Shown here: positions 1 through 64,000 of the stretch, piece after piece
How the letters are laid out: every line of letters starts with the position of its first letter
How positions within the stretch are numbered: the first letter of the stretch is position 1
Origin: Pseudophaeobacter arcticus DSM 23566
GTDB lineage: Bacteria > Pseudomonadota > Alphaproteobacteria > Rhodobacterales > Rhodobacteraceae
NCBI RefSeq assembly: GCF_000473205.1
Contig: NZ_AXBF01000005.1
Location: forward strand, 124,001-188,000
DNA: 64,000 nt
Reading direction: 5' to 3'
Program-made: the position numbers and the translations under genes
Notes under the pieces: generated by a model
Seen by the model: the letters and a program-made list of their open reading frames with translations, nothing else
Database searches by the model: none
What the model was told of the DNA's origin: nothing

Positions 1-1044
1 GACGCCTTGCAGCAACTTGATTCCGTTGATGTGGTCGCCCTCGACAAAACAGGCACGGTGACCGAGGGGCGACCTGCACTGACCGACCTGGTGCTGGCGG
101 AAGGGTTTGATCGTCCAACGACGCTTTCGAAGATCGCCGCCGTGGAGTCGCTCTCCGAGCATCCTGTCGCGGACGCGATCGTGCGCGCAGCCCGGGCCGA
201 GGGCGCACCTCTTGTGGGGGCCGAAGGCTTTCAATCGGTCACCGGTTACGGCGTGCGCGCCTTGGTCGAAGATGTGGAGGTATTGGTTGGGGCCGACCGA
301 TACATGGCGCGGCAAGGCGTTGACGTCTCGGCGTTGGCACAAGAGGAAACGAATATCGCAAGCAAGGGCCGGACGGCGCTTTACGCTGCCATAGATGGAC
401 GTGTCGCCGCCGTGATCGGCGTTGCCGACCCGGTCAAACCGGCAAGCCGCGCAGCCATCGCAGCGCTGCACGAAAAGGGTCTTGCGGTTGCGATGATCAC
501 AGGGGACAAACGCGAAACCGCCGAAGCCATCGCCCGCGAAACCGGCATTGATCACGTCGTCGCGGGCGTTCTGCCAGACGGCAAGGTCGCGGCGCTCGAT
601 ACGTTGCGTGAGGGCGGCAAGCGCATCGCCTTTGTCGGCGACGGTATCAATGACGCCCCGGCGCTGGCGCATGCCGATGTGGGTATCGCCATTGGCACCG
701 GCACCGATGTGGCCATCGAGTCCGCGGATGTCGTCCTGATGTCCGGCGATTTGCGCGGCGTGGTGAATGCCTTCGAGGTGTCCCGCCGGACCATGCGCAA
801 CATCCGGCAGAACCTGTTCTGGGCCTTTGCCTACAATGTCGCGCTGATTCCGGTCGCCGCCGGGGTGCTTTATCCCGCCTTTGGGCTGCTCCTGTCACCA
901 ATTCTCGCGGCGGGCGCGATGGCTTTGTCCTCGGTGTTCGTTCTGACCAATGCCCTGCGCCTGCGAGGCATCGCGCCGGCGATGGACGAGCAGCGCGCAA
1001 TCCCGGCAGAGATGGCAGCCGCCACTCCTGCTCCAGCAGAATAA
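1..1044 (+). CDS. copA: Cu+-exporting P1B-type ATPase, C-terminal part (5' end outside window)
   Basis: This is the cytoplasmic and C-terminal part of a heavy-metal P-type ATPase that expels Cu+ (or Ag+) from the cytoplasm at the cost of ATP. The reading frame is open from base 1, so the N-terminal metal-binding and first membrane segments lie outside the window. The phosphorylation motif DKTGT is at about residue 15 of the visible part, followed by the P1B-specific SEHP motif and the hinge [10 protein letters not shown]. The last two membrane segments carry AYN and MALSS, the YN and MxxSS signature of the Cu+ subgroup P1B-1. It ends 12 bases before the cueR-like gene, so the two are probably co-transcribed and the ATPase is a target of that regulator. 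A second, complete copper ATPase lies at 9845-12190. Confidence 0.93.
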
Positions 1045-1056
1045 CGGAGGTCCGAC

Positions 1057-1455
1057 ATGAACATCGGAGACGTTGCCCGACAATCGGGTGTGCCCCCAAA
1101 AACAATCCGCTACTACGAGGACATCGGGCTGATCCGCCCGAACCGTAGCGAGAACGGCTATCGCGCGTTCACCGAGAACCACGTTCACAAGCTGGCGTTT
1201 CTGGGTCGCGCACGGGCCTTGGGGTTCACCATCGAAGATTGCAGGACGCTTCTGGCTCTCTACGAGGATGAAAACCGCGAAAGCGTTCAGGTGAAGGCGG
1301 TGGCGGAAGAGCATCTTCGCCAGATCGAGGAAAAGATCGAGAAGCTGCAATCCATGAGAACGACGCTTACCGAACTTGTGGAGAAATGTGCCGGGGATCA
1401 TCGTCCGGATTGTCCGATCCTCGCAGATCTCTCACCTATACGAATGTCCGAATGA
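1057..1455 (+). CDS. cueR: CueR-type MerR-family copper-responsive regulator
   Basis: This 132-residue activator of the MerR family senses cytoplasmic Cu+ or Ag+ and distorts promoters with a 19-base spacer. The N-terminal winged helix-turn-helix has the family IRYYEDIGL motif at residues 17-25. The metal loop has C111 and C119 around AGDHRPD, matching the two-cysteine site of CueR, and residue 76 is serine where divalent-metal sensors have cysteine, which argues for a monovalent ion. The start is an ATG with a ggagg ribosome site 6 bases upstream. The gene follows the copper ATPase by 12 bases. A likely target promoter is visible at 9785-9815 in front of the second copper ATPase. Confidence 0.92.
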   Translation: MNIGDVARQSGVPPKTIRYYEDIGLIRPNRSENGYRAFTENHVHKLAFLGRARALGFTIEDCRTLLALYEDENRESVQVKAVAEEHLRQIEEKIEKLQSMRTTLTELVEKCAGDHRPDCPILADLSPIRMSE

Positions 1456-1476
1456 ACGGGGCCGGTTCGGCGCGAT

Positions 1477-2241
1477 TCAGAACCAGATTGCGCGGACCGG
1501 CATCCAGATACCCATGAAGATCATCATCAGGTTTTCCGTCAGCGAAATGAACCCCAGCCGGACGGAACTGTCACCGCCGACGCAGGCGCATTTCAGCTCT
1601 CTCTTGTCGATATAAACAGCCTTGAAAACGCTGACAGCACCAACCGTGCCGATAAACAAGGCGACAGGCGCCGAGAGCCACAGCAGCGCGCCGGCAGTCA
1701 TCAGGATACCTGCCAACGCTTCGCCGAACGGGTAGACCTTGCCGTATCGCACCCATTTGCGCGCCAGCAGGTCGTAATTGAGGAACATCGTCGAGAACCC
1801 TTCGACATCCTGCAATTTCTGGATCGCGAGAATGGTCATGGACAGCGAAATGAACCATTCGAACCCGCGCAAGGTGAGAACCGACCCGTACTGGTGCCAC
1901 GACAGGCCCAGTGCCAACAGCGCGGCGACGGAAAAGATCGCAATGACCGGCTGGTAGGTCGTGTCGCTTTGCTCTTCCTCGGGTGGGTCGATGTCGAAGA
2001 ACACCCTGAGATCATCGTAGCCGCCGATCCGTTCTCCGCCGATGAAGGTCTGCGGCGTCGTCTCGACACCGTGCTTCTCCATGAAAGCATCGGTGTCTTC
2101 ACGGGTCTCAAGCGGATGGTCTTCCACCTCGAAGCCTTGCCGCTCCAGCAGGTCTTTCGATTTCAGACCGTAGGGGCAGACATGGCCCGGCATGACCATG
2201 CGATAAAGTTGCGCGGATTTGCTGTCTGTGTCGCGGGGCAT
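1477..2241 (-). CDS. Glutaredoxin domain fused to MauE/DoxX-like membrane domain
   Basis: This 254-residue protein joins a glutaredoxin-like domain (residues about 10-85, active-site motif CPYG, and the TTPQTF segment that holds the cis-proline) to a four-helix membrane domain resembling MauE/DoxX proteins (from about residue 95). Near the end of the membrane part is a CACVGG motif typical of the MauE-like group. Such fusions are thought to pass reducing equivalents across or within the inner membrane; the exact partner is not known. The ATG has an aaggaggaaagg-type ribosome site just upstream. It lies 12 bases after the DUF305 gene on the same strand, so both form an operon divergent from the L,D-transpeptidase gene. 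A role in thiol repair during copper stress is inferred from context. Confidence 0.82.
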   Translation of the reverse strand: MPRDTDSKSAQLYRMVMPGHVCPYGLKSKDLLERQGFEVEDHPLETREDTDAFMEKHGVETTPQTFIGGERIGGYDDLRVFFDIDPPEEEQSDTTYQPVIAIFSVAALLALGLSWHQYGSVLTLRGFEWFISLSMTILAIQKLQDVEGFSTMFLNYDLLARKWVRYGKVYPFGEALAGILMTAGALLWLSAPVALFIGTVGAVSVFKAVYIDKRELKCACVGGDSSVRLGFISLTENLMMIFMGIWMPVRAIWF

Positions 2242-2253
2242 GTCCTTTCCTCC

Positions 2254-3090
2254 TTATCCGCTGCACGTAAATTGACCACGGAACCCGGCTTCGTAGTCGG
2301 TTCCCGCGCTGACGATTAGATCGGTCAGGTCACCATCTGTCTCTGCGATGCGGGCCGACAGCGGGCCTTCAGAAAATGCATTTTCGCCCTGCGCATTCAG
2401 GCGCACCAGATCACCGCTGATCTTCATTGCGGCGGCAAACCCTTCGCCGGTTTCACCAGTCACCAGTACAGCCGGACTGTCCGAGGTGTAAGCAAAGCGG
2501 CAATTTCCGCCATTCGGGAACACCGCAGCGATTTCGTCTTCCGTCAGAAACTCGGGATCGACTTTCGACACGACCTCCGTTTGAAGCGCCTGTTGCGCAT
2601 TCACGACCTGTGGCGGCGGTTCGGTCGGCGTGGCCGATGCCTCGCCGTTTGCTTCAATATCAGCAATTAGGTAGCGCATTTCGGCGATTTCCTTGTCCTG
2701 CGCATAGATGATGTCGTCTGCCAGCCCCCGGACGCGCGGGTCGGTGATCTCGGCACGAGTCGACGTCATGATGGCGATCGAATGGTGCGGGATCATGGCG
2801 CGCATGTAGGACCTGTCCTGCACCGTGAATTGCCCGCGTACCGGCCAGAGGCTTGCCGCAAAGACAAGAATGGCGCCTACGAAGATCGCGATGTTGACCT
2901 TGGTGTTCTGATACATGGACAACATGCACGCCAACATGATCACGGCCATGGTCGCCCCCATCAGGATGGCCATGTAAAGGCGTGTCTCCGAAAAGAAGAT
3001 ATGGCCCCAAAGATAGGTGTTCAGGTACATCAGAACGAACATGACCACGGTCGATGTTCCGATCATCATAAAGAATCGTGAGTAGTGCAT
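2254..3090 (-). CDS. DUF305 membrane-anchored copper-associated protein
   Basis: This 278-residue protein has three membrane helices in the first about 90 residues and then a periplasmic DUF305 helical domain with the conserved MIPHHSIAIM motif near residue 105. DUF305 proteins often sit in copper and other metal resistance clusters and are rich in His and Met, but their activity is not established. The C-terminal 100 residues, with a cysteine pair far apart (NCRF and FTCSG), form an additional domain that I do not recognise. The ATG has a strong aaggagg site (3100-3107 on the plus-strand numbering). It is the first gene of an operon with the glutaredoxin fusion, divergent from the gene at 3270, and the two directions share the palindrome at 3132-3143. 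Confidence 0.8.
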   Translation of the reverse strand: MHYSRFFMMIGTSTVVMFVLMYLNTYLWGHIFFSETRLYMAILMGATMAVIMLACMLSMYQNTKVNIAIFVGAILVFAASLWPVRGQFTVQDRSYMRAMIPHHSIAIMTSTRAEITDPRVRGLADDIIYAQDKEIAEMRYLIADIEANGEASATPTEPPPQVVNAQQALQTEVVSKVDPEFLTEDEIAAVFPNGGNCRFAYTSDSPAVLVTGETGEGFAAAMKISGDLVRLNAQGENAFSEGPLSARIAETDGDLTDLIVSAGTDYEAGFRGQFTCSG

Positions 3091-3131
3091 TTCCAGTCAC
3101 CTCCTTGCAGTTCTTTGTAAAAGAAGAACAT

Positions 3132-3143
3132 TCCAGCGCTGGA
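3132..3143. promoter_or_regulatory. 12-bp perfect palindrome in divergent promoter region
   Basis: TCCAGCGCTGGA is a perfect palindrome lying between the DUF305 operon (leftward) and the Tat L,D-transpeptidase gene (rightward). A near-identical palindrome, TCCTGCGCAGGA, is at 14839-14850 upstream of another copper operon. The pair suggests an operator shared by the copper genes. No protein binding can be shown from sequence alone. Confidence 0.4.
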
Positions 3144-3269
3144 GAGTTCCAAAAGCGCGAATTTTCGTGGTTTCAAGGCAACAAAGGCGCGTCGTTTGCC
3201 CCGGTTCACGGCTTCTTTTCTTTGCCCCTGGCGCGCACTGAATTTTCATGGGTCCGAGGAGATCGCGCC

Positions 3270-3851
3270 ATGCAGAATTTCACGAGACGAGAATTGATTT
3301 GTGCCGGAGCGTTGGGTTGCTTCCTGCCGACAACTGCCTGGGCCCACAAAGTCAAATTGCCCGAACGGTTCGAACCGCAATTGATAAACACCCGTCGTGA
3401 TGACTGGATGAACGGGGACATCCACGTCGTTCCTGACGATTTTTTCCTCTATTTCATGCTCGAGGACGGGATGGCGATCCGCTACGGGGTCGGAGTAGGG
3501 CGCAAAGGTTTGTACGAACCCGGAGAGTTCACCGTGGATCGCAAGGCCAAATGGCCATGGTGGCGACCGACGAACGCTATGATCCGGCGCGAGCCACATA
3601 AGTACGCGAAGTACAAGGATGGGCTGAAAGGCGGGCCAAACAACCCGCTTGGGGCCCGCGCGCTCTATCTCCATGATGATGACGGACGCGATACCTATCT
3701 TCGCATTCACGGAACGAACGCCCCGGAGACAATTGGGTCGGCCGTGTCGAATGGATGCGCGCGATTGACGAATGAGCATGTGAAGGATCTGTACGATCGC
3801 GTTGAAATCGGCGCTCGCGTCTTTCTGTATCCCAAAGTGACAACGGCGTGA
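3270..3851 (+). CDS. Tat-exported L,D-transpeptidase (YkuD family), copy 1
   Basis: This 193-residue secreted enzyme has a YkuD catalytic domain with the signature HGTNAPETIG and SNGCARL; the cysteine of SNGC is the nucleophile that makes 3-3 cross-links in peptidoglycan or attaches proteins to it. The ATG at 3270 was chosen because it follows a gaggag site and opens a Tat-like signal (FTRRELICAG, then a hydrophobic stretch and AWA cleavage site). An upstream in-frame extension to 3078 lacks such features. A second, diverged copy lies at 5908-6573. Copper ions inhibit L,D-transpeptidases in enteric bacteria through this cysteine, so an extra exported copy in a copper island may restore cross-linking under copper stress; this is inference. 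Confidence 0.88.
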   Translation: MQNFTRRELICAGALGCFLPTTAWAHKVKLPERFEPQLINTRRDDWMNGDIHVVPDDFFLYFMLEDGMAIRYGVGVGRKGLYEPGEFTVDRKAKWPWWRPTNAMIRREPHKYAKYKDGLKGGPNNPLGARALYLHDDDGRDTYLRIHGTNAPETIGSAVSNGCARLTNEHVKDLYDRVEIGARVFLYPKVTTA

Positions 3852-3934
3852 GGGGTGCTCTGTCGCCTTGAAGTTCCTCCACCGGAAATGGCACAAGCAC
3901 AGCAGTTGGCGAAAGCCAGTCCATCATTCATGAG

Positions 3935-5239
3935 GTGACGGAATTGTCTTTGAGCCGGAGGTCTTTCCTTGGCGGGATGACCGTTGCACTGGCTGGCACT
4001 CACTTGCCAGCAGCGACACCCGAGTTGATCCTCGCACCCCAATCGATAAAGGCGCGCCTTGCTGGGTACGACGTGTCGATGTTGGGCTTCAACGGTGGTC
4101 TGCCGGGCCCTGAAATCAGAATGCGACAAGGACAAACCGCCCGCATTACCCTCGACAACCGATTGGAGGAGGGCGCTCTTGTTCACTGGCATGGGTTGCG
4201 GGTTCCAAATCGGATGGATGGTGTCAACGTTCTCACTCAGGATGTGGTCATTCCGGGCGACTCATATCGTTATCAATTCGGCGTCCCGGATGCCGGCACG
4301 TATTGGTATCACTCCCATTACCTGTCTTACGATCAGGTCAGTCGCGGCCTTTTCGGCGCCTTCATCGTCGAGGAGCAAAATGCGCCGGCTGTCGACCATG
4401 ATATTGTTGTTCAATTCTTCGATCTCCTGCTGGATATGTCTGGACAGTACGACGAAGCATTCAACGCGGCCCATTTTACGACCGAGGGCCGTATCGGCAA
4501 TATTGCCACGGCGCTTGTTTCCAATGGAACCAGCAAGAATGTGAGACAAGGCGACCGCCTGCGTTTGCGCCTGATAAATCCCTCTATCGACAGGGTTTAC
4601 CGTGTCGGGCTGGACGGTCTGGCAGGCAAGATCGTTGCACTGGATGGTATGCCCCTGGCGCATCCACGGACGCTCGAACCGATCCTTCTCGCTCCGGGGC
4701 AAAGATGCGATGTGATCGGTGATGCGACCGGGCCGATCCGATTCGACGACAGCTTTGGAGAGCGGACGTTGAGCCTCGGCGAAATCGCTGTTTCCGGTTC
4801 TCGTGAGCCTGCGAAAGTGCCCATCACCGCGTTGCCCGCCAACCGAATGCCCGCCCCGCAAGACCCCGGCCAAACCGCGGAGCTGGTGCTCCAGGGAGGT
4901 GCGGGAAGCGCGTCCCATAACGGCACCGGAACATGGGCGCTCAATGACGTATCTGGACTGCCTCGAACCCCTTTCCTATCCGTCGCGCAGGGGACGACCG
5001 TGCGCATTTCAATCCGCAACGAAACCGGGTTTCCACACGTCATGCATCTGCATGGCCACCATTTCTGGGAACTCGATGCGGCGGGGGAAGCCGGTCCATA
5101 CCGGGACTCGACCTTCCTGGATATCGGCGAGACGCGGGAAATTCTCGTCGTCCTGGACAATCCGGGATCGTGGATGCTGCATTGCCACATGTTGAGCCAC
5201 CAAGCCGACGGTATGGCAACGTGGATCAGAGTCGGCTGA
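3935..5239 (+). CDS. Tat-exported multicopper oxidase (CueO/SufI type)
   Basis: This 434-residue periplasmic oxidase probably converts Cu+ to the less toxic Cu2+, reducing oxygen to water. It starts with a Tat signal (SLSRRSFLGG). All four copper ligand clusters are present: HWHG and HSH in the N-terminal cupredoxin domain, and HLHGHHFWE and HCHMLSHQADGM at the C terminus, the latter with the type 1 copper Cys, His and Met. The start is a GTG at 3935; a TTG at 3944 is a less supported alternative. It lies 83 bases after the first L,D-transpeptidase gene and is followed by dsbB. Its second cousin at 17076-18434 is only distantly similar, so the island encodes two kinds of multicopper oxidase. 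Confidence 0.92.
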   Translation: MTELSLSRRSFLGGMTVALAGTHLPAATPELILAPQSIKARLAGYDVSMLGFNGGLPGPEIRMRQGQTARITLDNRLEEGALVHWHGLRVPNRMDGVNVLTQDVVIPGDSYRYQFGVPDAGTYWYHSHYLSYDQVSRGLFGAFIVEEQNAPAVDHDIVVQFFDLLLDMSGQYDEAFNAAHFTTEGRIGNIATALVSNGTSKNVRQGDRLRLRLINPSIDRVYRVGLDGLAGKIVALDGMPLAHPRTLEPILLAPGQRCDVIGDATGPIRFDDSFGERTLSLGEIAVSGSREPAKVPITALPANRMPAPQDPGQTAELVLQGGAGSASHNGTGTWALNDVSGLPRTPFLSVAQGTTVRISIRNETGFPHVMHLHGHHFWELDAAGEAGPYRDSTFLDIGETREILVVLDNPGSWMLHCHMLSHQADGMATWIRVG

Positions 5240-5352
5240 GGGTCGAGACGGATACATACCGTTACAAATCTCTGAATGATAACAGGCCTTTTGCCGTCTA
5301 CGTAACCTGACAAGCGAGAAACAGGTCCATCGATTGCCAACGGGAGCGTTCA

Positions 5353-5865
5353 TTGACCCTGACACCAAAATCTCTCGGCATGACTGCGGCGGCAGGATCA
5401 GCCGCCTTGCTGTTAGGGGCCTTCGTTTTCCAGGCTCTTGGGTACGCGCCGTGCGCAATGTGCATCTGGCAACGCTACCCACACGCAATCGCCATTGGAA
5501 TGGGCGCTCTGTTGCTCTTTGCTCTGCCGATTTTGCCAATCCTGATAATCGGTGCCCTGTCGGCACTCAGCACATCCGCGTTGGGAATGTTTCATACCGG
5601 GGTCGAGCGCGGCTGGTGGGAGGGACCGACTTCTTGCACGGGATCCGGCCTCGATGTTTCGCAAATGTCGGTATCGGAATTACTGCCCTCTGCCAGTTCA
5701 AATGCGTCCACTCTTGTTCTGTGCAATGAGGTTGTCTGGGAATTTCTGACGTTGTCCATGGCGAGTTGGAACGCGATCCTAAGCGGTGTCCTTGCTTGCC
5801 TCTGGTTGGTCGCGATCGGAAGACATCAAAAGGTTCGGTGGCATGGGGTCGCGGACGTTTCTTGA
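5353..5865 (+). CDS. dsbB: Disulfide bond formation protein DsbB
   Basis: This 170-residue inner-membrane protein with four predicted helices fits DsbB, which reoxidises the periplasmic oxidase DsbA and hands electrons to quinone. The first periplasmic loop carries the CAMC pair just after a helix ending in GYAPCAMC, and the second loop has the cysteine pair in SCTGSG and LVLCNE. The start is a TTG with cgggag 6 bases upstream. No dsbA gene is seen nearby, so it would work with a chromosomal partner. Its presence between a copper oxidase and an L,D-transpeptidase suggests protection of periplasmic thiols from copper-driven misoxidation; this is inferred from context. Confidence 0.88.
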   Translation: MTLTPKSLGMTAAAGSAALLLGAFVFQALGYAPCAMCIWQRYPHAIAIGMGALLLFALPILPILIIGALSALSTSALGMFHTGVERGWWEGPTSCTGSGLDVSQMSVSELLPSASSNASTLVLCNEVVWEFLTLSMASWNAILSGVLACLWLVAIGRHQKVRWHGVADVS

Positions 5866-5907
5866 ATCGTCCCGCATTCATCGAAAACAAACAAAGGGCT
5901 TCGCTTC

Positions 5908-6573
5908 ATGGTTACAAGACGACACTTCCTTGCACTTTCCGGCTCGCTGTTTTCAGCGTCTCTGAGTTCGCCAGCATTCGCTAAGACCTGGCCGTCAACA
6001 GCCGAAAAAGCAGCTTGGGATGCGCAGATCACGCCCGCCAACTATGACCCGGCAACAACCAACCCATGGGGGCTGCATCCCAGGCTGCTGCCGCAACGCG
6101 TTTTGGCGAATGACGGTTTGCGCCCGGGTGACATTCACGTCGATGCGATCGCGCGCTATCTGTACCATATCGAGGAAGGTGGCACCGCGATGCGATACGG
6201 GGTGGCGATTGCCAAGGGCGATCTCTATGAACCCGGCACCTATACGATCCGCCGAAAGGTCGAATGGCCGCACTGGACGCCAACGCAGTCAATGATCGAA
6301 CGCGATCCGGAGGCTTACGAGCGGTTTGCCGACGGTATGGAGCCCGGCCCCAACAATGCCTTGGGCAGCAGGGCTTTGTATCTATTCGTCGGAGATCGGG
6401 ATACGTACCTTCGAATTCACGGAACGCCGAGCCCTCGCAGCATTGGCGGCCGGGCCAGTTCGGGATGCGTGCGCATGGTGATGGCCCACATCAATGATCT
6501 CTATCCGAATGTCGCTGTCGGATCGACGGCGTTCCTTTACTCGGCCGAAGACAGCGTTACCGCTCGAAGCTAA
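5908..6573 (+). CDS. Exported L,D-transpeptidase (YkuD family), copy 2
   Basis: This 221-residue protein is the second YkuD enzyme of the island. It has an N-terminal export signal starting MVTRRHFLAL, ending in a PAFA cleavage site, and a catalytic domain with IHGTPSPRSIGG and ASSGCVRM, the nucleophile cysteine being in SSGC. It shares with copy 1 the segments RYGV, LYEPG, the GPNN-LGSRALYL block and DTYLRIHGT, so both descend from one ancestor but are clearly diverged. It has about 30 more residues before the catalytic domain than copy 1. It follows dsbB by 42 bases on the same strand and could be the last gene of that transcript. Confidence 0.88.
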   Translation: MVTRRHFLALSGSLFSASLSSPAFAKTWPSTAEKAAWDAQITPANYDPATTNPWGLHPRLLPQRVLANDGLRPGDIHVDAIARYLYHIEEGGTAMRYGVAIAKGDLYEPGTYTIRRKVEWPHWTPTQSMIERDPEAYERFADGMEPGPNNALGSRALYLFVGDRDTYLRIHGTPSPRSIGGRASSGCVRMVMAHINDLYPNVAVGSTAFLYSAEDSVTARS

Positions 6574-6649
6574 CCTATTGCATCTTTGGCTCACACGCCG
6601 AGGACAGCGTCGTGCAGGGACATCTTCCAATGAATTGTTGGACGAACAC

Positions 6650-7279
6650 TCACGGCTGTGTCGCAAGTGAACTTTCGAACTGTGCGATCGCTACGGATTT
6701 GTCGTCCTCATCGTTCTCGAACAGCTTTGTGGTTCGCACGCCCGGCAACTTGCCAAAATCCGCCATCAGGCGCTTTGGAAAAAATGTGCGTCCGATGGAT
6801 TCAAATCCTGGTAATTGTCTGAGTACCGCGGAGGTACTGGCACTACAAAAACCGGAAGCGGCTGGGCCGCTGGCAATTGCAAGGCGCAAAGCCTGCTCCG
6901 CGACTTCGGGAGACACATCGATCTCTTGTATGACGACATGGTAGGTCTCGCGAGCATGAGCCCGCGCATAAAAATCGGCCACTTGTGGAGTAATGCCATA
7001 AAGCACATCTCCCCGTTCCGGTACAGCGCTCAGCCGGACCGTTCCTGCCGGATCGAAGATAACACGCTGCGACCCATTAATCATGACGCTGCTATGCGCA
7101 CCCGCCCCGGACCTGTTGTTGATCATGGTGTACAACGTCAGCGCGGCCGGTCCATCGTGACGGTAGGATGCGCTACTGATGACTTCGGCTGAAGCATCCG
7201 GGCGCATGTCGTTTCCTGCACCGCACCCCGCCAAAATTACCAAGGTTAGAACTGAGAAAATGCGGTTCAAAAAGAGCAC
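6650..7279 (-). CDS. Lipoprotein with possible papain-like (permuted NlpC/P60) fold
   Basis: This 209-residue protein has a lipoprotein signal (VLTLVILAGC), so it would be anchored to a membrane by the cysteine. The start chosen is the GTG at 7279, because an aggagg ribosome site lies 7 bases upstream; an ATG 18 bases further up would place that site inside the gene. The mature part has a His in GAHSSVMI early and a Cys in GFCSAST late, an order seen in circularly permuted NlpC/P60 cysteine peptidases, but the similarity is weak and I do not recognise the family with certainty. It is transcribed convergently with the second L,D-transpeptidase and divergently from the Met-rich EF-hand gene. 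Confidence 0.65.
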   Translation of the reverse strand: MLFLNRIFSVLTLVILAGCGAGNDMRPDASAEVISSASYRHDGPAALTLYTMINNRSGAGAHSSVMINGSQRVIFDPAGTVRLSAVPERGDVLYGITPQVADFYARAHARETYHVVIQEIDVSPEVAEQALRLAIASGPAASGFCSASTSAVLRQLPGFESIGRTFFPKRLMADFGKLPGVRTTKLFENDEDDKSVAIAQFESSLATQP

Positions 7280-7604
7280 CCTGCAGCCTCCTGCCATGGG
7301 TTGAATGATTGAATTTTCGGGATATTCAGGGCCTCTAGCAATCTCGACATCAACTCTTCCGGATTTCACCTCTACCGAAACATGGGTTCGGTTTCGGTTG
7401 GTATACGGATCCTCGACACCTTTTTTTCTGGATATCGCATGTTTCAGATGAAGAGGAGCGTTCGCCCCGAATTGATTTGTCGCAATTTGTAACAGACCCC
7501 GCCTTTGTGACCTCGCGATACAAAACACCGGCTCGCGTGGCATTCCGCATCTGCAGGTGCCCCCCATATGCTGGGTATCGCAACACTGACACGAGGTGAT
7601 CGAA
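7280..7604. other. Divergent intergenic region, no gene seen
   Basis: This 325-base stretch separates the lipoprotein gene (leftward) from the EF-hand gene (rightward) and must carry their promoters. I see no convincing coding sequence and no clear MerR-type operator in it. The lower GC of its middle part compared with the flanking genes fits a regulatory region. Confidence 0.5.
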
Positions 7605-8213
7605 ATGAAACGCAACACTTTACTCGCTGCAATGACCCTGGCTGCAACCGCCCTTGGCGGTGCCGCATTCGCGGACGCCAACCACGGGCGTGGGGGACAA
7701 TTTGGCGCCCAGAGCGGACCAGGCATGATGCAGAACGGTGGTCCCGGTATGATGGGGAACATGGGCGGAATGATGGACATGATGAAGCGCATGCACGGAA
7801 ACATGATGGGCGCAGGCATGATGGGCGCAGGCATGGGCAGTGGTATGATGAGCCCAGGCATGGCTGGCGGCATGATGCAAATGTTCGACACTGATGGAGA
7901 CGGCACAACGACGCCGGAAGAAATGCGCACGCAGCTGCAGGCCAAGCTTTCCGAGTTTGACAGCGACGGGGATGGAAGCCTCTCGATTACCGAGTTTGAA
8001 GCTCTCCACAGCGCGATGATCCGCGAAATGATGGTGGATCGCTTCCAACACCTCGATGCCGATGGCGACGGCGCGGTGACGCCGGAAGAGATGGCCGCTC
8101 CTGCCGATAGGATGGAGCGGATGCAGATGATGCGGTCGAATATGGCAGATGCGCCTGCGCGGCCTGGCAACGGTCAGGGCATGGGCAACGGCTCCATGAT
8201 GCAGGACAACTGA
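7605..8213 (+). CDS. Secreted Met-rich EF-hand protein
   Basis: This 202-residue protein has a signal peptide (first about 22 residues, cleavage after AFA), a Met- and Gly-rich block (about residues 35-90, repeats such as GMM and GAGM) and then three EF-hand loops, DTDGDGTTTPEE, DSDGDGSLSITE and DADGDGAVTPEE. EF-hands bind Ca2+; Met-rich blocks bind Cu+ or Ag+ in periplasmic proteins such as PcoE/SilE. The combination suggests a periplasmic metal sponge, which is inference. The ATG at 7605 was preferred over a GTG 9 bases upstream because of a gagg site at the proper distance. A GC-rich hairpin follows the stop codon. Confidence 0.78.
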   Translation: MKRNTLLAAMTLAATALGGAAFADANHGRGGQFGAQSGPGMMQNGGPGMMGNMGGMMDMMKRMHGNMMGAGMMGAGMGSGMMSPGMAGGMMQMFDTDGDGTTTPEEMRTQLQAKLSEFDSDGDGSLSITEFEALHSAMIREMMVDRFQHLDADGDGAVTPEEMAAPADRMERMQMMRSNMADAPARPGNGQGMGNGSMMQDN

Positions 8214-8219
8214 GCCAAT

Positions 8220-8244
8220 GGGTGCCGGTTTTTTTCCGGCACCC
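8220..8244 (+). terminator. Hairpin after EF-hand gene
   Basis: A perfect 9-base-pair stem (GGGTGCCGG with CCGGCACCC) encloses a loop of seven T residues, 6 bases after the stop codon. The position fits a terminator, though the run of T is in the loop and not after the stem. Confidence 0.6.
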
Positions 8245-8353
8245 GTCCTCACAACCCCAAAACCATTCGCGGTCGGGACATTGAACCGAACCGCGACCTG
8301 AACCGTTTAGCCTCGGTATGCCAACAAATAGAGACACGGAAAGGAAAATTCCC

Positions 8354-8740
8354 ATGGCCTATACCTATGATCGCGTCCTGAAAGACACCAAAATCGATGA
8401 CGCAGAGATGCGTGTTCGGGATGCTTTGGCAGACAAGGGCTTCGGCGTTCTGACTGAGATTGACGTCAAAGCGACGATGAAAAAGAAACTTGATGCGGAC
8501 ATGCCGCCTTACCGCATCTTGGGGGCCTGTAATCCGGGCATGGCGCACAAAGCCATCGAGATCGAGCCTCGCATCGGTGCGATGCTTCCCTGCAATGTTA
8601 TCCTGCGGCAACTGGACGGCGACACCGAGGTCAGCGCGGTCGATCCTGTCGCTTCGATGCAGGCGGTGCAGAACCAAGACCTGGACGCGGTCGCCGGCGA
8701 AGTCCGCGATCTCCTTCGGGACGCCCTCGACACCGCGTGA
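8354..8740 (+). CDS. DUF302 domain protein
   Basis: This 128-residue cytoplasmic protein matches the DUF302 family: the early VLKDTKIDDAEMRVRDAL helix, then GFGVLTEIDVKATM and the conserved YRILGACNPGMAHKAI segment with its ACNP motif. DUF302 proteins are common near metal resistance and sulfur genes; their function is not known. The ATG has aagga 8 bases upstream. It stands alone, between two hairpins, in the copper island. The cysteines of ACNP and MLPCNV could bind metal, but this is speculation. Confidence 0.85.
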   Translation: MAYTYDRVLKDTKIDDAEMRVRDALADKGFGVLTEIDVKATMKKKLDADMPPYRILGACNPGMAHKAIEIEPRIGAMLPCNVILRQLDGDTEVSAVDPVASMQAVQNQDLDAVAGEVRDLLRDALDTA

Positions 8741-8771
8741 TGGCGGGATGGGCGTTGGATGCCCTGTCGCA

Positions 8772-8799
8772 GATCGAGCGCCTTTAGCGGTGCTCGATC
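8772..8799 (+). terminator. Inverted repeat after DUF302 gene
   Basis: GATCGAGC and GCTCGATC form an 8-base-pair stem, extendable by three pairs including one wobble, with a short loop around TTTAGC. It lies 31 bases after the DUF302 stop and before lgt, a suitable place for a terminator. No T run follows. Confidence 0.45.
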
Positions 8800-8845
8800 A
8801 ATGCCATCTAATCCCCACGTAAATTCTTGATGAGGAACTCACCCA

Positions 8846-9766
8846 GTGCTGCCAGCGGGATTGCCATTTCCGGATATTGGAACCGACCTCTTCTCCTTCG
8901 ACATCGGGGGGGTCACATTCGCACTCCGCTGGTACGCGCTAGCCTATATCTTCGGTATCCTGATTGGCTGGCGCATTTGTTCGAGTGCCATAAGCCGTCC
9001 CGCGCTCTGGACGTCAGCTGGACCGCCGCTTGACCGAACGCAGATCGAAGATCTTCTGACGTGGATCATCATCGGCGTGATTGCTGGTGGTCGCCTGGGC
9101 TTTGTACTGTTCTACCAGCCCGCATATTATCTCGCCAATCCCTTGGAAATTCTGATGGTCTGGCAAGGCGGCATGTCTTTCCACGGGGGGTTCGCGGGAG
9201 TTGTCATCGCGGCCTTGCTGTTCTGCCTTAGACAGAACGCGTCATTGCTCAGCACTGGCGACTTGCTGGCTTTGGCAACACCACCAGGCTTGTTTCTTGG
9301 AAGGCTGGCGAACTTCACCAACAATGAGTTGTGGGGGCGTCCAACGGACGTTCCCTGGGCGGTGATCTTTCCCGGCGAAGTCGCGCAGGCCTGCCCAGGG
9401 GTTAGCGGCCTCTGCGCCCGACACCCGTCCCAGCTGTACGAGGCGGTATTGGAGGGGCTCATTCTTGGAATACTGCTCATTTATCTCGCTTGGGGCCGGG
9501 GCTGGCTGAAAATGCCCGGTGCCTTGGCTGGCGTGTTTCTGACCGGCTATGGTCTTGCCCGAAATTTCGTCGAGATGTTCCGGCAACCGGACCAGCAGTT
9601 CGTGACGGAAGATAACCCAATTGGCCATGCGCTCCACTTTGGTGAGTGGGGTTTGACCATGGGCCAGTTGCTCTCCATGCCAATGGTGCTGGTCGGGCTG
9701 GCGTTGATCGTGTTCGCCCGGCGGGAACGGGGCCGGACAGCGCCACCCCGCAGAGCCGCAATGTAA
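8846..9766 (+). CDS. lgt: Prolipoprotein diacylglyceryl transferase Lgt
   Basis: This 306-residue inner-membrane enzyme transfers diacylglycerol from phosphatidylglycerol to the cysteine of prolipoproteins. Family features are [29 protein letters not shown] (the Lgt signature), RHPSQLYEA and [11 protein letters not shown], in that order. Seven membrane helices can be drawn. The start is a GTG with gagga 9 bases upstream. A chromosomal lgt is essential in Gram-negative bacteria, so this is almost certainly an extra copy. The island contains several lipoproteins (6650-7279, 15380-15601, 15601-17064), which could be its clients. It ends 78 bases before the second copper ATPase, which has its own promoter. 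Confidence 0.95.
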
Positions 9767-9784
9767 TCGCCGTACTGATCTCTC

Positions 9785-9815
9785 TTGACCCTCCTGTGGA
9801 TGGAAGCCCCAAGCA
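9785..9815 (+). promoter_or_regulatory. CueR-like promoter of the second copper ATPase
   Basis: A -35 box TTGACC (9785-9790) is followed by the imperfect dyad CTCC-N7-GGAAG (9791-9806) and a weak -10 region near 9810-9815, giving the long, about 19-base spacer of MerR-family promoters. The layout closely follows the CueR box known in front of copper ATPase genes. Confidence 0.6.
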
Positions 9816-9844
9816 AGAGAAGCATTCTCGGAAAGGACCGCAAA

Positions 9845-12190
9845 ATGAGCACCCCCGACAGTTCTGAAACCACAGCAGCTTCCTCGGTATTCGTTTGCCC
9901 CATGCACCCTGAGGTGCGGCAGTTTGAGCCCGGCAAATGTCCGAAATGCGGGATGCACCTCGTGCCGGAATCGGAGCTCGAGGTCCATTCAGCACATGAT
10001 CATCACGAACACCACGCGGGTGCCACGCCGGCCGATGGCCGATATGATCTGGTTCCTACAGGACATGATGGTCCCATTTTCACCTGCCCGATGCACCCTC
10101 AGGTGCGGCAGCCTGATCCGGGCGCGTGTCCGATCTGTGGTATGGGATTGGAACTGGAATCCGGTGTGCCGGGCGATGAAGGTCCAAATCCCGAACTGGT
10201 GGATTTCACACGGCGGTTCTGGGTCGGCACAGTCCTGACGATCCCGCTCCTTGTCCTCACGATGGGGCCATTCGTCGGTTTCCCCGCAGTCCGGACTTTT
10301 TTTGGCGAAAGCACCACACAATGGATCGAATTGATCCTGGCAACGCCAGTGGTCTTGTGGTGCGGCTGGCCGTTTCTGGAACGCGGATGGATTTCGTTCC
10401 GCACATTGAACCTCAACATGTTCTCCCTGATCGGCATGGGCGTTCTTGCCGCCTGGCTCTTCAGCGTCGTTGCCGTTCTCGCACCGGACATATTCCCTGA
10501 TGGGTTCCGAGACTCCGAAGGCCATGTCGGCGTCTATTTCGAGGCGGCGGCGGTGATCGTGACGCTGGTGCTGCTCGGCCAGGTGATGGAACTACGCGCC
10601 CGCGAGGGGACCGGCAAGGCGATCCGCGCGCTTCTCGACATGGCGGCAAAGACCGCGCGGGTCATCCGGGACGACGGATCCGAGGAGGAAATCCCGCTGG
10701 AGGACGTGCAAGTCGGGGACCGGCTGCGCGTGCGGCCCGGTGACAAGGTGCCGGTCGATGGCGTGGTTCTGGACGGCCGGTCCTCGGTCGACGAAAGCAT
10801 GATCTCCGGTGAACCCGTGCCGGTCGAGAAGACCGAGGGCGACCCGCTGACCGGCGCGACGATCAATGGCACCGGCAGTCTGGTGATGGAGGCGACGCGT
10901 GTCGGGTCCGACACGATGCTGGCTCAAATTGTCGAGATGGTGTCGAACGCGCAGCGCTCGCGCGCCCCGATCCAGAAATACGCCGACAAGGTGGCGGGAT
11001 ATTTCGTTCCGGCCGTCATCGGTATCGCGGTCCTGTCCTTCATCGCCTGGGCGATCTGGGGGCCCGCGCCTGCGCTTTCCTACGCATTGATTTCGGCGGT
11101 GGCGGTTCTGATCATCGCCTGTCCTTGTGCGCTTGGCCTGGCGACACCGATGTCGATCATGACAGCGACAGGACGGGGCGCTCAGGCAGGGGTGCTGATC
11201 AAGAACGCCGAGGCGCTGGAGCGGTTCGAGAAAGTCGATACCCTGATCGTCGACAAGACCGGCACGTTGACCGAAGGCAAGCCGCGGCTTGTCGACGTAC
11301 TCCCGCAACCCGGCCACGACGAAGCCGAGGTCTTGCGTCTCGCCGCATCGCTTGAGCGCGGATCGGAGCACCCCTTGGCCGAAGCGATCGTCAGGGGTGC
11401 GGAGGAGCGAGATGTCAAAATGGACGAGGCACGGGACTTCGAGGCGGTCACTGGCAAGGGCGTCAAGGGGGTCGTTGACGGCAAAGCGGTCGCGCTCGGC
11501 AATTTGGCGATGATCCGCGAATTGGGGCTCGAGGCGGGCGCGTTGACCGCCAAGGCCAATGCCCGCCGCGACGAAGGCGAGACGGTCATGTTCGTTGTGC
11601 TGGATGGCGAGATCGCCGGTCTAGTTGCTGTCGCCGACCCAGTGAAGGAGACCACGCCAGAAGCCATCGAGGATCTGCATGAACTGGGGTTCCGCGTCAT
11701 CATGGCGACCGGCGACAACGAACGCACGGCCAAGGCCATCGGCACGCGGCTCGGAATCGATGAGATCCGGGCCGACGTGCTGCCGGAGGACAAGGCGCGG
11801 ATCATCCTTGAGTTGCAAGAGGCGGGCCACAAGGTCGCCATGGCCGGGGATGGCGTCAACGACGCCCCCGCGCTCGCGCAGGCCGATGTCGGCATCGCCA
11901 TGGGCACCGGCGCCGATGTGGCCATCGAAAGCGCGGGCGTCACGCTGGTCAAGGGCAACCTTGATGGTATCGTGCGTGCGCGGCGGCTCGCCCGGGCCAC
12001 GATGCGCAACATCCGCCAGAACCTGTTCTTCGCGCTGATCTACAACGCCTCCGGCGTGCCGGTCGCGGCGGGAGTTCTGTTTCCCTTCTTTGGCATCCTC
12101 ATCAGTCCGATGTTTGCTGCCTTCGCCATGAGCGCGTCGTCAATCTCGGTGGTGCTCAATTCGCTGCGCCTTCGCGGCGTTCGTATCTAG
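9845..12190 (+). CDS. copA: Cu+-exporting P1B-type ATPase with two N-terminal heavy-metal-binding modules
   Basis: This 781-residue pump moves Cu+ or Ag+ to the periplasm. The N terminus has two heavy-metal-binding modules of the CPMHP...CPKCGM / CPICGM kind (about residues 18-40 and 80-102) joined by a His-rich linker (HDHHEHH), instead of the usual CxxC ferredoxin-like domains. Then follow the [10 protein letters not shown] membrane motif, DKTGTLTEG phosphorylation site, SEHP motif and [10 protein letters not shown] hinge. The final helices show IYN and MSASS, the Cu+ subgroup signature. The ATG at 9845 follows aagga by 7 bases; an upstream TTG lies inside the promoter and is rejected. It resembles SilP/CopA pumps. 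Regulation by the CueR-type protein at 1057 is inferred from the promoter. Confidence 0.95.
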
Positions 12191-12238
12191 AAGCGCGCAA
12201 CAGCGTTCGGACGAACCAAAATTAAAAGGGGGCCATTT

Positions 12239-13564
12239 ATGCAGAGCGAAAAAGAAACGTACCGCGAAAATTCCATCAGTCTGGGCGGAGCCGTTGCGAT
12301 GGGGACAGGCGTGATGATCGGCGCTGGAATCTTTGCGTTGACGGGGCAAATCGCGCAGCTCGCCGGCCCGCTTTTCCCGCTTGCATTCATCGCCGGCGCG
12401 GTCGTCACAAGCTTCAGCGCCTACAGCTTCATCAGGATGTCGAACAAATGGCCGTCCTCGGGTGGCATCGCCATGATCCTGCAGAAATGCTATGGCCCCG
12501 GAGCCATCGCGGGCGGGGCCGCACTGCTGATGGCGCTCAGCATGGTGATCGCGGAAAGCCTCGTCGCCCGGACCTTCGCCACCTATGTCTTGCGCCCTTT
12601 CGATATCGAAGGTGGCCCATTGGTCCCCGCTCTGGCCGTGGCCGTAATCGTTTTCGCCTTTCTGGTGAACATGGCCGGAAACCGCTCGGTCGGGCTGTTT
12701 TCATTGATTATGGCAGCAATCAAGATCGGTGGCATAGCTCTGTTCGGCATCGCTGCTTTGTGGTCTAGTGGTTTTGCGTTCGCTGCGGCTTCCGAGACGC
12801 CTCAATCCTATGGCATCACGGGTTTCATAGCATCCACGGCGCTGGCTATCCTCGCCTTCAAAGGGTTCACGACGATCACCAACAGCGGGGCCGAGATCAC
12901 CGAACCAAACCGCAACGTTGGCCGAGCGATCATGTTCTCGATCGGGATCTGCGTCGTCGCCTACCTGTTGGTCGCCTTCGGGGTTGGTTCGAGTCTGACG
13001 ATCGAGGAGATCATCTCAGCGCGTGACTATTCTCTTGCACAAGCGGCGCAGCCCGCCCTTGGACAAACCGGCTTCATATTGACGGTGATCCTGGCCGCTG
13101 TCGCAACCGCATCGGGCGTTCTGGCCAGCGTCTTCGCGGTGTCGCGTATGCTGGCGATGCTGACCGACATGGAAATGATCCCGCACAGCCATTTCGGTAT
13201 GTCCGGCCCTATCCAACGCCACACGCTGGTCTATACCGTTGTCATCGCCGCGACGTTGGCCGTGCTTTTCGATCTTGGCCGGATCGCATCCCTCGGTGCT
13301 TTCTTCTACCTTGTCATGGACATGATCATACATTGGGGCGTGTTCCACTATCGTCGAGCAGACGTCGGCGCCTCAGGTATCGTGCTTTTGACTGCCCTGG
13401 CGCTCGATGTAGTTGTACTGGCAGCTTTCACCGTGATGAAGCTTCAAAGCGACCCGATGATCGTTCTGTATGCGGCTGTCGGAATGATCGCTGTCTTCGC
13501 TTTCGAGCGCGTTTACTTGTCGCGATGGTTGGCACCTCAGGCCGCGCATTCCCACGGTGAATAG
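12239..13564 (+). CDS. APC-family amino acid permease
   Basis: This 441-residue protein has about twelve membrane helices and the family start GVMIGAGIFALTGQIAQLAGP, followed by SGGIAMILQKCYGPG and the ITEPNRNVGRAI loop, typical of the APC superfamily. These permeases take up amino acids or amines with protons or sodium. The substrate cannot be told. The ATG follows an aaaaggggg site by 7 bases and lies 48 bases after the copper ATPase, so it is probably read from the same promoter. Why a permease is in a copper operon is not clear; uptake of a copper-binding or sulfur amino acid would be one reason, but nothing in the sequence proves it. Confidence 0.85.
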   Translation: MQSEKETYRENSISLGGAVAMGTGVMIGAGIFALTGQIAQLAGPLFPLAFIAGAVVTSFSAYSFIRMSNKWPSSGGIAMILQKCYGPGAIAGGAALLMALSMVIAESLVARTFATYVLRPFDIEGGPLVPALAVAVIVFAFLVNMAGNRSVGLFSLIMAAIKIGGIALFGIAALWSSGFAFAAASETPQSYGITGFIASTALAILAFKGFTTITNSGAEITEPNRNVGRAIMFSIGICVVAYLLVAFGVGSSLTIEEIISARDYSLAQAAQPALGQTGFILTVILAAVATASGVLASVFAVSRMLAMLTDMEMIPHSHFGMSGPIQRHTLVYTVVIAATLAVLFDLGRIASLGAFFYLVMDMIIHWGVFHYRRADVGASGIVLLTALALDVVVLAAFTVMKLQSDPMIVLYAAVGMIAVFAFERVYLSRWLAPQAAHSHGE

Positions 13565-13575
13565 CCAGCCATCAT

Positions 13576-14280
13576 TTAGCCCTGAAGGAATGCGATGCCT
13601 TGTGCACCGATTGCGATCAATCCGACCGACAGGGCAAACGCAAACAAGGCGAGCAGCATCAAGCCCGCTTTTATTGGCAAGCGACGAACGGTCGGTCCAA
13701 GAAATTCCGACTGCCCGAAAGCTGAAACATATAGCGGCAGCGCGCTGATCATTGTCGCATAAAGATAAACTCCGGAGATGTTCTCAAAAAACGCCGAACG
13801 CGCAAGGGTTGGGGCAACGACCGACAACGCGGTTGCACGACTGCCCCCGAATGACTCGAACCAGTCGGCAGACAAAACGTAGATCAGTGCGTGGAGGCTT
13901 GGAAAGAGAATGGCTCTGAGCAAGATATCCACCAGCACGAAAAACGCCGTATCTCGGCGGGCGACCTTTGGTTTCTGTATCACCGCGAAAAGAAAAAAAC
14001 TGACATAGTTTATGGCAAAAACTACGGGCAGACCGTTGGTCGTAACTTGCCTCAGAAAGCGGGCCAGCGATGGCCCGCCGGCGGCAAGAGCCGCTGCAAA
14101 GCCCGGCGAAAGCAAGATATAAAGGCAGAGGACCGCCAGTAACGCTGCGAGGCTGAATGCCAAGACAATGCTCACAAATTGAACACCGGGCATGTCGACG
14201 GAGAAAAACCTCTGCATGTTAGAACGTTGGCACATATACGGCTTGAGATCGAGGATGTTGAACCTGCGTTTGGGAACCAA
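13576..14280 (-). CDS. Unknown membrane protein
   Basis: This protein of up to 234 residues has about five hydrophobic segments (roughly residues 36-60, 85-105, 112-135, 150-175 and 205-230) and no domain that I recognise. It is transcribed toward the permease gene and ends 11 bases from it. The longest frame starts at a TTG (14280) with ctggag 9 bases upstream; the first ATG that would still keep all helices is at 14217 but has no ribosome site, so the start is open. Its location inside the copper island is the only hint to function. Confidence 0.6.
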   Translation of the reverse strand: MVPKRRFNILDLKPYMCQRSNMQRFFSVDMPGVQFVSIVLAFSLAALLAVLCLYILLSPGFAAALAAGGPSLARFLRQVTTNGLPVVFAINYVSFFLFAVIQKPKVARRDTAFFVLVDILLRAILFPSLHALIYVLSADWFESFGGSRATALSVVAPTLARSAFFENISGVYLYATMISALPLYVSAFGQSEFLGPTVRRLPIKAGLMLLALFAFALSVGLIAIGAQGIAFLQG

Positions 14281-14297
14281 GCATTCGCTCCAGGTCT

Positions 14298-14711
14298 TTG
14301 GGACGAATGAAATTTAAGTTTCGAAATCTCCTGAACCGCGTTCCATGTCTCGACTGCAGGCCGAGCGACATAACAAATGGTAGGTTACTGCCGGACCTAG
14401 TTGCGGAAATGTTGATAGCATTGGAAAGTAGCTTTTCTGCATGTCTTACGCTGGCGGTAATTTTCAGAACGGAATATTCCTATCCGAGTGGGCGGACTCC
14501 TTTCAGGGTCTATTGCAATCTGCGCGGAGATCGCGGCCATCGTGCCGCTTCCATGCAAAAGCCCATCATGGCTGCCGACCCAGATGCAAAAGTTTCGTGC
14601 GATCTGACTGCACCTATCGTCGGCGTCGACAGCACTCTGGATGAAACTGCATTGGCGGTAGCGATCAGCGACGCGGGCTACAGGTCTGAGAAGCTGGCTG
14701 AAGTTCGGTAG
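14298..14711 (+). pseudogene. Degenerate HMA (CopZ-like) metal-binding domain
   Basis: The last about 60 codons (14520-14711) keep the frame of a heavy-metal-associated domain: RAASMQKPIMAADPDAKV and VDSTLDETALAVAISDAGY align with the second half of CopZ-type chaperones. The CxxC metal site is replaced by RGHR (14532-14543), each Cys codon differing from TGC or TGT by one T-to-C change. The upstream half does not resemble the family. The frame is open to a TTG at 14298 and an ATG at 14307, without a good ribosome site. It is most likely a decayed copper chaperone gene; a protein with altered specificity cannot be ruled out. Confidence 0.5.
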
Positions 14712-14838
14712 CACAAGACGCGTCAGCATCGCTCCGCTGACCGGAGGGGAATATTGGCTCTTTATATGTTTCTGATATGCAACATTTTCTGACGGCAGCG
14801 GCCGAATCTCGCCTTTTTCACAAAAAAGCGACAAACCT

Positions 14839-14850
14839 TCCTGCGCAGGA
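14839..14850. promoter_or_regulatory. 12-bp perfect palindrome upstream of copper operon
   Basis: TCCTGCGCAGGA lies 40 bases upstream of the gene at 14890. It differs from the palindrome at 3132-3143 only by the central A/T pair, and both precede copper genes. A shared regulator is a reasonable guess. Confidence 0.4.
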
Positions 14851-14889
14851 CGGATTGACTGGATTGCTTCGGTATCCGATATCTAGAGC

Positions 14890-15306
14890 ATGAGCTTTCG
14901 AGTTTTCATATCATGCTGGTTCAAGACGTTTACGTGCATTGCGTTTGCGTTAGCCTTGGTATTTTCACCACCTTCTGCCGCTCACGCGGCGTCCGGCATG
15001 CATGACGGACATCAAGCCAAGTCTATTGTTGTCGTTGGTGCCGCCATGACTCATGACACCGGAAGCGATGCGCATCACGCGCATGAGAAGCTTAGGGTCG
15101 CAAGCGACATCGCAGCGTCCGACAAGGATGGCAAAGAGCAACAATCCCAAGAGTGTTGCAACGGTATCTGTATTTCTGTCGTCTTCCTCGAAGACACCAA
15201 GATCGAAGCAGAGCCGGTTGGTACAAGTGAATATGTCATTCTCGACGGTCAAACGTATTCGGTGGAAACAGCAGGGTTCCTGCGGCCCCCTCGATTCCTG
15301 ATCTGA
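14890..15306 (+). CDS. Secreted His-rich small protein of unknown function
   Basis: This 138-residue protein has a signal peptide (hydrophobic core in about residues 12-30, cleavage near AHA-ASG) and a mature part with many histidines (GMHDGHQ, DAHHAHE) and a cysteine cluster ECCNGIC. The combination suggests a periplasmic metal-binding protein. I do not know the family. The ATG has no strong ribosome site. It begins the gene series that leads to the TolC-like outer-membrane protein and the second multicopper oxidase, and is separated by 73 bases from the small lipoprotein. Copper or silver binding is inference. Confidence 0.65.
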   Translation: MSFRVFISCWFKTFTCIAFALALVFSPPSAAHAASGMHDGHQAKSIVVVGAAMTHDTGSDAHHAHEKLRVASDIAASDKDGKEQQSQECCNGICISVVFLEDTKIEAEPVGTSEYVILDGQTYSVETAGFLRPPRFLI

Positions 15307-15379
15307 ACCGACGCCCAAAACGGGTGTGAGCCTTGCGCAGAGTCTGCGTGAGACAACGTTCACCAATCAGGTTACTTTC

Positions 15380-15601
15380 ATGAAAATTCATCTACTTATG
15401 GGGGCTTCGGCCCTCGGGCTTGGCGCATGCGCCTATGAGCCCACCCCGTTGCCGTCCGTCGCGACCCAACAGGCCGTCGTCAACACGGCAGTTTCATCGC
15501 CGATCAGCTATCAGGACCCCTTGGCGGGCTACACCTATCGCGGCCCTACAGGTCCCCGCGACTGGCGTTCCGTCAATCAAGAACAGACGGAGGGCAACTG
15601 A
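15380..15601 (+). CDS. Small lipoprotein
   Basis: This 73-residue protein starts with a lipoprotein signal (LMGASALGLGAC) and has a short mature chain rich in Pro, Thr and Tyr. The ATG at 15380 was chosen because it opens the signal peptide. Its stop codon overlaps the start of the next gene by one base (TGATG), so it is translationally coupled to the outer-membrane efflux protein and probably works with it. No wider family is recognised. Confidence 0.75.
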   Translation: MKIHLLMGASALGLGACAYEPTPLPSVATQQAVVNTAVSSPISYQDPLAGYTYRGPTGPRDWRSVNQEQTEGN

Positions 15602-17064
15602 TGCGGGTATCGAAGTTTCCGCTGGTTTTCGGCTTTCCGCTAATCCTGGGTGCCTGTGCTACCGCTGTGCCGGGCATCTACACGGAACCAAAAGCTGGCT
15701 TCGCCAATATTTCCAGCCAGGTCACACCAGCCCTCGGCAAACGGACAGCCTTCGCCGAAACCCAGGCCGAAAACGAGGCCTTGAAGAAGCAGGTGCACGC
15801 AATGGTGCACCGCAAGACCATTTCGGCGGACACCGCCGTTCAGGTCGCGCTTCTGAACAACAAAGGGTTGCAGGCGTCCTATGCAAACGTCGGCCTGTCT
15901 GCCGCAGAGGCCTGGCAGCAATCGATGCCGGAAAACCCAATCGTGTCGATTGGTATACTGGGCATCGGTGCGCCCGAACTGGGTGCCTACAGGGCGATCG
16001 AGGGACTGATCCGGTCGAACGTGCTCGATGCCACCACTCGCAAGCAGCGTACGGCCATTGCAGACGCAAACTTCCGGCAGGCTCAACTGAGCGCCGTGAA
16101 CGACACACTCGCACTGGCCAATCAGACGCGGAAGGCATGGGTCGATGCCGTAGCCGCCTTCGAAGCTGTGAGTTATCTCCGCCGTGCGAAAGCGACGTCT
16201 GACGCCGGATCGGAATTAGCGATGAGACTGGGCGAGACCGGCGCGCTTAACACAGCCGGGCAGGCCCGTGAACAGGCATTCAATGCCGAACTCGCCGGAC
16301 AACTTGCCCAGGCACGCTTGAATGCTACCCGGTCCAAAGAGCAGCTGACCAGGCTCATGGGGCTGTGGGGCACCGAAGTCGACTATTATGTGCCCGATGC
16401 TCTTCCTGCGCTGCCGCGTTCCGTCGGCCGTGTGACTGACATCGAAGCGAAAGCATTGCGAAATCGGGTTGATCTGCGCGTTGCCAAACTTGGCCTGGAA
16501 GCACAGGCCAAGGCGTTTGGTCTGACTGATCAGACTCGCATTATCAGCGATCTCGAATTCATTGCCGGGTTCGAAGCGGAGCGGGAAATTGAGGACGGAG
16601 AAACGGAGACCGTGACCACCCCTCAGGTGGAGGTGGAGTTCGCAATCCCGATCTACGACACCGGGAAGGCACGGATGCGCAAGGCGGAATTGTCGTACCT
16701 GCAAGCAGCCAACGTGCTGGCAGAAAGAGCCGTCAACGTCCGGTCCGAAGCGCGTGGTGCTGAAGCCTCCTATCACGCCGCGTATAAGATCGCCCGCCAC
16801 TATCGCGACGTTCTGGTGCCGCTACGCACGACCGTCGAAGAAGAGGGGCTGCTGTCTTATAACGGCATGATCACCAACACTTTCGAGCTGCTGACAGACG
16901 TGCGCGAGAAACTGGGCGCATCACTGGAAGCGGCAAACGCAAAACGCGAATTCTACATGGCACAGGCTGATCTGACCGCTGCGATCTATGGCGGCGGCGA
17001 AGGCGGTGGCGGTGCTGGTGGAGAAGGCGCGACACTTGCCGCCGGTGGCGGCGCAGGACACTGA
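15601..17064 (+). CDS. TolC-family outer-membrane efflux lipoprotein (CusC-like)
   Basis: This 487-residue protein has a lipoprotein signal (LILGACATA) and the long amphipathic helices of outer-membrane efflux proteins, including the NNKGLQASYANVGLSAAEAWQ segment and the second-half EVEFAIPIYDTGKARMRKAELSYLQA repeat (only partly quoted here). It would form a trimeric channel for metal or drug export. The end is a Gly-rich tail. No membrane-fusion protein or RND pump gene is next to it, which is unusual for a CusC-like channel; instead a multicopper oxidase follows 11 bases downstream. The channel may pair with pumps coded elsewhere or play the part that PcoB-like outer-membrane proteins play in copper operons. 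Confidence 0.85.
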   Translation: MRVSKFPLVFGFPLILGACATAVPGIYTEPKAGFANISSQVTPALGKRTAFAETQAENEALKKQVHAMVHRKTISADTAVQVALLNNKGLQASYANVGLSAAEAWQQSMPENPIVSIGILGIGAPELGAYRAIEGLIRSNVLDATTRKQRTAIADANFRQAQLSAVNDTLALANQTRKAWVDAVAAFEAVSYLRRAKATSDAGSELAMRLGETGALNTAGQAREQAFNAELAGQLAQARLNATRSKEQLTRLMGLWGTEVDYYVPDALPALPRSVGRVTDIEAKALRNRVDLRVAKLGLEAQAKAFGLTDQTRIISDLEFIAGFEAEREIEDGETETVTTPQVEVEFAIPIYDTGKARMRKAELSYLQAANVLAERAVNVRSEARGAEASYHAAYKIARHYRDVLVPLRTTVEEEGLLSYNGMITNTFELLTDVREKLGASLEAANAKREFYMAQADLTAAIYGGGEGGGGAGGEGATLAAGGGAGH

Positions 17065-17075
17065 AAGGAACTGAC

Positions 17076-18434
17076 ATGCTAAATAGACGTCAATTACTCG
17101 GAGCCGGCGCGGCAGGTGCAACGCTGGTCTCTTCGAAAGCCTGGGGTCAAACCCTGAACATGGGCCTGCCCGAAGCTGCCCAAATGGATAGCGCAGCAAC
17201 GGCGATCACGGCGCGTCCTAGTACCGGGCCGGACTACACACCTGTGGTCACATTGAACGGGTGGACCCTGCCGCACCGGATGAACAACGGGGTGAAAGAA
17301 TTTCACCTCGTGGCCGAACCGGTAGAACGCGAGCTTGCCGACGGCATGATCGCGCATTTGTGGGGCTACAACGGCCAATCCACCGGCCCGACGATCGAAG
17401 CAGTCGAAGGCGACCGGGTGCGCATCTACGTCACCAATAAGCTGCCGGAAGGCACAACGGTGCACTGGCACGGGCTCATTCTTCCTTCAGGCATGGATGG
17501 GGTCTCCGGATTGAGCCATCCAAGCATCCCGCCGGGCAAAACCTTCGTCTACGAATTCGACTTGGTGAAGTCCGGAACGTTCATGTACCACCCCCACGGC
17601 GATGAAATGACCCAGATGGCGATGGGGATGATGGGCATGTTCGTGGTCCACCCCAAGGATCCCACATTCATGCCGGTGGATCGTGATTTCCTGATCATGC
17701 TGAATGCTTTCGACATCGATCCGGGTACCTATGTACCCCGCATCATGACGATGACGGATTTCAACCTTTGGACCTGGAACAGCCGGATCTTCCCCGACAT
17801 CGATCCGCTGGTCGTGAACAAGGGCGACCGGGTGCGAGTACGGGTTGGGAACCTTACGATGACGAACCACCCGATCCATATGCACGGCTATGACTTCAAG
17901 GTCACCTGCACGGATGGCGGCTGGGTGCCGCCTGAAGCACAGTGGCCGGAGGTCAGCATCGACATTCCCGTAGGTGCGATGCGCGCCTACGAATTCGTCG
18001 CCGATCATCTGGGAGATTGGGCGATCCATTGCCACAAATCGCACCATACGATGAACGCCATGGGCCATGACGTGCCGACGTTCATCGGGGTGAACAAGAA
18101 GCCGCTGACCCAGAAGATCCGTCAATTCCAGCCGGAATACATGCCGATGGGCATGTCCGGCATGGGGGACATGGCAAAAATGGAAATGCCGCTACCCGAC
18201 AATACCATCCCGATGATGACGGGTTGGGGCCCGTACGGACCCATCGAGATGGGCGGCATGTTTTCGGTCGTGAAGGTGCGGGACGGCATCGACGCGGACG
18301 ATTACTCCGATCCCGGCTGGTACGAGAACCCTCCGGGCGAGATGGCCTACGAATGGACTGGCGAATTACCCGACTTTGCCTCCAACAACAGCCCCAAAAC
18401 CATTCTCACACCGAAACCAACCTCGAAGGGCTGA
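17076..18434 (+). CDS. Multicopper oxidase (CopA/CotA-like), second type
   Basis: This 452-residue oxidase has an export signal resembling Tat (MLNRRQLLGAGAAG). Ligand clusters are HWHG, YHPHGD, HPIHMHGYDF and HCHKSHHTMNAMGHD, so the type 1, 2 and 3 copper sites appear complete. A Met-rich stretch (MPMGMSGMGDMAKMEM) near residue 355 probably binds Cu+ and feeds it to the active site. It follows the outer-membrane protein by 11 bases and precedes the cupredoxin-CusF protein by 46 bases, so all are likely one operon. It should oxidise Cu+ in the periplasm. It differs in length and order of motifs from the oxidase at 3935-5239. Confidence 0.93.
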   Translation: MLNRRQLLGAGAAGATLVSSKAWGQTLNMGLPEAAQMDSAATAITARPSTGPDYTPVVTLNGWTLPHRMNNGVKEFHLVAEPVERELADGMIAHLWGYNGQSTGPTIEAVEGDRVRIYVTNKLPEGTTVHWHGLILPSGMDGVSGLSHPSIPPGKTFVYEFDLVKSGTFMYHPHGDEMTQMAMGMMGMFVVHPKDPTFMPVDRDFLIMLNAFDIDPGTYVPRIMTMTDFNLWTWNSRIFPDIDPLVVNKGDRVRVRVGNLTMTNHPIHMHGYDFKVTCTDGGWVPPEAQWPEVSIDIPVGAMRAYEFVADHLGDWAIHCHKSHHTMNAMGHDVPTFIGVNKKPLTQKIRQFQPEYMPMGMSGMGDMAKMEMPLPDNTIPMMTGWGPYGPIEMGGMFSVVKVRDGIDADDYSDPGWYENPPGEMAYEWTGELPDFASNNSPKTILTPKPTSKG

Positions 18435-18480
18435 GCGGCCCTTCGTCATCTCCAACCGAACCAACCTACAGGACAATAAA

Positions 18481-19197
18481 ATGAGAAATCTTCTTTTGAC
18501 GACAAGCTTCGCGATCGCGCTATCAGCACCGGCCTTTGCTGCAGGTACACACGACGGCGGACATGGGGAGACCAAGCCAGCCGCAATGATGGTCGGCATG
18601 CCGGGTGACGCCGCCAAGGTTGACCGCACAATCGACGTCACTTTGCTCGAAAACGATGAGGGCCAGATGCTGATCGAGAGTGAGCCGATGGATATCAAGG
18701 AGGGCGAAACCATCCGCTTCAACATCACCAACAAGGGTGAGCTGGAGCATGAATTCGTCCTCGACACGGTAGAGCGTAATGCCGAGCACAAGATCGAAAT
18801 GGCCAAGATGGACATGGAACATGACGATCCGAACCGTATCCGTCTCGATGCGGGCGCCTCGGGCGAAGTTGTCTGGACTTTCGCAAATTCTGGCACATTC
18901 GAAGCAGCGTGCCTGATCCCGGGCCACTACGAATCGGGAATGCACCGTGAGGTCGCAGTCGGTGACCAGATGGCTCAGGCTGACGTGGAATACACAAGCG
19001 GCACCATCAAGAAAATCGACGCAAAGGCCGGCAAGGTCACAATTATCCACGGCCCTCTCGTCAACCTGGATATGCCGGCAATGACCATGGTGTTCCGCGC
19101 CGACGAGGCGATGGTGGCCAAGATGGCGGAAGGTCAGGACATCGAGTTCGTTGCCGACCGGGTCAAGGGTAAACTGACCGTCACGCAGATGAAGTAA
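18481..19197 (+). CDS. Periplasmic cupredoxin-CusF fusion protein
   Basis: This 238-residue secreted protein joins two copper-binding domains. After a signal peptide (cleavage at AFA) comes a cupredoxin-like domain with LEHEFVL, CLIPGHYESGM, that is the His, Cys, His and Met of a type 1 copper site. The last about 75 residues (from SGTIKKIDAKAGKVTI) form a CusF domain with the LDMPAMTMVF core, where Met and aromatic residues bind Cu+ or Ag+. The ATG has agga 7 bases upstream. The first domain is a close relative of the separate protein at 19307-19840. It could take copper from the oxidase or pass it to the outer-membrane channel. Confidence 0.9.
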   Translation: MRNLLLTTSFAIALSAPAFAAGTHDGGHGETKPAAMMVGMPGDAAKVDRTIDVTLLENDEGQMLIESEPMDIKEGETIRFNITNKGELEHEFVLDTVERNAEHKIEMAKMDMEHDDPNRIRLDAGASGEVVWTFANSGTFEAACLIPGHYESGMHREVAVGDQMAQADVEYTSGTIKKIDAKAGKVTIIHGPLVNLDMPAMTMVFRADEAMVAKMAEGQDIEFVADRVKGKLTVTQMK

Positions 19198-19206
19198 CTA
19201 CTAACA

Positions 19207-19237
19207 ATGGGGCCGGGGGTAAACACTCCGGCCCCAT
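19207..19237 (+). terminator. Terminator-like hairpin after cupredoxin-CusF gene
   Basis: ATGGGGCCGG (19207-19216) and CCGGCCCCAT (19228-19237) form a perfect 10-base-pair stem with an 11-base loop, 9 bases after the stop codon. It probably ends the operon that begins at 14890. The T run is weak. Confidence 0.6.
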
Positions 19238-19306
19238 CGCCTTGATCGCTTAGCCCAAGCAAGCAAGAAGATCCCATAAAATCAAGCGCTACGGAGGTAG
19301 CCGAGC

Positions 19307-19840
19307 ATGAAGAATTTCCTGAGAACCTGCACCATCGCCCTTGCGCTTGTCCTTCCGGCTTTTTCAGTGGGCGCTTCCAGTGGCAAGGGCCAGCAGCCTC
19401 ACGCGCGAGCCTTCGAAGTGCCTGGCCATGATCCGATCGGGAAACCCGGTGATGGCTCCTCGATCGACAGGACGATTGAAATATCCATACGGGAGACGGA
19501 AAGCGGCTACATGCTTTTCGAGCCGGACGCGATCCAGATTGAAAGCGGCTCGGTTGTCCAGTTTTCAATCAGAAATACCGGCGCATTGGATCACGAGTTC
19601 TTTCTCGGTTCCTTTGACGAGGTCGCAAAACATCAGCAATGGATGCGCGAACATCCCGATATGCAGCATGACAGCGCCAACTCGGTTTCGATCCCTAGTG
19701 GGCAAAATGCCGAGTTGATCTGGGATTTCTCCGATATGACCAACCTGGAGTTCGTATGCTTGATTCCCGGCCACCGGGAAGCGGGCATGTGGGGCGTCAT
19801 CATCGTGCACGATCACCTTGCGCCGAAGTCCAAGGATTAG
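19307..19840 (+). CDS. Periplasmic cupredoxin-like copper protein
   Basis: This 177-residue secreted protein is a single-domain paralogue of the N-terminal half of the fusion at 18481-19197: shared features are SIDRTIEISIRE, FSIRNTGALDHEFFLG and CLIPGHREAGMW. The His of DHEF, Cys and His of CLIPGH and Met of AGMW give a type 1 copper site, so electron transfer or Cu storage is likely. The signal peptide ends near VGA. It begins a new gene series after a terminator and lies 9 bases before the ABC-type membrane protein, with two cytochromes c downstream, so it may be the copper electron carrier of that group. Confidence 0.85.
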   Translation: MKNFLRTCTIALALVLPAFSVGASSGKGQQPHARAFEVPGHDPIGKPGDGSSIDRTIEISIRETESGYMLFEPDAIQIESGSVVQFSIRNTGALDHEFFLGSFDEVAKHQQWMREHPDMQHDSANSVSIPSGQNAELIWDFSDMTNLEFVCLIPGHREAGMWGVIIVHDHLAPKSKD

Positions 19841-19849
19841 ACATTTTCA

Positions 19850-21154
19850 ATGTCACTCTTGGATAGGTATCACCTGCTTGTACACGACGTAGCTGCCGCC
19901 CTTGGGTACGACTACAGCGATGCCACGCCGGACTGGGTTCATCCGTTCATTCATCTCATACTGGTCTTGGCCCCCGCGCTGCTGATCAGTGTTGGCTCAT
20001 ATCTTGCTATTCGCGGCATTCTGAAGCTTTGGAAGTACCGCAGCACGCCTGCGATCCACCCAGAGCCCATACGAGGGCTCGAAGGAAGTCTTTTCAGCAC
20101 CGTCTTGCGCTATTCAAGAAGGCAGCAAGCGTTGATGATCGTGGTTAGCCTCATCGCGATGCCTATACTCTATCTGACTTTGGAACTGCCAAAACAGATC
20201 GTAAACAACGCTCTGGATTCTGGCCGTTTCCCAGTTGCCGTTTTGGGACGAGACGTCGACCAGGTCGTTTTCCTCATGCTTCTTTGCGGTCTCTACCTTT
20301 TGGCTATTATCCTGAATGGGCTAAACAAATATAGCCTTAACGTCTTCAAAGGGTATGTCGCCGAGCGTTTTCTGCGGCGCTTCCGCCTGCTGGTCTATCG
20401 GCAATGGCGCAGCGATCCAGACTCCGGAAACCAAAGCGAGATCGTCCCTATTCTCGCACAGGAAGTCGAGCCCATCGGTGGCTTCGCGGCAGATGTCCTT
20501 ACGCTGCCAATCCTGCAAGGCGGTACGCTTCTGACGATCCTGTTTTTCATGTTCGTTCAGGACCCTGTCTTGGGTGCCGCCGCACTGACGGTACTGCCAA
20601 TTCAGCTCGTGCTGCTGCCCAAGCTGCAACGGCGGGTCAACGCGCTTTCACGCACCAGGATCAAGGAGGTCCGACAGCTTGGCAGGCAGCTCAGCGATCA
20701 ATTGCGCGAACGGCAGGTCAATCCGGCCGGGCTGCTGCCAGTAAGCGCAAGTTTTAGAGAGCTTGAGCACGTGCGCAGGAAGATTTTCCGTCTGAAGTTC
20801 TTCATCAAGGCCCTCAACAATTTTCTGACCGCGCTGACGCCATTCCTGTTCTACTCTCTGGGTGGATATTTCGTCATCGAAGGGCGGATCACACTCGGCG
20901 CGCTGGTGGCCGTCCTGGCAGCGCACAAGGACTTCTCGGCACCGCTGAAGGAACTTTTCCGCTACTATCAGACCTTGGAAGACACCCGAATCCGGTATCA
21001 CGAAATCACGGCTTTTTTTGCCGGGTCAGGCCACTCGTCCGAAGTGGCCCAGGCTGATGACAGTACGCTGGAAAAGGTCAGCCAATTCGAGCAATCGCCG
21101 CTCAGAAAAACGACTTTGCCTTTCGAGGGGCATGGAGACCTCGCTTCACAATGA
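19850..21154 (+). CDS. ABC-exporter transmembrane domain without ATPase domain
   Basis: This 434-residue protein has a membrane helix near residues 35-55 and then a type I ABC exporter membrane domain (about residues 85-380) with helices such as LMIVVSLIAMPILYLTLELP and an NVFKGYVAERFLRRFR-like coupling loop. Related proteins continue into a nucleotide-binding domain, but here the chain stops after the sixth helix: no Walker A, ABC signature or Walker B motif is present, and none is found in the neighbouring frames. Its stop overlaps an ATG (ATGA) just before the cytochrome gene. It may be a truncated exporter, a partner of an ATPase coded elsewhere, or a membrane protein used for another task. 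Confidence 0.75.
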   Translation: MSLLDRYHLLVHDVAAALGYDYSDATPDWVHPFIHLILVLAPALLISVGSYLAIRGILKLWKYRSTPAIHPEPIRGLEGSLFSTVLRYSRRQQALMIVVSLIAMPILYLTLELPKQIVNNALDSGRFPVAVLGRDVDQVVFLMLLCGLYLLAIILNGLNKYSLNVFKGYVAERFLRRFRLLVYRQWRSDPDSGNQSEIVPILAQEVEPIGGFAADVLTLPILQGGTLLTILFFMFVQDPVLGAAALTVLPIQLVLLPKLQRRVNALSRTRIKEVRQLGRQLSDQLRERQVNPAGLLPVSASFRELEHVRRKIFRLKFFIKALNNFLTALTPFLFYSLGGYFVIEGRITLGALVAVLAAHKDFSAPLKELFRYYQTLEDTRIRYHEITAFFAGSGHSSEVAQADDSTLEKVSQFEQSPLRKTTLPFEGHGDLASQ

Positions 21155-21168
21155 AGGAGTTTGATAGC

Positions 21169-21609
21169 ATGAAATGGGCAGCAATATTTTTTGCTCTGAT
21201 CGCCGTTTCTGCGGCAGGATGGTACATCCTGCAGCCGACCCACTCCCAGACGAGTACTCAGACGGACGAAAGAATGGCACTTCCCGCAGGTGCGCTTGCA
21301 ACTGTCAGGCTGCCCCCAAGTTTCACCGAGCAAGAGCAAATCGGCAAGCGTGCCTATGGTGCGGCCTGCGCGACCTGCCACGGCGTCAATGGGCAGGGTC
21401 AGGACGGCGTTGCTCCACCGCTGGTGCACAAGATTTATGAGCCGGGCCACCACGGTGACATGGCGTTTGTCCTCGCAGCACAGAATGGTGTTCGGGCGCA
21501 CCATTGGAAGTTTGGCAACATGCCAGCTGTCGAGGGCGTAACACGAGCAGAAGTATTGAATATCGTGGCATATATACGGGCTCTTCAAAGGGAAAACGGA
21601 ATTAACTGA
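21169..21609 (+). CDS. Membrane-anchored cytochrome c
   Basis: This 146-residue protein has one N-terminal membrane helix (about residues 3-20), which probably anchors it to the inner membrane, and a class I cytochrome c domain with the haem site CATCHG and distal Met in NMPAVEG. The ATG at 21169 follows aaggag by 9 bases; an ATG at 21151 overlapping the previous gene gives a slightly longer N terminus without a ribosome site. It would carry electrons at the periplasmic side, possibly between the cupredoxin and respiratory chain. It is the third gene of the group starting at 19307. Confidence 0.85.
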   Translation: MKWAAIFFALIAVSAAGWYILQPTHSQTSTQTDERMALPAGALATVRLPPSFTEQEQIGKRAYGAACATCHGVNGQGQDGVAPPLVHKIYEPGHHGDMAFVLAAQNGVRAHHWKFGNMPAVEGVTRAEVLNIVAYIRALQRENGIN

Positions 21610-21685
21610 GTGACCTGTCGACCTGAGGCAAAAGCATAACAGCCATCCAGTAGATAATAACTGTCATCAACGGGGAGAGAAACGA

Positions 21686-22138
21686 ATGAAACCTAAATTT
21701 ATCGCAACGCTAGCATTGGCATTGTCCGGAACAGGTGTTCTCGCCGATGGACATGCAACCGGCGACGCATCGGCCGGAGACAAGGTATTTAACAAGTGCA
21801 AGGCCTGCCACTCAATCGTCAGGACGGATGGTGACGTTATCCGAAAGGGTGGCGCGGTTGGGCCAAATCTTTATGGTGTGTACAACCGAACAGCAGGGAC
21901 CGAAGAAATGTTTGGGAATAAATTTCGGGACTCTATTCGTGAAGCGGGCGAGAATGGCTTGGTCTGGAACGAGAGCGATTTCGTAGCCTATATTGCAGAT
22001 CCGAAGAAGTTCCTCGCGACTTTTCTGAACGACAGCAAGGCGAAATCTGGCATGTCATTCAAATTGAAGAAAGAAACGGATGCCAAGGCAGTCTGGGCTT
22101 ATCTCGTTTCGGTTGGACCGGAGGTTGAGGCCGATTAG
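21686..22138 (+). CDS. Soluble cytochrome c2-like protein
   Basis: This 150-residue periplasmic cytochrome has a signal peptide (cleavage after VLA), haem site CKACHS, the conserved GAVGPNLYGVYNRTAG helix and loop, and the distal Met in KSGMSFKL, fitting the cytochrome c2/c550 type of Rhodobacteraceae. It would shuttle single electrons between membrane complexes. It follows the anchored cytochrome by 76 bases; the ATG has a gggagag site. Two cytochromes next to a cupredoxin and an oxidase island suggest that copper oxidation is linked to respiration, which is inference. Confidence 0.9.
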   Translation: MKPKFIATLALALSGTGVLADGHATGDASAGDKVFNKCKACHSIVRTDGDVIRKGGAVGPNLYGVYNRTAGTEEMFGNKFRDSIREAGENGLVWNESDFVAYIADPKKFLATFLNDSKAKSGMSFKLKKETDAKAVWAYLVSVGPEVEAD

Positions 22139-23363
22139 ATTTTTATTCGTTTGCACGGCTCTTTTTATGCTCGGTGCGCCCTTTGTAGCGGCTGAAGATG
22201 CCCCTCTGTTTCCAGTCAGACCACTGGTTGCACCGGTTGGGGATCACGCACGTGAACCCTCGCTTTCAACACTGCCCGATGGTCGGATCGTGATGAGTTG
22301 GACCGAAGGTAACAACGCCGTTCGGATGGCCCTGTTCGATGGCACCTATTGGACGGAGGCGCGTACAATTCATCAATCTGAGACACTGTTTGTGAACTGG
22401 GCCGACTTTCCGTCAGTCGTTGGGCTTAGCGATGGGACGCTTGCAGCGCATTGGTTGGAATTGAATGGGCCGGGCAGCTATCAATACGACGTAAAGATCG
22501 CTTTCTCCTTCGATGAGGGTTTGAACTGGACAACGCCAATCATACCCCACGATGACCGATCAAAGCGTGAACATGGTTTCGTGTCGCTAATCCCTGATGA
22601 TAGCGCTGGTTTGACAGCTCTTTGGCTAGATGGTCGTGCATACGATAATCAAGCCGCAGACGACAGCTATGAGAATGCCATGCAGGTCCGCGCACGTCGC
22701 ATTGCGCCGGACGGTTCAATGGGACCGGAAAGCCTGCTCGACCCACGCGCTTGTACGTGCTGTCAAACATCGGCCGTCCGCAAGGAAGCAGGTAACATCA
22801 TAGCGGTTTACAGGGACCGAACAGCCGAAGAAATCCGCGATATTTCGGTTGTCAGGTTGGTCGAAGAAGAATGGACCGACCCCGAAACAATCTACGGCGA
22901 CGGCTGGGAAATCGCAGGATGCCCTGTCAACGGACCTGCCATCGATGCGTTGGGAACGTACGCGGTAGTCGTGTGGTTCACCGGTGCCAATGGCGAGGCA
23001 AAGGCTCGAATTGCGTTTTCCAGGGATGGGGGCGCATCCTTTGAAGACCCGTTGCAACTCGATCTCGGCACACCCGCAGGTCGCGTAGATGTCTTGCAGA
23101 TGGGTGACGGCAAAGCACTTGCTCTTTGGTTGGAGTATGCGAATGGCGGTGAAGCAATAGTCGTGTGTCAGGTGTCGCCGGAGAGCGGGTGTACTTCGCC
23201 ACAAGCACTCCACATCAATCGTGGGCGAGAGTCGGTAGGATTTCCAAGGATTACGCGATCAGCAGCTGGCGTTGTCGTTGCGTGGACCGGGTCTGCACAG
23301 GGCAACTTGGCGGGGACAACCGTGGTTGGTGTCGAAGTAGCGATACCGTCTCCCGCAAGGTAA
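22125..23363 (+). CDS. Secreted BNR/sialidase-like beta-propeller protein
   Basis: This about 412-residue protein has an N-terminal signal peptide and repeated blades of the sialidase/BNR kind (for example FSFDEGLNW and FSRDGGASF Asp-box motifs), so it should form a beta-propeller in the periplasm. A cysteine group, ACTCCQT, near the middle could bind a metal. The start is uncertain: TTG 22125 overlaps the end of the cytochrome gene, an ATT at 22134 has a better distance to ggagg, and the first ATG (22167) would cut the signal peptide. No sialidase activity is claimed; the catalytic arginine triad was not found. It is the last gene of the group starting at 19307. Confidence 0.7.
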   Translation: MRPIRFLFVCTALFMLGAPFVAAEDAPLFPVRPLVAPVGDHAREPSLSTLPDGRIVMSWTEGNNAVRMALFDGTYWTEARTIHQSETLFVNWADFPSVVGLSDGTLAAHWLELNGPGSYQYDVKIAFSFDEGLNWTTPIIPHDDRSKREHGFVSLIPDDSAGLTALWLDGRAYDNQAADDSYENAMQVRARRIAPDGSMGPESLLDPRACTCCQTSAVRKEAGNIIAVYRDRTAEEIRDISVVRLVEEEWTDPETIYGDGWEIAGCPVNGPAIDALGTYAVVVWFTGANGEAKARIAFSRDGGASFEDPLQLDLGTPAGRVDVLQMGDGKALALWLEYANGGEAIVVCQVSPESGCTSPQALHINRGRESVGFPRITRSAAGVVVAWTGSAQGNLAGTTVVGVEVAIPSPAR

Positions 23364-23997
23364 TCTTCAGGACCAAAGCGACAAGTCGGTTCAAGGCTGT
23401 TCCATGGCGGTGAAAGTCAATATTCCGTCCTACTCTTAGAACCCCGCAAACGGATTATTCTAGCCTTGGAGGTTTATCGCTGCGCGAGGATCTCGTAGCC
23501 AAACAATCTGGTCACTAGAGCTTCGAAATCGTGAAATCTTTAGATCAAGAGCGCAACAATTGGACCGTCGAGGAATCGCTTCAAGATCGTCGGTAAACCA
23601 TGGATAAAGATCCCGTCATTATTTACGGGACTGGTGTGATTGTTGTAGGTGCTTCAAGTTGTTGTGCGCCTTACTGTTTTCGAAAACATGCTGCGAAGAG
23701 ACAGCGAAGGTGGAGTTTGGACTTTGTGACATTTAGCCAGATTGAATGACCGCATTGGCAACTTGAGCTGCAACGCAGCGACAAACCTGCCGCATGCGCG
23801 AAGCCGTGCTGCGTCAGCGAAATATGAAAAACGAATGACGGCATTGTCCCGCGATGTGCACCTTTACCAAGCATAAGCGAAGGTCGGCATTAGCCGGAGA
23901 AGAAATAACATAAACTTCATTATGCGACTTTATACTTAGCGTTGCGATAGTATATTATTGTATGTATGCTGAACTCCTATCACGGAGGCTCCACAGC
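23364..23997. other. Long non-coding junction between copper island and conjugation region
   Basis: I see no convincing gene in this 634-base stretch. It is lower in GC than both flanks. A short open frame on the minus strand (23671-23874) has no ribosome site or family features. The end carries a promoter at 23942-23970. The stretch probably marks a recombination boundary between two modules, but no insertion sequence ends were recognised. Confidence 0.5.
23942..23970 (+). promoter_or_regulatory. Promoter with AT-rich operator-like spacer
   Basis: TTGCGA (23942-23947), a 17-base spacer and TATGCT (23965-23970) make a good sigma-70-like promoter for the gene at 23998. The spacer holds GTATATTATTGTATG, which resembles elements at 25981-25995 and, on the minus strand, 47443-47456, both in front of conjugation genes. 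Confidence 0.55.
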
Positions 23998-24693
23998 ATG
24001 CGCCATTTACTCAAGAAGCTCCTCCCCTCGGTCGCAGTCGCTTTGACCGTGACAGGTTCTTCGCTGCCAATACCCGCCCGCGCGCAGACATACCCGATCG
24101 ATTGCGCGATCCTCTTGTGCCTGTCTGGCGGCTGGCCTGCTTCCGTCCCTTGCGCCCGAGCCCGCGCCGAATTTATCCGGCGGATTACACCTTGGCCGGT
24201 CGAACCACCGCTGCAAATCTGGCGCTGTCCCATGGGCGCCTCCTACGAGAACGATCGGTTACAAAACAACGCTGGCGGCATCTTTGAAGCCTTGTACCGA
24301 ACCGACAGCCGTCGACCGCTTCAATCCTTGCCAGTAGATAATCTCGTTCCCACCGACCTCGCCCTGCGGCTCGTTCAGGACCGCGCGGACATCGATATCA
24401 GCGGGCCAGAGTTCAATTTCGTGCGGTCCATCCGCGTCTTCGATGTACGGTATGCACGACAGCACGAGTCCGGGCGCGATGGGGATTGTAACCGAAGCGC
24501 GACCGTGGTCCTCGGCACCTACGGGACCCAAGGCGATTTCTCATGGCAGCGATCTTCGATAACTGCCCTGCCCGAGGCCCATGTGGGACTTGAACGTTGG
24601 GGCGAGCATTGCCCTGGCATTTATCACCGATCCGTCTTCGTCGATTGGCGTGACTATGACGGCAACTACGGGTTCGAGCAGGTGAACTACTGA
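23998..24693 (+). CDS. Secreted protein of unknown function
   Basis: This 231-residue protein has a signal peptide ending in ARAQ and six or more cysteines in the mature chain (for example ILLCLSGGWPASVPCARA, RCPMG and EHCPGIY), probably in disulfide bonds. The ATG follows ggagg by 9 bases and a clear promoter lies upstream. I do not recognise a family. The promoter element it shares with the VirB operon and the mobilisation operon suggests a link to plasmid transfer, for example as a surface or pilus-associated factor; this is only inference. Confidence 0.75.
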   Translation: MRHLLKKLLPSVAVALTVTGSSLPIPARAQTYPIDCAILLCLSGGWPASVPCARARAEFIRRITPWPVEPPLQIWRCPMGASYENDRLQNNAGGIFEALYRTDSRRPLQSLPVDNLVPTDLALRLVQDRADIDISGPEFNFVRSIRVFDVRYARQHESGRDGDCNRSATVVLGTYGTQGDFSWQRSSITALPEAHVGLERWGEHCPGIYHRSVFVDWRDYDGNYGFEQVNY

Positions 24694-24813
24694 CCTGCCG
24701 CTACGTAGATTTGTCATGGAAGACGGCTTCTTTGGCTTGCACGACCGCACCGCATACGCTTCGCGGTCCACATGCTGTTTGGCGTTTAGGCAAACACCGC
24801 GGGTTCGCTCTGT

Positions 24814-25041
24814 TCACCCGTCGTCGCTTCTTCCGATCCTCGTCAGCGCATCGAAGTCGATTTCTTGCTTCTGTTCGTCACTTATATCCGGCCGGGTTTC
24901 CGATACCGGCTGGGGCCCTTGGACGTCCCACATCACCGCATGTGAGCCTGTCCTCCAGCGATAAACCCAACCAACAACACTGCACCCATCGGTCCCGATC
25001 AGATTGGCGATCGCGACGCCCTCACCCTTATCTTCGTTCAC
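24814..25041 (-). CDS. Hypothetical small protein
   Basis: This 75-residue frame has normal codon use for a high-GC alphaproteobacterium and an acidic, soluble sequence with the segment VGWVYRWRTGSHAVMWD. The start is a GTG with caggaag about 11 bases upstream. It belongs to no family that I know. The opposite strand has a longer open frame over the same bases with arginine- and serine-rich nonsense-like content, which is rejected. It lies between an unknown secreted protein and an XRE repressor in the junction region. Confidence 0.5.
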   Translation of the reverse strand: MNEDKGEGVAIANLIGTDGCSVVGWVYRWRTGSHAVMWDVQGPQPVSETRPDISDEQKQEIDFDALTRIGRSDDG

Positions 25042-25210
25042 TGTTTACTGGCTTCCTGCACTGCGGCGCTGCGAATTGCGGCGTGGGGTTGCAGAGCGTT
25101 CACTACGACCGCGCGCCGGGCTTCTTTGATGTTGGCTAACTGGTCCTCGATGAGGAAATGATCATCAGACCGGGAAAGTGGGTTCCCGTGTTCTCAACAA
25201 TTCATTGGCT

Positions 25211-25468
25211 TCAAATCCTGTGGTCGGGCTCCGTGGCGGCTTCAACGATCGCCAGAACCTCGAACGGGTCAAAGCCGATGGCGCGCGCCAAGACGACCAG
25301 CTCGACAACGTCGACCCGGCGCTGGCCGCTCTCAAGGCGGGCAATAAGGGACTGGTGGCATCTGAGCCTGTCTGCCAGGTCTTTCTGACCAAGGCCCGCT
25401 TTGACACGGGCGTCGACCAACGCCTGACAGAGTGCCACTTGTCCCTTGCTTCTGATTGTCTTTGCCAC
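25211..25468 (-). CDS. XRE-family helix-turn-helix regulator
   Basis: This 85-residue DNA-binding protein has a Cro/CI-type helix-turn-helix: ARVKAGLGQKDLADRL, then CHQSLIARLESGQRRVDVVEL, which is the classic XRE recognition helix. It starts with a GTG. The perfect inverted repeat GTCACA-N7-TGTGAC lies directly upstream over the ribosome site (25471-25489), so the protein probably represses its own synthesis. It is placed just before the conjugation operon and could also control that operon. Confidence 0.85.
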   Translation of the reverse strand: MAKTIRSKGQVALCQALVDARVKAGLGQKDLADRLRCHQSLIARLESGQRRVDVVELVVLARAIGFDPFEVLAIVEAATEPDHRI

Positions 25469-25470
25469 GC

Positions 25471-25489
25471 GTCACATACCTTTTGTGAC
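25471..25489 (-). promoter_or_regulatory. Inverted repeat overlapping the XRE gene ribosome site
   Basis: GTCACA (25471-25476) and TGTGAC (25484-25489) are separated by 7 bases and lie 2 bases upstream of the GTG start of the XRE gene. The position fits an autoregulatory operator. Confidence 0.5.
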
Positions 25490-25592
25490 GTCGCTAGCGG
25501 ATGAAATCTGTTATCTAAAAAGTAGATATATGAGGGTGTTATCGGCGTCTGGTTTCCATGGGCTGCAAGTCTGATGCTCCCGAGGTTGCCCA

Positions 25593-25886
25593 TCAATCCC
25601 CTACCAATTGCAGGAACCGGCCATATTCCTCGCTGACTTCGCGCGCTTCCTCGAAGGCGCGGGCCCGTTCACCGTCGAGGCAACGGAAGTAGCTCTGGAT
25701 ATCCTGAATGTAATCTTCGAAGTCGCCGCGGATGATATCCGCATAGTCCCGCGCGGCCTGCGAATCGCTTGGCAGGAAAGGACGGGATGGCGCAAAGCAG
25801 GATTCCGCCAAAACCGGCCCAGGAACGCAGATCAGAAGGGCCATAGCTTGCAATGGGAGCAGGCATGTCAACCTTGGGTTTCTCAA
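25593..25886 (-). CDS. Secreted hypothetical protein
   Basis: This 97-residue protein has a signal peptide (hydrophobic MALLICVPGPVLA, cleavage before ESC) and a mature helical chain with two cysteines (ESCFAP and YFRCLDG). The TTG at 25886 is preferred because aaggag lies 9 bases upstream; a GTG at 25913 would put that site inside the gene. It is divergent from the conjugation operon and probably shares the promoter region at 25969-25997. The family is not recognised. Confidence 0.65.
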   Translation of the reverse strand: MRNPRLTCLLPLQAMALLICVPGPVLAESCFAPSRPFLPSDSQAARDYADIIRGDFEDYIQDIQSYFRCLDGERARAFEEAREVSEEYGRFLQLVGD

Positions 25887-25968
25887 ACCTGTTATCTCCT
25901 TGATCGCGGACACTGGCCGTGACTAGTGTTTGCGTAACCAAACTACAGCCAAACCACGATATTACATC

Positions 25969-25997
25969 TTGCGGTTGATAATATACTATCGTAACTC
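25969..25997 (+). promoter_or_regulatory. Candidate promoter and operator of the VirB operon
   Basis: TTGCGG (25969-25974), a 17-base spacer and TAACTC (25992-25997) are placed as in the promoter at 23942-23970. The element ATATACTATCGTAAC (25981-25995) covers spacer and -10 box and is nearly the same as one on the minus strand at 47443-47456. Confidence 0.5.
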
Positions 25998-26042
25998 TGG
26001 GCTTCAAGTAGGAATGCCTGGGGTCGCGCCATTGGAGAAAGC

Positions 26043-26423
26043 GTGAGCCGGGCCATGAACTGGGACATCGAAGCACCAAATGTGGTTACGGAAGCCAGGT
26101 TCCGCGAGCTCGTGGAAAGCGGCTATAGCGCAGAAATCCTGTGCCAGGAGTCGGCACATAAGAAAGGCCCCAGCTATTACGGGGTCTGGATCATGCGCGT
26201 TGTCTCTGATGATGGGGTGGAAAAGCTCCTCGTCACCGCCCGCACACGGACGACCTACAACGATATCAAGATCCGCGAGTTCAAGACGATCTCCGGCGTG
26301 GTGTCTTTCTTCATTGGCCTTGGCTTTGCGCATGTCGACCTGCCGCTTGAGGCGGGCACAAGCCGCACGCATAAACTCGCCCCGTCAGACAAAGCCTCGT
26401 CAGACAAGGCCGCTGACAACTAA
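26043..26423 (+). CDS. Hypothetical first gene of the conjugation operon
   Basis: This 126-residue cytoplasmic protein has no recognised domain. It contains YYGVWIMRVVSDDGVEKLLVTARTR and ends in a Ser/Asp/Lys repeat (SDKASSDKA). The GTG at 26043 follows ggag by 6 bases; an ATG at 26055 is an alternative. The end overlaps the start of the lytic transglycosylase gene, so it is part of the transfer operon. It might be a regulator or a pilus accessory factor, but the sequence does not tell. Confidence 0.7.
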   Translation: MSRAMNWDIEAPNVVTEARFRELVESGYSAEILCQESAHKKGPSYYGVWIMRVVSDDGVEKLLVTARTRTTYNDIKIREFKTISGVVSFFIGLGFAHVDLPLEAGTSRTHKLAPSDKASSDKAADN

Positions 26424-27081
26424 CCTCGTCTGCCTCTGGCTGGTCGCAGCACCTGCCTCAGCGCAAATGGTCCTGGTCATGGAGAGCGACGGCTCCCTGA
26501 TCCCGTCCCGCTCCCAAAGCAGCTTTGCTCGAAACTACTATGACGGGATTGGTCAGAGTTCGGCTTCCGATGGGATCGCGATCTTCGGCGAGGTAGAGGC
26601 CGAGCAAGAGGGCGTCCAAGTCGCGGCCCTTGCCCGCATGACTCCCCTGCCCCGCGCCGATGTTCTCTCCGGGATTCAGACCACGGCCTTGCGCTATGCC
26701 GGCCATCCTGGCCTGCGTCGCGCGGGGCTTTCCGTGACGGATTGGCTGGCTCTCTATCGGGCCAATATCGAGGTTGAGAGCGCCTACCGGCAGGATGCGA
26801 TTTCAAGTGCAGGTGCCATTGGCCTTGGTCAATTGATGCCAGCGACGGCGCGTGATCTGGGCGTCGACCCGCGTGATCCGCTGCAGAACCTCGACGGCTC
26901 CGCCCGCTACCTCGCGATAATGCTGGAGACGTTCGGCGATCCGCACCTGGCGCTGGCTGCCTACAACGCCGGACCCGATGCGGTCCGCCAGTATGGCGGC
27001 GTTCCCCCCTACCGAGAAACCCAGAACCACGTGGCCCGCGTCATGGCCGTCGCGGCCCGATTGGAAGGATCAAATTCATGA
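26413..27081 (+). CDS. virB1: VirB1-like lytic transglycosylase
   Basis: This about 222-residue periplasmic enzyme opens the peptidoglycan for the secretion channel. The transglycosylase domain has the catalytic Glu in IEVESAY, GAIGLGQLMPATA and AAYNAGP. The signal peptide (LVCLWLVAAPASA) begins so early that the start must lie near 26413, where only a CTG is in frame; the first ATG (26467) would remove the signal. Coupling to the overlapping upstream gene may explain the missing start. The next gene, virB2, overlaps its stop by 4 bases (ATGA). A second transglycosylase is present at 30161-31315. Confidence 0.85.
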   Translation: MTTNLVCLWLVAAPASAQMVLVMESDGSLIPSRSQSSFARNYYDGIGQSSASDGIAIFGEVEAEQEGVQVAALARMTPLPRADVLSGIQTTALRYAGHPGLRRAGLSVTDWLALYRANIEVESAYRQDAISSAGAIGLGQLMPATARDLGVDPRDPLQNLDGSARYLAIMLETFGDPHLALAAYNAGPDAVRQYGGVPPYRETQNHVARVMAVAARLEGSNS

Positions 27082-27371
27082 AACAGATTTCAAACCTCTT
27101 TGTCGCCTCGCTGGCGCTATTCCTGCTGATTGCCGAACCCGCCCTCGCCCAGAGCATTGATCTCTCCCCGATCCAGAGCCTGTTACAGGGCATCGTGGAT
27201 GCGCTGACCGGCCCACTTGGCGTTGTCATCGCGACGCTTGCCGTTCTCGGCGTTTTCTTGAGCTGGTTCTTCAACATCATCGACCTGCGCCAAGCGCTTT
27301 GGGTCCTCGTGGGCATCGCCGGTGTCGCGGCTGCCCCCACCATCGTTGCCGCGGTCTTTGCCGGTGGCTGA
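27078..27371 (+). CDS. virB2: VirB2-like pilin
   Basis: This 97-residue protein has the shape of the VirB2/TrbC major pilus subunit: a signal peptide ending in ALAQ, a short loop, and two long hydrophobic helices (about residues 45-70 and 74-95) separated by the polar NIIDLRQ turn. It would be processed and assembled into the conjugative pilus. It overlaps the transglycosylase gene by 4 bases and the virB3 gene by 8 bases. Confidence 0.9.
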   Translation: MKQISNLFVASLALFLLIAEPALAQSIDLSPIQSLLQGIVDALTGPLGVVIATLAVLGVFLSWFFNIIDLRQALWVLVGIAGVAAAPTIVAAVFAGG

Positions 27372-27642
27372 GCGCTCGCCTCTCTTTCTCGGCCTCGTGC
27401 GCCCGCCGAAGCTTCTGGGCCTGCCCATCATGTACGCGATGGTCTGGCTCTTTGGCTCGGTGCTCTTGTTCGTCTGGGTCCAGCACATCGCGGTGCTGGG
27501 CGTGGCCACCCTTCTCTATCCGGTGCTGTGGAAGGCCGCCGATTGGGACCCGCGTTTCATCGACGTGATGATGACGGCCCTGCAGGAGACACCGCCCACG
27601 CGCAACAGGTCCATCCATGGCGGGGACAGCTATGCCCCGTGA
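27364..27642 (+). CDS. virB3: VirB3-like inner-membrane protein
   Basis: This 92-residue protein matches VirB3: SPLFLGLVRPPKLLGLPIMY followed by two hydrophobic segments and the DWDPRFIDVMM end, which is typical of this family. It joins the VirB4 ATPase in the inner-membrane complex. The start is a GTG that overlaps the end of virB2 by 8 bases; upstream in-frame codons run through virB2 and are not used. The gene end overlaps virB4. Confidence 0.88.
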   Translation: MAERSPLFLGLVRPPKLLGLPIMYAMVWLFGSVLLFVWVQHIAVLGVATLLYPVLWKAADWDPRFIDVMMTALQETPPTRNRSIHGGDSYAP

Positions 27643-30007
27643 TGACGCCCGTGATGCTGCGCTCGATGCCCGCACGATGACGCCGGACTGGTATGCGCGC
27701 GAGACCCGCCTCGCGCATATGCTGCCCTATGTGAGCCTCGTCGACGACCAGACCGTGCGGACCCGGGTGAACGAACTCTTCCGCTGCATCCGGCTCGAGG
27801 GGATCAACAGCTACACGACGGACGATGCCTATCTCGACAAGGTGACGGCGCTCTTTGCCCGCATCGTCGCGCAGCTCGGGCCGGAATTCAGCTATTACGT
27901 CCACAAGGTCTCCAAGGCCATCAAACCTGATCTCGACCCGATCCGTGAGGACAGCTTCGCAGGCGAGGTTGACCGGCGCTGGCGCGCGAAACTCGAGACC
28001 AGCGGGCTCCGCGACAAAACACTGACGCTCACCGTCATTCACCGCCCGCCCCCGAAAAGCCTCCTGCCGTTCCTCAGCCGCAGCGCGCCGGACCGACTGA
28101 AGGAGGAGACCCGCAAACGCCTGCAGCGCCTCGGTGAGGCCGTGAACGTCTTCCTGTCCGGCCTCGCAGAGCTCAAGCCGCGCATGCTCTCAGCCGGATC
28201 GGGAGAGTTGGTGGGATTCTTGGGCGCGCTGAACACGGGCACCGAGCTGCCGCTCTACCCGGCCAACACCTACGGCTTTTTGTCCTTCAACGTCGCCAAT
28301 ACCCGCGTAACGTTTCACGGAGACCATTTCGAGCTTTCCGAAGGCGTCGTGGGCCATCGCTACGGCAAGAGTTTCACCATCGGGGAATATGCTGAGGCCA
28401 CCTCCTGCACCATGTTCGACATGCTCAACCTGCCAGTCGACATGATCGTCACGCACTCCTTCACCCCGATCAATTCGAACCTCATGGCGGGCCGGATCAA
28501 GCGGCAAAAGCGCCAAATGCAGGCCTCACAGGATGCGGCCCTCTCACTGATGGAAGCGCTCGACATCGCCGCCGATGATCTCGAAGCCAAGCGCCAGAGC
28601 TTTGGCGAGCACCACATGGTCGTGACGATCTTTTGCGACACGCTGGACGACCTGCAGACCCTGAGCGCCGAGATCGTCAACGCCGCGGCCACCGAGGGCG
28701 TGAAGATGATCGGCGAGCGGGTCGCCGCCAAGGCGCACTACCTCAGCCAGCACCCCGGCAACCAGCCCAAGCGTGTCCGCGCGAGCGCCGTCACCAATCG
28801 CAACTTCGCGGATTTCGCGGCGTTCCACCGGACACAGCTCGGCAAACCTGCAGCACTTACCCCCTGGGGCCGGGTCGTCACATATTTGCCCACGCCGGAG
28901 CAGAGCGCCTACCGGTTTTCTTATCACGAGCAAGGCTCGCCCGACAAAGAACCGACCAGCGGGCATACCCTGATCATGGGGCGGCCCGGGTCGGGCAAAT
29001 CGGTGCTGTCGGCCTTCCTGATGACGCAAGCCCGTCGCGCAGGGGCGCGGATCTTCGTCTTCGACTACCGTCTCGGTATGGAGATGGCGGTCCGCGCCAA
29101 TGGCGGGCGCTACGCCTCCCTGAACGCAGGCCAGCCCACGGGTCTCAATCCGCTCTGGACCGAAACCGATGCGCGGGGGACCGCCTGGCTCTCGGACTGG
29201 CTTGCCACGCTTCTCTACCGCGCCGACAAGCCCCTGACGCCGGCACAGACCAATCGCATCCAGGAAGTCGTGCGCCAGAACGCGCAGGCCACCAATCCGG
29301 CCCTGCGGAACTGGCGGGATTTCGCATCGCTTTTTGTGTCCACCGATGATGGCGGCGATCTGCACCAGCGCCTGCTCGAATGGTCTGAGGACGGCCGCTA
29401 TGGCTGGATCTTCGGCCAGAGCCTCGAGGACACGTTCTCGCTCAAGGGCGATGTCGTGGGCTTCGATCTGACCGGCATTCTCGACAGCGAGGCCGACAAG
29501 GAACGGATGGCGGTCCTGTCCTATCTTTTCCGCCGGGTCGAGCGCGAGATCGAGGACCGCCGCCCCACCATCATCGTGATCGACGAGGCCTGGAAGGCGC
29601 TCGACAACGCATATTTCGCCGAGCGGCTGTCGAACTGGCTGGTGACCGCGCGCAAGCAGAACACGGTTGCCGTGATGATGACGCAATACGCAAGCCAGCT
29701 AGAGCGCACCCGGACCGGCAAGACCATCGTCGAAGCCGTTCCGACGCAGATCCTGCTGCCCAATATCCGCGCGCAGCCTGCGGATTACGCCATGCTGAAC
29801 CTCACGGATAAGGAACTCGACGTCCTTCTCAACACCGGCAGCAATAGCCGCTTGGCGCTGATCCGCGACGATCAGGGCTCGATAGTCGTCGATGCCGATC
29901 TCAGTGCTCTCGGGCCCAATCTCACCATCCTCGGCGGCATGGAGAAAGGCGAGGCGCTCGTCGGCGCCGATTACCGCGACCGCCCGGACTTCTGGAGGCT
30001 TTCATGA
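27632..30007 (+). CDS. virB4: VirB4 secretion ATPase
   Basis: This about 791-residue ATPase drives pilus assembly and substrate transfer. The N-terminal CagE/TrbE/VirB4 domain covers roughly residues 150-400 and the P-loop domain follows with Walker A MGRPGSGKSVLS, Walker B IIVIDEAW and the MMTQYAS motif. The length is that of the family. The ATG at 27632 follows gcgggga by 5 bases; an ATG at 27617 is possible. It overlaps virB3 at the start, and at the end its stop (TGA) overlaps the ATG of a tiny lipoprotein gene. Confidence 0.95.
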   Translation: MPRDDARDAALDARTMTPDWYARETRLAHMLPYVSLVDDQTVRTRVNELFRCIRLEGINSYTTDDAYLDKVTALFARIVAQLGPEFSYYVHKVSKAIKPDLDPIREDSFAGEVDRRWRAKLETSGLRDKTLTLTVIHRPPPKSLLPFLSRSAPDRLKEETRKRLQRLGEAVNVFLSGLAELKPRMLSAGSGELVGFLGALNTGTELPLYPANTYGFLSFNVANTRVTFHGDHFELSEGVVGHRYGKSFTIGEYAEATSCTMFDMLNLPVDMIVTHSFTPINSNLMAGRIKRQKRQMQASQDAALSLMEALDIAADDLEAKRQSFGEHHMVVTIFCDTLDDLQTLSAEIVNAAATEGVKMIGERVAAKAHYLSQHPGNQPKRVRASAVTNRNFADFAAFHRTQLGKPAALTPWGRVVTYLPTPEQSAYRFSYHEQGSPDKEPTSGHTLIMGRPGSGKSVLSAFLMTQARRAGARIFVFDYRLGMEMAVRANGGRYASLNAGQPTGLNPLWTETDARGTAWLSDWLATLLYRADKPLTPAQTNRIQEVVRQNAQATNPALRNWRDFASLFVSTDDGGDLHQRLLEWSEDGRYGWIFGQSLEDTFSLKGDVVGFDLTGILDSEADKERMAVLSYLFRRVEREIEDRRPTIIVIDEAWKALDNAYFAERLSNWLVTARKQNTVAVMMTQYASQLERTRTGKTIVEAVPTQILLPNIRAQPADYAMLNLTDKELDVLLNTGSNSRLALIRDDQGSIVVDADLSALGPNLTILGGMEKGEALVGADYRDRPDFWRLS

Positions 30008-30171
30008 TCCGTATTCTTATCGCTTTGGCTGCGCTTGGCGCGCTGGCCTCCTGCACCCAGTACCGGGAGCCGCAGGCGAACTGCTTCACATTCCTTGCGT
30101 CCACGGCACCCGTCGCGCCTGATTGCACCTTTACGCCCCTTGGCACCCCGGATCGCGACATTGAAGTCTAG
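30004..30171 (+). CDS. VirB7-like small lipoprotein
   Basis: This 55-residue protein starts at an ATG overlapping the virB4 stop (ATGA) and shows a clean lipoprotein signal (LIALAALGALASC). The mature part is 40 residues, with two more cysteines and many Pro and Thr. Size, lipobox and location fit VirB7, the outer-membrane lipoprotein that stabilises VirB9, though VirB7 proteins share little sequence. It overlaps the following transglycosylase gene by 11 bases in a different frame. Confidence 0.72.
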   Translation: MIRILIALAALGALASCTQYREPQANCFTFLASTAPVAPDCTFTPLGTPDRDIEV

Positions 30172-31315
30172 CCTGCCTTATATCCTGGCCCTCTGCCTGC
30201 TGCCTGGCGCCGCCTTATCCCAAGGTGTGCCGACCAATGACAGTGGGCTGACCGCGCGTGACATCGTCGAGACTGGCGATCGCGAGGCTGACTTGGCCGT
30301 TCAGGCGGACAAGCTTGCCGTGCGCGAACTCATCGCAGAGGTCGAGCGCGAACAGCTGGAAACCCTCCGACGCATCCTCGATGCCCAGACCAGCTTCGGC
30401 GGTCAGGGCTTGCCGGCTATGGTCTCGGGGCTGGAAAGCGGCAGCGGGGATCCGGCCCGGTCAGTCGAGGCGGTCTATGGCAATGCCGACATCGACCCCA
30501 ATCCCGGCGGTGCGCAGATGTTCGGGGATGCGGCGGAAAACATCGAGCAGCTCATCATCCGCGTGGCTCAGGAGACCAGCGGCTTTGCGGGTGTTGGCCG
30601 CGCAGGGCTCTCCCCCGTCCAATGGCGCGCACTCCTACAGGCGCTCATCTGGCAGGAAAGCCGGTTCACGATTGGCGCCCGCTCACCCGTCGGCGCCTAT
30701 GGTCTCACCCAGATCATGCCGGGCACCGCCAGCGATCTCGGCATTAACCCGGAATACTATGACAGCCCTTACCTGCAGGTGCATGGCGGTGCACGCTATC
30801 TCGCGACACAGCTCAACACCTTCGACGGCAATATCATCAATGCGCTCGCGGCCTATAACGCCGGACCCGGCCGGGTTTTCGAGTATGGCGGCGTGCCACC
30901 CTTCCGCGAGACCCAGCACTACGTCCAGGTGATCCCCGAACGCTATAACCTCTATTTGACCCGTATCGGCGGGATCGAAGCGCTTGGCACGATCGACCCC
31001 GCGCTTCTGGCCAATGCCAACCTCTCGCTCACTGGGCACGGCGCGGCCTTCTATGGCAACAACTCCCCCGCCGCGATCCGACAGGCCGCCCTGCGCATTG
31101 CGGGTATCGTCGAACGGATTTCGACGACCGAAGACGTTCAGGAGAGCATCGCGCTCAACACCTATGCTCGCGCCGAACTCGTGCGCCTCGTCGCCGCCCG
31201 CATTCGGCTGCAAGCGGCGCGCACACGCGTTCTCTCCGCCGAAGAACTGGCGCAGGCCAGCGCCCGTATGGCCGAGGGCGCGTTCATGGAATTCACGATC
31301 AGGGAGATTGATTGA
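30161..31315 (+). CDS. Second lytic transglycosylase of the transfer operon
   Basis: This 384-residue exported enzyme has a signal peptide (LALCLLPGAALSQ), a helical region (about residues 50-100) and a transglycosylase domain with the catalytic Glu in IWQESRF, GAYGLTQIMPGTA and AAYNAGPGRV. A helical C-terminal part of about 110 residues follows. The start is a TTG at 30161, chosen because it opens the signal peptide. The segment GGVPPFRETQHYV closely resembles GGVPPYRETQNHV of the VirB1-like protein, so the two share a catalytic domain but have different extra regions. It may be a structural part of the channel as well as a wall-opening enzyme. Confidence 0.88.
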   Translation: MKSSLPYILALCLLPGAALSQGVPTNDSGLTARDIVETGDREADLAVQADKLAVRELIAEVEREQLETLRRILDAQTSFGGQGLPAMVSGLESGSGDPARSVEAVYGNADIDPNPGGAQMFGDAAENIEQLIIRVAQETSGFAGVGRAGLSPVQWRALLQALIWQESRFTIGARSPVGAYGLTQIMPGTASDLGINPEYYDSPYLQVHGGARYLATQLNTFDGNIINALAAYNAGPGRVFEYGGVPPFRETQHYVQVIPERYNLYLTRIGGIEALGTIDPALLANANLSLTGHGAAFYGNNSPAAIRQAALRIAGIVERISTTEDVQESIALNTYARAELVRLVAARIRLQAARTRVLSAEELAQASARMAEGAFMEFTIREID

Positions 31316-32124
31316 TGGGACATTTGCTCATGAAGACGGCCTTGGCCACGACGCTGGGGATTGGCCTGCATCTTGGCACCATGTCCCCTGCCCTTGCACA
31401 AGGTGTACCGGTCGTCGACACCCAGAACATCGCGCAAAACATCCAGCAGCTGCGGCAGATGATCGAAGACGAGATCCTGCAAAACGAGCAGCTGACGCAG
31501 CTCCGCGAACAGCTCGGCCTTCTCACGGATCAACTCGCGGAGCTGCAAAGAACCTATGAAGCGCTCACCCGACTTGCCGAGCTTCCAGAAATCATCCGCA
31601 CCGAGATGCAAGACGAGTTGAACGGTCTGCTCGACCAGGAGTTCGGGGACATCCTCGCCACGATTGAGGCGATCAAGACTGGGGATTTCTCCGGCCTGTC
31701 CGGTTCTGGCGCAGGCGAGATCGAAACCCAGATGGATCGGGTGCTGGCCGATCTCGGCTTCGATGAAGACACGCTCTCGGAAATGGCCACGAGCGGCACT
31801 CCCGGGGCCAACCGCGTGGCGACGCAGGCCACCACCGGTGCCCTTGTCTCGGCGGCGGCCCAGAACAGCTATGAGGATGCCGGCCAATCGCTCGAGCGGG
31901 TCGACCGCCTTGTCGGACTCATCGACGACATGGACGAACTAAAGGAAAGCATCGATCTCAACACGCGCGTGACCGCGGAGCTCGCCATTGCGCTGGTCGC
32001 TATGTGGCAACTTGAAGCCATCCAGACCGTGGGCGATGGCACCGGCGGCGTGATCGATGCCGCCACCATCGCCGAAGAACAGCGCTTCATGGATTTCACC
32101 CTGCCGGACCTGCGGGCCGAGTAA
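31315..32124 (+). CDS. virB5: VirB5-like minor pilus protein
   Basis: This 269-residue exported protein has a signal peptide (cleavage after PALAQ) and a coiled-coil mature chain (about residues 40-95, QNIQQLRQMIEDEI and the following heptads), typical of VirB5/TrbJ proteins that cap the pilus. The ATG at 31315 follows gggag by 8 bases and overlaps the stop of the previous gene by one base. The sequence match is loose, as usual for this family, so its identity relies partly on its place between virB4 and virB8. Confidence 0.78.
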   Translation: MGHLLMKTALATTLGIGLHLGTMSPALAQGVPVVDTQNIAQNIQQLRQMIEDEILQNEQLTQLREQLGLLTDQLAELQRTYEALTRLAELPEIIRTEMQDELNGLLDQEFGDILATIEAIKTGDFSGLSGSGAGEIETQMDRVLADLGFDEDTLSEMATSGTPGANRVATQATTGALVSAAAQNSYEDAGQSLERVDRLVGLIDDMDELKESIDLNTRVTAELAIALVAMWQLEAIQTVGDGTGGVIDAATIAEEQRFMDFTLPDLRAE

Positions 32125-32138
32125 TCGCGGGGGCATGA

Positions 32139-32795
32139 ATGGTGGCGACTGAACAAGAAATCATCGAGGAAGAACTGGTCTACGGTGCCCTGCGCCGCGA
32201 ACGGCTCTGGCAACGCCTTGGCCTGATGGGCCTTGTCTTCGGTATCATCGGCTGTCTGAGCGCAGCAGCAGTATCGATCCTCGATGTCGACCCGCCCCCC
32301 GTCGTTGTCCCCTATGATCCCGCCACCGGCTTTGCACTCCCCGAAGCCTCGGTGGGCGCCTCCTCGGTGACCGCCAACCAGGCGATCATCGAGGCGGAGG
32401 TGTTCCGCTATGTGACCGACCGGGAGGTCTACAACCAGCTCGACAACGATCTGCGCATCCGCAGCGTCCTGCGCCGCTCGGACGGAGCTGCCGAGAGCGG
32501 GCTGCGCCAGATCTGGAACAGCGCCAACGAGAATTACCCGCCGACGGTCTATGGCCCCAATGCTCGGCTCGACGTGGAAATCCTCAGCATCAACCGGATC
32601 GGATCCAACCGAGCCACCGTGCGCCTGCGCAAGCGGCTGACCTCCATCAACGGCACCCAGACCGGGCTCTTCACTGCCACGCTTCTCTTCGAGTTCCGCC
32701 CCGAAACCCGTCGCTCCATCGATGAGGTCTGGACCAATCCATTCGGCTTCACCGTGCTCGAGTATTCCATCCGCTCCGACAGATTGGAGAATTAA
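32139..32795 (+). CDS. virB8: VirB8-like inner-membrane protein
   Basis: This 218-residue protein has a short cytoplasmic N terminus, one membrane helix (residues about 28-48) and a periplasmic VirB8 domain with EAEVFRYVTDREVYN and WTNPFGFTVLEYSI. It bridges the inner- and outer-membrane parts of the channel. The ATG lies 14 bases after virB5, and the stop overlaps the start of virB9 by one base. Confidence 0.9.
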   Translation: MVATEQEIIEEELVYGALRRERLWQRLGLMGLVFGIIGCLSAAAVSILDVDPPPVVVPYDPATGFALPEASVGASSVTANQAIIEAEVFRYVTDREVYNQLDNDLRIRSVLRRSDGAAESGLRQIWNSANENYPPTVYGPNARLDVEILSINRIGSNRATVRLRKRLTSINGTQTGLFTATLLFEFRPETRRSIDEVWTNPFGFTVLEYSIRSDRLEN

Positions 32796-33595
32796 TGCGC
32801 TTCTGGAATTCACTTCAAATTATCTTGTCGTCAATGTGCCGAGAGCGCGCAGCGCGGCAGGGTATCGGTGACACTACTTATTCCGGAAACGCATGTTTGT
32901 TGCTCGTACGAACTGCAGTTGTTGTCCTTTTCGTTTTGCTGCCAGTCGTTGCCTTCGCCGAAGCCATCCCGCGTGGCGGGCCCAACGACAGCCGCGTGCG
33001 CTTGGCCACCTACCAGGAAGGCCAGGTCTATCGCCTCAACGTCTCGCTCACCCACGTGACCACCATCGAATTTGGCGAGGGCGAAAGCATCCGCTCGATC
33101 ATCGCCGGCGACACGGAAGGCTTCGAGATCGACGGCGTTCCGGGCGGGCAGGCCTTCGCGATCAAGCCAGTCGCGCGCGGTGTCCATACCAATGTGACCG
33201 TCTATACCAACCGGCGCAGCTACTACTTCAACGTCCAGGAGACCCGCAGCCCGACCTTCTACGTGGTCCAGTTCCGCTACCCCGAAGACAATGCGCGGCC
33301 CACCCGTGCCATCGCGGCCCAGGCCCCGAACTATAATTACGGGGCCAGCGCGCGCACCGAATTCACCCCTTCCCGCGTCTGGGATGATGGGACCTTCACG
33401 TATTTTGAATTTGCGCGGAACGCGCCGGTGCCCGCGATCTTTCGTTACGCGAATGGCCGCGAGCGGACGGTCAACACGCAAGCAACCGAGGACGGCGTGA
33501 TCCGGGTCTCCGGGGTGAACAGGCAATGGGCGCTGCGGATCGAAGACGAGGTGGTCTGTATCGAGGCCACACCGCCTGCGGGGGTGGGATCATGA
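32795..33595 (+). CDS. virB9: VirB9-like outer-membrane complex protein with atypical N terminus
   Basis: This 266-residue protein contains the VirB9/CagX beta domain from about residue 75 to the end (RLATYQEGQVYRLNV, YYFNVQE, RVWDDGTFTYFEF). With VirB10 and the lipoprotein it builds the outer-membrane core. If it starts at the ATG at 32795, a 36-residue stretch of unusual composition precedes the signal peptide (LLLVRTAVVVLFVLLPVVAFA). A TTG at 32897 or 32900 would give a normal signal peptide, but has a poor ribosome site. The stop overlaps the virB10 ATG by 4 bases. Confidence 0.88.
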   Translation: MRFWNSLQIILSSMCRERAARQGIGDTTYSGNACLLLVRTAVVVLFVLLPVVAFAEAIPRGGPNDSRVRLATYQEGQVYRLNVSLTHVTTIEFGEGESIRSIIAGDTEGFEIDGVPGGQAFAIKPVARGVHTNVTVYTNRRSYYFNVQETRSPTFYVVQFRYPEDNARPTRAIAAQAPNYNYGASARTEFTPSRVWDDGTFTYFEFARNAPVPAIFRYANGRERTVNTQATEDGVIRVSGVNRQWALRIEDEVVCIEATPPAGVGS

Positions 33596-34971
33596 GCGAC
33601 ACCGGAAACGCGGAACTCGAAAAGCGTCTTGCCGCCCTTGAGCAAGGCAAGGGCGCAGGTTCGCCCCCTGTCCCACGGCGCTCGCCGCTGCTCGCTTTGG
33701 TCGTCGTCCTCGTGATCGGCGCCGGTGGTGCCCTGCTTTATCTCCTCTCACAGCCCGACGAAGAGGAAGCCTTGCCGACGGCCACCCCGGACGTCTTCCA
33801 AAACGAGGGCGACGGCTTCGGCGCCATCGAAACCCTCCCCCCACCCGAACCCGAAGTCGTTCTGGTCGCACCAGACCCCGTGGAGCCCAATGCAGAACTT
33901 CTGGCCCAGCTCGCCGCCCTTCAAGCCCAGATCGAGGAATTGCGCAACGCGCCCGAACCGGTGGTCGAGGAAGATACCGCCGCCGCCGAAGCCATCGATG
34001 CGCTGACCGCGCAGATCGCGGCCCTGCAAGCCGCCTCGGAAACCGCGCAACAGCAGTTTCGCGATGAACTCACGGCACGCGATCGCGAGTTGGAGCAACT
34101 CCGCATGGACCTCGAACTTGCGCAACTCGAAGCCAATCGCCCTACCCCCGCGCCTTTAGGCCCATCTGAAGACGAGTTGCGGGCGCGGGAAGAAGAACGG
34201 CTGCGCCGCGAGGAAGAAGCACGACGGCTCGCGGAACTTGAACGCCGCGCTGCTGAGGAGCGCGCGTTTCAGGAGCGCCGCATCACCTCGCCCACCATCG
34301 CCTTTGGCGGCACCTCAGGCGCAAATGAAACTGCTTTGACCGAACGGACTTTTGGGGAAGTGACGGATTTTGTGCTGAATGGTGCGCTGCCCACGTCGGT
34401 GACGCAAGCTGAGGTCATCGCCAACCCCTCCAACACGATCATCCAGGGCACGATGATCCAGGCCGTCATGGAAACCGCCCTCGACAGCTCACTGCCCGGC
34501 CAGACCCGTGCCGTGGTGTCCGAGGATGTCTACAGCGTCGATGGCGCGCGCCTATTGATCCCCCGCGGATCCCGTCTCGTCGGGCGCTACCGCGCTGGCG
34601 TCGATATCGCGCAGCGCCGCGTCACGATCGCCTGGGACCGGATCATCCTGCCCGACAACCAGACCGTCCAGATCAGCTCCTTCGGGGGCGATGAACTGGG
34701 CCGTTCTGGCGTCACCGGTTTCGTGGACACACGCTTCGCCGAGCGTTTCGGGTCGGCCGCCTTGATCTCGCTGATTTCCGCGGCACCAAGTGCCGCCGCC
34801 TCCGAGGTCCAGGATGAGACTGCCGCCGACGTTCTCGAAGACGTTGGCGATGATCTGACAGATGCCACGGACAGCGTCATAGGCGATTACCTCTCCATCG
34901 GCCCCGTCATCTATGTCGACCAGGGCGCCCGCGTCACGGTCATGGTCGACCGCGATCTGGAGATATTCTGA
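33592..34971 (+). CDS. virB10: VirB10-like channel protein
   Basis: This 459-residue protein spans the envelope: a cytoplasmic N terminus, one inner-membrane helix (LLALVVVLVIGAGGALLYLL, about residues 29-48), a Pro- and Glu-rich region, a long coiled coil (about residues 105-235, with many EEERLRREEEARR repeats) and the C-terminal VirB10 beta barrel (LIPRGSRLVGRY, IAWDRIILPD and GSAALISLIS, a likely antenna region). It couples ATP energy to opening of the outer-membrane pore. The ATG at 33592 overlaps the virB9 stop. Confidence 0.92.
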   Translation: MSDTGNAELEKRLAALEQGKGAGSPPVPRRSPLLALVVVLVIGAGGALLYLLSQPDEEEALPTATPDVFQNEGDGFGAIETLPPPEPEVVLVAPDPVEPNAELLAQLAALQAQIEELRNAPEPVVEEDTAAAEAIDALTAQIAALQAASETAQQQFRDELTARDRELEQLRMDLELAQLEANRPTPAPLGPSEDELRAREEERLRREEEARRLAELERRAAEERAFQERRITSPTIAFGGTSGANETALTERTFGEVTDFVLNGALPTSVTQAEVIANPSNTIIQGTMIQAVMETALDSSLPGQTRAVVSEDVYSVDGARLLIPRGSRLVGRYRAGVDIAQRRVTIAWDRIILPDNQTVQISSFGGDELGRSGVTGFVDTRFAERFGSAALISLISAAPSAAASEVQDETAADVLEDVGDDLTDATDSVIGDYLSIGPVIYVDQGARVTVMVDRDLEIF

Positions 34972-34975
34972 GCCC

Positions 34976-35962
34976 ATGTCGCTGAGCTATCTCGAAACCT
35001 CCCTCGACCGGATCGACGCCGCCGCCCGCGACGATGTCATCGAGATCTGCATCAACCCTGATGGCACCTGCTGGGGCGAATTCCAGGGCGATCACTTCAT
35101 GCGCGCGCTGGACCAGAGGCTTACGGGCGTTCAGGTCAGGGACCTCGGCAACCAGATCGCCTCCTCTGCCAATACCACGATGAGCAAGGACCGCCCCATC
35201 GTCTCGGTATCGATCACCTACAAGGGTCGCCCGATCCGCGCACAGGTCATCACCCCGCCCGCCGTGCTCTCGGCCATGTCGATCAGCTTGCGGTTCTTCT
35301 CGAGCCTGCCGCTCGAGGGCATTGCACTCGACTTTCTCTATGGCAAAGAGCGCAAGCTCGAAGACCTGCGCGTGGAAAAGAAGCGCGCCTTGCGCGCCGT
35401 GGTGGCTGCCGGATTGATCGATGATGCGCTTGCCTTCTGCGTCGAGAACAAACTCAACATGATTGTCTCGGGCGGCACCTCCACCGGCAAAACCGTAGCC
35501 GCGCGCAAGATCCTCTCTCACGTACCGGCCGAAGAACGCATCGTCACCATAGAGGAAGCGGCTGAGCTTCTGCCGACCCAGCCAAATGCCGTGACCCTCA
35601 TCGCCAATCGCGACGCAGAATTCCAGACCGCCGATGTGCTTCTCACCGCCACGCTGCGCATGCGCCCCGACCGGATCATCCTGGGCGAGGTGCGCGGCAA
35701 GGAGGCCATGACCTTTCTGGAAGCCATCAACACCGGCCATGGAGGCTCGATGACCACGCTGCATGCCGAAACCCCGCAATTGGCCGTGCAGCGGCTCGCG
35801 ATCGCGGCGCTGAAGACCGAAATCCCGATGACCTATGCCGACATGATCCAGTACATCGAGAACTCCATCGACGTGATCATCCAGGCCGGCCGCCATGACG
35901 GCAAACGCGGCATCACAGAATTCTACCTCCCCGGCGCAACTGAGATTGGAATTTCCCAATGA
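34976..35962 (+). CDS. virB11: VirB11 secretion ATPase
   Basis: This 328-residue hexameric ATPase of the VirB11 family has Walker A GGTSTGKTV, the Asp/Glu box VTIEEAAEL, Walker B RIILGEVRGKE and the His box GHGGSMTTLHAE. It supports pilus assembly and DNA transfer. It lies 4 bases after virB10 and its stop overlaps the start of the next small gene (ATGA). The ATG was chosen for its position; upstream codons belong to virB10. Confidence 0.95.
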   Translation: MSLSYLETSLDRIDAAARDDVIEICINPDGTCWGEFQGDHFMRALDQRLTGVQVRDLGNQIASSANTTMSKDRPIVSVSITYKGRPIRAQVITPPAVLSAMSISLRFFSSLPLEGIALDFLYGKERKLEDLRVEKKRALRAVVAAGLIDDALAFCVENKLNMIVSGGTSTGKTVAARKILSHVPAEERIVTIEEAAELLPTQPNAVTLIANRDAEFQTADVLLTATLRMRPDRIILGEVRGKEAMTFLEAINTGHGGSMTTLHAETPQLAVQRLAIAALKTEIPMTYADMIQYIENSIDVIIQAGRHDGKRGITEFYLPGATEIGISQ

Positions 35963-36153
35963 AGACATTTGAATACGATATTCTGTCCTTTCCCATGACC
36001 CGCAAAGCCAGCCTTGCCGACATGCAGGCCAGCCTGAATGCCAAAGGTGCGAAAGGCTGGGAGGTGGTGTCGATCAGCTCCTCGGAATTCGCCAATGTGG
36101 GACACACGGTCTTCCTGAAGCGTGAAACCACAGCCACCGGATCCACGGCATGA
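35959..36153 (+). CDS. Small DUF4177-like protein in the transfer operon
   Basis: This 64-residue protein has the pattern of DUF4177-like proteins, which often begin MKxFEY and contain GAKGWEVVS. It overlaps the virB11 stop and the next gene by 4 bases each, so all three are translated together. The task of such proteins in secretion operons is unknown; it is cytoplasmic by sequence. Confidence 0.75.
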   Translation: MKTFEYDILSFPMTRKASLADMQASLNAKGAKGWEVVSISSSEFANVGHTVFLKRETTATGSTA

Positions 36154-36563
36154 GGCAGGCGAGCTGTACCCTCGTACTGACTGCGCTGGTCCTGGGCCTG
36201 ACGTCGGCACCCGGCTTCGCTGAGCGCAATCTCGTGCCGACCCTCGAGCGCAGTTTCGACGTCTGTCCAGACCGGCCCGCTGAACCCGTGTGGATGCAGG
36301 AGATCCCCCTGCGCCAATCTTATCAGCGAGTTCTGGTTCAGGACATCTACCGCGCCCAGAACCTCGAGCGGATTGTCGAGACCGTCAGCTGCGCCTGCGA
36401 AATCCGGTTCCCGTCCTGGGACGCTGCCGAAGCGGTGTTTCGGGAGAGCTACGCGAGCGACGAACGATGGGAAATGCTCGAAGCCTCCGACGCCTACAAC
36501 CGCCGCGCCAACGCCGCCCGAACTGCCGCCAAGGCCATCTGCGACGCCGCAGGTAATTGGTAA
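36150..36563 (+). CDS. Secreted accessory protein of the transfer operon
   Basis: This 137-residue exported protein has a signal peptide (cleavage near GFA-ERN) and a helical mature part with three cysteines (FDVCPDR and VSCACEI) and many aromatic and charged residues. It belongs to no family I know. It is coupled to both neighbours and comes between virB11 and virB6, where many conjugation operons have an entry-exclusion or surface gene. That role is possible but not shown. Confidence 0.7.
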   Translation: MRQASCTLVLTALVLGLTSAPGFAERNLVPTLERSFDVCPDRPAEPVWMQEIPLRQSYQRVLVQDIYRAQNLERIVETVSCACEIRFPSWDAAEAVFRESYASDERWEMLEASDAYNRRANAARTAAKAICDAAGNW

Positions 36564-36575
36564 GGCAGCCCCGCG

Positions 36576-37652
36576 ATGAGTGTCGTCACCTACTTCGTTG
36601 AAACCTCCCAGGGCTATCTCGACACCGCCGCAGAAACCCAGTTCGGATCGGTTGCGGCAACGGTTGGCACGCTTCTGGTGCTGGGAACAACGCTGGTGGT
36701 GGTTCTCGTTTTCCTGAACATGGTCTACCAGTACAAGGCGATGGACGGACGCACGGCATTCTGGCTCGCGGTCAAGATCGGGCTCATCGGGATATTTGCA
36801 ACCAACTGGGTGCAGTTCAACGCCCTCTCCTCCGCCATCCTGGCCGGGATCGACAGCATTGCGGGTGCGCTGGTTGCTTCCGTTGGTGGTGGAACTCCCG
36901 GCCCTTCTGGCACTTTCGCAGAAGAGTTTGACCGGCTAATCGCGGAACTAGGGGACTATCTCAACGCCGCTGGGTCCGAGCTGAACTGGATGGCAGGGGC
37001 CATGCTCGACATTGTCGGGGTCCTCTTGCTCTCGATCCTCGGCGGGCTGGCCGCCTTCATCCTCGTGGCATCCCGCCTGATGATCGCACTTCTGATCGGG
37101 ATCGCACCGGTGATGATTTTCCTGACCCTCTTCGAGGTCACCAAGGACTATTTCGCGCGCTGGCTGTCGGCGCTGGTCTCCTTCGCGCTCTACCCCATAG
37201 TCGTGGCCGGTGTGTTCGCGACAATCACGGGTGTCTCCTCTGCCCTCATCGGCGAACTCGGCGACCCGGAGGGAGCCTCAAACATCGGCGCGCTCATTCC
37301 CTTCTTCATGATGGTGCTCATGGCCAAGGGCTTCATCATTGCCACGCCCTTCATCGTCCGCGCGATCTCCGGAAACATTATGATGCCCGCCCTCTCCGGT
37401 GGTCTCGGCGGCGGCTACAGCTTTGCCCGCGCCGCCATGGGAAGCCAGCAGGCCTACAATCGCTACCTGATCGGAGGCGCAAGTGGCGCAGAATACGCAG
37501 CCCTCAGGGCGCGGCAGTTCTTCGGCGTGCAGCAGATGCCCGTGAGGCAGGGCATGGGGCAGACGGGTTCCGCAGGAGGCGCAGGATCCGCAGACTCGGG
37601 GTCAAAAATGCTGGCGCAGCTGGCGAGACTGGGTCGACTTGGCCGACGGTGA
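36576..37652 (+). CDS. virB6: VirB6-like polytopic membrane protein
   Basis: This 358-residue inner-membrane protein has six or more helices and the VirB6/TrbL features, including FLNMVYQYKAMDGRTAFWL near the start and the KDYFARWLSALVSFALYPIV segment. The Ala- and Gly-rich tail is cytoplasmic or periplasmic. It guides the substrate through the inner membrane. It lies 12 bases after the previous gene and ends the transfer operon; an inverted repeat follows. Confidence 0.9.
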   Translation: MSVVTYFVETSQGYLDTAAETQFGSVAATVGTLLVLGTTLVVVLVFLNMVYQYKAMDGRTAFWLAVKIGLIGIFATNWVQFNALSSAILAGIDSIAGALVASVGGGTPGPSGTFAEEFDRLIAELGDYLNAAGSELNWMAGAMLDIVGVLLLSILGGLAAFILVASRLMIALLIGIAPVMIFLTLFEVTKDYFARWLSALVSFALYPIVVAGVFATITGVSSALIGELGDPEGASNIGALIPFFMMVLMAKGFIIATPFIVRAISGNIMMPALSGGLGGGYSFARAAMGSQQAYNRYLIGGASGAEYAALRARQFFGVQQMPVRQGMGQTGSAGGAGSADSGSKMLAQLARLGRLGRR

Positions 37653-37662
37653 CGGCCCGTAG

Positions 37663-37694
37663 CGGACCTTCACATATCGAGTCGCGAAGGTCCG
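37663..37694 (+). terminator. Hairpin after virB6
   Basis: CGGACCTTC (37663-37671) and GAAGGTCCG (37686-37694) form a 9-base-pair stem with a 14-base loop, 10 bases after the virB6 stop. It separates convergent operons and may end the VirB transcript. Confidence 0.5.
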
Positions 37695-37725
37695 GTTCCG
37701 GGGTGTTACTAACATGAAGGAGTGC

Positions 37726-37743
37726 GCAACGGAAAGCCGTTGC
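37726..37743 (-). terminator. Hairpin at the end of the mercury operon
   Basis: GCAACGG (37726-37732) and CCGTTGC (37737-37743) form a 7-base-pair stem with a 4-base loop, just past the stop of the leftward flavoprotein gene. It is a plausible terminator of the mer operon. Confidence 0.5.
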
Positions 37744-37747
37744 ACCA

Positions 37748-39094
37748 TCAGAACATTGACCCCAAGTCAGAAGCCCCTGTCGGGTAAGCGGCAGGCATCG
37801 CTTTCACCTGCGCCGCCGTCAGCCCCAGCTTGATCGCCAGCGAGAAGACGTTGATCAGCTCGGCATACTCCGGGCCGAACATGTGGGCTCCGAGGATCTT
37901 GCCATCCTTGCCGGTGATAATCTTCGCACCGGCATGTGTTTCACCGATGCGCTTCTGCGAGAACCAGCCCGAGGTGTCGGTGAAGCTCACCTCCACATCA
38001 CCCACCTCTCGCGCCTCTTCCTCGAGCAACCCGACCCGCGCCAGCTCGGGTATGGTGAACACCACGCTCGGCACTCCAGTGTAGTCGGGTTCAGTCCGCT
38101 TGCCCTTCAGCATGTTGGAGGCGGCGATCTTACCTTCGAACACAGCTACCGGGGTCAGCGGCTTTCCTGGCGAGGCGGCAGCGTCTCCGGCCGCATAGAT
38201 GCGTGGGTTCGACGGAGATTGCAGCCAAGGCATGACCTTCACGCCACCGTGCTCGGTTTCGATATCGGCAGCCGCAAGGTCAAGATGGTCGATGGCAGGC
38301 ACCCTACCTGCACCGTGAACGACGAGATCGGCTTCGATGGAATGGCTCTGACCGGCCCTGCGGTAGAGCACCCGGCGCGCCCCATTCGCGTCCTCGATCC
38401 GTTCCATTTCGGCCTCGGCCGCGATCTTAATCCCGGCTTCGCGGCTCCGTTCGAGCAACATCTTTACGAGTTCGGGGTCAAACATCTTCAACTGGCGTGC
38501 GCCGCGGTCGAGGATTGTCACCTCAGCTCCCGCCAGCGCGGCGATATGGGCGAATTCGAAGGAGATGTAGCCGCCACCGACAAAGGCGATCCGGCGCGGC
38601 AGTTCGGCGAGGTTCAGGAAATCGGTGCTGTCGATCAGTCGCTCGGCACCGGGAAATTTCAGCGGCCTCGGCTTTGCGCCCGTAGCAATCAGTGCGCGGC
38701 GAAAGGCGATCTCGCCGTAGCCGTCGATCTCGATCCGGTCCTCGGCGGTGAAGCGCGCGCGGCCATGTAGCGTTTTCACCCCGGCCTCTGTCAGCGCACT
38801 TTCCATGCTCTCGGGCACCGGGTCGGTGAAGCTCTCCTTGTGCTTCATCAGCGTGGGCCAATCGATCCTGGTCTCTCCTGCGACGCCCTTGCCTTCGAGC
38901 AGCCGCACGGCCTCCACCGCCTCGGCGCCGGCGCGCAGCATCTTCTTCGGGTCGCAGCCCCGGAGTGCGCAGGTGCCGCCATAAGGCAGCTCGTCGACGA
39001 TGGCGACGGACCAACCCGCCTGGCTGCATTTTTTCGCGGCGTTGATCCCGGCCATGCCGGCGCCGATGACGATCAGGTCGAGTGTCTCGGTCAT
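37748..39094 (-). CDS. FAD-dependent pyridine nucleotide-disulfide oxidoreductase, MerA/Gor-like
   Basis: This 448-residue flavoenzyme has an N-terminal FAD fold (IGAGMAGINAAKK), the redox pair C42 and C47 in GGTCALRGC, a second nucleotide fold (VGGGYISFEFAH) and a dimerisation domain. It differs from glutathione reductase and MerA: the C-terminal His-Glu dyad of the HPTxxE motif is replaced (AAYPTGASD) and there is no vicinal cysteine pair at the end. It is the last gene of the mer operon. It may reduce a thiol linked to mercury detoxification; its substrate is unknown. Confidence 0.85.
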   Translation of the reverse strand: MTETLDLIVIGAGMAGINAAKKCSQAGWSVAIVDELPYGGTCALRGCDPKKMLRAGAEAVEAVRLLEGKGVAGETRIDWPTLMKHKESFTDPVPESMESALTEAGVKTLHGRARFTAEDRIEIDGYGEIAFRRALIATGAKPRPLKFPGAERLIDSTDFLNLAELPRRIAFVGGGYISFEFAHIAALAGAEVTILDRGARQLKMFDPELVKMLLERSREAGIKIAAEAEMERIEDANGARRVLYRRAGQSHSIEADLVVHGAGRVPAIDHLDLAAADIETEHGGVKVMPWLQSPSNPRIYAAGDAAASPGKPLTPVAVFEGKIAASNMLKGKRTEPDYTGVPSVVFTIPELARVGLLEEEAREVGDVEVSFTDTSGWFSQKRIGETHAGAKIITGKDGKILGAHMFGPEYAELINVFSLAIKLGLTAAQVKAMPAAYPTGASDLGSMF

Positions 39095-39139
39095 ATGTGC
39101 TCCTCGTTCATGCTTGTCAGTCTGGGGCCGCTTACGCGT

Positions 39140-39502
39140 TCAACGATAGCGACCCATCAATCGTTCACTCAGCCCCCAGATCGCCATAGTGCCTCCACCC
39201 GTCGCAATGCCGAGCCAACGCCAGCCGTCCTCTCCGAGCGGCACCAGCCCCGTGCCATGGCCCAGCACAGGAAGCGTCATCGCCAGCAGGAAGGGCCCGG
39301 TGTAGCGGCAATGGACCCGGCCACAGCGCCGGGCATTGAACAGGCAGGCACTTCCCATCCACACCAATGCCAGCAACCAGATCCCCATCTTGGGTCCATC
39401 GGGCAGTGGAATCGCCAGCACCATGGCACCTATCGGCAACCACCAGGCAAGAGCGGCGCCGAGAGTCGAACCGAGGAGGTCGCGCTTCGATTTTCCGCTC
39501 AT
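39140..39502 (-). CDS. Small membrane protein of the mer operon
   Basis: This 120-residue protein has four hydrophobic segments and a conserved-looking loop NARRCGRVHCRYTGP between them. The ATG at 39502 lies 4 bases after the merA stop. Proteins of this kind often accompany merA in alphaproteobacterial operons; its function is not known. The cysteine pair CGRVHC could bind Hg2+, which would fit an auxiliary transporter. The start was chosen over an upstream extension because that would run into merA. Confidence 0.72.
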   Translation of the reverse strand: MSGKSKRDLLGSTLGAALAWWLPIGAMVLAIPLPDGPKMGIWLLALVWMGSACLFNARRCGRVHCRYTGPFLLAMTLPVLGHGTGLVPLGEDGWRWLGIATGGGTMAIWGLSERLMGRYR

Positions 39503-39506
39503 GCCT

Positions 39507-40919
39507 TCACCCAGCGCAGCAACTGAGAGCGGCCACGTCCTTCTCGAAGGTCTGGGCCGCAAGCTTCAGCCCTTCCACTGTCGTGAGATAGGGCATGATG
39601 GTATCGCCCAACTCCTCGTAGGTGAGCCCGGCTTTCAGCGCCATCGCTGCGGTCTGGATGCTGTCTGCGCCCTCGGGGGCGAGGATCTGCGCCCCCAGCA
39701 GGCGTTTGCTGCCTGCCTCGGCCACCAGCTTGATCAGACCGCGCGTGTCGCGGGCGGCAAGCGCGCGGGGGACTGCGTCGAGCGGCAGGACCGAGGTGAG
39801 GACCTCGTGTCCAGCGGCGCGGGCCTGTGCCTCGCTCAGTCCCACGCCCGCCACCTGCGGATCGGAGAACACGACCCAGGGCATCGTGCTGTTGTCGTAG
39901 CTGCGTGCCTCTCCCGCCACCGCGTTCCGGGCGGCGAGCTTGGCGCCGTAGGCCGCCATATAGACGAACTGGTTGCGCCCTGTGACATCGCCAGCGGCCC
40001 AGACGTTCGAGTTGGTGGTGCGCATCTGCGCGTCCACCACGATGCCGCCGCGCGCGCCGGTCACGATCCCGGCCGCGCCGAGGTTCAAGCCATCACTGTT
40101 CGGCACCCGCCCGGTGGCAAGCACCAGTCGCTCGGCGATGAAGTTCTCACCCCCGTTACCGGTCAAACGTAGGCCGTCGCCGTCGCGCACCACGCTCTCG
40201 TAGCCGGCGACCCGCGCCAAGCGAATACCCTCGGAAGCGAGGTAGCCCTCCAGTGCTTCGGAAATCTCGGGTTCGGCCTCGGGCAGCACACCGCGGCGGC
40301 TGACCAGCGTCACCGCGACACCGGCACGGGCGAAGAGCTGCGCAAACTCCACGCCGATATAGCCCGCACCGAGGACCAGCATTGAGGCGGGTAGAACGGT
40401 GAGTTCCAGCGCCGACGTGCTGTCGAGGGCGCCGATATCCTGAATGCCGGGGATCGCGGGCGCGTGGGGACGCGATCCGGTGGCGATAACGATCTTCGCT
40501 GCCGGGAACGCCGCGTCGTCTACGGTAAGACTGCCTTTGCCGTCGAACCGGGCGCGACCTTCGATGTAGTCCACGTTCTCGTGCCGAGGCAGCACGTCGG
40601 CGTATTTTGCCGCGCGCAACTCCTCAACGAGCGCCTGCTTTTGCGCAACCGTCGCAGTCCAATCAGTCACGCTGGCTTCGGCACTGATGCCGTCAAACCG
40701 ATTGGCGGCGCGGGCGTGGTGAAGGCCCTCCACGGCGCGGATCAGGGCCTTGGAGGGCACGCAGCCCACGTTCACGCAGGTCCCGCCAATCGTCCCATCG
40801 CCGATCAGCGCGACTCGAGCCCCGGCTTCGGCGGCGGTAATGGCGGCCGAAAATCCGGCCGAACCAGCGCCGATCACAGCGAGATCGTAACCGCCCTTGG
40901 GAGTGCAGCAATCTTTCAT
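39507..40919 (-). CDS. merA: Mercuric reductase MerA
   Basis: This 470-residue enzyme reduces Hg2+ to volatile Hg0 with NADPH in the cytoplasm. It has FAD fold IGAGSAGFSAA, redox pair C48/C53 in GGTCVNVGCVPSK, second nucleotide fold LGAGYIGVEFAQ, GDVTGRNQFVY and the C-terminal vicinal pair C467-C468 in LSCCAG, needed to receive Hg2+. The usual N-terminal HMA domain is missing, leaving only the C4-C5 pair near the start (KDCCTP), so it is a short MerA. It is preceded by merT, merP and merF. Confidence 0.96.
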   Translation of the reverse strand: MKDCCTPKGGYDLAVIGAGSAGFSAAITAAEAGARVALIGDGTIGGTCVNVGCVPSKALIRAVEGLHHARAANRFDGISAEASVTDWTATVAQKQALVEELRAAKYADVLPRHENVDYIEGRARFDGKGSLTVDDAAFPAAKIVIATGSRPHAPAIPGIQDIGALDSTSALELTVLPASMLVLGAGYIGVEFAQLFARAGVAVTLVSRRGVLPEAEPEISEALEGYLASEGIRLARVAGYESVVRDGDGLRLTGNGGENFIAERLVLATGRVPNSDGLNLGAAGIVTGARGGIVVDAQMRTTNSNVWAAGDVTGRNQFVYMAAYGAKLAARNAVAGEARSYDNSTMPWVVFSDPQVAGVGLSEAQARAAGHEVLTSVLPLDAVPRALAARDTRGLIKLVAEAGSKRLLGAQILAPEGADSIQTAAMALKAGLTYEELGDTIMPYLTTVEGLKLAAQTFEKDVAALSCCAG

Positions 40920-40931
40920 ATCATTCTCTCT

Positions 40932-41159
40932 TCAATTCGTGCGTTGGCGCCGCCAGAGCGCAAAAATGGTGATGCCGATGAACACTGCCAGCGCCGGCAG
41001 GAGCACGAAGTCGAGCCAGCCCAGCATGGCCGAGAGCCCGACCGCGCCCAGCAGGACCACAAGGACCGGGGTGAAGCAGCACAGCGCCACCAGGACGGTG
41101 CCGATCAGCCCGTATTTCAGCATGCGGTCGTCCTTGGGGTTTGTCTCGCGCTCGCTCAC
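40932..41159 (-). CDS. merF: Mercury uptake membrane protein MerF
   Basis: This 75-residue inner-membrane protein has two helices and the vicinal cysteines of the family in LVALCCFTPVLVVLLGAVGL. It imports Hg2+ for MerA. The canonical second cysteine pair on the cytoplasmic side is not visible, and the end is RRQRTN. It overlaps the end of merP by 4 bases and is followed by merA after 12 bases. Confidence 0.85.
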   Translation of the reverse strand: MSERETNPKDDRMLKYGLIGTVLVALCCFTPVLVVLLGAVGLSAMLGWLDFVLLPALAVFIGITIFALWRRQRTN

Positions 41160-41452
41160 GAGACGTCTTCCTGGGCCACTGTTGCTCCATAGCCCACTCC
41201 GGTGACGGCGGCGATCAGCTGGTCCGGGCCGGTGGCGAGATCGTCATAGTGCAGGACGTAAACGCCATCCTCGGCCTCGCCCTCGAGGAATTCCGCGATC
41301 TCCACAGTCTCCACGCGCTTGAGCGCAGTGGCGACGATATAGCTGCACGAGGGGCAGGTCAGACCAGTGACGTGCAGGCGGGTCTCGGCTTCGGCTGCAA
41401 AGATCGCGGTCGGCGAGATCCAGAGGATGGCAGCGAGTAACACTTGTCTCAT
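41156..41452 (-). CDS. merP: Periplasmic mercury-binding protein MerP-like
   Basis: This 98-residue protein has a signal peptide (LLAAILWISPTAIFA) and a heavy-metal-associated fold with the site TGLTCPSCSYIV, where CPSC replaces the more usual CxxC sequence of MerP. It would scavenge Hg2+ in the periplasm and pass it to MerT or MerF. The ATG at 41452 is 14 bases after merT. The stop overlaps the merF start (ATGA). Confidence 0.88.
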   Translation of the reverse strand: MRQVLLAAILWISPTAIFAAEAETRLHVTGLTCPSCSYIVATALKRVETVEIAEFLEGEAEDGVYVLHYDDLATGPDQLIAAVTGVGYGATVAQEDVS

Positions 41453-41466
41453 GATGGGCTCCGATA

Positions 41467-41865
41467 TCAGAAGGTTAGGATGCGCGGCGCGACATAGGGA
41501 AAGACCAAGGCCAGCAGCACCACGGCCAGCGCACCCCAAAGCAGTCCGCGCATCAGGCCGCGATCCACCGGGCGCGCGCAGACCCCGGTGCCACAGTCCT
41601 CGGCAGACACAGGTCGGTAAGCCTTCCAGAATCCATAGCCGAGCGCCGCCAAGGCGAAGGAGAGGGTTATCCACTTGTAGGAGTAGAGCGCTGTAAGTTG
41701 GCCGATGAAGACCCCGGTGACGCCAAGGCTAACCAGGACCAGCGGCAGGATGCAGCAGGAGGTCATCGCCAGCGCCCCGAGCACCCCGGCGCCAGTGGCG
41801 GTCCATCCGGTCCTGTCGGGGCTGTCGCCCTCCCAACGTTCGGTATCGTTCGTCTCGATCGTCAT
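41467..41865 (-). CDS. merT: Mercuric ion transporter MerT
   Basis: This 132-residue inner-membrane protein has three helices, the membrane cysteine pair in AMTSCCILPLVLVSLG and a second pair in EDCGTGVC, as MerT proteins have. It imports Hg2+ from MerP. The ATG at 41865 follows caggg by 6-9 bases; a longer frame would reach into the divergent promoter. It is the first gene of the operon controlled by MerR. Confidence 0.92.
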   Translation of the reverse strand: MTIETNDTERWEGDSPDRTGWTATGAGVLGALAMTSCCILPLVLVSLGVTGVFIGQLTALYSYKWITLSFALAALGYGFWKAYRPVSAEDCGTGVCARPVDRGLMRGLLWGALAVVLLALVFPYVAPRILTF

Positions 41866-41896
41866 CGTGTCACCCTGTTGTCGTTCGATGACTGAC

Positions 41897-41927
41897 AAGA
41901 TAGGGTCTGTAGCAGCTACAGGATCAA
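41897..41927 (-). promoter_or_regulatory. MerR-controlled promoter and operator of the mer operon
   Basis: On the minus strand, -35 TTGATC (plus 41922-41927) and -10 TATCTT (plus 41897-41902) are separated by 19 bases. The spacer contains a perfect 7-base dyad around one base, CTGTAGC-T-GCTACAG (plus 41907-41921). The over-long spacer and the dyad are exactly the MerR-type layout. Confidence 0.85.
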
Positions 41928-41938
41928 GGAGAAATTTC

Positions 41939-42373
41939 ATGTCGGCTGATCACGCCCCCGCGAGCGAGCTCAAACGCTCCGATCTGGCCAGGCTGACCGG
42001 CTGCAACCTCGAGACGATCCGTTATTACGAAAATGTCGGCCTGGTGCCTGATCCGCCACGCACCGCATCGGGCCATCGCCGCTACAGCACGGCACATGTG
42101 GAGCGGCTGAACTTCGTGATGCGCGCGCGGGACCTTGGCTTTACTATGGAAGAGATCCGCGGGCTGCTATCTCTCGTCGATCGCGGCAGCCACACTTGTG
42201 CCGAGGTCGAGCGGATGGGGCGCCACCATCTCGAGGTAGTGCGCGACAAGATCCGCGATCTCCAAGTGATCGAGACCGTGCTCGCTCAGACAATCGCACG
42301 CTGCACCGGCTCGGACACACCAGATTGCCCCCTGCTCGACGTCCTTAGTGCGGGACAGACCAAGTCAGAGTAA
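41939..42373 (+). CDS. merR: Mercury-responsive regulator MerR
   Basis: This 144-residue protein has a winged helix-turn-helix (IRYYENVGL) and the three Hg2+-binding cysteines of MerR: C87 in HTCAEV, C122 and C130 in RCTGSDTPDCPLL. It represses and, with Hg2+, activates the divergent merT-P-F-A operon from the operator at 41907-41921, and probably represses itself. The ATG follows aaggag by 7 bases. The gene ends 92 bases from the convergent virD4 gene. Confidence 0.95.
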   Translation: MSADHAPASELKRSDLARLTGCNLETIRYYENVGLVPDPPRTASGHRRYSTAHVERLNFVMRARDLGFTMEEIRGLLSLVDRGSHTCAEVERMGRHHLEVVRDKIRDLQVIETVLAQTIARCTGSDTPDCPLLDVLSAGQTKSE

Positions 42374-42465
42374 TCAGAAAGCTCGGTGGAATAGCTGTCA
42401 TACACGCGAATTGCAGCGAATGGCCGTTGTCCGCCCTCTATGACCGTCAGACCATGCCCACCGCC

Positions 42466-44469
42466 CTACCGGTGAATTGGCTTTTTGCCACCCTCCTCCT
42501 CTCGCAGCATCTCTTCCATTTCATCCAATCCATCGACAGCAGAGCGCATCTGCGCCTCATCATCCACGCCCACTGTCTCGGCATCCGCAACCTGGCCCCC
42601 AAAATCCATTTCCATCTGTCGCTGTTCCTCGGCGATTACGGCTTGAACGACAGGCGCAGTCTTCTTTGGGGTGACATCGGTTTGCCCTGACGATTGGCCA
42701 TCAGCAGCGTGGCGTGCGGCCTCAACGTCGGCGTCGGGTCCGCCTGCTCCGTCCGAAGGCGGCGTCATCGGCATGGCGCGCACACTCAGCGGCAGCGTGC
42801 CCTGCGGCCCCCCTCCCCCCGGCTTCGGAAACGGCAACTCCCCCGTCTGCGCCGCGTGGATCGCCTTGAACAGCCGATCGTCAAAATATTGGATCCGCTT
42901 CGCGCGGACCGGCATCTGGGCATCGATCACCATGACGATCTCGTCGAGCGGCAGGCGGCGCGCCTCATCCTCGGGCAGGAGAGAGCTTTCTTCGGTCCGG
43001 GTGGACTGGCTGCGTCCTTCAAAGGGGTTCTTGCCGATGGACTGGGAGCGCGTGATGACGGTCTTCGTGGTCTTGCCAACCGCCTTGCTCAGCTCTTCGA
43101 CGGTCTTCTCATCAGAAGGCGTCAGGTAGAGCTTCACGCCCGCGTTGCCCTGCAGGGCGCGGCGGGTGTTCTCGCCGTAGATTTCATCGAGGGCGGGGAT
43201 GGTTTGCGTGACCACAGCCAAATGCCCGCGATAGGTGCGCAGGGTCTCGATGCTCTCGACCACGATGGGCATCTTGCCCAAGCGATTGAACTCGTCGAGC
43301 ATGATCATCACTGGCCACGGCTCATCCGGCCCGGGGTCCTTTTCCTGCATCGCCGAGAGGAGATCGGAGAAGAAGAGCCGGATCAGCGGCGCGAGGGGTT
43401 TCACCATCAGCGGCTGGACCACGAGATAGACCGAAAAAGGCTTCTTGCGGATCGTGCGGAAATCAAAGTCCGAGACTGCCGTCGCCTCATCGATGGCCGG
43501 GTTCTGCCATTGATCGAGCCCCGAGGTCATCAGGAGCGAGACGTAAGAGGTCAGCGTGTCATTATTGGTCGAGGCCAGCCGGGTGAAGATCAGCTTGGCG
43601 GCCCTGTTGTCGACCTCGTGGCCGCGCGCGAAGTATTCCTTCTGCTTGTTCCCGCCCGAGGCGGCGATCCGATAGATTTCGCCCAAGGTGGGGCGCTTGC
43701 GCTGGAAGGCCAAGAGCCCTGCCGCCACGAAGAGATCGATCCCGCCCTTGAGGAGGCCCTGCACCCGGTCATTGTCGCTCTGCAGGAACAGCGTCGCCAG
43801 GAGCTGCAGTTCCATCTGCTGGCGCGCGGGATCTTTCAGTTGATGGATGCGCAGGAGCGGGTTGTAGCGATGGGTGCGCTTGCCCTCCCAATCGGTGGGG
43901 GCAAAGCGATAGACCTTGTCGCCTTGGCCTGCGCGGTGCCGGGCCGTTGCCTCGAAACACTCGCCCTTCACATCGAGCGTCACGGCGGAGCCTTGCCAGG
44001 TCAGCAGGTTCGGAATGACGAAGCCCGTAGTCTTGCCGCGACCGGTGGGGGCCACGATCAGCGCATGCGGGAAAACCTTCGAGCAGATGTAATTGGCGCG
44101 GGAGCCCGGCGGCCCCAGCTTGCCGAGGATGAACCCGGTGCCGGGCGCCCCGAAGAACCCATTGGCCTTCATCTCGCGCGCGGTCTGCCAATGGGTCTGG
44201 CCAAAGCGTGTCAGGGCGGACCCCGAGAGGGCGAGGCTCAGCATCAGGCCGGCGGCAGCGAAGCTGCCGATGATCAGGTGAATAAGTTGCGCATCCTCCG
44301 GGCGGCGGTCCAGGATCGCCAGATAGTTCTGCGCGATATATGCAAAGTCGATCTCGGCCCCGAAACCAAGGTCCTGGTAGGTCAGCACCGCCGAGGCGAT
44401 GGTATAGCCCATCGCCCCGGTCACCAGCGTCACCAGCAAGACGCCGGTTGCGATCCGCGCTTTTCCCAT
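42466..44469 (-). CDS. virD4: VirD4/TraG conjugative coupling protein
   Basis: This about 667-residue ATPase brings the relaxase-DNA complex to the VirB channel. Two membrane helices lie in the first about 90 residues, then Walker A IVAPTGRGKTTG and Walker B VMIMLDEFNRLGKM, the FxxxGK-type and QxxxQ-like motifs of the family being partly seen (VTQTIPALDEIYG). The ATG at 44469 is used here; a TTG at 44481 overlaps the relaxase stop and is possible. The C-terminal about 100 residues are acidic and Gly-rich, probably the substrate recognition tail. It is separated from the VirB operon by the mercury cassette. Confidence 0.93.
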   Translation of the reverse strand: MGKARIATGVLLVTLVTGAMGYTIASAVLTYQDLGFGAEIDFAYIAQNYLAILDRRPEDAQLIHLIIGSFAAAGLMLSLALSGSALTRFGQTHWQTAREMKANGFFGAPGTGFILGKLGPPGSRANYICSKVFPHALIVAPTGRGKTTGFVIPNLLTWQGSAVTLDVKGECFEATARHRAGQGDKVYRFAPTDWEGKRTHRYNPLLRIHQLKDPARQQMELQLLATLFLQSDNDRVQGLLKGGIDLFVAAGLLAFQRKRPTLGEIYRIAASGGNKQKEYFARGHEVDNRAAKLIFTRLASTNNDTLTSYVSLLMTSGLDQWQNPAIDEATAVSDFDFRTIRKKPFSVYLVVQPLMVKPLAPLIRLFFSDLLSAMQEKDPGPDEPWPVMIMLDEFNRLGKMPIVVESIETLRTYRGHLAVVTQTIPALDEIYGENTRRALQGNAGVKLYLTPSDEKTVEELSKAVGKTTKTVITRSQSIGKNPFEGRSQSTRTEESSLLPEDEARRLPLDEIVMVIDAQMPVRAKRIQYFDDRLFKAIHAAQTGELPFPKPGGGGPQGTLPLSVRAMPMTPPSDGAGGPDADVEAARHAADGQSSGQTDVTPKKTAPVVQAVIAEEQRQMEMDFGGQVADAETVGVDDEAQMRSAVDGLDEMEEMLREEEGGKKPIHR

Positions 44470-44477
44470 GGAGGCGC

Positions 44478-46811
44478 TCAATGGACCTGACCCCGCTCGG
44501 TCTCGCCATCCACGTCTGTCGCGCGGTGTTTTTCATATTCGGTGTCGGCAAGATCATCGACCACCTGGCGCAAGGCCTCCGTGTTGGCCGTCGCTGCATC
44601 CGATTGCAGGTAAACCTTGGCGACATAGAGCCGGTCGAGACGGTCCTCGAGAACCTTCTCCAGCGCATCGGCATCGCCGGATGTGAGCCGCTCAAGTTGA
44701 CGGTTATCAAGCACCCGCGCGATCTCGTCGCGGAAGGCGTCCCGCTCCGCCTCGGTCTCGAAGGGCGCGGACAACTCCCCCGCCCGCTCATGGTCCAGGA
44801 CACCCGCAATATCGTCTGCGAGGCGGTCGGCACTGCCAGACTGCGGCGCAGTTTCACCACGGGCTGCGAGGAGTGCGTCGCGCATGCCAGACCCGAGCCC
44901 GTCGCGCATCTCGGTTTCGCGGCGGACCTGATTGATGACCTCCGTGTCGCGTATCTCGACGACGGCCGCATAGGTCGCGCCAAGCCCGCGGGCGAGGTGG
45001 GACGGCATGTCCGGATAGCGCGCGCGCAAATCATCCGTAACTGCATCTGCAACGGGCGTGCGGATGTCGCGTCCCTCCATGATCCGGTCGACCTCGCGGG
45101 TGATCTCGCTGGCGCGGGCCGCATCGGTGATGGTCTCCCTGTAGGGCTCAGACCGATCGATCACATCGCCAGGACGTGCGAGCAAGTCCGGGTGTGCCTC
45201 GAGATAAGCGCGCTGCTCCGTCTCGATCCGGCGCTCCGCCCGTGAGACAACCTCCCAGTCCCGGTCCTCGATCTGCTGCGCTGTCAGGCCGTCTGCGCGC
45301 ATTTCCTGACGGATTGTCCCTTCCATCGCCCGGACCGCGCCCTCATGATAATGGAACCGCTCGCAAACCGCTTCTGCTTCCACGACGCCATCCCGGCGCA
45401 GCACGTTCTCGCGCTCCAACAGCGTACCAAGCTCGACATGCACATCGTTGAGAATGGCTCGCGCCTGTTCCAGATCGGCGCGGCGTTCGAGGTTCAGATC
45501 GCGCGTCTCGGCCACTTTGGAGAGATCATTGGCGATCCATTGATGCTCGAGCGCGGCGCTCGAGGCCCCGGTCTCGATCCGGGCCACCACTTCCGATGTG
45601 CTGATCCCGGTGCCCCGTAGTGCTACGTCAATGCGCGATCTCAGGTCGGGCTCGGCCAGTCGCTCGCGCTGGCTGGCATCGATATTGGCCTCGGAATAGA
45701 TCCCGCCTTCCGAGGGGGTCTCTGACAGCGTGGATGATCGCAAACCGAGAGGCTGCATGTGCTGGACCTGCGTCTGGATCTCGATGAGGCGTTTTTCCAG
45801 CACGGGGCGTTCCGCGTCAGGCTTCTCGGCGATCATGCCCTGCACCCGCGCGAGCTTCTCGGCATAGAGGCTTCTCAGATCCTCGAAACTTTGATCCTCG
45901 GCCATATACACATCTCCTGTTCGGTCCACCTGCCCGCCGCGCGCCAGCACCTCGCCCGCGCGGAAGAGTGCCGCGGCGATGTCTTCCCGGGCCTCCCGGG
46001 AGGCCTCTGCGGCAAGCGAATGGTAGACGGTTCTGGTGTTGACGATCTCCGCCAGCGTCCGGGTCAGGTCCTGCCCCACGCGTTCGCGCTCGCGGGGCGC
46101 GCGACCCTCTTCTTTCGCCGCATAAACCTCGCTGGTGCGGGCCGGGTAATGCACGACGCCGCGCTCCACCCGCCGCGTGGCTTCCAGCCGCACGCCGTAC
46201 TTCTCCGCCTCCTCGACCATGGCGAGGCGGAAATCGTCGTAGTTGAAGCGGTGGTTGCGCCCCAGAAAGAAGAACTCGCCTTCCTGCGAGCGGCGGTTCA
46301 GCACCAGATGCGCATGGGGGTGATCGCGGTCCTCATGCACCGCGATGATGTAGTCGAAATGCCCCGCATCGGTCTGGAAGAACCGCTCGGCCACATCCGT
46401 CGCAATGTCGCGCACATCCTCCCCGCGCGTGCCGATGGGGAAGGACATGAGCATGTGGGTGGTCTGTCCGAGCTTGGGCTTAAAGCCCGCATCCCACCGC
46501 TTGGCAAAGCGCTCCGTCAGGTCCTTGATGTCACCCGCCTCGAGCTTCGCCTTGCCATCCAAGAACCCGCTCGAGTCGACAATATGGGTGGACTTGGTGG
46601 TGAGGTAATCGAGCTGGTTTGCGAGCTGCGATTTGGTATGCGTGCCGCCGCCCCGGATCGCCTTGAAGACCGCTGGCCGATGCCCTGCTGCCGCACGCGT
46701 AAGCTGGGTCTGCTTGGCCACGTGCAAACCTTGCATCGAGCCCCGGACGCGGCTCCAGCCATCCCGGAAGACCTCGCCCGTGACGGCATGGACGGCATCA
46801 TTCAGCCGCAT
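44478..46811 (-). CDS. HUH relaxase (VirD2/TraI-like)
   Basis: This 777-residue protein nicks oriT and leads the DNA strand through the channel. The N-terminal third contains an HUH motif in VHEDRDHPHAHLVLNR (metal ligands His-x-His) and a likely catalytic tyrosine in the LDYLTTKST segment. The rest is a long helical region rich in Arg and Glu (coiled coils about residues 260-480), with no helicase motif. The ATG at 46811 follows gggag by 7 bases and overlaps the end of the upstream gene by 14 bases. The order relaxase then virD4 is usual for this kind of mobilisation module. Confidence 0.9.
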   Translation of the reverse strand: MRLNDAVHAVTGEVFRDGWSRVRGSMQGLHVAKQTQLTRAAAGHRPAVFKAIRGGGTHTKSQLANQLDYLTTKSTHIVDSSGFLDGKAKLEAGDIKDLTERFAKRWDAGFKPKLGQTTHMLMSFPIGTRGEDVRDIATDVAERFFQTDAGHFDYIIAVHEDRDHPHAHLVLNRRSQEGEFFFLGRNHRFNYDDFRLAMVEEAEKYGVRLEATRRVERGVVHYPARTSEVYAAKEEGRAPRERERVGQDLTRTLAEIVNTRTVYHSLAAEASREAREDIAAALFRAGEVLARGGQVDRTGDVYMAEDQSFEDLRSLYAEKLARVQGMIAEKPDAERPVLEKRLIEIQTQVQHMQPLGLRSSTLSETPSEGGIYSEANIDASQRERLAEPDLRSRIDVALRGTGISTSEVVARIETGASSAALEHQWIANDLSKVAETRDLNLERRADLEQARAILNDVHVELGTLLERENVLRRDGVVEAEAVCERFHYHEGAVRAMEGTIRQEMRADGLTAQQIEDRDWEVVSRAERRIETEQRAYLEAHPDLLARPGDVIDRSEPYRETITDAARASEITREVDRIMEGRDIRTPVADAVTDDLRARYPDMPSHLARGLGATYAAVVEIRDTEVINQVRRETEMRDGLGSGMRDALLAARGETAPQSGSADRLADDIAGVLDHERAGELSAPFETEAERDAFRDEIARVLDNRQLERLTSGDADALEKVLEDRLDRLYVAKVYLQSDAATANTEALRQVVDDLADTEYEKHRATDVDGETERGQVH

Positions 46812-47391
46812 GGGCAAACTCCCTCAGCGCGGCCGTGGCCTGCAGCTGCATCGCATCACGACGGCGGCGCAGAAGCAGATCGATCTCGTCAGCAGAATCC
46901 AGGATGAACCGCGCCAGCCCGCGCATCTGCGCAAGGCGCAATTCGGTGAACTCGGCACTCGTGCCCCCCACGGCCCCCTGCCCCTGCCGGTTGGCCTGCG
47001 TCATCTGCTTGGCAATCTGCGCGACCCCATTGCCGACCTCGTGCAGAGAGGCGCGGTAGCGCGCCATCTCTGCTGCCATCTGCGCGTCCGGAACGAACAC
47101 CCCGCCTGCCGCCTGAATGAGCCGCCTGAGCCCCTCGGCACGGCTCTCGATCCCGGCCTCGGCCAGCACCTCGTCGAGCGCCGCAAGCTCCGCAGCCGTG
47201 ACCTTCACACTGACTGCTGAGACCGGAATAGCGGTATCGGTCTGGCGCTCGGCATCAGCTTTGAGCGTGTACTGGATCGCCCGCACCGACACGCCAAACC
47301 GTTCCGCCAGCACTGAAGTGGAAACGCCTTCCGCAGCTTCGCGAACGATCTCCATGCGCTCCGCATCGATGAGGCGTTTTGAGCGAGACAT
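46798..47391 (-). CDS. Relaxosome accessory DNA-binding protein (MobC-like)
   Basis: This 197-residue protein begins with a helix-turn-helix-like part (VSTSVLAERFGVSVRAIQYTLK, residues about 24-45) and continues with a region resembling MobC or TraJ accessory proteins (residues about 90-160, GNGVAQIAKQMTQANRQG). It would bind near oriT and help the relaxase to open DNA, and may control its own operon. It is the first gene of the mobilisation operon and overlaps the relaxase gene. The promoter element at 47443-47456 lies 52 bases upstream. Confidence 0.8.
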   Translation of the reverse strand: MSRSKRLIDAERMEIVREAAEGVSTSVLAERFGVSVRAIQYTLKADAERQTDTAIPVSAVSVKVTAAELAALDEVLAEAGIESRAEGLRRLIQAAGGVFVPDAQMAAEMARYRASLHEVGNGVAQIAKQMTQANRQGQGAVGGTSAEFTELRLAQMRGLARFILDSADEIDLLLRRRRDAMQLQATAALREFAHAAE

Positions 47392-47442
47392 GCGAAGAAA
47401 GACCCCCTATTTCCTGCCACCTTCCACCAAGGCTGCCCCTAC

Positions 47443-47456
47443 CTTACGATAATATA
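47443..47456 (-). promoter_or_regulatory. Operator-like element upstream of the mobilisation operon
   Basis: On the minus strand the element reads TATATTATCGTAAG. It resembles ATATACTATCGTAAC at 25981-25995 and GTATATTATTGTATG at 23950-23964. A TTGACA box lies 6 bases upstream of it, so it may overlap the promoter of the relaxosome genes. Confidence 0.45.
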
Positions 47457-47862
47457 CCAAGCTGTCAATTATATACTTACGTCGCAATCAGGCTCAGGCA
47501 GCCTTGGTGTCCGCTTCACGCCGCGGCCCGCAGGGACGCGGCTCTGCCGCCCTCACCACCGGGCGACCCACCTGTCCCAGGGGTCCCGTCCGCCAGCCCC
47601 GCCCGAGGGTCTGGCCGAACACCCATGTGTTCGGACGGAACCGCGGGCGGGCGCAAACCCCTCCGACAGGGCGGACAGGCAGGGTCAAGGAGGGCCAGAT
47701 TTGGGCCCCCAAATCTCTGCCGCAAAAACCGGGAGGCCCTGGCCGATAGGTTTTTGTGGATGGCCCCCTTGAGGCTGACTGGCCGGTCTGTCGCGGCCTG
47801 TTCATTCCGGGCGGAGTGCGTCCGTTGAACGCGCAGGGACCGGCATCCCTGGAACAGGGATC

Positions 47863-47893
47863 GGGCCGCCCCAAGATCGTCCTGGGGCGGCCC
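47863..47893 (-). terminator. GC-rich hairpin after the 47910 gene
   Basis: A perfect 11-base-pair stem with a 9-base loop lies 17 bases after the stop of the small leftward gene. It could be a terminator or a part of oriT. A second small hairpin is next to it (47845-47861). Confidence 0.5.
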
Positions 47894-47909
47894 ATCCTCG
47901 TCAGAGGAT

Positions 47910-48116
47910 TTAGTCCTGGGGATCTTTCGCGCTCGGTGGGAACATCACCAGCTCCGAGACCGCGACCGGGAAGTCGAGCTTGAGGCTGAAGAACTCCGAG
48001 CCGTCCCCGTTGCGGGTGTTGCGGAACATCGCGCCCACGCGCTGAAAACGGGTGCGCTCCTGGCCATCGGTATCGGTGAACTTGACGGGGACGGTGGCGA
48101 TGTAGTGGTTGGTCAT
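47910..48116 (-). CDS. Small conserved-looking plasmid protein
   Basis: This 68-residue protein is probably cytoplasmic, with a beta-rich sequence (HYIATVPVKFTDTDG, RFQRVGAMFRN, FFSLKLDFPV). The ATG follows aaggag by 9 bases, which supports that it is a true gene. It resembles small plasmid proteins that accompany DUF736-type genes, but I cannot assign a family. The short loop between strands and lack of cysteines give no hint to activity. Confidence 0.7.
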   Translation of the reverse strand: MTNHYIATVPVKFTDTDGQERTRFQRVGAMFRNTRNGDGSEFFSLKLDFPVAVSELVMFPPSAKDPQD

Positions 48117-48654
48117 TTGGGTCTCTCCTTGTTGCGATGGGGATCACCCGGCACGGGGGCAAGAGGGCCGGTCGCAAGCGCAAATGCGGAGGGTCCGCGG
48201 CTAGCCGTGGAAGCCGTATTTGTGCTTGCCGAAGCGTGAGCTGAGGGCACGATTGGGCCGACCCCGTGCGATCCACATCTATGAGCAAAAAGGAGAGACC
48301 CGGATGACCCTTGCTATCACGCAGCCGCCACCATCCGCGTCCGCGTCCCGCCGAGCCTTGCCGGGGTGCTGACGGAGCCCGCCCGCGTGGATGCGATGTT
48401 CCGAAACATGCCCCGAGGGACGTGCAGGTCTTCAGCCTCATGTGCGACGTCTCGACCCCTCGCGTCTTGCGCTGCTGACGATGTGCGTGTGGTGCGCGCC
48501 ATCCCCAGCCCGTACCGATGCGGATGGGCCGCACGCTGACGTAACGGGTAGAAGGATGACGGTGCTGGCTGCTGCGAGCTGCCGATTACGCGTGACCGAC
48601 CGCACGCGCCATGAGACATGACGAAAGGGCCGCGCCAAGCGCGCCCCCCTCTCT
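48117..48654. other. Non-coding region, no gene seen
   Basis: Over these 538 bases open frames exist on both strands, but they are Arg- and Pro-rich and lack ribosome sites, as expected by chance in GC-rich DNA. The part next to 48117 should hold the promoter of the small leftward gene. I see nothing else in it. Confidence 0.5.
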
Positions 48655-49584
48655 TCAATCCTGCGACGCCTTCTTCGCCGGGTCCGCAACCCGCATGACC
48701 GTCAGACCTTTCGCTTCCGCCTTCTGCCCGAGGTTCAGCGCGACCCCGTTGCCGCCGAAGAGGACAACCCCCGTCGCCGCGAACTTGTCGTCGAGCATTT
48801 CGTCGTTGCATTTGAACGGTGCCGCCCGGCCATGCGCTGACCAGCGCGGATCGAAGCGCGCCTGCGCTACCCCGCGTGCCCGGGCCCACCGGGCCGCAAT
48901 CATCTCCGCCCCGTGCTTGCCACCCTTGTGGCAGAGGAAGATCTCCTGATTGCGGTTCTGCTTGATCCGTTCGCGAACCTTGTCGAGCGTGTTGAAGACC
49001 ACATCGACATCGGTCCAGTCGGTAGCGCCTGAGACGATCAGGGGAACCCCCGCGACTTTCGACTTCTCGGCGGTTTCGCGGTCGTGCTGCTCGAGGAGCT
49101 GCCGTGCCTCGAAGACCGCCCCGGTCTCTTGCGCGCGGACGCTTGCGCGCGACCCGGCTGCCGGGATGAAGGCGTGACCGGTCTCGATCTCGTAGCATTC
49201 CGCCGCCGCCTCGCTCATCACCTCGATGGCGCCGACGATCTCGCGCAGTTGCACAAAGCGCGCCTGCGCCTCCTCAATGGCGGTCTCGGCGATCTCCGAT
49301 CCATCGTGGGATTTTGCCAGGGCGCCGATCTTGTCGGCGGTGCGGTCGACCTCCTTGCCAAGCGCCAACTTGCGGCGCTGCAGGATCGTCGCGAGCCCGT
49401 GCGCGAGCGGTTCGATCTCCGCTTCGAGGCCGGTGTTGCGCAATTGCCCGAGCAAAGCCTCGAAGCTCTCGCGGATGATGCGGTCGGTCAGGACGTGATC
49501 CTCCGGGATCGGCAGCTGTGCGTCCTTCTCGGTCAGTCCGAAAAGCTCGATGGTCTCGTAGGTGTTTGCGGTGTCGTAAGCCAT
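48655..49584 (-). CDS. DUF2493-type plasmid protein
   Basis: This 309-residue protein has a helical N-terminal half (about residues 1-190, rich in Ala, Glu and Arg) and a C-terminal part like the DUF2493 family, with VSGATDWTDVDVVFNTL, FLCHKGGKHGAEMIAARWARARGV and VVLFGGNGVALNLG. This part has a Rossmann-like, SLOG-related pattern that in other proteins binds nucleotides. The family is common on Rhodobacteraceae plasmids; no biochemical role is established. The ATG at 49584 follows ggag by 8 bases. Confidence 0.82.
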   Translation of the reverse strand: MAYDTANTYETIELFGLTEKDAQLPIPEDHVLTDRIIRESFEALLGQLRNTGLEAEIEPLAHGLATILQRRKLALGKEVDRTADKIGALAKSHDGSEIAETAIEEAQARFVQLREIVGAIEVMSEAAAECYEIETGHAFIPAAGSRASVRAQETGAVFEARQLLEQHDRETAEKSKVAGVPLIVSGATDWTDVDVVFNTLDKVRERIKQNRNQEIFLCHKGGKHGAEMIAARWARARGVAQARFDPRWSAHGRAAPFKCNDEMLDDKFAATGVVLFGGNGVALNLGQKAEAKGLTVMRVADPAKKASQD

Positions 49585-50212
49585 GTCTGGTCTCCAGTGT
49601 TCGGTTATAGAGCCACCACGTGAGTGTGGGGGCATGGCCGAATGTCTGGTTTCCGAATCTGCCCGGGTCAGGGACGGCGCAGCCGCCGGCTTGCCGGGCG
49701 CAAAAGTTTTCCGCGCGCAGCACCCGACACATGCGCGCGCTCACGCACGGGACCGCCCCGCACCACAAGCGCCGCCCTCGCCGAAAAGTTTTGCGATCCT
49801 TGACGCGGGCTGATTTGGGGGCCATCCGGAGGATATGCTTCCGCACTCATGTGTGTGTGTTTTGACGGTAGGTTTGGCCGACCCGAGCAGGCAAACGGCC
49901 CGACCGGACGCGGGAGACGGATGCAGTGGCGGGATCGTTTTGGCCTCGGGCCAAAACAGACCAGAGCGCAATCCGGCGGAGCGGCCGGGGTGGGACGTGC
50001 TCGCGAGGCGGGCAAACCGGGATGCCGGGTGCGACGCCGCGGTGAGGCCGCATGGCCGAATGCGCGACGGACCGAAGGGCCGTTCTCCCCTGCGACACGC
50101 GCAGCCGAGCGGGGAGGCCGCAAGGCTATTGACGCATTTCGCTCGGTCGGCCCGACCTGCTTGCCAGAAGCGGCAAAATTCGGTAGTCTATTGGAGCACC
50201 AAGGAGTTTGCC
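49585..50212. other. Non-coding region between backbone and toxin-antitoxin genes
   Basis: No gene is seen in these 628 bases. The left end should have the leftward promoter of the DUF2493 gene, the right end the promoter of parD. The middle has an alternating GTGTGTGTG stretch near 49852 and is rich in GC; open frames there are not supported. Confidence 0.5.
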
Positions 50213-50488
50213 ATGAGCGTTCAAAAGCAATCTGTCAGTTTCACCGACACGGCCTACACATTTGCCAAGGAACTGGTCGAAGCTGGAGAGTACCCAAATA
50301 TGAGCGCGGCTGTTTCGGGTGAATTGGCGAAGGCCAAGGCAGAGCGAGATCGTGAACGGTCTTTGTTTGAGGCTGAATTGGAACGCCGCCTGTCTCTGCC
50401 ACTCGACCAATGGGAACCCGTCGGCGAAGCGTCCGACGTCACGGCCAGCGCACGGGCCCATCTTGCGGCGATGGCCAAAAAGACCTGA
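50213..50488 (+). CDS. parD: ParD-family antitoxin
   Basis: This 91-residue protein matches the ParD/CopG-like antitoxins: SVSFTDTAYTFAKELVEAGEYPNMSAAVSGEL is a ribbon-helix-helix motif for DNA binding and the C-terminal part neutralises the toxin. The ATG follows aaggag by 6 bases. Its stop overlaps the toxin start by one base (TGATG). The protein is likely to repress its own promoter. The pair would stabilise the plasmid. Confidence 0.85.
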   Translation: MSVQKQSVSFTDTAYTFAKELVEAGEYPNMSAAVSGELAKAKAERDRERSLFEAELERRLSLPLDQWEPVGEASDVTASARAHLAAMAKKT

Positions 50489-50820
50489 TGCGATTTATCA
50501 GGCATCCGTTCTTCGAACGGGACCTTATCGGTATCGTTGATCATATTGTCGACGTGACTGACGGTGACCTTGCAGCGGCGAGCCGTCGACTAGATGAAAT
50601 CGATGCCCTTATCCAGAACATTGCCGCAAACCCAAAATCTGGTGCTCGCCTCAGCGGCAAGTTGGACGGATGGCTGGTGCGCCATGGCGGCACCGGTCAG
50701 CGACTGACCATCGTATTCAAACCGCATGTAGACGCCGCACAGATATATCTCGCTCTTGTCGCGTTCGGCGGCCGGGATTGGATGAGACTGGCGTCAGCGA
50801 GACAGGTCTTCACTGACTAG
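50488..50820 (+). CDS. parE: ParE/RelE-family toxin
   Basis: This 110-residue protein has the ParE/RelE fold pattern: FFERDLIGIVDHIV, a helical pair, then NPKSGARLSGKLDGWLVRHGG and LTIVFKPHVDAAQIYLALVAFGGRDW. ParE toxins block gyrase and RelE toxins cut mRNA; which applies cannot be told by eye, though the place next to parD supports ParE. It ends the plus-strand pair and converges with an ankyrin gene. Confidence 0.85.
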   Translation: MRFIRHPFFERDLIGIVDHIVDVTDGDLAAASRRLDEIDALIQNIAANPKSGARLSGKLDGWLVRHGGTGQRLTIVFKPHVDAAQIYLALVAFGGRDWMRLASARQVFTD

Positions 50821-51013
50821 CCTTAGAGCCATGGAGTGGCCGGGAAGTTGTAGACCGGACCTTCGCTGCGCCGTGCGCGAACTGGTAGGATGCGGGACAA
50901 AGTGCCCTTTCGCTGCGGTTGCGCCAACGGCTGCTATGGGAAGGTTGCATTGAGGTTGGTGGGCACGGCAGCCTTCAAAATAGCACGATTTGGTAAGGTC
51001 ATTGCCCCACATC

Positions 51014-51679
51014 CTATTGCAGGATTTCGACCATTTCGGCGTAGCCGCGCGACGTGGCGTGTTGCAGCGGTGTGACGCCATCGCGATCACCGATGGATTT
51101 ATCTGCTCCTGCATCAACGAGGATTTGCAACGCCTTGATATGATCTGGGCCGCCGTCTCCTAAAACGACAGCCTCTATCAAAGCCGTCCACGCCAGATTG
51201 TTGATATGATCCAGTGGTGCGCCGCCATCCACCAAACGTGCAACAACGTCGTGATGCCCGAGGTGGGCGGCCGCGATAAGGGCTGTCCCGTCGTAGACAC
51301 TGGTGATCAGGTCAGGGGCGTTCCCGAGTTCCATTGCAAGTGACACCATTTCAGGATCGTTCGCGACAGCGGCGATGGTCAGCACGTCATAGACGCGGTT
51401 TTCCAGCGCATTCATATCCGCGCCTCCGTTTGCAAGTGCCGTCAGCGCGTCATCGTGTGATGCGAACGCCGCGACATGAGCAGGCGTGCGCTGGGATCGA
51501 TCTCGGATGTCCACATCGGCACCTGCTCCGATCAGTCGGTTAATTACATCCACGTCGCCTTCGTGGGCGGCAAGATGCAGACCTGTGTAGGACGCAATGT
51601 CTGATGCTGACGGGGCTGTCTGCGCATGGGCAGACCCAAAAGAACCAATTACCAAAGCGAGCAGCAGGAAACGAAACAT
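51014..51679 (-). CDS. Exported ankyrin-repeat protein
   Basis: This 221-residue protein has a signal peptide (LLLALVIGSFGSAHAQ) and about five ankyrin repeats (for example GLHLAAHEGDVDVINRLI, TPAHVAAFASHDDALTAL and ALIAAAHLGHHDVVARLV). Ankyrin repeats bind proteins, so it should be a periplasmic scaffold or inhibitor. The ATG at 51679 follows aaagg by 8 bases. It is 53 bases after the GlcG-like gene, so both are probably one transcript controlled by the two-component system upstream. Confidence 0.88.
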   Translation of the reverse strand: MFRFLLLALVIGSFGSAHAQTAPSASDIASYTGLHLAAHEGDVDVINRLIGAGADVDIRDRSQRTPAHVAAFASHDDALTALANGGADMNALENRVYDVLTIAAVANDPEMVSLAMELGNAPDLITSVYDGTALIAAAHLGHHDVVARLVDGGAPLDHINNLAWTALIEAVVLGDGGPDHIKALQILVDAGADKSIGDRDGVTPLQHATSRGYAEMVEILQ

Positions 51680-51732
51680 GATGTTGCCTTTCAGAAAGAG
51701 GGGCCCGCCCCCCGAGGGACGGGCCATGTACT

Positions 51733-52215
51733 TTACTCAGCACCGATTGCGTCAAGACCTGCGCGGGCACATGTCTCGTCAATTGCGCCAGATGGTGCGC
51801 CACCGACACCGATGCCACCGACCAATGCGCCACCGATCCGGATGGGCAGGCCGCCAGCCTGGATCACCAGACGGCTGTCCATATCGCGCAGACCACCGTT
51901 TTCAGGGTTACCACCGATAAACCCCGCAAGACCTGCCGTGTCACGGCCCATACTGGCGGATGTGAACGCTTTGCCTGTGCTGGACCCAACGGTATGCGGG
52001 CCCGCGTTGTCGGCACGCAATAGCACTTTGGTCTCGCCGCTGCGCGCAACGATTGCGACGCTGACATTGTGACCTTCGGCAGAACATGCAGCGACGGCAG
52101 CCTGTGTTGCTGTGGTTGCCATATCGAGCGGCAAGTAAGGAGCTGTGGGCAGGTCTTGGGCGAAGGCTGCAGCGGGTGTCAGCAGAGCTGTGGCAAGTGC
52201 GATGGAACGGATCAT
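51733..52215 (-). CDS. Exported GlcG/HbpS-like haem-binding protein
   Basis: This 160-residue protein has a signal peptide (LATALLTPAAAFAQ) and the GlcG/HbpS domain (AVAACSAEGHNVSVAIVA, LRADNAGPHTVGSSTGKAFTSAS, GGLPIRIGGALVGGIGVGGA). Members bind haem or cofactors and some regulate sensor kinases in the periplasm. The ATG at 52215 follows aaggaaa by 7 bases. It is close to the kinase and response regulator genes and could be the ligand partner of the kinase. Confidence 0.88.
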   Translation of the reverse strand: MIRSIALATALLTPAAAFAQDLPTAPYLPLDMATTATQAAVAACSAEGHNVSVAIVARSGETKVLLRADNAGPHTVGSSTGKAFTSASMGRDTAGLAGFIGGNPENGGLRDMDSRLVIQAGGLPIRIGGALVGGIGVGGAPSGAIDETCARAGLDAIGAE

Positions 52216-52321
52216 TGTGTATTTCCTTTTGTTGAACTGATGCTCCAGTTCTAATTCGCCGCTGTGATCGGCGATATTCGTAGCATCCGCAAAGGTGTCC
52301 GTAGTTCTACTGATAAGTGTG

Positions 52322-52927
52322 TTAGTCTGCCTGTGCATCCAACCAATAACGGGTCAATTCCGCCGCCGAGGACGTGCCCGCTTTGGCCGCAATAGCCGCG
52401 CGGTGACTTTCAACTGTGCGGGGTGACAGGGTCAGCGCGTCAGCGATTTGCTTGGTCGTCAGACCCTTTGCGATCATCTCAAGAACCTGTTGTTCGCGTG
52501 TGGACAGATTGCGCACCAATGCCACCGCTTCTGCGCGTTCTTCCAAAGCCTGCTGGTTAGCTTCCAGCTCTGCATGACCCTTCTGGATTGCGTCGATCAG
52601 GTTTTGTTCGTCGACGGGCTTGCTCAGAAAATCAATCGCCCCATTGCGAAACGCGCGCCTGCACGCCTCGATATCGCCGTGTCCGCTGATAATGACGGTG
52701 GGCCATGACACGCCTTTCTCGGTTAGCTTTTCTTGCAGTTTCAGCCCCGAAATAGCAGGCATCCTGATGTCAAGGATCAGGCATCCCGGCGTCAAGTCTG
52801 CCACTTGGCTCAGGAATTTCTCGGGCGAGGCAAAACTGCACACATTCAGCCCGACGGTTTCCAACAAAAGGCTCAGCGCGTTGCGAACAGCCTCATCATC
52901 ATCAACGAGGTAAACATGGTTGGTCAT
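52322..52927 (-). CDS. FixJ-like response regulator
   Basis: This 201-residue regulator has a receiver domain (VDDDEAVR, phosphoacceptor Asp in CLILDIRMP, Lys in FLSKPVDE) and a LuxR-type helix-turn-helix (STREQQVLEMIAKGLTTKQIADALTLSPRTVESH; only the first part is needed for recognition). It should be phosphorylated by the kinase of the neighbouring gene, whose start it overlaps by 4 bases. It probably activates the GlcG-like and ankyrin genes downstream. No binding site is apparent. Confidence 0.93.
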   Translation of the reverse strand: MTNHVYLVDDDEAVRNALSLLLETVGLNVCSFASPEKFLSQVADLTPGCLILDIRMPAISGLKLQEKLTEKGVSWPTVIISGHGDIEACRRAFRNGAIDFLSKPVDEQNLIDAIQKGHAELEANQQALEERAEAVALVRNLSTREQQVLEMIAKGLTTKQIADALTLSPRTVESHRAAIAAKAGTSSAAELTRYWLDAQAD

Positions 52928-54444
52928 GGTCTCACCGTCTTGATTGAGCGCGGCAGGGACAAACGGAACGTGGTCTGGTCGGTGTCGTCGAGCAGCTTGA
53001 TATCACCGCCCATTTCCTCAATCAGCCTTTGACACAGCGCAAGGCCAAGCCCCGTTCCATCCGGTTTGCCTGTCACGAAAGGCTCAAAGACGCGAGGCCT
53101 AAGGTCGTCAGACACCCCCGGCCCGGTATCGCTGACATCCAAAATGACCGACGGGCCATCGACATACGTGCGGATCGTGACCTGTGCCTCGTCCGAGGCA
53201 TCAAGCGCGTTGCGCATCAGATTAAACACAACCTGTTCCAACTCGACCGGATCGGCGTCAATGAAAAGTGGGTGATCATACAGCGACAGGGTAATGCCAG
53301 CCCCCTTCGTCTTGGCCTCCAATGCCAACAGATTTTTAACGCTTTGCGCGGCTTCATGGACGGAACAGGCCTCAGACGGGGCACGGTTCGGTTTGCTCCA
53401 CCTTCGCAGGCGATCAAGGAGATTTGCCGCGCGCTGTGCTTGGGATACCGTGTCGTCCAACACAGTGCCAAGACGTGCGACCTCACCACGCCGCGCCAAA
53501 TGGCGGCCAGCCTGCGCTTGACTCAGGATTGCGGTCAGAGGTTGCGCCAGTTCATGCGCCATGCCGCTGGCCATTTCGCCCATTGCATTCACGCGGGAGG
53601 CGTGGGCTAGCCGCGTTTCCTGCGCGCTCAGCTTGGCGCGGTCTTCTGCATCTTTGGTGCGCGCGCGTTGCTTTAGACCGAAGGCTGACAGCAAAAAGAG
53701 GGCCGTGACCAGTGCGATAACAAAGACCACTGTCTCGACCGGCAACAGGTCAGACAGCCCAATTGTCAAAGAGGTCTCAAACACCAAAGGCTGAGACGCA
53801 CTGCCGAGCGGTTTGGAAAACCCAGTCTCACCCGATGAAACCTCACCGACCAATGCCGTTTGACCATCAGGCGTCGACAGACGCAAAGAAGCTGATGGCG
53901 TGTCCCAAAACGGATCATCTGTGGCAATCAGCGCGCGGGCGTCAATCACCAGCGCTAAACCGTGCCGTGCCGCATCAGAATTAGGGGTGCGTTTCACTAG
54001 CAGATAGTGATCCGGCAGGTCCGGCATTGGCCCAATTTGCAAAGCCCCGGTCGAGCGGCGGGCCAATTCAATGACGCGTTCCCTCGCCTGTAACGAAAGA
54101 CCGGGCTGCGTTTCTATGGCGGTTTGGGACGGAACGTATGGGACAACATTCACCGACGTAATACGTGGGTAAAACCGCCTGATCGTCGCGGCCACGTCTA
54201 ACAGTAAGTCCTGCCGCTCCATCCCACCAGCCACAAAAATTGCAGACAACGATGTCAGATGCGCATCGTGCTGATCAGCCCGCTGTGAGGCCAGACGATG
54301 CAGCGTTTCACTTTTGATCGTCAGTTCACGCACCAAGTTCTGTCGTTCAAAAAACGCCACCCCGCCGAGAGCGAGCATGACGGCAAGCGCCCATAGCAAA
54401 GTGTTCCGCCAGAAGTTTGTTGGATATGAGACGGCCATTTGCAT
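52924..54444 (-). CDS. Membrane sensor histidine kinase
   Basis: This 506-residue kinase has two membrane helices (residues about 14-30 and 240-262) around a periplasmic sensor domain of about 200 residues, then a cytoplasmic HisKA domain with the H-box in SGMAHELAQPLTAIL and an ATPase domain with N-box NLMRNALDA, G1 DTGPGVS and G2 GTGLGLAL. The stop overlaps the response regulator start. The sensor domain is of unknown type. The base composition in this region is lower in GC than the plasmid backbone, which suggests cargo acquired from another source. Confidence 0.92.
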   Translation of the reverse strand: MQMAVSYPTNFWRNTLLWALAVMLALGGVAFFERQNLVRELTIKSETLHRLASQRADQHDAHLTSLSAIFVAGGMERQDLLLDVAATIRRFYPRITSVNVVPYVPSQTAIETQPGLSLQARERVIELARRSTGALQIGPMPDLPDHYLLVKRTPNSDAARHGLALVIDARALIATDDPFWDTPSASLRLSTPDGQTALVGEVSSGETGFSKPLGSASQPLVFETSLTIGLSDLLPVETVVFVIALVTALFLLSAFGLKQRARTKDAEDRAKLSAQETRLAHASRVNAMGEMASGMAHELAQPLTAILSQAQAGRHLARRGEVARLGTVLDDTVSQAQRAANLLDRLRRWSKPNRAPSEACSVHEAAQSVKNLLALEAKTKGAGITLSLYDHPLFIDADPVELEQVVFNLMRNALDASDEAQVTIRTYVDGPSVILDVSDTGPGVSDDLRPRVFEPFVTGKPDGTGLGLALCQRLIEEMGGDIKLLDDTDQTTFRLSLPRSIKTVRP

Positions 54445-54744
54445 TCATCGCAGGTGTCGGCGCAAACACCAATCCGTATTTCTACGGGCAAAAAGCTTTG
54501 CGTCAATGCCAACCGGCTTGAGATTCCTTAACAAAAAGACCTACATTTTCATCTGCGCAAAAGAGCGGACATTGATGCAACGTGCAGCATTGGATCTTCT
54601 GGGCTCTTCGGTAGCATTAGCTGCGGGCGACACGAACGTCAGCAATGTACGCCGGGTTCATTCAACCACACCAGTACAGAAAAAGGGGAACCGTGGTCCC
54701 ACGGCTCCCCTTTCGGTTCAGATCGTCTCCCCCTCGCGCGCCGA
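54445..54744. other. Intergenic region between kinase and DUF736 genes
   Basis: This 300-base stretch should carry the promoter for the leftward kinase operon and, at its right end, the terminator of the DUF736 gene. I see no gene in it. Confidence 0.5.
54681..54714 (-). terminator. Rho-independent terminator of the DUF736 gene
   Basis: AAAGGGGAACCGTG and CACGGCTCCCCTTT form a 14-base-pair stem with a single mismatch and a short loop. On the minus strand it is followed by TTTTCTG, which makes a good intrinsic terminator 31 bases after the DUF736 stop codon. Confidence 0.8.
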
Positions 54745-55473
54745 TTAGGCAACCAGCGACAGCCCCGCGCCTGCGTCCTGCGGTTGCTCACCGCTGTCGA
54801 TGAACGGGATGATCGAGAAGGTCTGCCCGCCGCGCTGTTTTTCGTTCTGCACGGCGTTGACGCGCAGATCGCCATCGGGCGTGTTGATCAGCAGCGACAG
54901 GTAGTCATTGCCCGTGCGGCTGCTTTTGGCCATCCACGCCGATCCGACGCGGATCGGTGTGCCCCGGGGCGAGCTGACCTCGACGCGGTAATCCGGGTGG
55001 GTCTCCTCGGATTTGTAGCTGTTCTCGATCAGCATGAACTCCAGATCGAACATCATGTTGGCGATGTAGCCGGTGAAGGCGTTGTCAGCGTCCATGGCGG
55101 TCAACTCGCCCGAGATCGAGCCGGACTTCATCAGGCCGTTCGAGACCAGCGGGATGATCTCGAAGTCGCCGCTTTGGGTCGCGCGCGCCTCTTTCGTCTG
55201 CACCGCGTTGACCCGGAACGGGCCCAAGCCGACATCGATCTGCATCGAGACGTAGGGGTTGCCGCTGGTATTGCCGGTCTCGTTCCAGGCCGTGCCGATG
55301 CGCACCTTGCGACCGGATTTGTTGACTGCCGTCACGTCAAAATCCGGGCTGCGTTCGGACATCTTGGCCCGCGCCTCCAACTGGATGGCGATGTCAAAGC
55401 GCGTCGAGTGGATCATGCCGGTGTACTGAGCGGCTGCGGTCTCGACATTGCGGGTGAGGGTTCCTGCGAACAT
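54745..55473 (-). CDS. Tandem DUF736 protein
   Basis: This 242-residue protein contains two copies of the DUF736 domain (about residues 35-95 and 150-215). Each has the pattern of a glycine-rich beta strand, then RIGTAWNETGNTSGNPYVSMQI in copy 1 and RVGSAWMAKSSRTGNDYLSLLI in copy 2. Single-domain DUF736 proteins are common next to VirB and relaxase genes of alphaproteobacterial plasmids; their role is unknown. The start ATG at 55473 follows aaggaa by 8 bases. Fusion or duplication of the domain is less common and is described under findings. Confidence 0.85.
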   Translation of the reverse strand: MFAGTLTRNVETAAAQYTGMIHSTRFDIAIQLEARAKMSERSPDFDVTAVNKSGRKVRIGTAWNETGNTSGNPYVSMQIDVGLGPFRVNAVQTKEARATQSGDFEIIPLVSNGLMKSGSISGELTAMDADNAFTGYIANMMFDLEFMLIENSYKSEETHPDYRVEVSSPRGTPIRVGSAWMAKSSRTGNDYLSLLINTPDGDLRVNAVQNEKQRGGQTFSIIPFIDSGEQPQDAGAGLSLVA

Positions 55474-55598
55474 GGGATGGTTCCTTTTCAGATTGTTCGG
55501 TGCCTGACGTTCTTGCCAGCGCATCCGGGATTGCTTTCTCGACCCCTTGAGGGATCACAAACCAGAAAGCTCGCTTTCCTTTCTTCCCAACCTTCAGT

Positions 55599-55904
55599 TT
55601 AGCGCTGACGCCTGAAAGACTGTGCCACCTTCCCGCCGGGTACGACGCCCCTCCCCTGCCCGTCTGGCCTCGGATGGCTGTCCTGGGTATTCTCGTCGCC
55701 CTCCTCCGATCCCGCAATGAAGAACTCTGCTTCCTCCCCGTTCAACCGCTGCCCGCTCCGGTCGGTCAGCCCGATGGTGCTACCGTTCGGCTCAAACGTG
55801 ATCAGGTATTGGCCGAGGCTGTCCTTGTGCACGCGGTAGCCGGTGTTGGCCCAATGTACGGTCTGACCTGCATCGATGGCGGCTTTGATCTCTCCGAGAG
55901 TCAT
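55599..55904 (-). CDS. Small hypothetical plasmid protein
   Basis: This 101-residue protein starts with MTLGEIKAAIDAGQTVHWANTGYRV and has a charged, Gly-rich tail. The first 60 residues resemble small plasmid proteins that keep a HWANxGYxV segment. The ATG follows aggggac by 6 bases. It lies 14 bases after the stop of the large methyltransferase-helicase gene on the same strand, thus is probably co-transcribed. Function unknown. Confidence 0.75.
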   Translation of the reverse strand: MTLGEIKAAIDAGQTVHWANTGYRVHKDSLGQYLITFEPNGSTIGLTDRSGQRLNGEEAEFFIAGSEEGDENTQDSHPRPDGQGRGVVPGGKVAQSFRRQR

Positions 55905-55918
55905 GATCGTCCCCTCGC

Positions 55919-58900
55919 CTATTCTGCTGCCACTGAAGTTACGTCCCAAGTGGCGTCTGGTCCGGTTCCAACAATCCGGGAGAGGATGCCCGCTGTGTCG
56001 ATCCCGTCCCCGTGCGGCAGAAACACCCGCAACTGAAAGGCGATGATCTCCGTGAAGCAGCCGAGGGCCTTGAGGCCGTCGATCATGCCCCGATCCGCAC
56101 CGCCCAACTCAAGGCGCATCTCGCCTGCGACACGACGACGGGTCAGAGTCAGACCCCGGCCCAGATCGACCGGCGCGGTGGTGCCGAGGGCGGCGGTCAG
56201 CATCTCCTGCGGTGTTTGCGGATTGGAGACGAGGAAGCGGGCGCGCAGCGCGGCCGCCCCTTCTTCGCTCAGCGTCCGCCCGATCATCGCGGTCGCCCCG
56301 TCGGGCGTGACCCGGTAGATGCGCTCATTGGTGGTCGGAATGTCCTTCCAGATAGGCAACAAGAGCCCGGTCAGCAGGTAGAGCTTGATCGTGGTGGTTT
56401 TTGGCAGGGACGCAGCCTCGGCATCCCAAAGCCTTGCAAACTCAGGCCTTCCGATGTCTTCCCAGGCCGAGGACTCGAACCGCGTCTCCTCCAGATAGCT
56501 GGACCCGTTTGGCCGCACCGCCTTGCGCATCAGCGTGACAATGTCCTCGTCATACATCTGCATGGGGCGCGCCGAGATGAGCGCTGCGCGTCCCGAAGCA
56601 CGGTTAACCATCGGTAGCTTGTCGGGATTGCGCGACAGGGCGTCATCCGCCGACAGCACGTGGACCGGGTCCGTCACCTCAAGTCCGATGATCCGCGTCA
56701 CCGCCCCGGATTTCGGGCAGGTCCAGAGATCCTCGGTGGAGACCTGCTCGATCTTTTCGCCGCGCAGGGTTTCCACGCCGAGATCGAGCGTGCCCGCCGC
56801 GCGCGCCCGTTCCGTCTGATCAGCGATCCGACGCATGAACTCGGCAAAGAGCGCGTTCTGCATGTGGATGGGAAGGGCAAGCACCCGGTTGAGAAACCGC
56901 TGGATCGGCGGCAGCTCCTCGAGCAGCACCCCGTCCTTGTCGATCAGCCGCAGGGCCGTCCAGTCGGTGAAGCTCTCGTAGCTCATCGCCTCAGCGCGTC
57001 CGGCGGCAAGATCGGCGAAATACCCACGTAGTGCGGCCCGCGCGATCGGGCTTTCCAGATTGTCCTCCTCGCGGAACATGCCCTGCGAGCCGGTTTCGCG
57101 CTGACCCTTGGTCAAGGCCCCCAGCTGGTCGAGGCGTTTGGCAATCGTCGAGGTGAAACGCTTTTCGCCATGCACATCCGAGGTGCAGACGCGGAAGAAG
57201 GGCGCGCTGACCTGGGCCGAGCGATGGGTGCGGCCCAGCCCCTGGATGGCCGCATCGGCGCGCCAGCCGGGTTCCAACAGGTAGTGCCGGCGCCGTTTCT
57301 GGTTCTTCGCCGTTTGCGCCGCGTGATAGGACCGGCCCGTACCGCCTGCATCGGAGAAGATAAGGATATCCTTCTCGCCGTCCATGAAGGCTTGGGTCTC
57401 GGATGAATTACTGCTGGCGGCGCGCTTTTCGATGAAGAGATGACCATCCTCGGACTTGAGGGGCCGGATGGACCGCCCCGTGACTTCTGCCACGGCCTCG
57501 TCGCCAAAGGCCCAGAGGATCTGATCCAGCGCCGAAGGGATCGGGGCGAGCGTCATCAACTCCATCATGGCCGCATCTCGCAGGGCGAGCGCCTCGCGCG
57601 AGACAACGAGCGCGCCGGTCTCATCCCGCAAAGGTTCGGCCACCATGTTGCCGTCGATCTCGACCAGCTTTTGCGCATGAATCGGGAAGGCCTGTTCGAG
57701 GTAGCCCAGAACATAGTCGCGCGGCGTCAAGGCCCCCTCAACGAGTTCATCCTCCGGGTCCATTGTCTCAAGTCGACGTTTCAGCAGGCTCTCACCTGTC
57801 GAAACCACCTGGATGACGCAAGCCTTGCCCGTTGCCAGATCGTCCTTGATGGCGTGGATGATGCTTGGAGCCTTCATGCCCATCAGGAGATGGTTGAAGA
57901 AGCGCTGCTTCGTGCTCTCGAAGCGAGATTTGGCCGAGGCGCGTGCTGCCGACGCATTGGTCTCGCCCGAGGCATCGTTGACGCCGGTCGCAGTCAACGC
58001 CGCTTCGAGATTGTGGTGGATCGTCCGAAACGCACCCGCGTATGCGTCGTAGATCTCGATCTGGGCCGGGGTGAGCGCGTGTTCGAGCACGTCATACTCC
58101 ACGCCATCAAAGCTGAGGGCGCGCGCCGTGTAGAGGCCGAGCGTCTTAAGATCACGCGCGACCACCTCCATGGCAGCCACGCCGCCGGCTTCCATCGCAG
58201 AAACGAAACTCTCGCGGCTTGGGAAGGGGTATTCGGGGCCCTGCCCCCAGAGCCCCAGCCGCGCGGCATAGGCGAGATTGTGCACGCTCGTGGCACCCGT
58301 GGCCGAGATGTAGAAGACGCGGGCGCGGGGTGCTGCCAGTTGCAGCCGCAGGCCAGCAAGGCCCTGCTGGGAGGGTTTGACCCCCCTGCCCTGCTCGGAC
58401 CCTGCTGCGTTCTGCATGGCATGGGCCTCATCAAAGGCCAGCACGCCTTCGAACTCCGCGCCCATCCATTCGAGGATCTGGCTCAGTCGCGTGGTGCCGC
58501 ATTTGCCCGCGGACCGCAGCGTGGCGTAGGTGACGAAGAGGATACCGTCGCCCATCGGGACCGGCTGGTCCGATTTCCATTTGGAAAGCGGCTGAATGTC
58601 GGCAGGCGAGCCGCCGAGATCGGTCCAGTCGCGGATCGCGTCCTCAATAAGCGTGGCGGATTTGGAGACCCAGATCGCCTTTCTGCGCCCGGCCAGCCAG
58701 TTGACAAGGATGAGCCCCGCGCATTCGCGGCCCTTGCCGCAACCGGTGCCGTCGCCGAGGAAATAGCCAAGGCGATAGGCACGTGCATCCTGGTCATCAT
58801 CGGCGCGCGTCAGCTTGGTCTGGTCGTAATCGATAGTGAACCGACCGGGCAGGTCGCGCCCATGGGCGTCATGCGCCATGATGATGGTTTCCAGCTGCGC

Positions 58901-60193
58901 CTCGGAGAGGTGACCCTCCTCGATCAGCTTCGCGGGCAGTCGCAAGTCATCACTGCCCGTGTTTGAGGGCATGGGCGGGGCAACCGAGGCCATTGCGATG
59001 CTTTCAACGAGCGGCGTGGGATGTTCCTGCGCACTCGCAATCTCGATCCGTTGCGGACGGTAGCGCGCATAGATGTCCGAGATGGGCGTGTTGTCGCGCG
59101 GGGTCTGAAGGCTTGTGAAGCTGAGCGGGACAACGGCCTTGGCCCGGGGTTTGGAGGGGGCGACAGGCGCAGCGGCGGCCTTGCGCGGGGCAGATGATGG
59201 AACGCTCGACCGAGTATGAGGGATCGCTGCCGCCCGTTGGACTGGGCGCATCTCGGTCCGGGTCGCGGCCACGGCGTCAACGAAAGGAAGGACTTCCTCC
59301 AGATCCTGAACCGCGGCGCGGATCATTTCGCCGTCCTCCTGCACCTTGTCGAAGACCATCAGCTGGGTTTCGACAGAGGTGCCGAGCTTGCGGTAGACCT
59401 GCCCCGGCATCGTCAGCGCCAAGCGTGGCGTCAGGAGACCGCAGGCGCGGGACCAATGCGCGGCATCGCGTTCGGGCGTGAATCCCGGCGGCATGATCGC
59501 CACCAGCCGCCCGCCGGGCGCGAGACGCTTTGCAGCCCCGATGAGATGTTTTGCAGCGATGTGCTTGTCGCGGGAACGATCGACCGAGGAGGCGAAGGGC
59601 GGGTTCATCACCACGACGTCGGGTAGAACCGGCGTCTGCAGCAGATCGTCGATATGCTCACCGTCATGGCCCGTCACATCGCCACCGAAGAGGGCCCGCA
59701 GGAGGCACTGGCGAAAGGGGTCGATGTCGTTGAGCAAAAGCGTGGCACCAGCCCGGGCGGCGAAAGCTGCCAGGGCACCGGTGCCAGCCGAGGGCTCCAG
59801 AACGGTCTCGCCCTTGCGGATCGCCGCGGCCCGCAAGACCAGCGCCGCAAATGGCAGCGGCGTGGAAAACTGCTGCAGCCGGATCTGCTGCTCGGAGCGG
59901 CGGGTTTCCGTCAGCAGCCGTGAGGCAAGCAGCTTTGCAGCAGCGAAGTCACCTGCCGCGCCGTCCCCACGCAGCACAACCTGGATGGCTGCGGCCTGCA
60001 TCAGGTCATAGGCTATGCGCCAGTCCCAGGCGCCCCCGGCATCGCTGCCATGAAACGTCTCGCGCATGATGCGCGCCAGCGCTGAACTGCGCAGGGGTTG
60101 ATGGTCGATCTCCGCGCCGATCTGCGCCAGCGCAGAGGTGAAATCAGCGTCGGAGGTTGAGAGAGCCGGGCTTGCCGGATTGGGCTTGGACAT
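55919..60193 (-). CDS. Strawberry notch-type helicase with N-terminal methyltransferase-like domain
   Basis: This 1424-residue protein combines a DNA methyltransferase-like domain (residues about 100-300; SAM motif EPSAGTGALAAFAAR and catalytic NPPF) with a helicase of the strawberry notch type: Walker A GDGTGCGKGRE near residue 480, DEAH box in AFDEAHAM, and the C-terminal motifs SDAGGTGRSYHAAQ and QGLGRTHRSAQ. Such proteins are widespread on alphaproteobacterial plasmids and are thought to modify or remodel incoming DNA, but activity is not established. The ATG at 60193 follows aaagga by 7-8 bases. Its length is in the family range, and no frameshift was seen. Confidence 0.92.
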   Translation of the reverse strand: MSKPNPASPALSTSDADFTSALAQIGAEIDHQPLRSSALARIMRETFHGSDAGGAWDWRIAYDLMQAAAIQVVLRGDGAAGDFAAAKLLASRLLTETRRSEQQIRLQQFSTPLPFAALVLRAAAIRKGETVLEPSAGTGALAAFAARAGATLLLNDIDPFRQCLLRALFGGDVTGHDGEHIDDLLQTPVLPDVVVMNPPFASSVDRSRDKHIAAKHLIGAAKRLAPGGRLVAIMPPGFTPERDAAHWSRACGLLTPRLALTMPGQVYRKLGTSVETQLMVFDKVQEDGEMIRAAVQDLEEVLPFVDAVAATRTEMRPVQRAAAIPHTRSSVPSSAPRKAAAAPVAPSKPRAKAVVPLSFTSLQTPRDNTPISDIYARYRPQRIEIASAQEHPTPLVESIAMASVAPPMPSNTGSDDLRLPAKLIEEGHLSEAQLETIIMAHDAHGRDLPGRFTIDYDQTKLTRADDDQDARAYRLGYFLGDGTGCGKGRECAGLILVNWLAGRRKAIWVSKSATLIEDAIRDWTDLGGSPADIQPLSKWKSDQPVPMGDGILFVTYATLRSAGKCGTTRLSQILEWMGAEFEGVLAFDEAHAMQNAAGSEQGRGVKPSQQGLAGLRLQLAAPRARVFYISATGATSVHNLAYAARLGLWGQGPEYPFPSRESFVSAMEAGGVAAMEVVARDLKTLGLYTARALSFDGVEYDVLEHALTPAQIEIYDAYAGAFRTIHHNLEAALTATGVNDASGETNASAARASAKSRFESTKQRFFNHLLMGMKAPSIIHAIKDDLATGKACVIQVVSTGESLLKRRLETMDPEDELVEGALTPRDYVLGYLEQAFPIHAQKLVEIDGNMVAEPLRDETGALVVSREALALRDAAMMELMTLAPIPSALDQILWAFGDEAVAEVTGRSIRPLKSEDGHLFIEKRAASSNSSETQAFMDGEKDILIFSDAGGTGRSYHAAQTAKNQKRRRHYLLEPGWRADAAIQGLGRTHRSAQVSAPFFRVCTSDVHGEKRFTSTIAKRLDQLGALTKGQRETGSQGMFREEDNLESPIARAALRGYFADLAAGRAEAMSYESFTDWTALRLIDKDGVLLEELPPIQRFLNRVLALPIHMQNALFAEFMRRIADQTERARAAGTLDLGVETLRGEKIEQVSTEDLWTCPKSGAVTRIIGLEVTDPVHVLSADDALSRNPDKLPMVNRASGRAALISARPMQMYDEDIVTLMRKAVRPNGSSYLEETRFESSAWEDIGRPEFARLWDAEAASLPKTTTIKLYLLTGLLLPIWKDIPTTNERIYRVTPDGATAMIGRTLSEEGAAALRARFLVSNPQTPQEMLTAALGTTAPVDLGRGLTLTRRRVAGEMRLELGGADRGMIDGLKALGCFTEIIAFQLRVFLPHGDGIDTAGILSRIVGTGPDATWDVTSVAAE

Positions 60194-60295
60194 GGGATTT
60201 TCCTTTGGATCAGGGTCTGAGTTCCAAAGGACAAAAAGCCCGCTTTCGCTTTTCATGGTGACGGGGGTCAGACCGCGCTGACCTCCAAGGCTTGG

Positions 60296-60448
60296 TCAGG
60301 ACTTGGCTTCGACCTCCCGTTTCGCATCAATCAATGCCTGTGCGGCCTGCATCACCTGAACCTGAGATGTTCCCGAGCGTGCATCCTCCAGCGCGGCCTG
60401 CACCTGCGCGCAAAACCAGGCGTCATAAGAATTCGCTTCAGCGGCCAT
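60296..60448 (-). CDS. Very small plasmid protein
   Basis: This 50-residue protein starts at an ATG after gaggag (8 bases) and is alanine-rich and helical, with YDAWFCAQVQAALEDA and AQALIDAKREVEAKS. It resembles short antitoxin-like or DNA-binding-partner helices, but no family is clear. The gene overlaps the next one upstream by 11 bases, so the two are coupled. It lies 102 bases before the large methyltransferase-helicase gene on the same strand. Confidence 0.65.
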   Translation of the reverse strand: MAAEANSYDAWFCAQVQAALEDARSGTSQVQVMQAAQALIDAKREVEAKS

Positions 60449-60602
60449 GGAAATGCTCCTCGAGAGCTTTATCCAGAAGCTTGCCAAGGCCATGGGGCAT
60501 GTCTGCAACGTGCACCGCGACTGGCAAACGGCCCCGCTTCATCTGGGACGCGCATTGCTCATCGAGACCAAGAAGTGGCCCTTCCTTTCCCGTTTCGTCC
60601 AT
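60438..60602 (-). CDS. Very small plasmid protein
   Basis: This 54-residue protein has an ATG with ggag 8 bases upstream and the sequence pattern MKRGRLPVAVHVADMPHGLGKLLDKALEEHFHGR in its second half, which is cut here only for orientation (about residues 20-54 are helical). The frame is open further upstream to 60725 without ribosome site. The gene overlaps its downstream neighbour by 11 bases. Unknown function; translation is likely because of the ribosome site and coupling. Confidence 0.55.
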   Translation of the reverse strand: MDETGKEGPLLGLDEQCASQMKRGRLPVAVHVADMPHGLGKLLDKALEEHFHGR

Positions 60603-60702
60603 TGCGTTTTCTCCAACCGTGTTAAGGCGTGAGGTTACATCACCTTGCGTGATACCGTAAACGGCGGTGCCGTTAGGGTCGCAGAAAATCATCCTAGGCC
60701 AC

Positions 60703-61221
60703 TTACCGATCGGGCGCCGCTTCAAGGGAAGTTTCGAACCGCTTGTCCGCCGCCGCGGCTTCTTTCAGGAGCGCGTCAAAATTGTCAGGTGGGTTGCCAT
60801 CTTCCAGCATCCCTTTGAACGTCGCATAGGTATCCGTCTTGCTGCCATAGGCGCGCAGGGTCTTGTCGTCGTTCACCCAGGCCACCACGATGACCTTCGC
60901 ATCGCTGTTGAACCGATAGAACAACCGATACTGTTGGAAGAATTTCGCCCGGAACCAGTGCTTGCGGTGATCGCCGAGTGTGCCGCCTTGCCGGAAGGCG
61001 GCGGCACCCGGATCTGCCGGTATGGCCTCGGTGACCAGCTTGAAGATGGCGGCCAGCCGTTTCGTGGAATTCTTCTTGCGCCAGGTCTTGGGATCGCGTG
61101 CCTTACGCGCCTCGACCTCCAGGGTCAGCCCTTCGAGCTGGTCCAGAAAGAGCGGATGCGCATAAATCGACCATCCGTTTACGACAAGGGGCGCTTGAGC
61201 GGGCACGCTATCGCCGCTCAT
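60703..61221 (-). CDS. yhaV: YhaV-family toxin
   Basis: This 172-residue protein matches the YhaV toxin family, which cleaves mRNA or rRNA like RelE. Characteristic parts are NGWSIYAHPLFLDQLEGL, WRKKNSTKRLAAIFKLV, DHRKHWFRAKFFQQYRLFYRF and VVAWVNDDKTLRAYGSKTDTY. Its start overlaps the stop of the PrlF antitoxin gene by 4 bases (ATGA). The pair should stabilise the plasmid or act in stress. Confidence 0.93.
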   Translation of the reverse strand: MSGDSVPAQAPLVVNGWSIYAHPLFLDQLEGLTLEVEARKARDPKTWRKKNSTKRLAAIFKLVTEAIPADPGAAAFRQGGTLGDHRKHWFRAKFFQQYRLFYRFNSDAKVIVVAWVNDDKTLRAYGSKTDTYATFKGMLEDGNPPDNFDALLKEAAAADKRFETSLEAAPDR

Positions 61222-61544
61222 TCATCCTCGAGCGATAGCGGCGCATCGAGATCGACGTCAACGTCTCCGACCAGTGCTGCAAGACGGTCATGCAAAGCCC
61301 CATCGAACGCCCGAATGCGGTCCGGATGCGCCTTGATATCGGCCTCGACAAAATCGAGAAAGGCGCCGAGCACAGGATCTTCCTCGTCGCTGCGCACGGG
61401 CTCAATATAGACCCTGCCACTCGGCTCGGTGCAGTAGCGAATCTGGTCGCCCTTGCCCAGCTTGAGCTGCTTGCGCACACCCGCCGGCACGGTCGTCTGA
61501 TACCGATCCGTGAGTTTCGAGACATCTTGTGCGAGCGCTGTCAT
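61218..61544 (-). CDS. prlF: PrlF/SohA-type antitoxin
   Basis: This 108-residue protein has an AbrB/SpoVT-like swapped-hairpin DNA-binding domain (KLTDRYQTTVPAGVRKQLKLGKGDQIRY, near the start) and an acidic C-terminal tail that would bind the YhaV toxin. It probably represses the operon. The ATG at 61544 follows caggag by 7 bases. It is coupled to the toxin gene by an ATGA overlap. Confidence 0.93.
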   Translation of the reverse strand: MTALAQDVSKLTDRYQTTVPAGVRKQLKLGKGDQIRYCTEPSGRVYIEPVRSDEEDPVLGAFLDFVEADIKAHPDRIRAFDGALHDRLAALVGDVDVDLDAPLSLEDE

Positions 61545-61670
61545 GGCAGTCTCCTGAAAGAATGGGGGTCTTTGCTGCCTGCGATAGGTAATGCATTTGC
61601 ATTGCTCTGTCAAGATAAGCCGCAGGATCTGCTGTCGCCGGGCAGGTCGATGAACCGTCCGGCGCAGCAC

Positions 61671-62324
61671 CTAGTCTCGCCCCGCGAGATACTCCGCCAG
61701 CACAGGACTGGCCGCACCCTTCGCGAAACTGAGCAGCTCCGAGCCCGCAAGCGAGGCCTTCGACAGGCGTACGAGCCCACCGGTTTCCTCGATGCGGTAG
61801 CAGCGGCGTTTTTGCCGCCCACGCCTGTAGTGCGTCGCGGTCACGATCTGGCAAGTGCTGCCATCGGTGAGCGTCACAGGGGTGGCGAGCCTGATCTTGT
61901 CGCCTTCCTCGTAGTCCGGGATCGCAGCCCAATCCCGGCAGCGCTGGCGCCAGTCCTGGGCGTAGCTGTCCGGGTCTTTCAGGTTGGAGAGGAGCCCGAT
62001 CAACGCAAGGGGAGCACGAGACTCGTTCGGGCCAGCGCTTTCCTCCATGTCCTTGTAGCCCCAGCAGCCGTCATCATATCGGGTGAGGAAGACAGCCCCG
62101 AACGTGATGGAGCCATCCACATCGGTCACATAGGTCGCGTCTTCGACAGCGGTGCCGTCGAGATTGGTGACCCTTGCCGCCGCATACCAGGTGGAGCCGA
62201 CCTTGCAGGCTTTGACCAGTTCGGTTTTGCGCGTGTCGCCATGAGAGGTGCAGAGCCGGGCGATTTCCGCTTTCTCATCCGCGTAGGTTTTGACGCGGCG
62301 GTCGGTGTAGAAGAGCCATCCCAT
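61671..62324 (-). CDS. Unknown plasmid protein (DUF6927-like)
   Basis: This 217-residue soluble protein contains GWLFYTDRRVKTYADEKAE at the start and YYDDG-like and cysteine-containing segments (RYDDGCWGYKDMEES). It resembles unknown plasmid proteins of the alphaproteobacteria, for which the name DUF6927 is used; I am not certain of this match. The ATG follows aaggac by about 8 bases. It stands 126 bases before the antitoxin gene on the same strand. Confidence 0.7.
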   Translation of the reverse strand: MGWLFYTDRRVKTYADEKAEIARLCTSHGDTRKTELVKACKVGSTWYAAARVTNLDGTAVEDATYVTDVDGSITFGAVFLTRYDDGCWGYKDMEESAGPNESRAPLALIGLLSNLKDPDSYAQDWRQRCRDWAAIPDYEEGDKIRLATPVTLTDGSTCQIVTATHYRRGRQKRRCYRIEETGGLVRLSKASLAGSELLSFAKGAASPVLAEYLAGRD

Positions 62325-62426
62325 CTCAGAGTCCTTTCTCTAATTGGGGGAATTGTTGTCGCCAATGTCCCGAGAAGGCCGCAGGCCTGGCAGGGTATTG
62401 GCGATGCTTGTTTGAGAAAGGGCGCG

Positions 62427-63020
62427 TTACGCCGCCCTCCGGTCATCGATTTCCATCAGCGCATCGAGCGGCACGCGGTAGGGCTGCATGGCGTCGAAAT
62501 CCTCGCAATTGCCGCAGTTCTGCACGATCGCGAAGGTGTCGCAGGCATCCTCGAGGATGACCCGGAAGGTGCCGCCGAGGCCCGAGGGCACCTCGTAGGT
62601 CCCGCCGATGAGATAGTCCGAGGCCCGGCGCACGAAGACGCGGATGCTGTGGCCATCGGTGGCCAGCCGGATGGCCCCCCGCCCCCGGTCGATGAGCACC
62701 TGCACGTCATCCAGGGTGTCGGTGTAGAACTGGCCGGTCAGATCGCGAAACGCCATGCGGCGCTGCGCCATCCAGTCGGTGTCCCGAAACGGGTTCATGC
62801 CGTCGGCGAAGGCGAAGGACGGATCGGCCTGTTCGGTGGTGACGATACGGGTGGTCGTGCCATCGATGCCGTTTGAGCGCAGATGCACACCATTGCCGAC
62901 GATCAGGATCAGGGCGGGCCTGTCCACGGGCCCGTTCCAGTTGGGCAGGAAGGTTTTGCAGGCGCGCGCATGGGCGATCTGCGCCGCAACTGCGGAGGCA
63001 GAGAACTTGAGAATAGCCAT
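62427..63020 (-). CDS. Unknown plasmid backbone protein
   Basis: This 197-residue protein has a mixed alpha/beta pattern, with ACKTFLPNWNGPVDRPALILIVGNGVHLR near residue 25 and QNCGNCEDFDAM near the end, where two cysteines are three residues apart (CGNC) and may bind metal. It belongs to no family that I recognise. The ATG at 63020 opens a well-formed sequence; an upstream extension to 63170 is rejected because it is Arg-rich. Located between the ParB-like gene and the DUF6927-like gene, it is part of the conserved plasmid block. Confidence 0.7.
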   Translation of the reverse strand: MAILKFSASAVAAQIAHARACKTFLPNWNGPVDRPALILIVGNGVHLRSNGIDGTTTRIVTTEQADPSFAFADGMNPFRDTDWMAQRRMAFRDLTGQFYTDTLDDVQVLIDRGRGAIRLATDGHSIRVFVRRASDYLIGGTYEVPSGLGGTFRVILEDACDTFAIVQNCGNCEDFDAMQPYRVPLDALMEIDDRRAA

Positions 63021-63096
63021 GGGGATGTCTTTCTGTTCGGTTTGGAAGGGTCGACCCGCGCGGGCGACGTGGTCCACGCGCGGGTCGCGTAATGGC

Positions 63097-64000
63097 TCAG
63101 GCCGCTTGCGCGACCTCGCTGTCAGGCTCCGGGGTTTCCGCAGTGGGCTCCGCCTCATCACAGGCGACACCGGCGGTCTGCATCATCGGCGGGCACCAGG
63201 CGGCCACGGCAGCGCGCTGCGCGTCGGTGAGCGTGGCGAAGGGTTCAGCGAAGAGTTTGTCGCAGAAGGCGACGATCTCCTTCTTGCTCGACGAGGCGAG
63301 CGTCACAGCCTCCTGGGCGAGACCCAGATCCTCACCGAGGATCTTCAGGAGCCAGGCCTTCTTGAAGCGGTTGAAGAGCGCCGCATTCGGCGTCCAGTGG
63401 GCGCGGATGTCGGGCATGATCTCGATCTCGAACGCATGCATCAGGCTGTCGCGCTGGCGGTCCCGCGCGAAGCAGGACTGCGTGGTGCTGGCCGTGGCAT
63501 AGGCCACGAGCTTGGCCTTCTCCCCAGTCTTCAGCGCGCGAAACGCCGCGAACTGATCGGCGGGCGGGCGGGTATCATCGAGCCAGGAGAGGTCAAGCGC
63601 ATCATGCGCCGCCGCCACCTGCTCAAGCGAGGTCTCGTCGATCTCGTCCATCTTGGCATGGCTGCGGTATTCCTTGCGGGCATCGATCTTGATCGCCTGT
63701 GTGACACTCATGCCGCTGGCCAGAACGTCACTGACCAGCTTGAAGAGCGTCAGATCGAGCGTGGCTTCCGGATGCAGCGCCATCGCGGCGCCAAGGGCCA
63801 TGGCCCGCTCGGTCTTGAGGTCCTCTGCCAGCGAGGCTGGATAGGTGATTTCTCCGGCGTCTGGGGCCTCCTCCCCAGTCGGGTTAGCCGAGGAGCCGCG
63901 CGCACCCTCCTCTTTGACGGTGTCCTCCGGGCGCACGAGGCCAATATGGAGCGTGATCTGCCCACCCTGCCACGAGGCAATCACACCAGCGCGGGCGAGG
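63097..64000 (-). CDS. ParB-like partition/nuclease family protein, C-terminal part (5' end outside window)
   Basis: The visible 300 codons form the middle and end of a plasmid protein of the ParB/Srx-like family. The frame is open to the edge, and its beginning (LARAGVIASWQGGQITLH) looks like the part after the ParB N-terminal domain. A helical region (ERAMALGAAMALHPEATLDLTLF and following) and an acidic tail (EAEPTAETPEPDSEVAQAA) close the chain. It fits the large ParB-like proteins that accompany strawberry-notch and DUF736 genes. The catalytic or DNA-binding domain is outside the window, so the family call rests on context and C-terminal similarity. Confidence 0.65.
   Translation of the reverse strand, partial: LARAGVIASWQGGQITLHIGLVRPEDTVKEEGARGSSANPTGEEAPDAGEITYPASLAEDLKTERAMALGAAMALHPEATLDLTLFKLVSDVLASGMSVTQAIKIDARKEYRSHAKMDEIDETSLEQVAAAHDALDLSWLDDTRPPADQFAAFRALKTGEKAKLVAYATASTTQSCFARDRQRDSLMHAFEIEIMPDIRAHWTPNAALFNRFKKAWLLKILGEDLGLAQEAVTLASSSKKEIVAFCDKLFAEPFATLTDAQRAAVAAWCPPMMQTAGVACDEAEPTAETPEPDSEVAQAA

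Follow-up and report, generated by a model that had tools for sequence, protein, structure and literature searches.

On balance, we think it probable that the five genes at positions 19307 to 23363 of the window (the whole 64,000-nucleotide stretch of Pseudophaeobacter arcticus DSM 23566 DNA that was analysed) are the distal half of a single copper-detoxification row of marine Rhodobacterales, in which the protein that we call ABCm would be an ATP-independent, copper-handling domain derived from an ABC exporter. What is new is this ABC protein without an ATPase; the remaining row is a copper-resistance row of known kind. A sequence-only reading had placed five co-directional genes with narrow gaps in this interval, and five plus-strand ORFs ending at 23363 were indeed confirmed there, with intergenic gaps of 9, −4, 76 and −59 nt (the last with the propeller start at 22080). 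The row itself, however, starts five genes before 19307, at 14890, and comprises ten ORFs (14890 to 23363), all on the plus strand and with a largest gap of 109 nt:

14835..14860, plus strand: conserved dyad ACCTTCC-N6-GGAcGG followed by TTGACT, a promoter- or operator-like element 5' of the row, from an alignment upstream of CopL
14890..15306, plus strand: CopL-like secreted protein containing Cys and His (NF033807 below cut-off, 21.2 of 40 bits; position recurs)
15380..15601, plus strand: putative small lipoprotein, named by sequence reading (ORF; position recurs)
15601..17064, plus strand: TolC-family outer membrane protein, OEP (PF02321; RefSeq 'TolC family protein')
17076..18434, plus strand: CopA-like multicopper oxidase (MCO), 452 aa (PF07732, PF07731; TIGR01480 below cut-off)
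18481..19197, plus strand: cupredoxin-CusF fusion (PF00127 and PF11604)
19307..19840, plus strand: secreted CopI-like cupredoxin (PF00127; NF047895/NF051440 below cut-off)
19850..21154, plus strand: ABCm, an ATPase-less type IV ABC membrane domain with an N-terminal extra helix and near-invariant His (PF00664 only; fold; His; loops)
21151..21609, plus strand: membrane-anchored monoheme cytochrome c, CATCH (PF00034; start overlaps the ABCm stop by 4 nt)
21686..22138, plus strand: soluble cytochrome c2/c550-like protein, CKACH (match to 1cxa, E 3.3e-34)
22080..23363, plus strand: secreted BNR/sialidase-like propeller with CxCC and GCPVNGPA motifs (start uncertain; weak sialidase match)

CusF and cupredoxins are copper-binding proteins, MCOs act on Cu(I) as oxidases, and TolC-like proteins form channels in the outer membrane. 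The row has an MCO together with periplasmic copper-binding proteins, the combination by which periplasmic copper-resistance operons (CopA/CopB, CopI and Cus type) are recognized, and it resembles these operons in its MCO, CusF domain, CopI-like cupredoxin, TolC-like protein, CopL-like protein and association with mobile elements. Beyond the genes of such operons, it encodes cytochromes c, a propeller and an ABC membrane protein that has no ATPase. The proposal of a module outside any known pathway was not borne out: the five genes end a TolC/MCO/CusF/cupredoxin copper row that is preceded by a conserved promoter-like element. Cus-type RND efflux pairs the TolC-like protein with an RND pump; the RND pump family (PF00873) gave ten matches in the genome and none on the window's contig, C2. 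The annotations of three plasmids show no membrane fusion (adaptor) protein close to the row.

The 26-base dyad pattern matched the window once at up to three mismatches, where 0 matches were expected. It was present, exact or varied, in most of 21 sequences aligned upstream of CopL, was not seen in one of these (L041), and occurred as the exact consensus in 19 of 125 loci. Scans of the row for internal promoters (6 found, 5.1 expected) and terminators (7 found, 10.5 expected) were non-discriminating. The whole row is likely transcribed as one message.

We examined the gene neighbourhood in two samples. The 52 loci first gathered comprised 42 copper-type loci and ten large relatives; a 50-locus neighbour set combined the 42 copper-type loci with six plasmid stretches and L092 and L093, the duplicates L001-L003 being dropped. 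In this set, where several loci are near-identical and several stop soon past ABCm, a cupredoxin or CusF ORF lay upstream of ABCm in 49 of 50 loci, and the anchored cytochrome, the propeller and the second cytochrome lay downstream in 33, 27 and 7, respectively. The cleaner sample consisted of 390 genomes of the order, of which 23, including the window's own, carry 25 ABCm copies at E ≤1e-100; distant copies such as that of Dinoroseobacter fall beyond this threshold. Within about 1.5 kb, a cupredoxin/CusF stretch was found upstream of all 25 copies, and downstream we found the anchored cytochrome at 16, the propeller at 13 and the second cytochrome at 4. The copper-type ABCm set is closely related, so these counts are not independent events. 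By comparison, genes of the row lay beside none of 28 large relatives of ABCm (flanks of 0.6-10 kb upstream; in 15 of the 28, nothing lies downstream past the ORF). Because of this difference, we conclude that ABCm belongs with periplasmic copper-binding proteins, the cytochromes and propeller being frequent extras. The copper link suggested earlier gains support both from this constant neighbour and from the MCO and periplasmic copper-binding proteins that share the row, whereas the five genes were rejected as a self-standing unit, the full set being complete in only 4 of the 25 copies. The gene order nevertheless exceeds chance, as it recurs in many genera and base changes in ABCm, in four pairwise comparisons, fall mostly at third codon positions.

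The identities proposed for the other distal genes largely held. Pfam Copper-bind and Cytochrom_C matches supported the cupredoxin and cytochrome c identities; against solved structures, the cupredoxin had no match at E ≤0.001. The anchored cytochrome is similar to the cytochrome domains found in copper nitrite reductases and in cbb3 oxidase subunits. The propeller matched BNR_2 below the curated cut-off (25.8 of 31.4 bits), yet 7755 of 8000 scored candidates were propeller relatives, and its ACTCC cluster is present; C225, C227, C228, C281, C363 and C371 do not vary across 36 aligned sequences chosen from the matches. Its start may be ATG at 22080, ATT at 22134 after GGAGG, or the later RefSeq start. 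Of 60 genomes of relatives, two have the propeller at E ≤1e-20. Elsewhere, the propeller or related cytochromes accompany genes for MCO, CopC/CopD or two-component systems, and the stretches examined there contain no ABCm. At one propeller locus an MCO lies 3 kb off and the neighbours are otherwise unrelated.

The sequence-only reading raised the idea of a copper-linked electron route in which the membrane protein is a scaffold. The cytochromes bear on this idea, under which ABCm would passively hold or anchor the cupredoxin and cytochromes together along an electron route from copper to respiration. The start of the anchored-cytochrome gene overlaps the ABCm stop, this gene follows ABCm in the 16 copies noted above, and the likeness of one cytochrome to a copper nitrite reductase domain and of the other to cytochrome c2 would suit such a route. 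However, the anchored cytochrome was not found within about 1.5 kb downstream of the other nine copies, and a scaffold has no obvious need for the exporter core, whose residues 321-391 are the best conserved stretch of ABCm (mean top-residue frequency 0.93). We regard the scaffold as rather unlikely, if the most credible of the alternatives.

The proposal that ABCm is an ABC membrane domain without an ATPase was borne out: Pfam ABC_membrane (PF00664) matches it and ABC_tran does not. Nor was a separate ATPase partner seen nearby, as 47 of the 50 loci (916,632 bases in all, some with short flanks) contain no canonical ATPase ORF, and in the other three (L039, L051 and L059) it lies at least 4 kb from ABCm. 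This screen counts canonical ATPase-domain matches; its ug1 query is the ABCm relative of L076, and the ABCm matches of that query were discounted. Furthermore, both ATPase-docking loops are shorter than in the large relatives in 51 of 51 ABCm rows, a comparison that excluded the 203-aa ABCm piece of L071. Two traits thus point away from ATP: an ATPase is missing from the protein and, in most loci, from its surroundings, and the docking loops are shortened. Separate genes for membrane and ATPase parts are common in ABC systems, so ABCm might be conceived as an ordinary exporter half using an ATPase encoded elsewhere; against the shortened loops and the ATPase-free loci, an ATPase acting in trans is disfavoured and we consider it very improbable. 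Some ABCm copies are labelled 'ABC transporter ATP-binding protein', which is a misleading name.

The nearest relatives of the ABCm membrane domain are large alphaproteobacterial ABC proteins (frames of about 900-1200 aa, 34-47% identity), two of which, L089 and L090, are in this same genome. Unlike ABCm, they retain loops of full length and an ATPase domain that has degenerated. Their Walker A region was viewed in 20 and the Walker A pattern sought in all 28; several of the 28 are cut off by the locus end, so that late motifs are not always visible. ABCm had been said to have lost, or never had, its ATPase. The decayed ATPase of the nearest relatives makes loss likelier and the second option less likely, on a tree that is not firmly rooted and in which long branches meet. 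Since the ATPase-less label requires two changes on this tree, the ATPase was likely lost more than once, although the root is not fixed. A cousin without the extra helix, L085, is placed beside the ABCm clade.

We then considered the fold. In a predicted model built from 72 sequences (mean pLDDT 76.5, about 70 for the first 40 residues), residues 77-398 correspond in a fold search to the type IV ABC exporter membrane fold, that of TmrAB, TAP, MsbA and CydDC; ABCm differs from these exporters in its missing ATPase domain, shortened coupling loops and extra helix. An earlier model (44 sequences, pLDDT 66.5, Foldseek best E 0.02) was superseded by this one. A known domain in residues 1-79 was rejected, as no Pfam family matched there at E ≤10. 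Lys and Arg average 1.1 in the N-terminal segment and 8.9 past the extra helix, a pattern seen in 153 of 153 sequences; by the positive-inside rule, the N-terminus should be periplasmic (N-out).

Several residues are near-invariant in the clade. In an alignment of 153 sequences (41 from the loci, plus the 112 of 120 database proteins that are 390-480 aa long), His12, His31 and His35 are each present in 151 of 152, Trp29 in 152 of 152, His359 in 152 of 153 and His8 in 138 of 146, with seven sequences having Tyr at position 8. The N-terminal His segment is missing from most large relatives in the alignment, and position 359 is Tyr in 26 of the 28 and His in two. In the predicted model, the TM6 helix is interrupted at 361-362, adjacent to His359. 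In the Dinoroseobacter copy L080 (about 42% identity), His12 and the W-x-H-x-x-x-H motif are preserved, but positions 8 and 359 are Phe. The conserved histidines are candidate copper or heme ligands, with the proviso that a conserved His can be structural. Were they to bind heme b, ABCm might handle heme in a CydDC-like manner, protecting or building c-type cytochromes under copper stress. We judge this unlikely: next to many of the copies no cytochrome gene was seen, in contrast to the cupredoxin/CusF at all 25, and the CydDC fold matches are tied with those of many other exporters, a shared fold being no proof of function.

The closest analogy to the reading of ABCm as an ATP-independent, copper-handling domain is SbmA, described in the available part of one report as an ABC exporter membrane domain that lacks an ATPase, has lost its docking helices, has gained TM0 and is proton-coupled (PMC13316013). 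ABCm resembles the SbmA/BacA (SLiPT) proteins in its missing ATPase domain, lost coupling/docking helices and extra N-terminal helix. It differs from them in that its nearest relatives are another family, one with a decayed ATPase, and in its copper neighbourhood and conserved histidines; the SLiPT family's own criteria are a glutamate (acidic) ladder and proton-driven transport. Membership of ABCm in SbmA/BacA was rejected, as PF05992 had no match at E ≤1 in three ABCm carriers (G000, G005 and G011) and matched the E. coli control. SbmA was not among the 50 matches listed in the ABCm fold search, which is uninformative on SbmA likeness. By analogy, ABCm may work in an SbmA-like way, though outside the PF05992 family. 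Among the matches listed in a search of open-licence titles and abstract openings, no ATPase-less ABC protein in a copper operon was described, which is not proof of novelty.

The row resides on what looks like a plasmid-type element, seemingly mobile. The window's contig is one of six in the 5.0-Mb genome, and the same row is annotated on Phaeobacter, Roseovarius and Leisingera plasmids typed conjugative (in Roseovarius without the second cytochrome), with VirB-type genes after the row in the Phaeobacter and Leisingera plasmids, as in the window. VirD4- and relaxase-like ORFs, named by sequence reading, lie farther downstream. By tblastn, 392 of 72,556 plasmid records contain an ABCm relative, with at least 80% ABCm coverage in 87.

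Conjugative copper plasmids collect genes, and ABCm could in principle be such cargo, with no real copper role. Growth tests on two related plasmids, neither with a copper phenotype, fit this idea. According to the available part of one report, a 102-kb D. shibae plasmid left copper, cobalt and zinc resistance unchanged and slightly increased silver resistance (PMC9426580); this plasmid was taken as the L080 carrier. Similarly, R. litoralis is described in the available part of another report as less copper tolerant than R. denitrificans (PMC3141670), and P0057, an ABCm copy in which all six key residues are present, very likely comes from the R. litoralis plasmid pRLO149_83. Because these plasmid growth data are contrary, we slightly lowered our confidence in the copper-detoxification reading. 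However, ABCm is a constant neighbour across diverse arrangements, its changes are concentrated at third codon positions and it has clade-specific near-invariant residues. In addition, copies lie more than 1 Mb into contigs of three genomes, and ABCm is therefore not confined to plasmids. We thus hold a mere cargo effect to be quite improbable. In Epibacterium (Tritonibacter) mobilis under copper, two MCOs and copper resistance proteins B were expressed, according to the available part of that report, which makes no mention of ABCm (PMC6308992).

In the copper-detoxification reading, CusF and the cupredoxins would bind periplasmic copper and the MCO would oxidise it, and the TolC-like protein and the cytochromes may serve export and electron disposal, the latter presumably by cytochrome electron transfer. 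ABCm would be an ABC exporter membrane domain past ATP use, the copper clade having probably shed a decayed ATPase plus its docking loops and carrying the extra N-terminal helix with its His-rich segment. At the periplasmic face of the inner membrane, ABCm may contact the upstream cupredoxin/CusF as a partner, taking or passing copper as the putative ligand, and any cargo would be moved by an ion gradient, as in SbmA. More tentatively, and with considerable doubt, we suggest that ABCm forms its own class, in which stepwise loss of the ATPase turned an ABC exporter domain into a gradient-driven transporter of copper or copper peptides, or into a membrane copper receptor. Such a protein might receive copper from cupredoxin/CusF via periplasmic His8, His12, His31 and His35 and a gate His359 in TM6, and would be a second independent ATP-free ABC fold after SbmA.

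ABC proteins are textbook ATP machines among which SbmA is a known case of dropping ATP, and the ABCm lineage would be another. Its relatives with a decayed ATPase and full loops mean that the order of loss can be studied. Furthermore, ABCm would add to marine bacterial copper biology a conserved membrane protein with single residues to test.

The dyad ACCTTCC-N6-GGAcGG, an operator-like element in front of the copper row, has a partial second copy elsewhere in the window, close to divergent putative DUF305-like and L,D-transpeptidase-like genes:

3128-3145: operator-like dyad, partial second copy, with two mismatches

When up to three mismatches to the 18-base dyad pattern were allowed, we counted 11 matches in the window versus a mean of 4.1 in shuffled sequences, and a count as high as this was reached in 1 of 100 shuffles.

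The copper part of the window also contains putative L,D-transpeptidase-like genes, as well as lgt:

3078-3851, 5908-6573 and 8846-9766: two putative L,D-transpeptidase-like genes and lgt (RefSeq name)

In R. indicus, P. yeei, R. litoralis and S. mediterraneus, copper clusters likewise include L,D-transpeptidase genes. In a database protein of 562 aa (P0123), found on 12 contigs, the second cytochrome and the propeller of the copper row are joined in a single chain, which may be either a natural fusion or a frameshift.

We also observed an alphaproteobacterial family of large ABC proteins whose ATPase domain is decayed and lacks GK[ST] (loci L089 and L090 of the window's own genome, L061-L066, L068-L070, L072 and L079); within L061-L070 the exception is L067, which falls outside this kind. 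The L079 protein carries a fused cNMP-binding domain, and its gene adjoins glycosyltransferase genes. Further ATPase-less ABC membrane proteins, distant from the copper clade, are encoded at L076, L077, L085-L088 and L091, including:

L076, 6902-7966: ATPase-less ABC membrane protein
L077, 6836-8011: ATPase-less ABC membrane protein

In Azospirillum, the gene for such a protein directly follows mgtA, and in Rhizobium it lies near genes for a universal stress protein and a heavy-metal P-type ATPase.

Elsewhere in the window, T4SS-like and VirD4-like genes flank a further group:

37748-42373: two putative MerA-type flavoprotein reductases and a putative MerR-type regulator

These genes probably confer mercury resistance.
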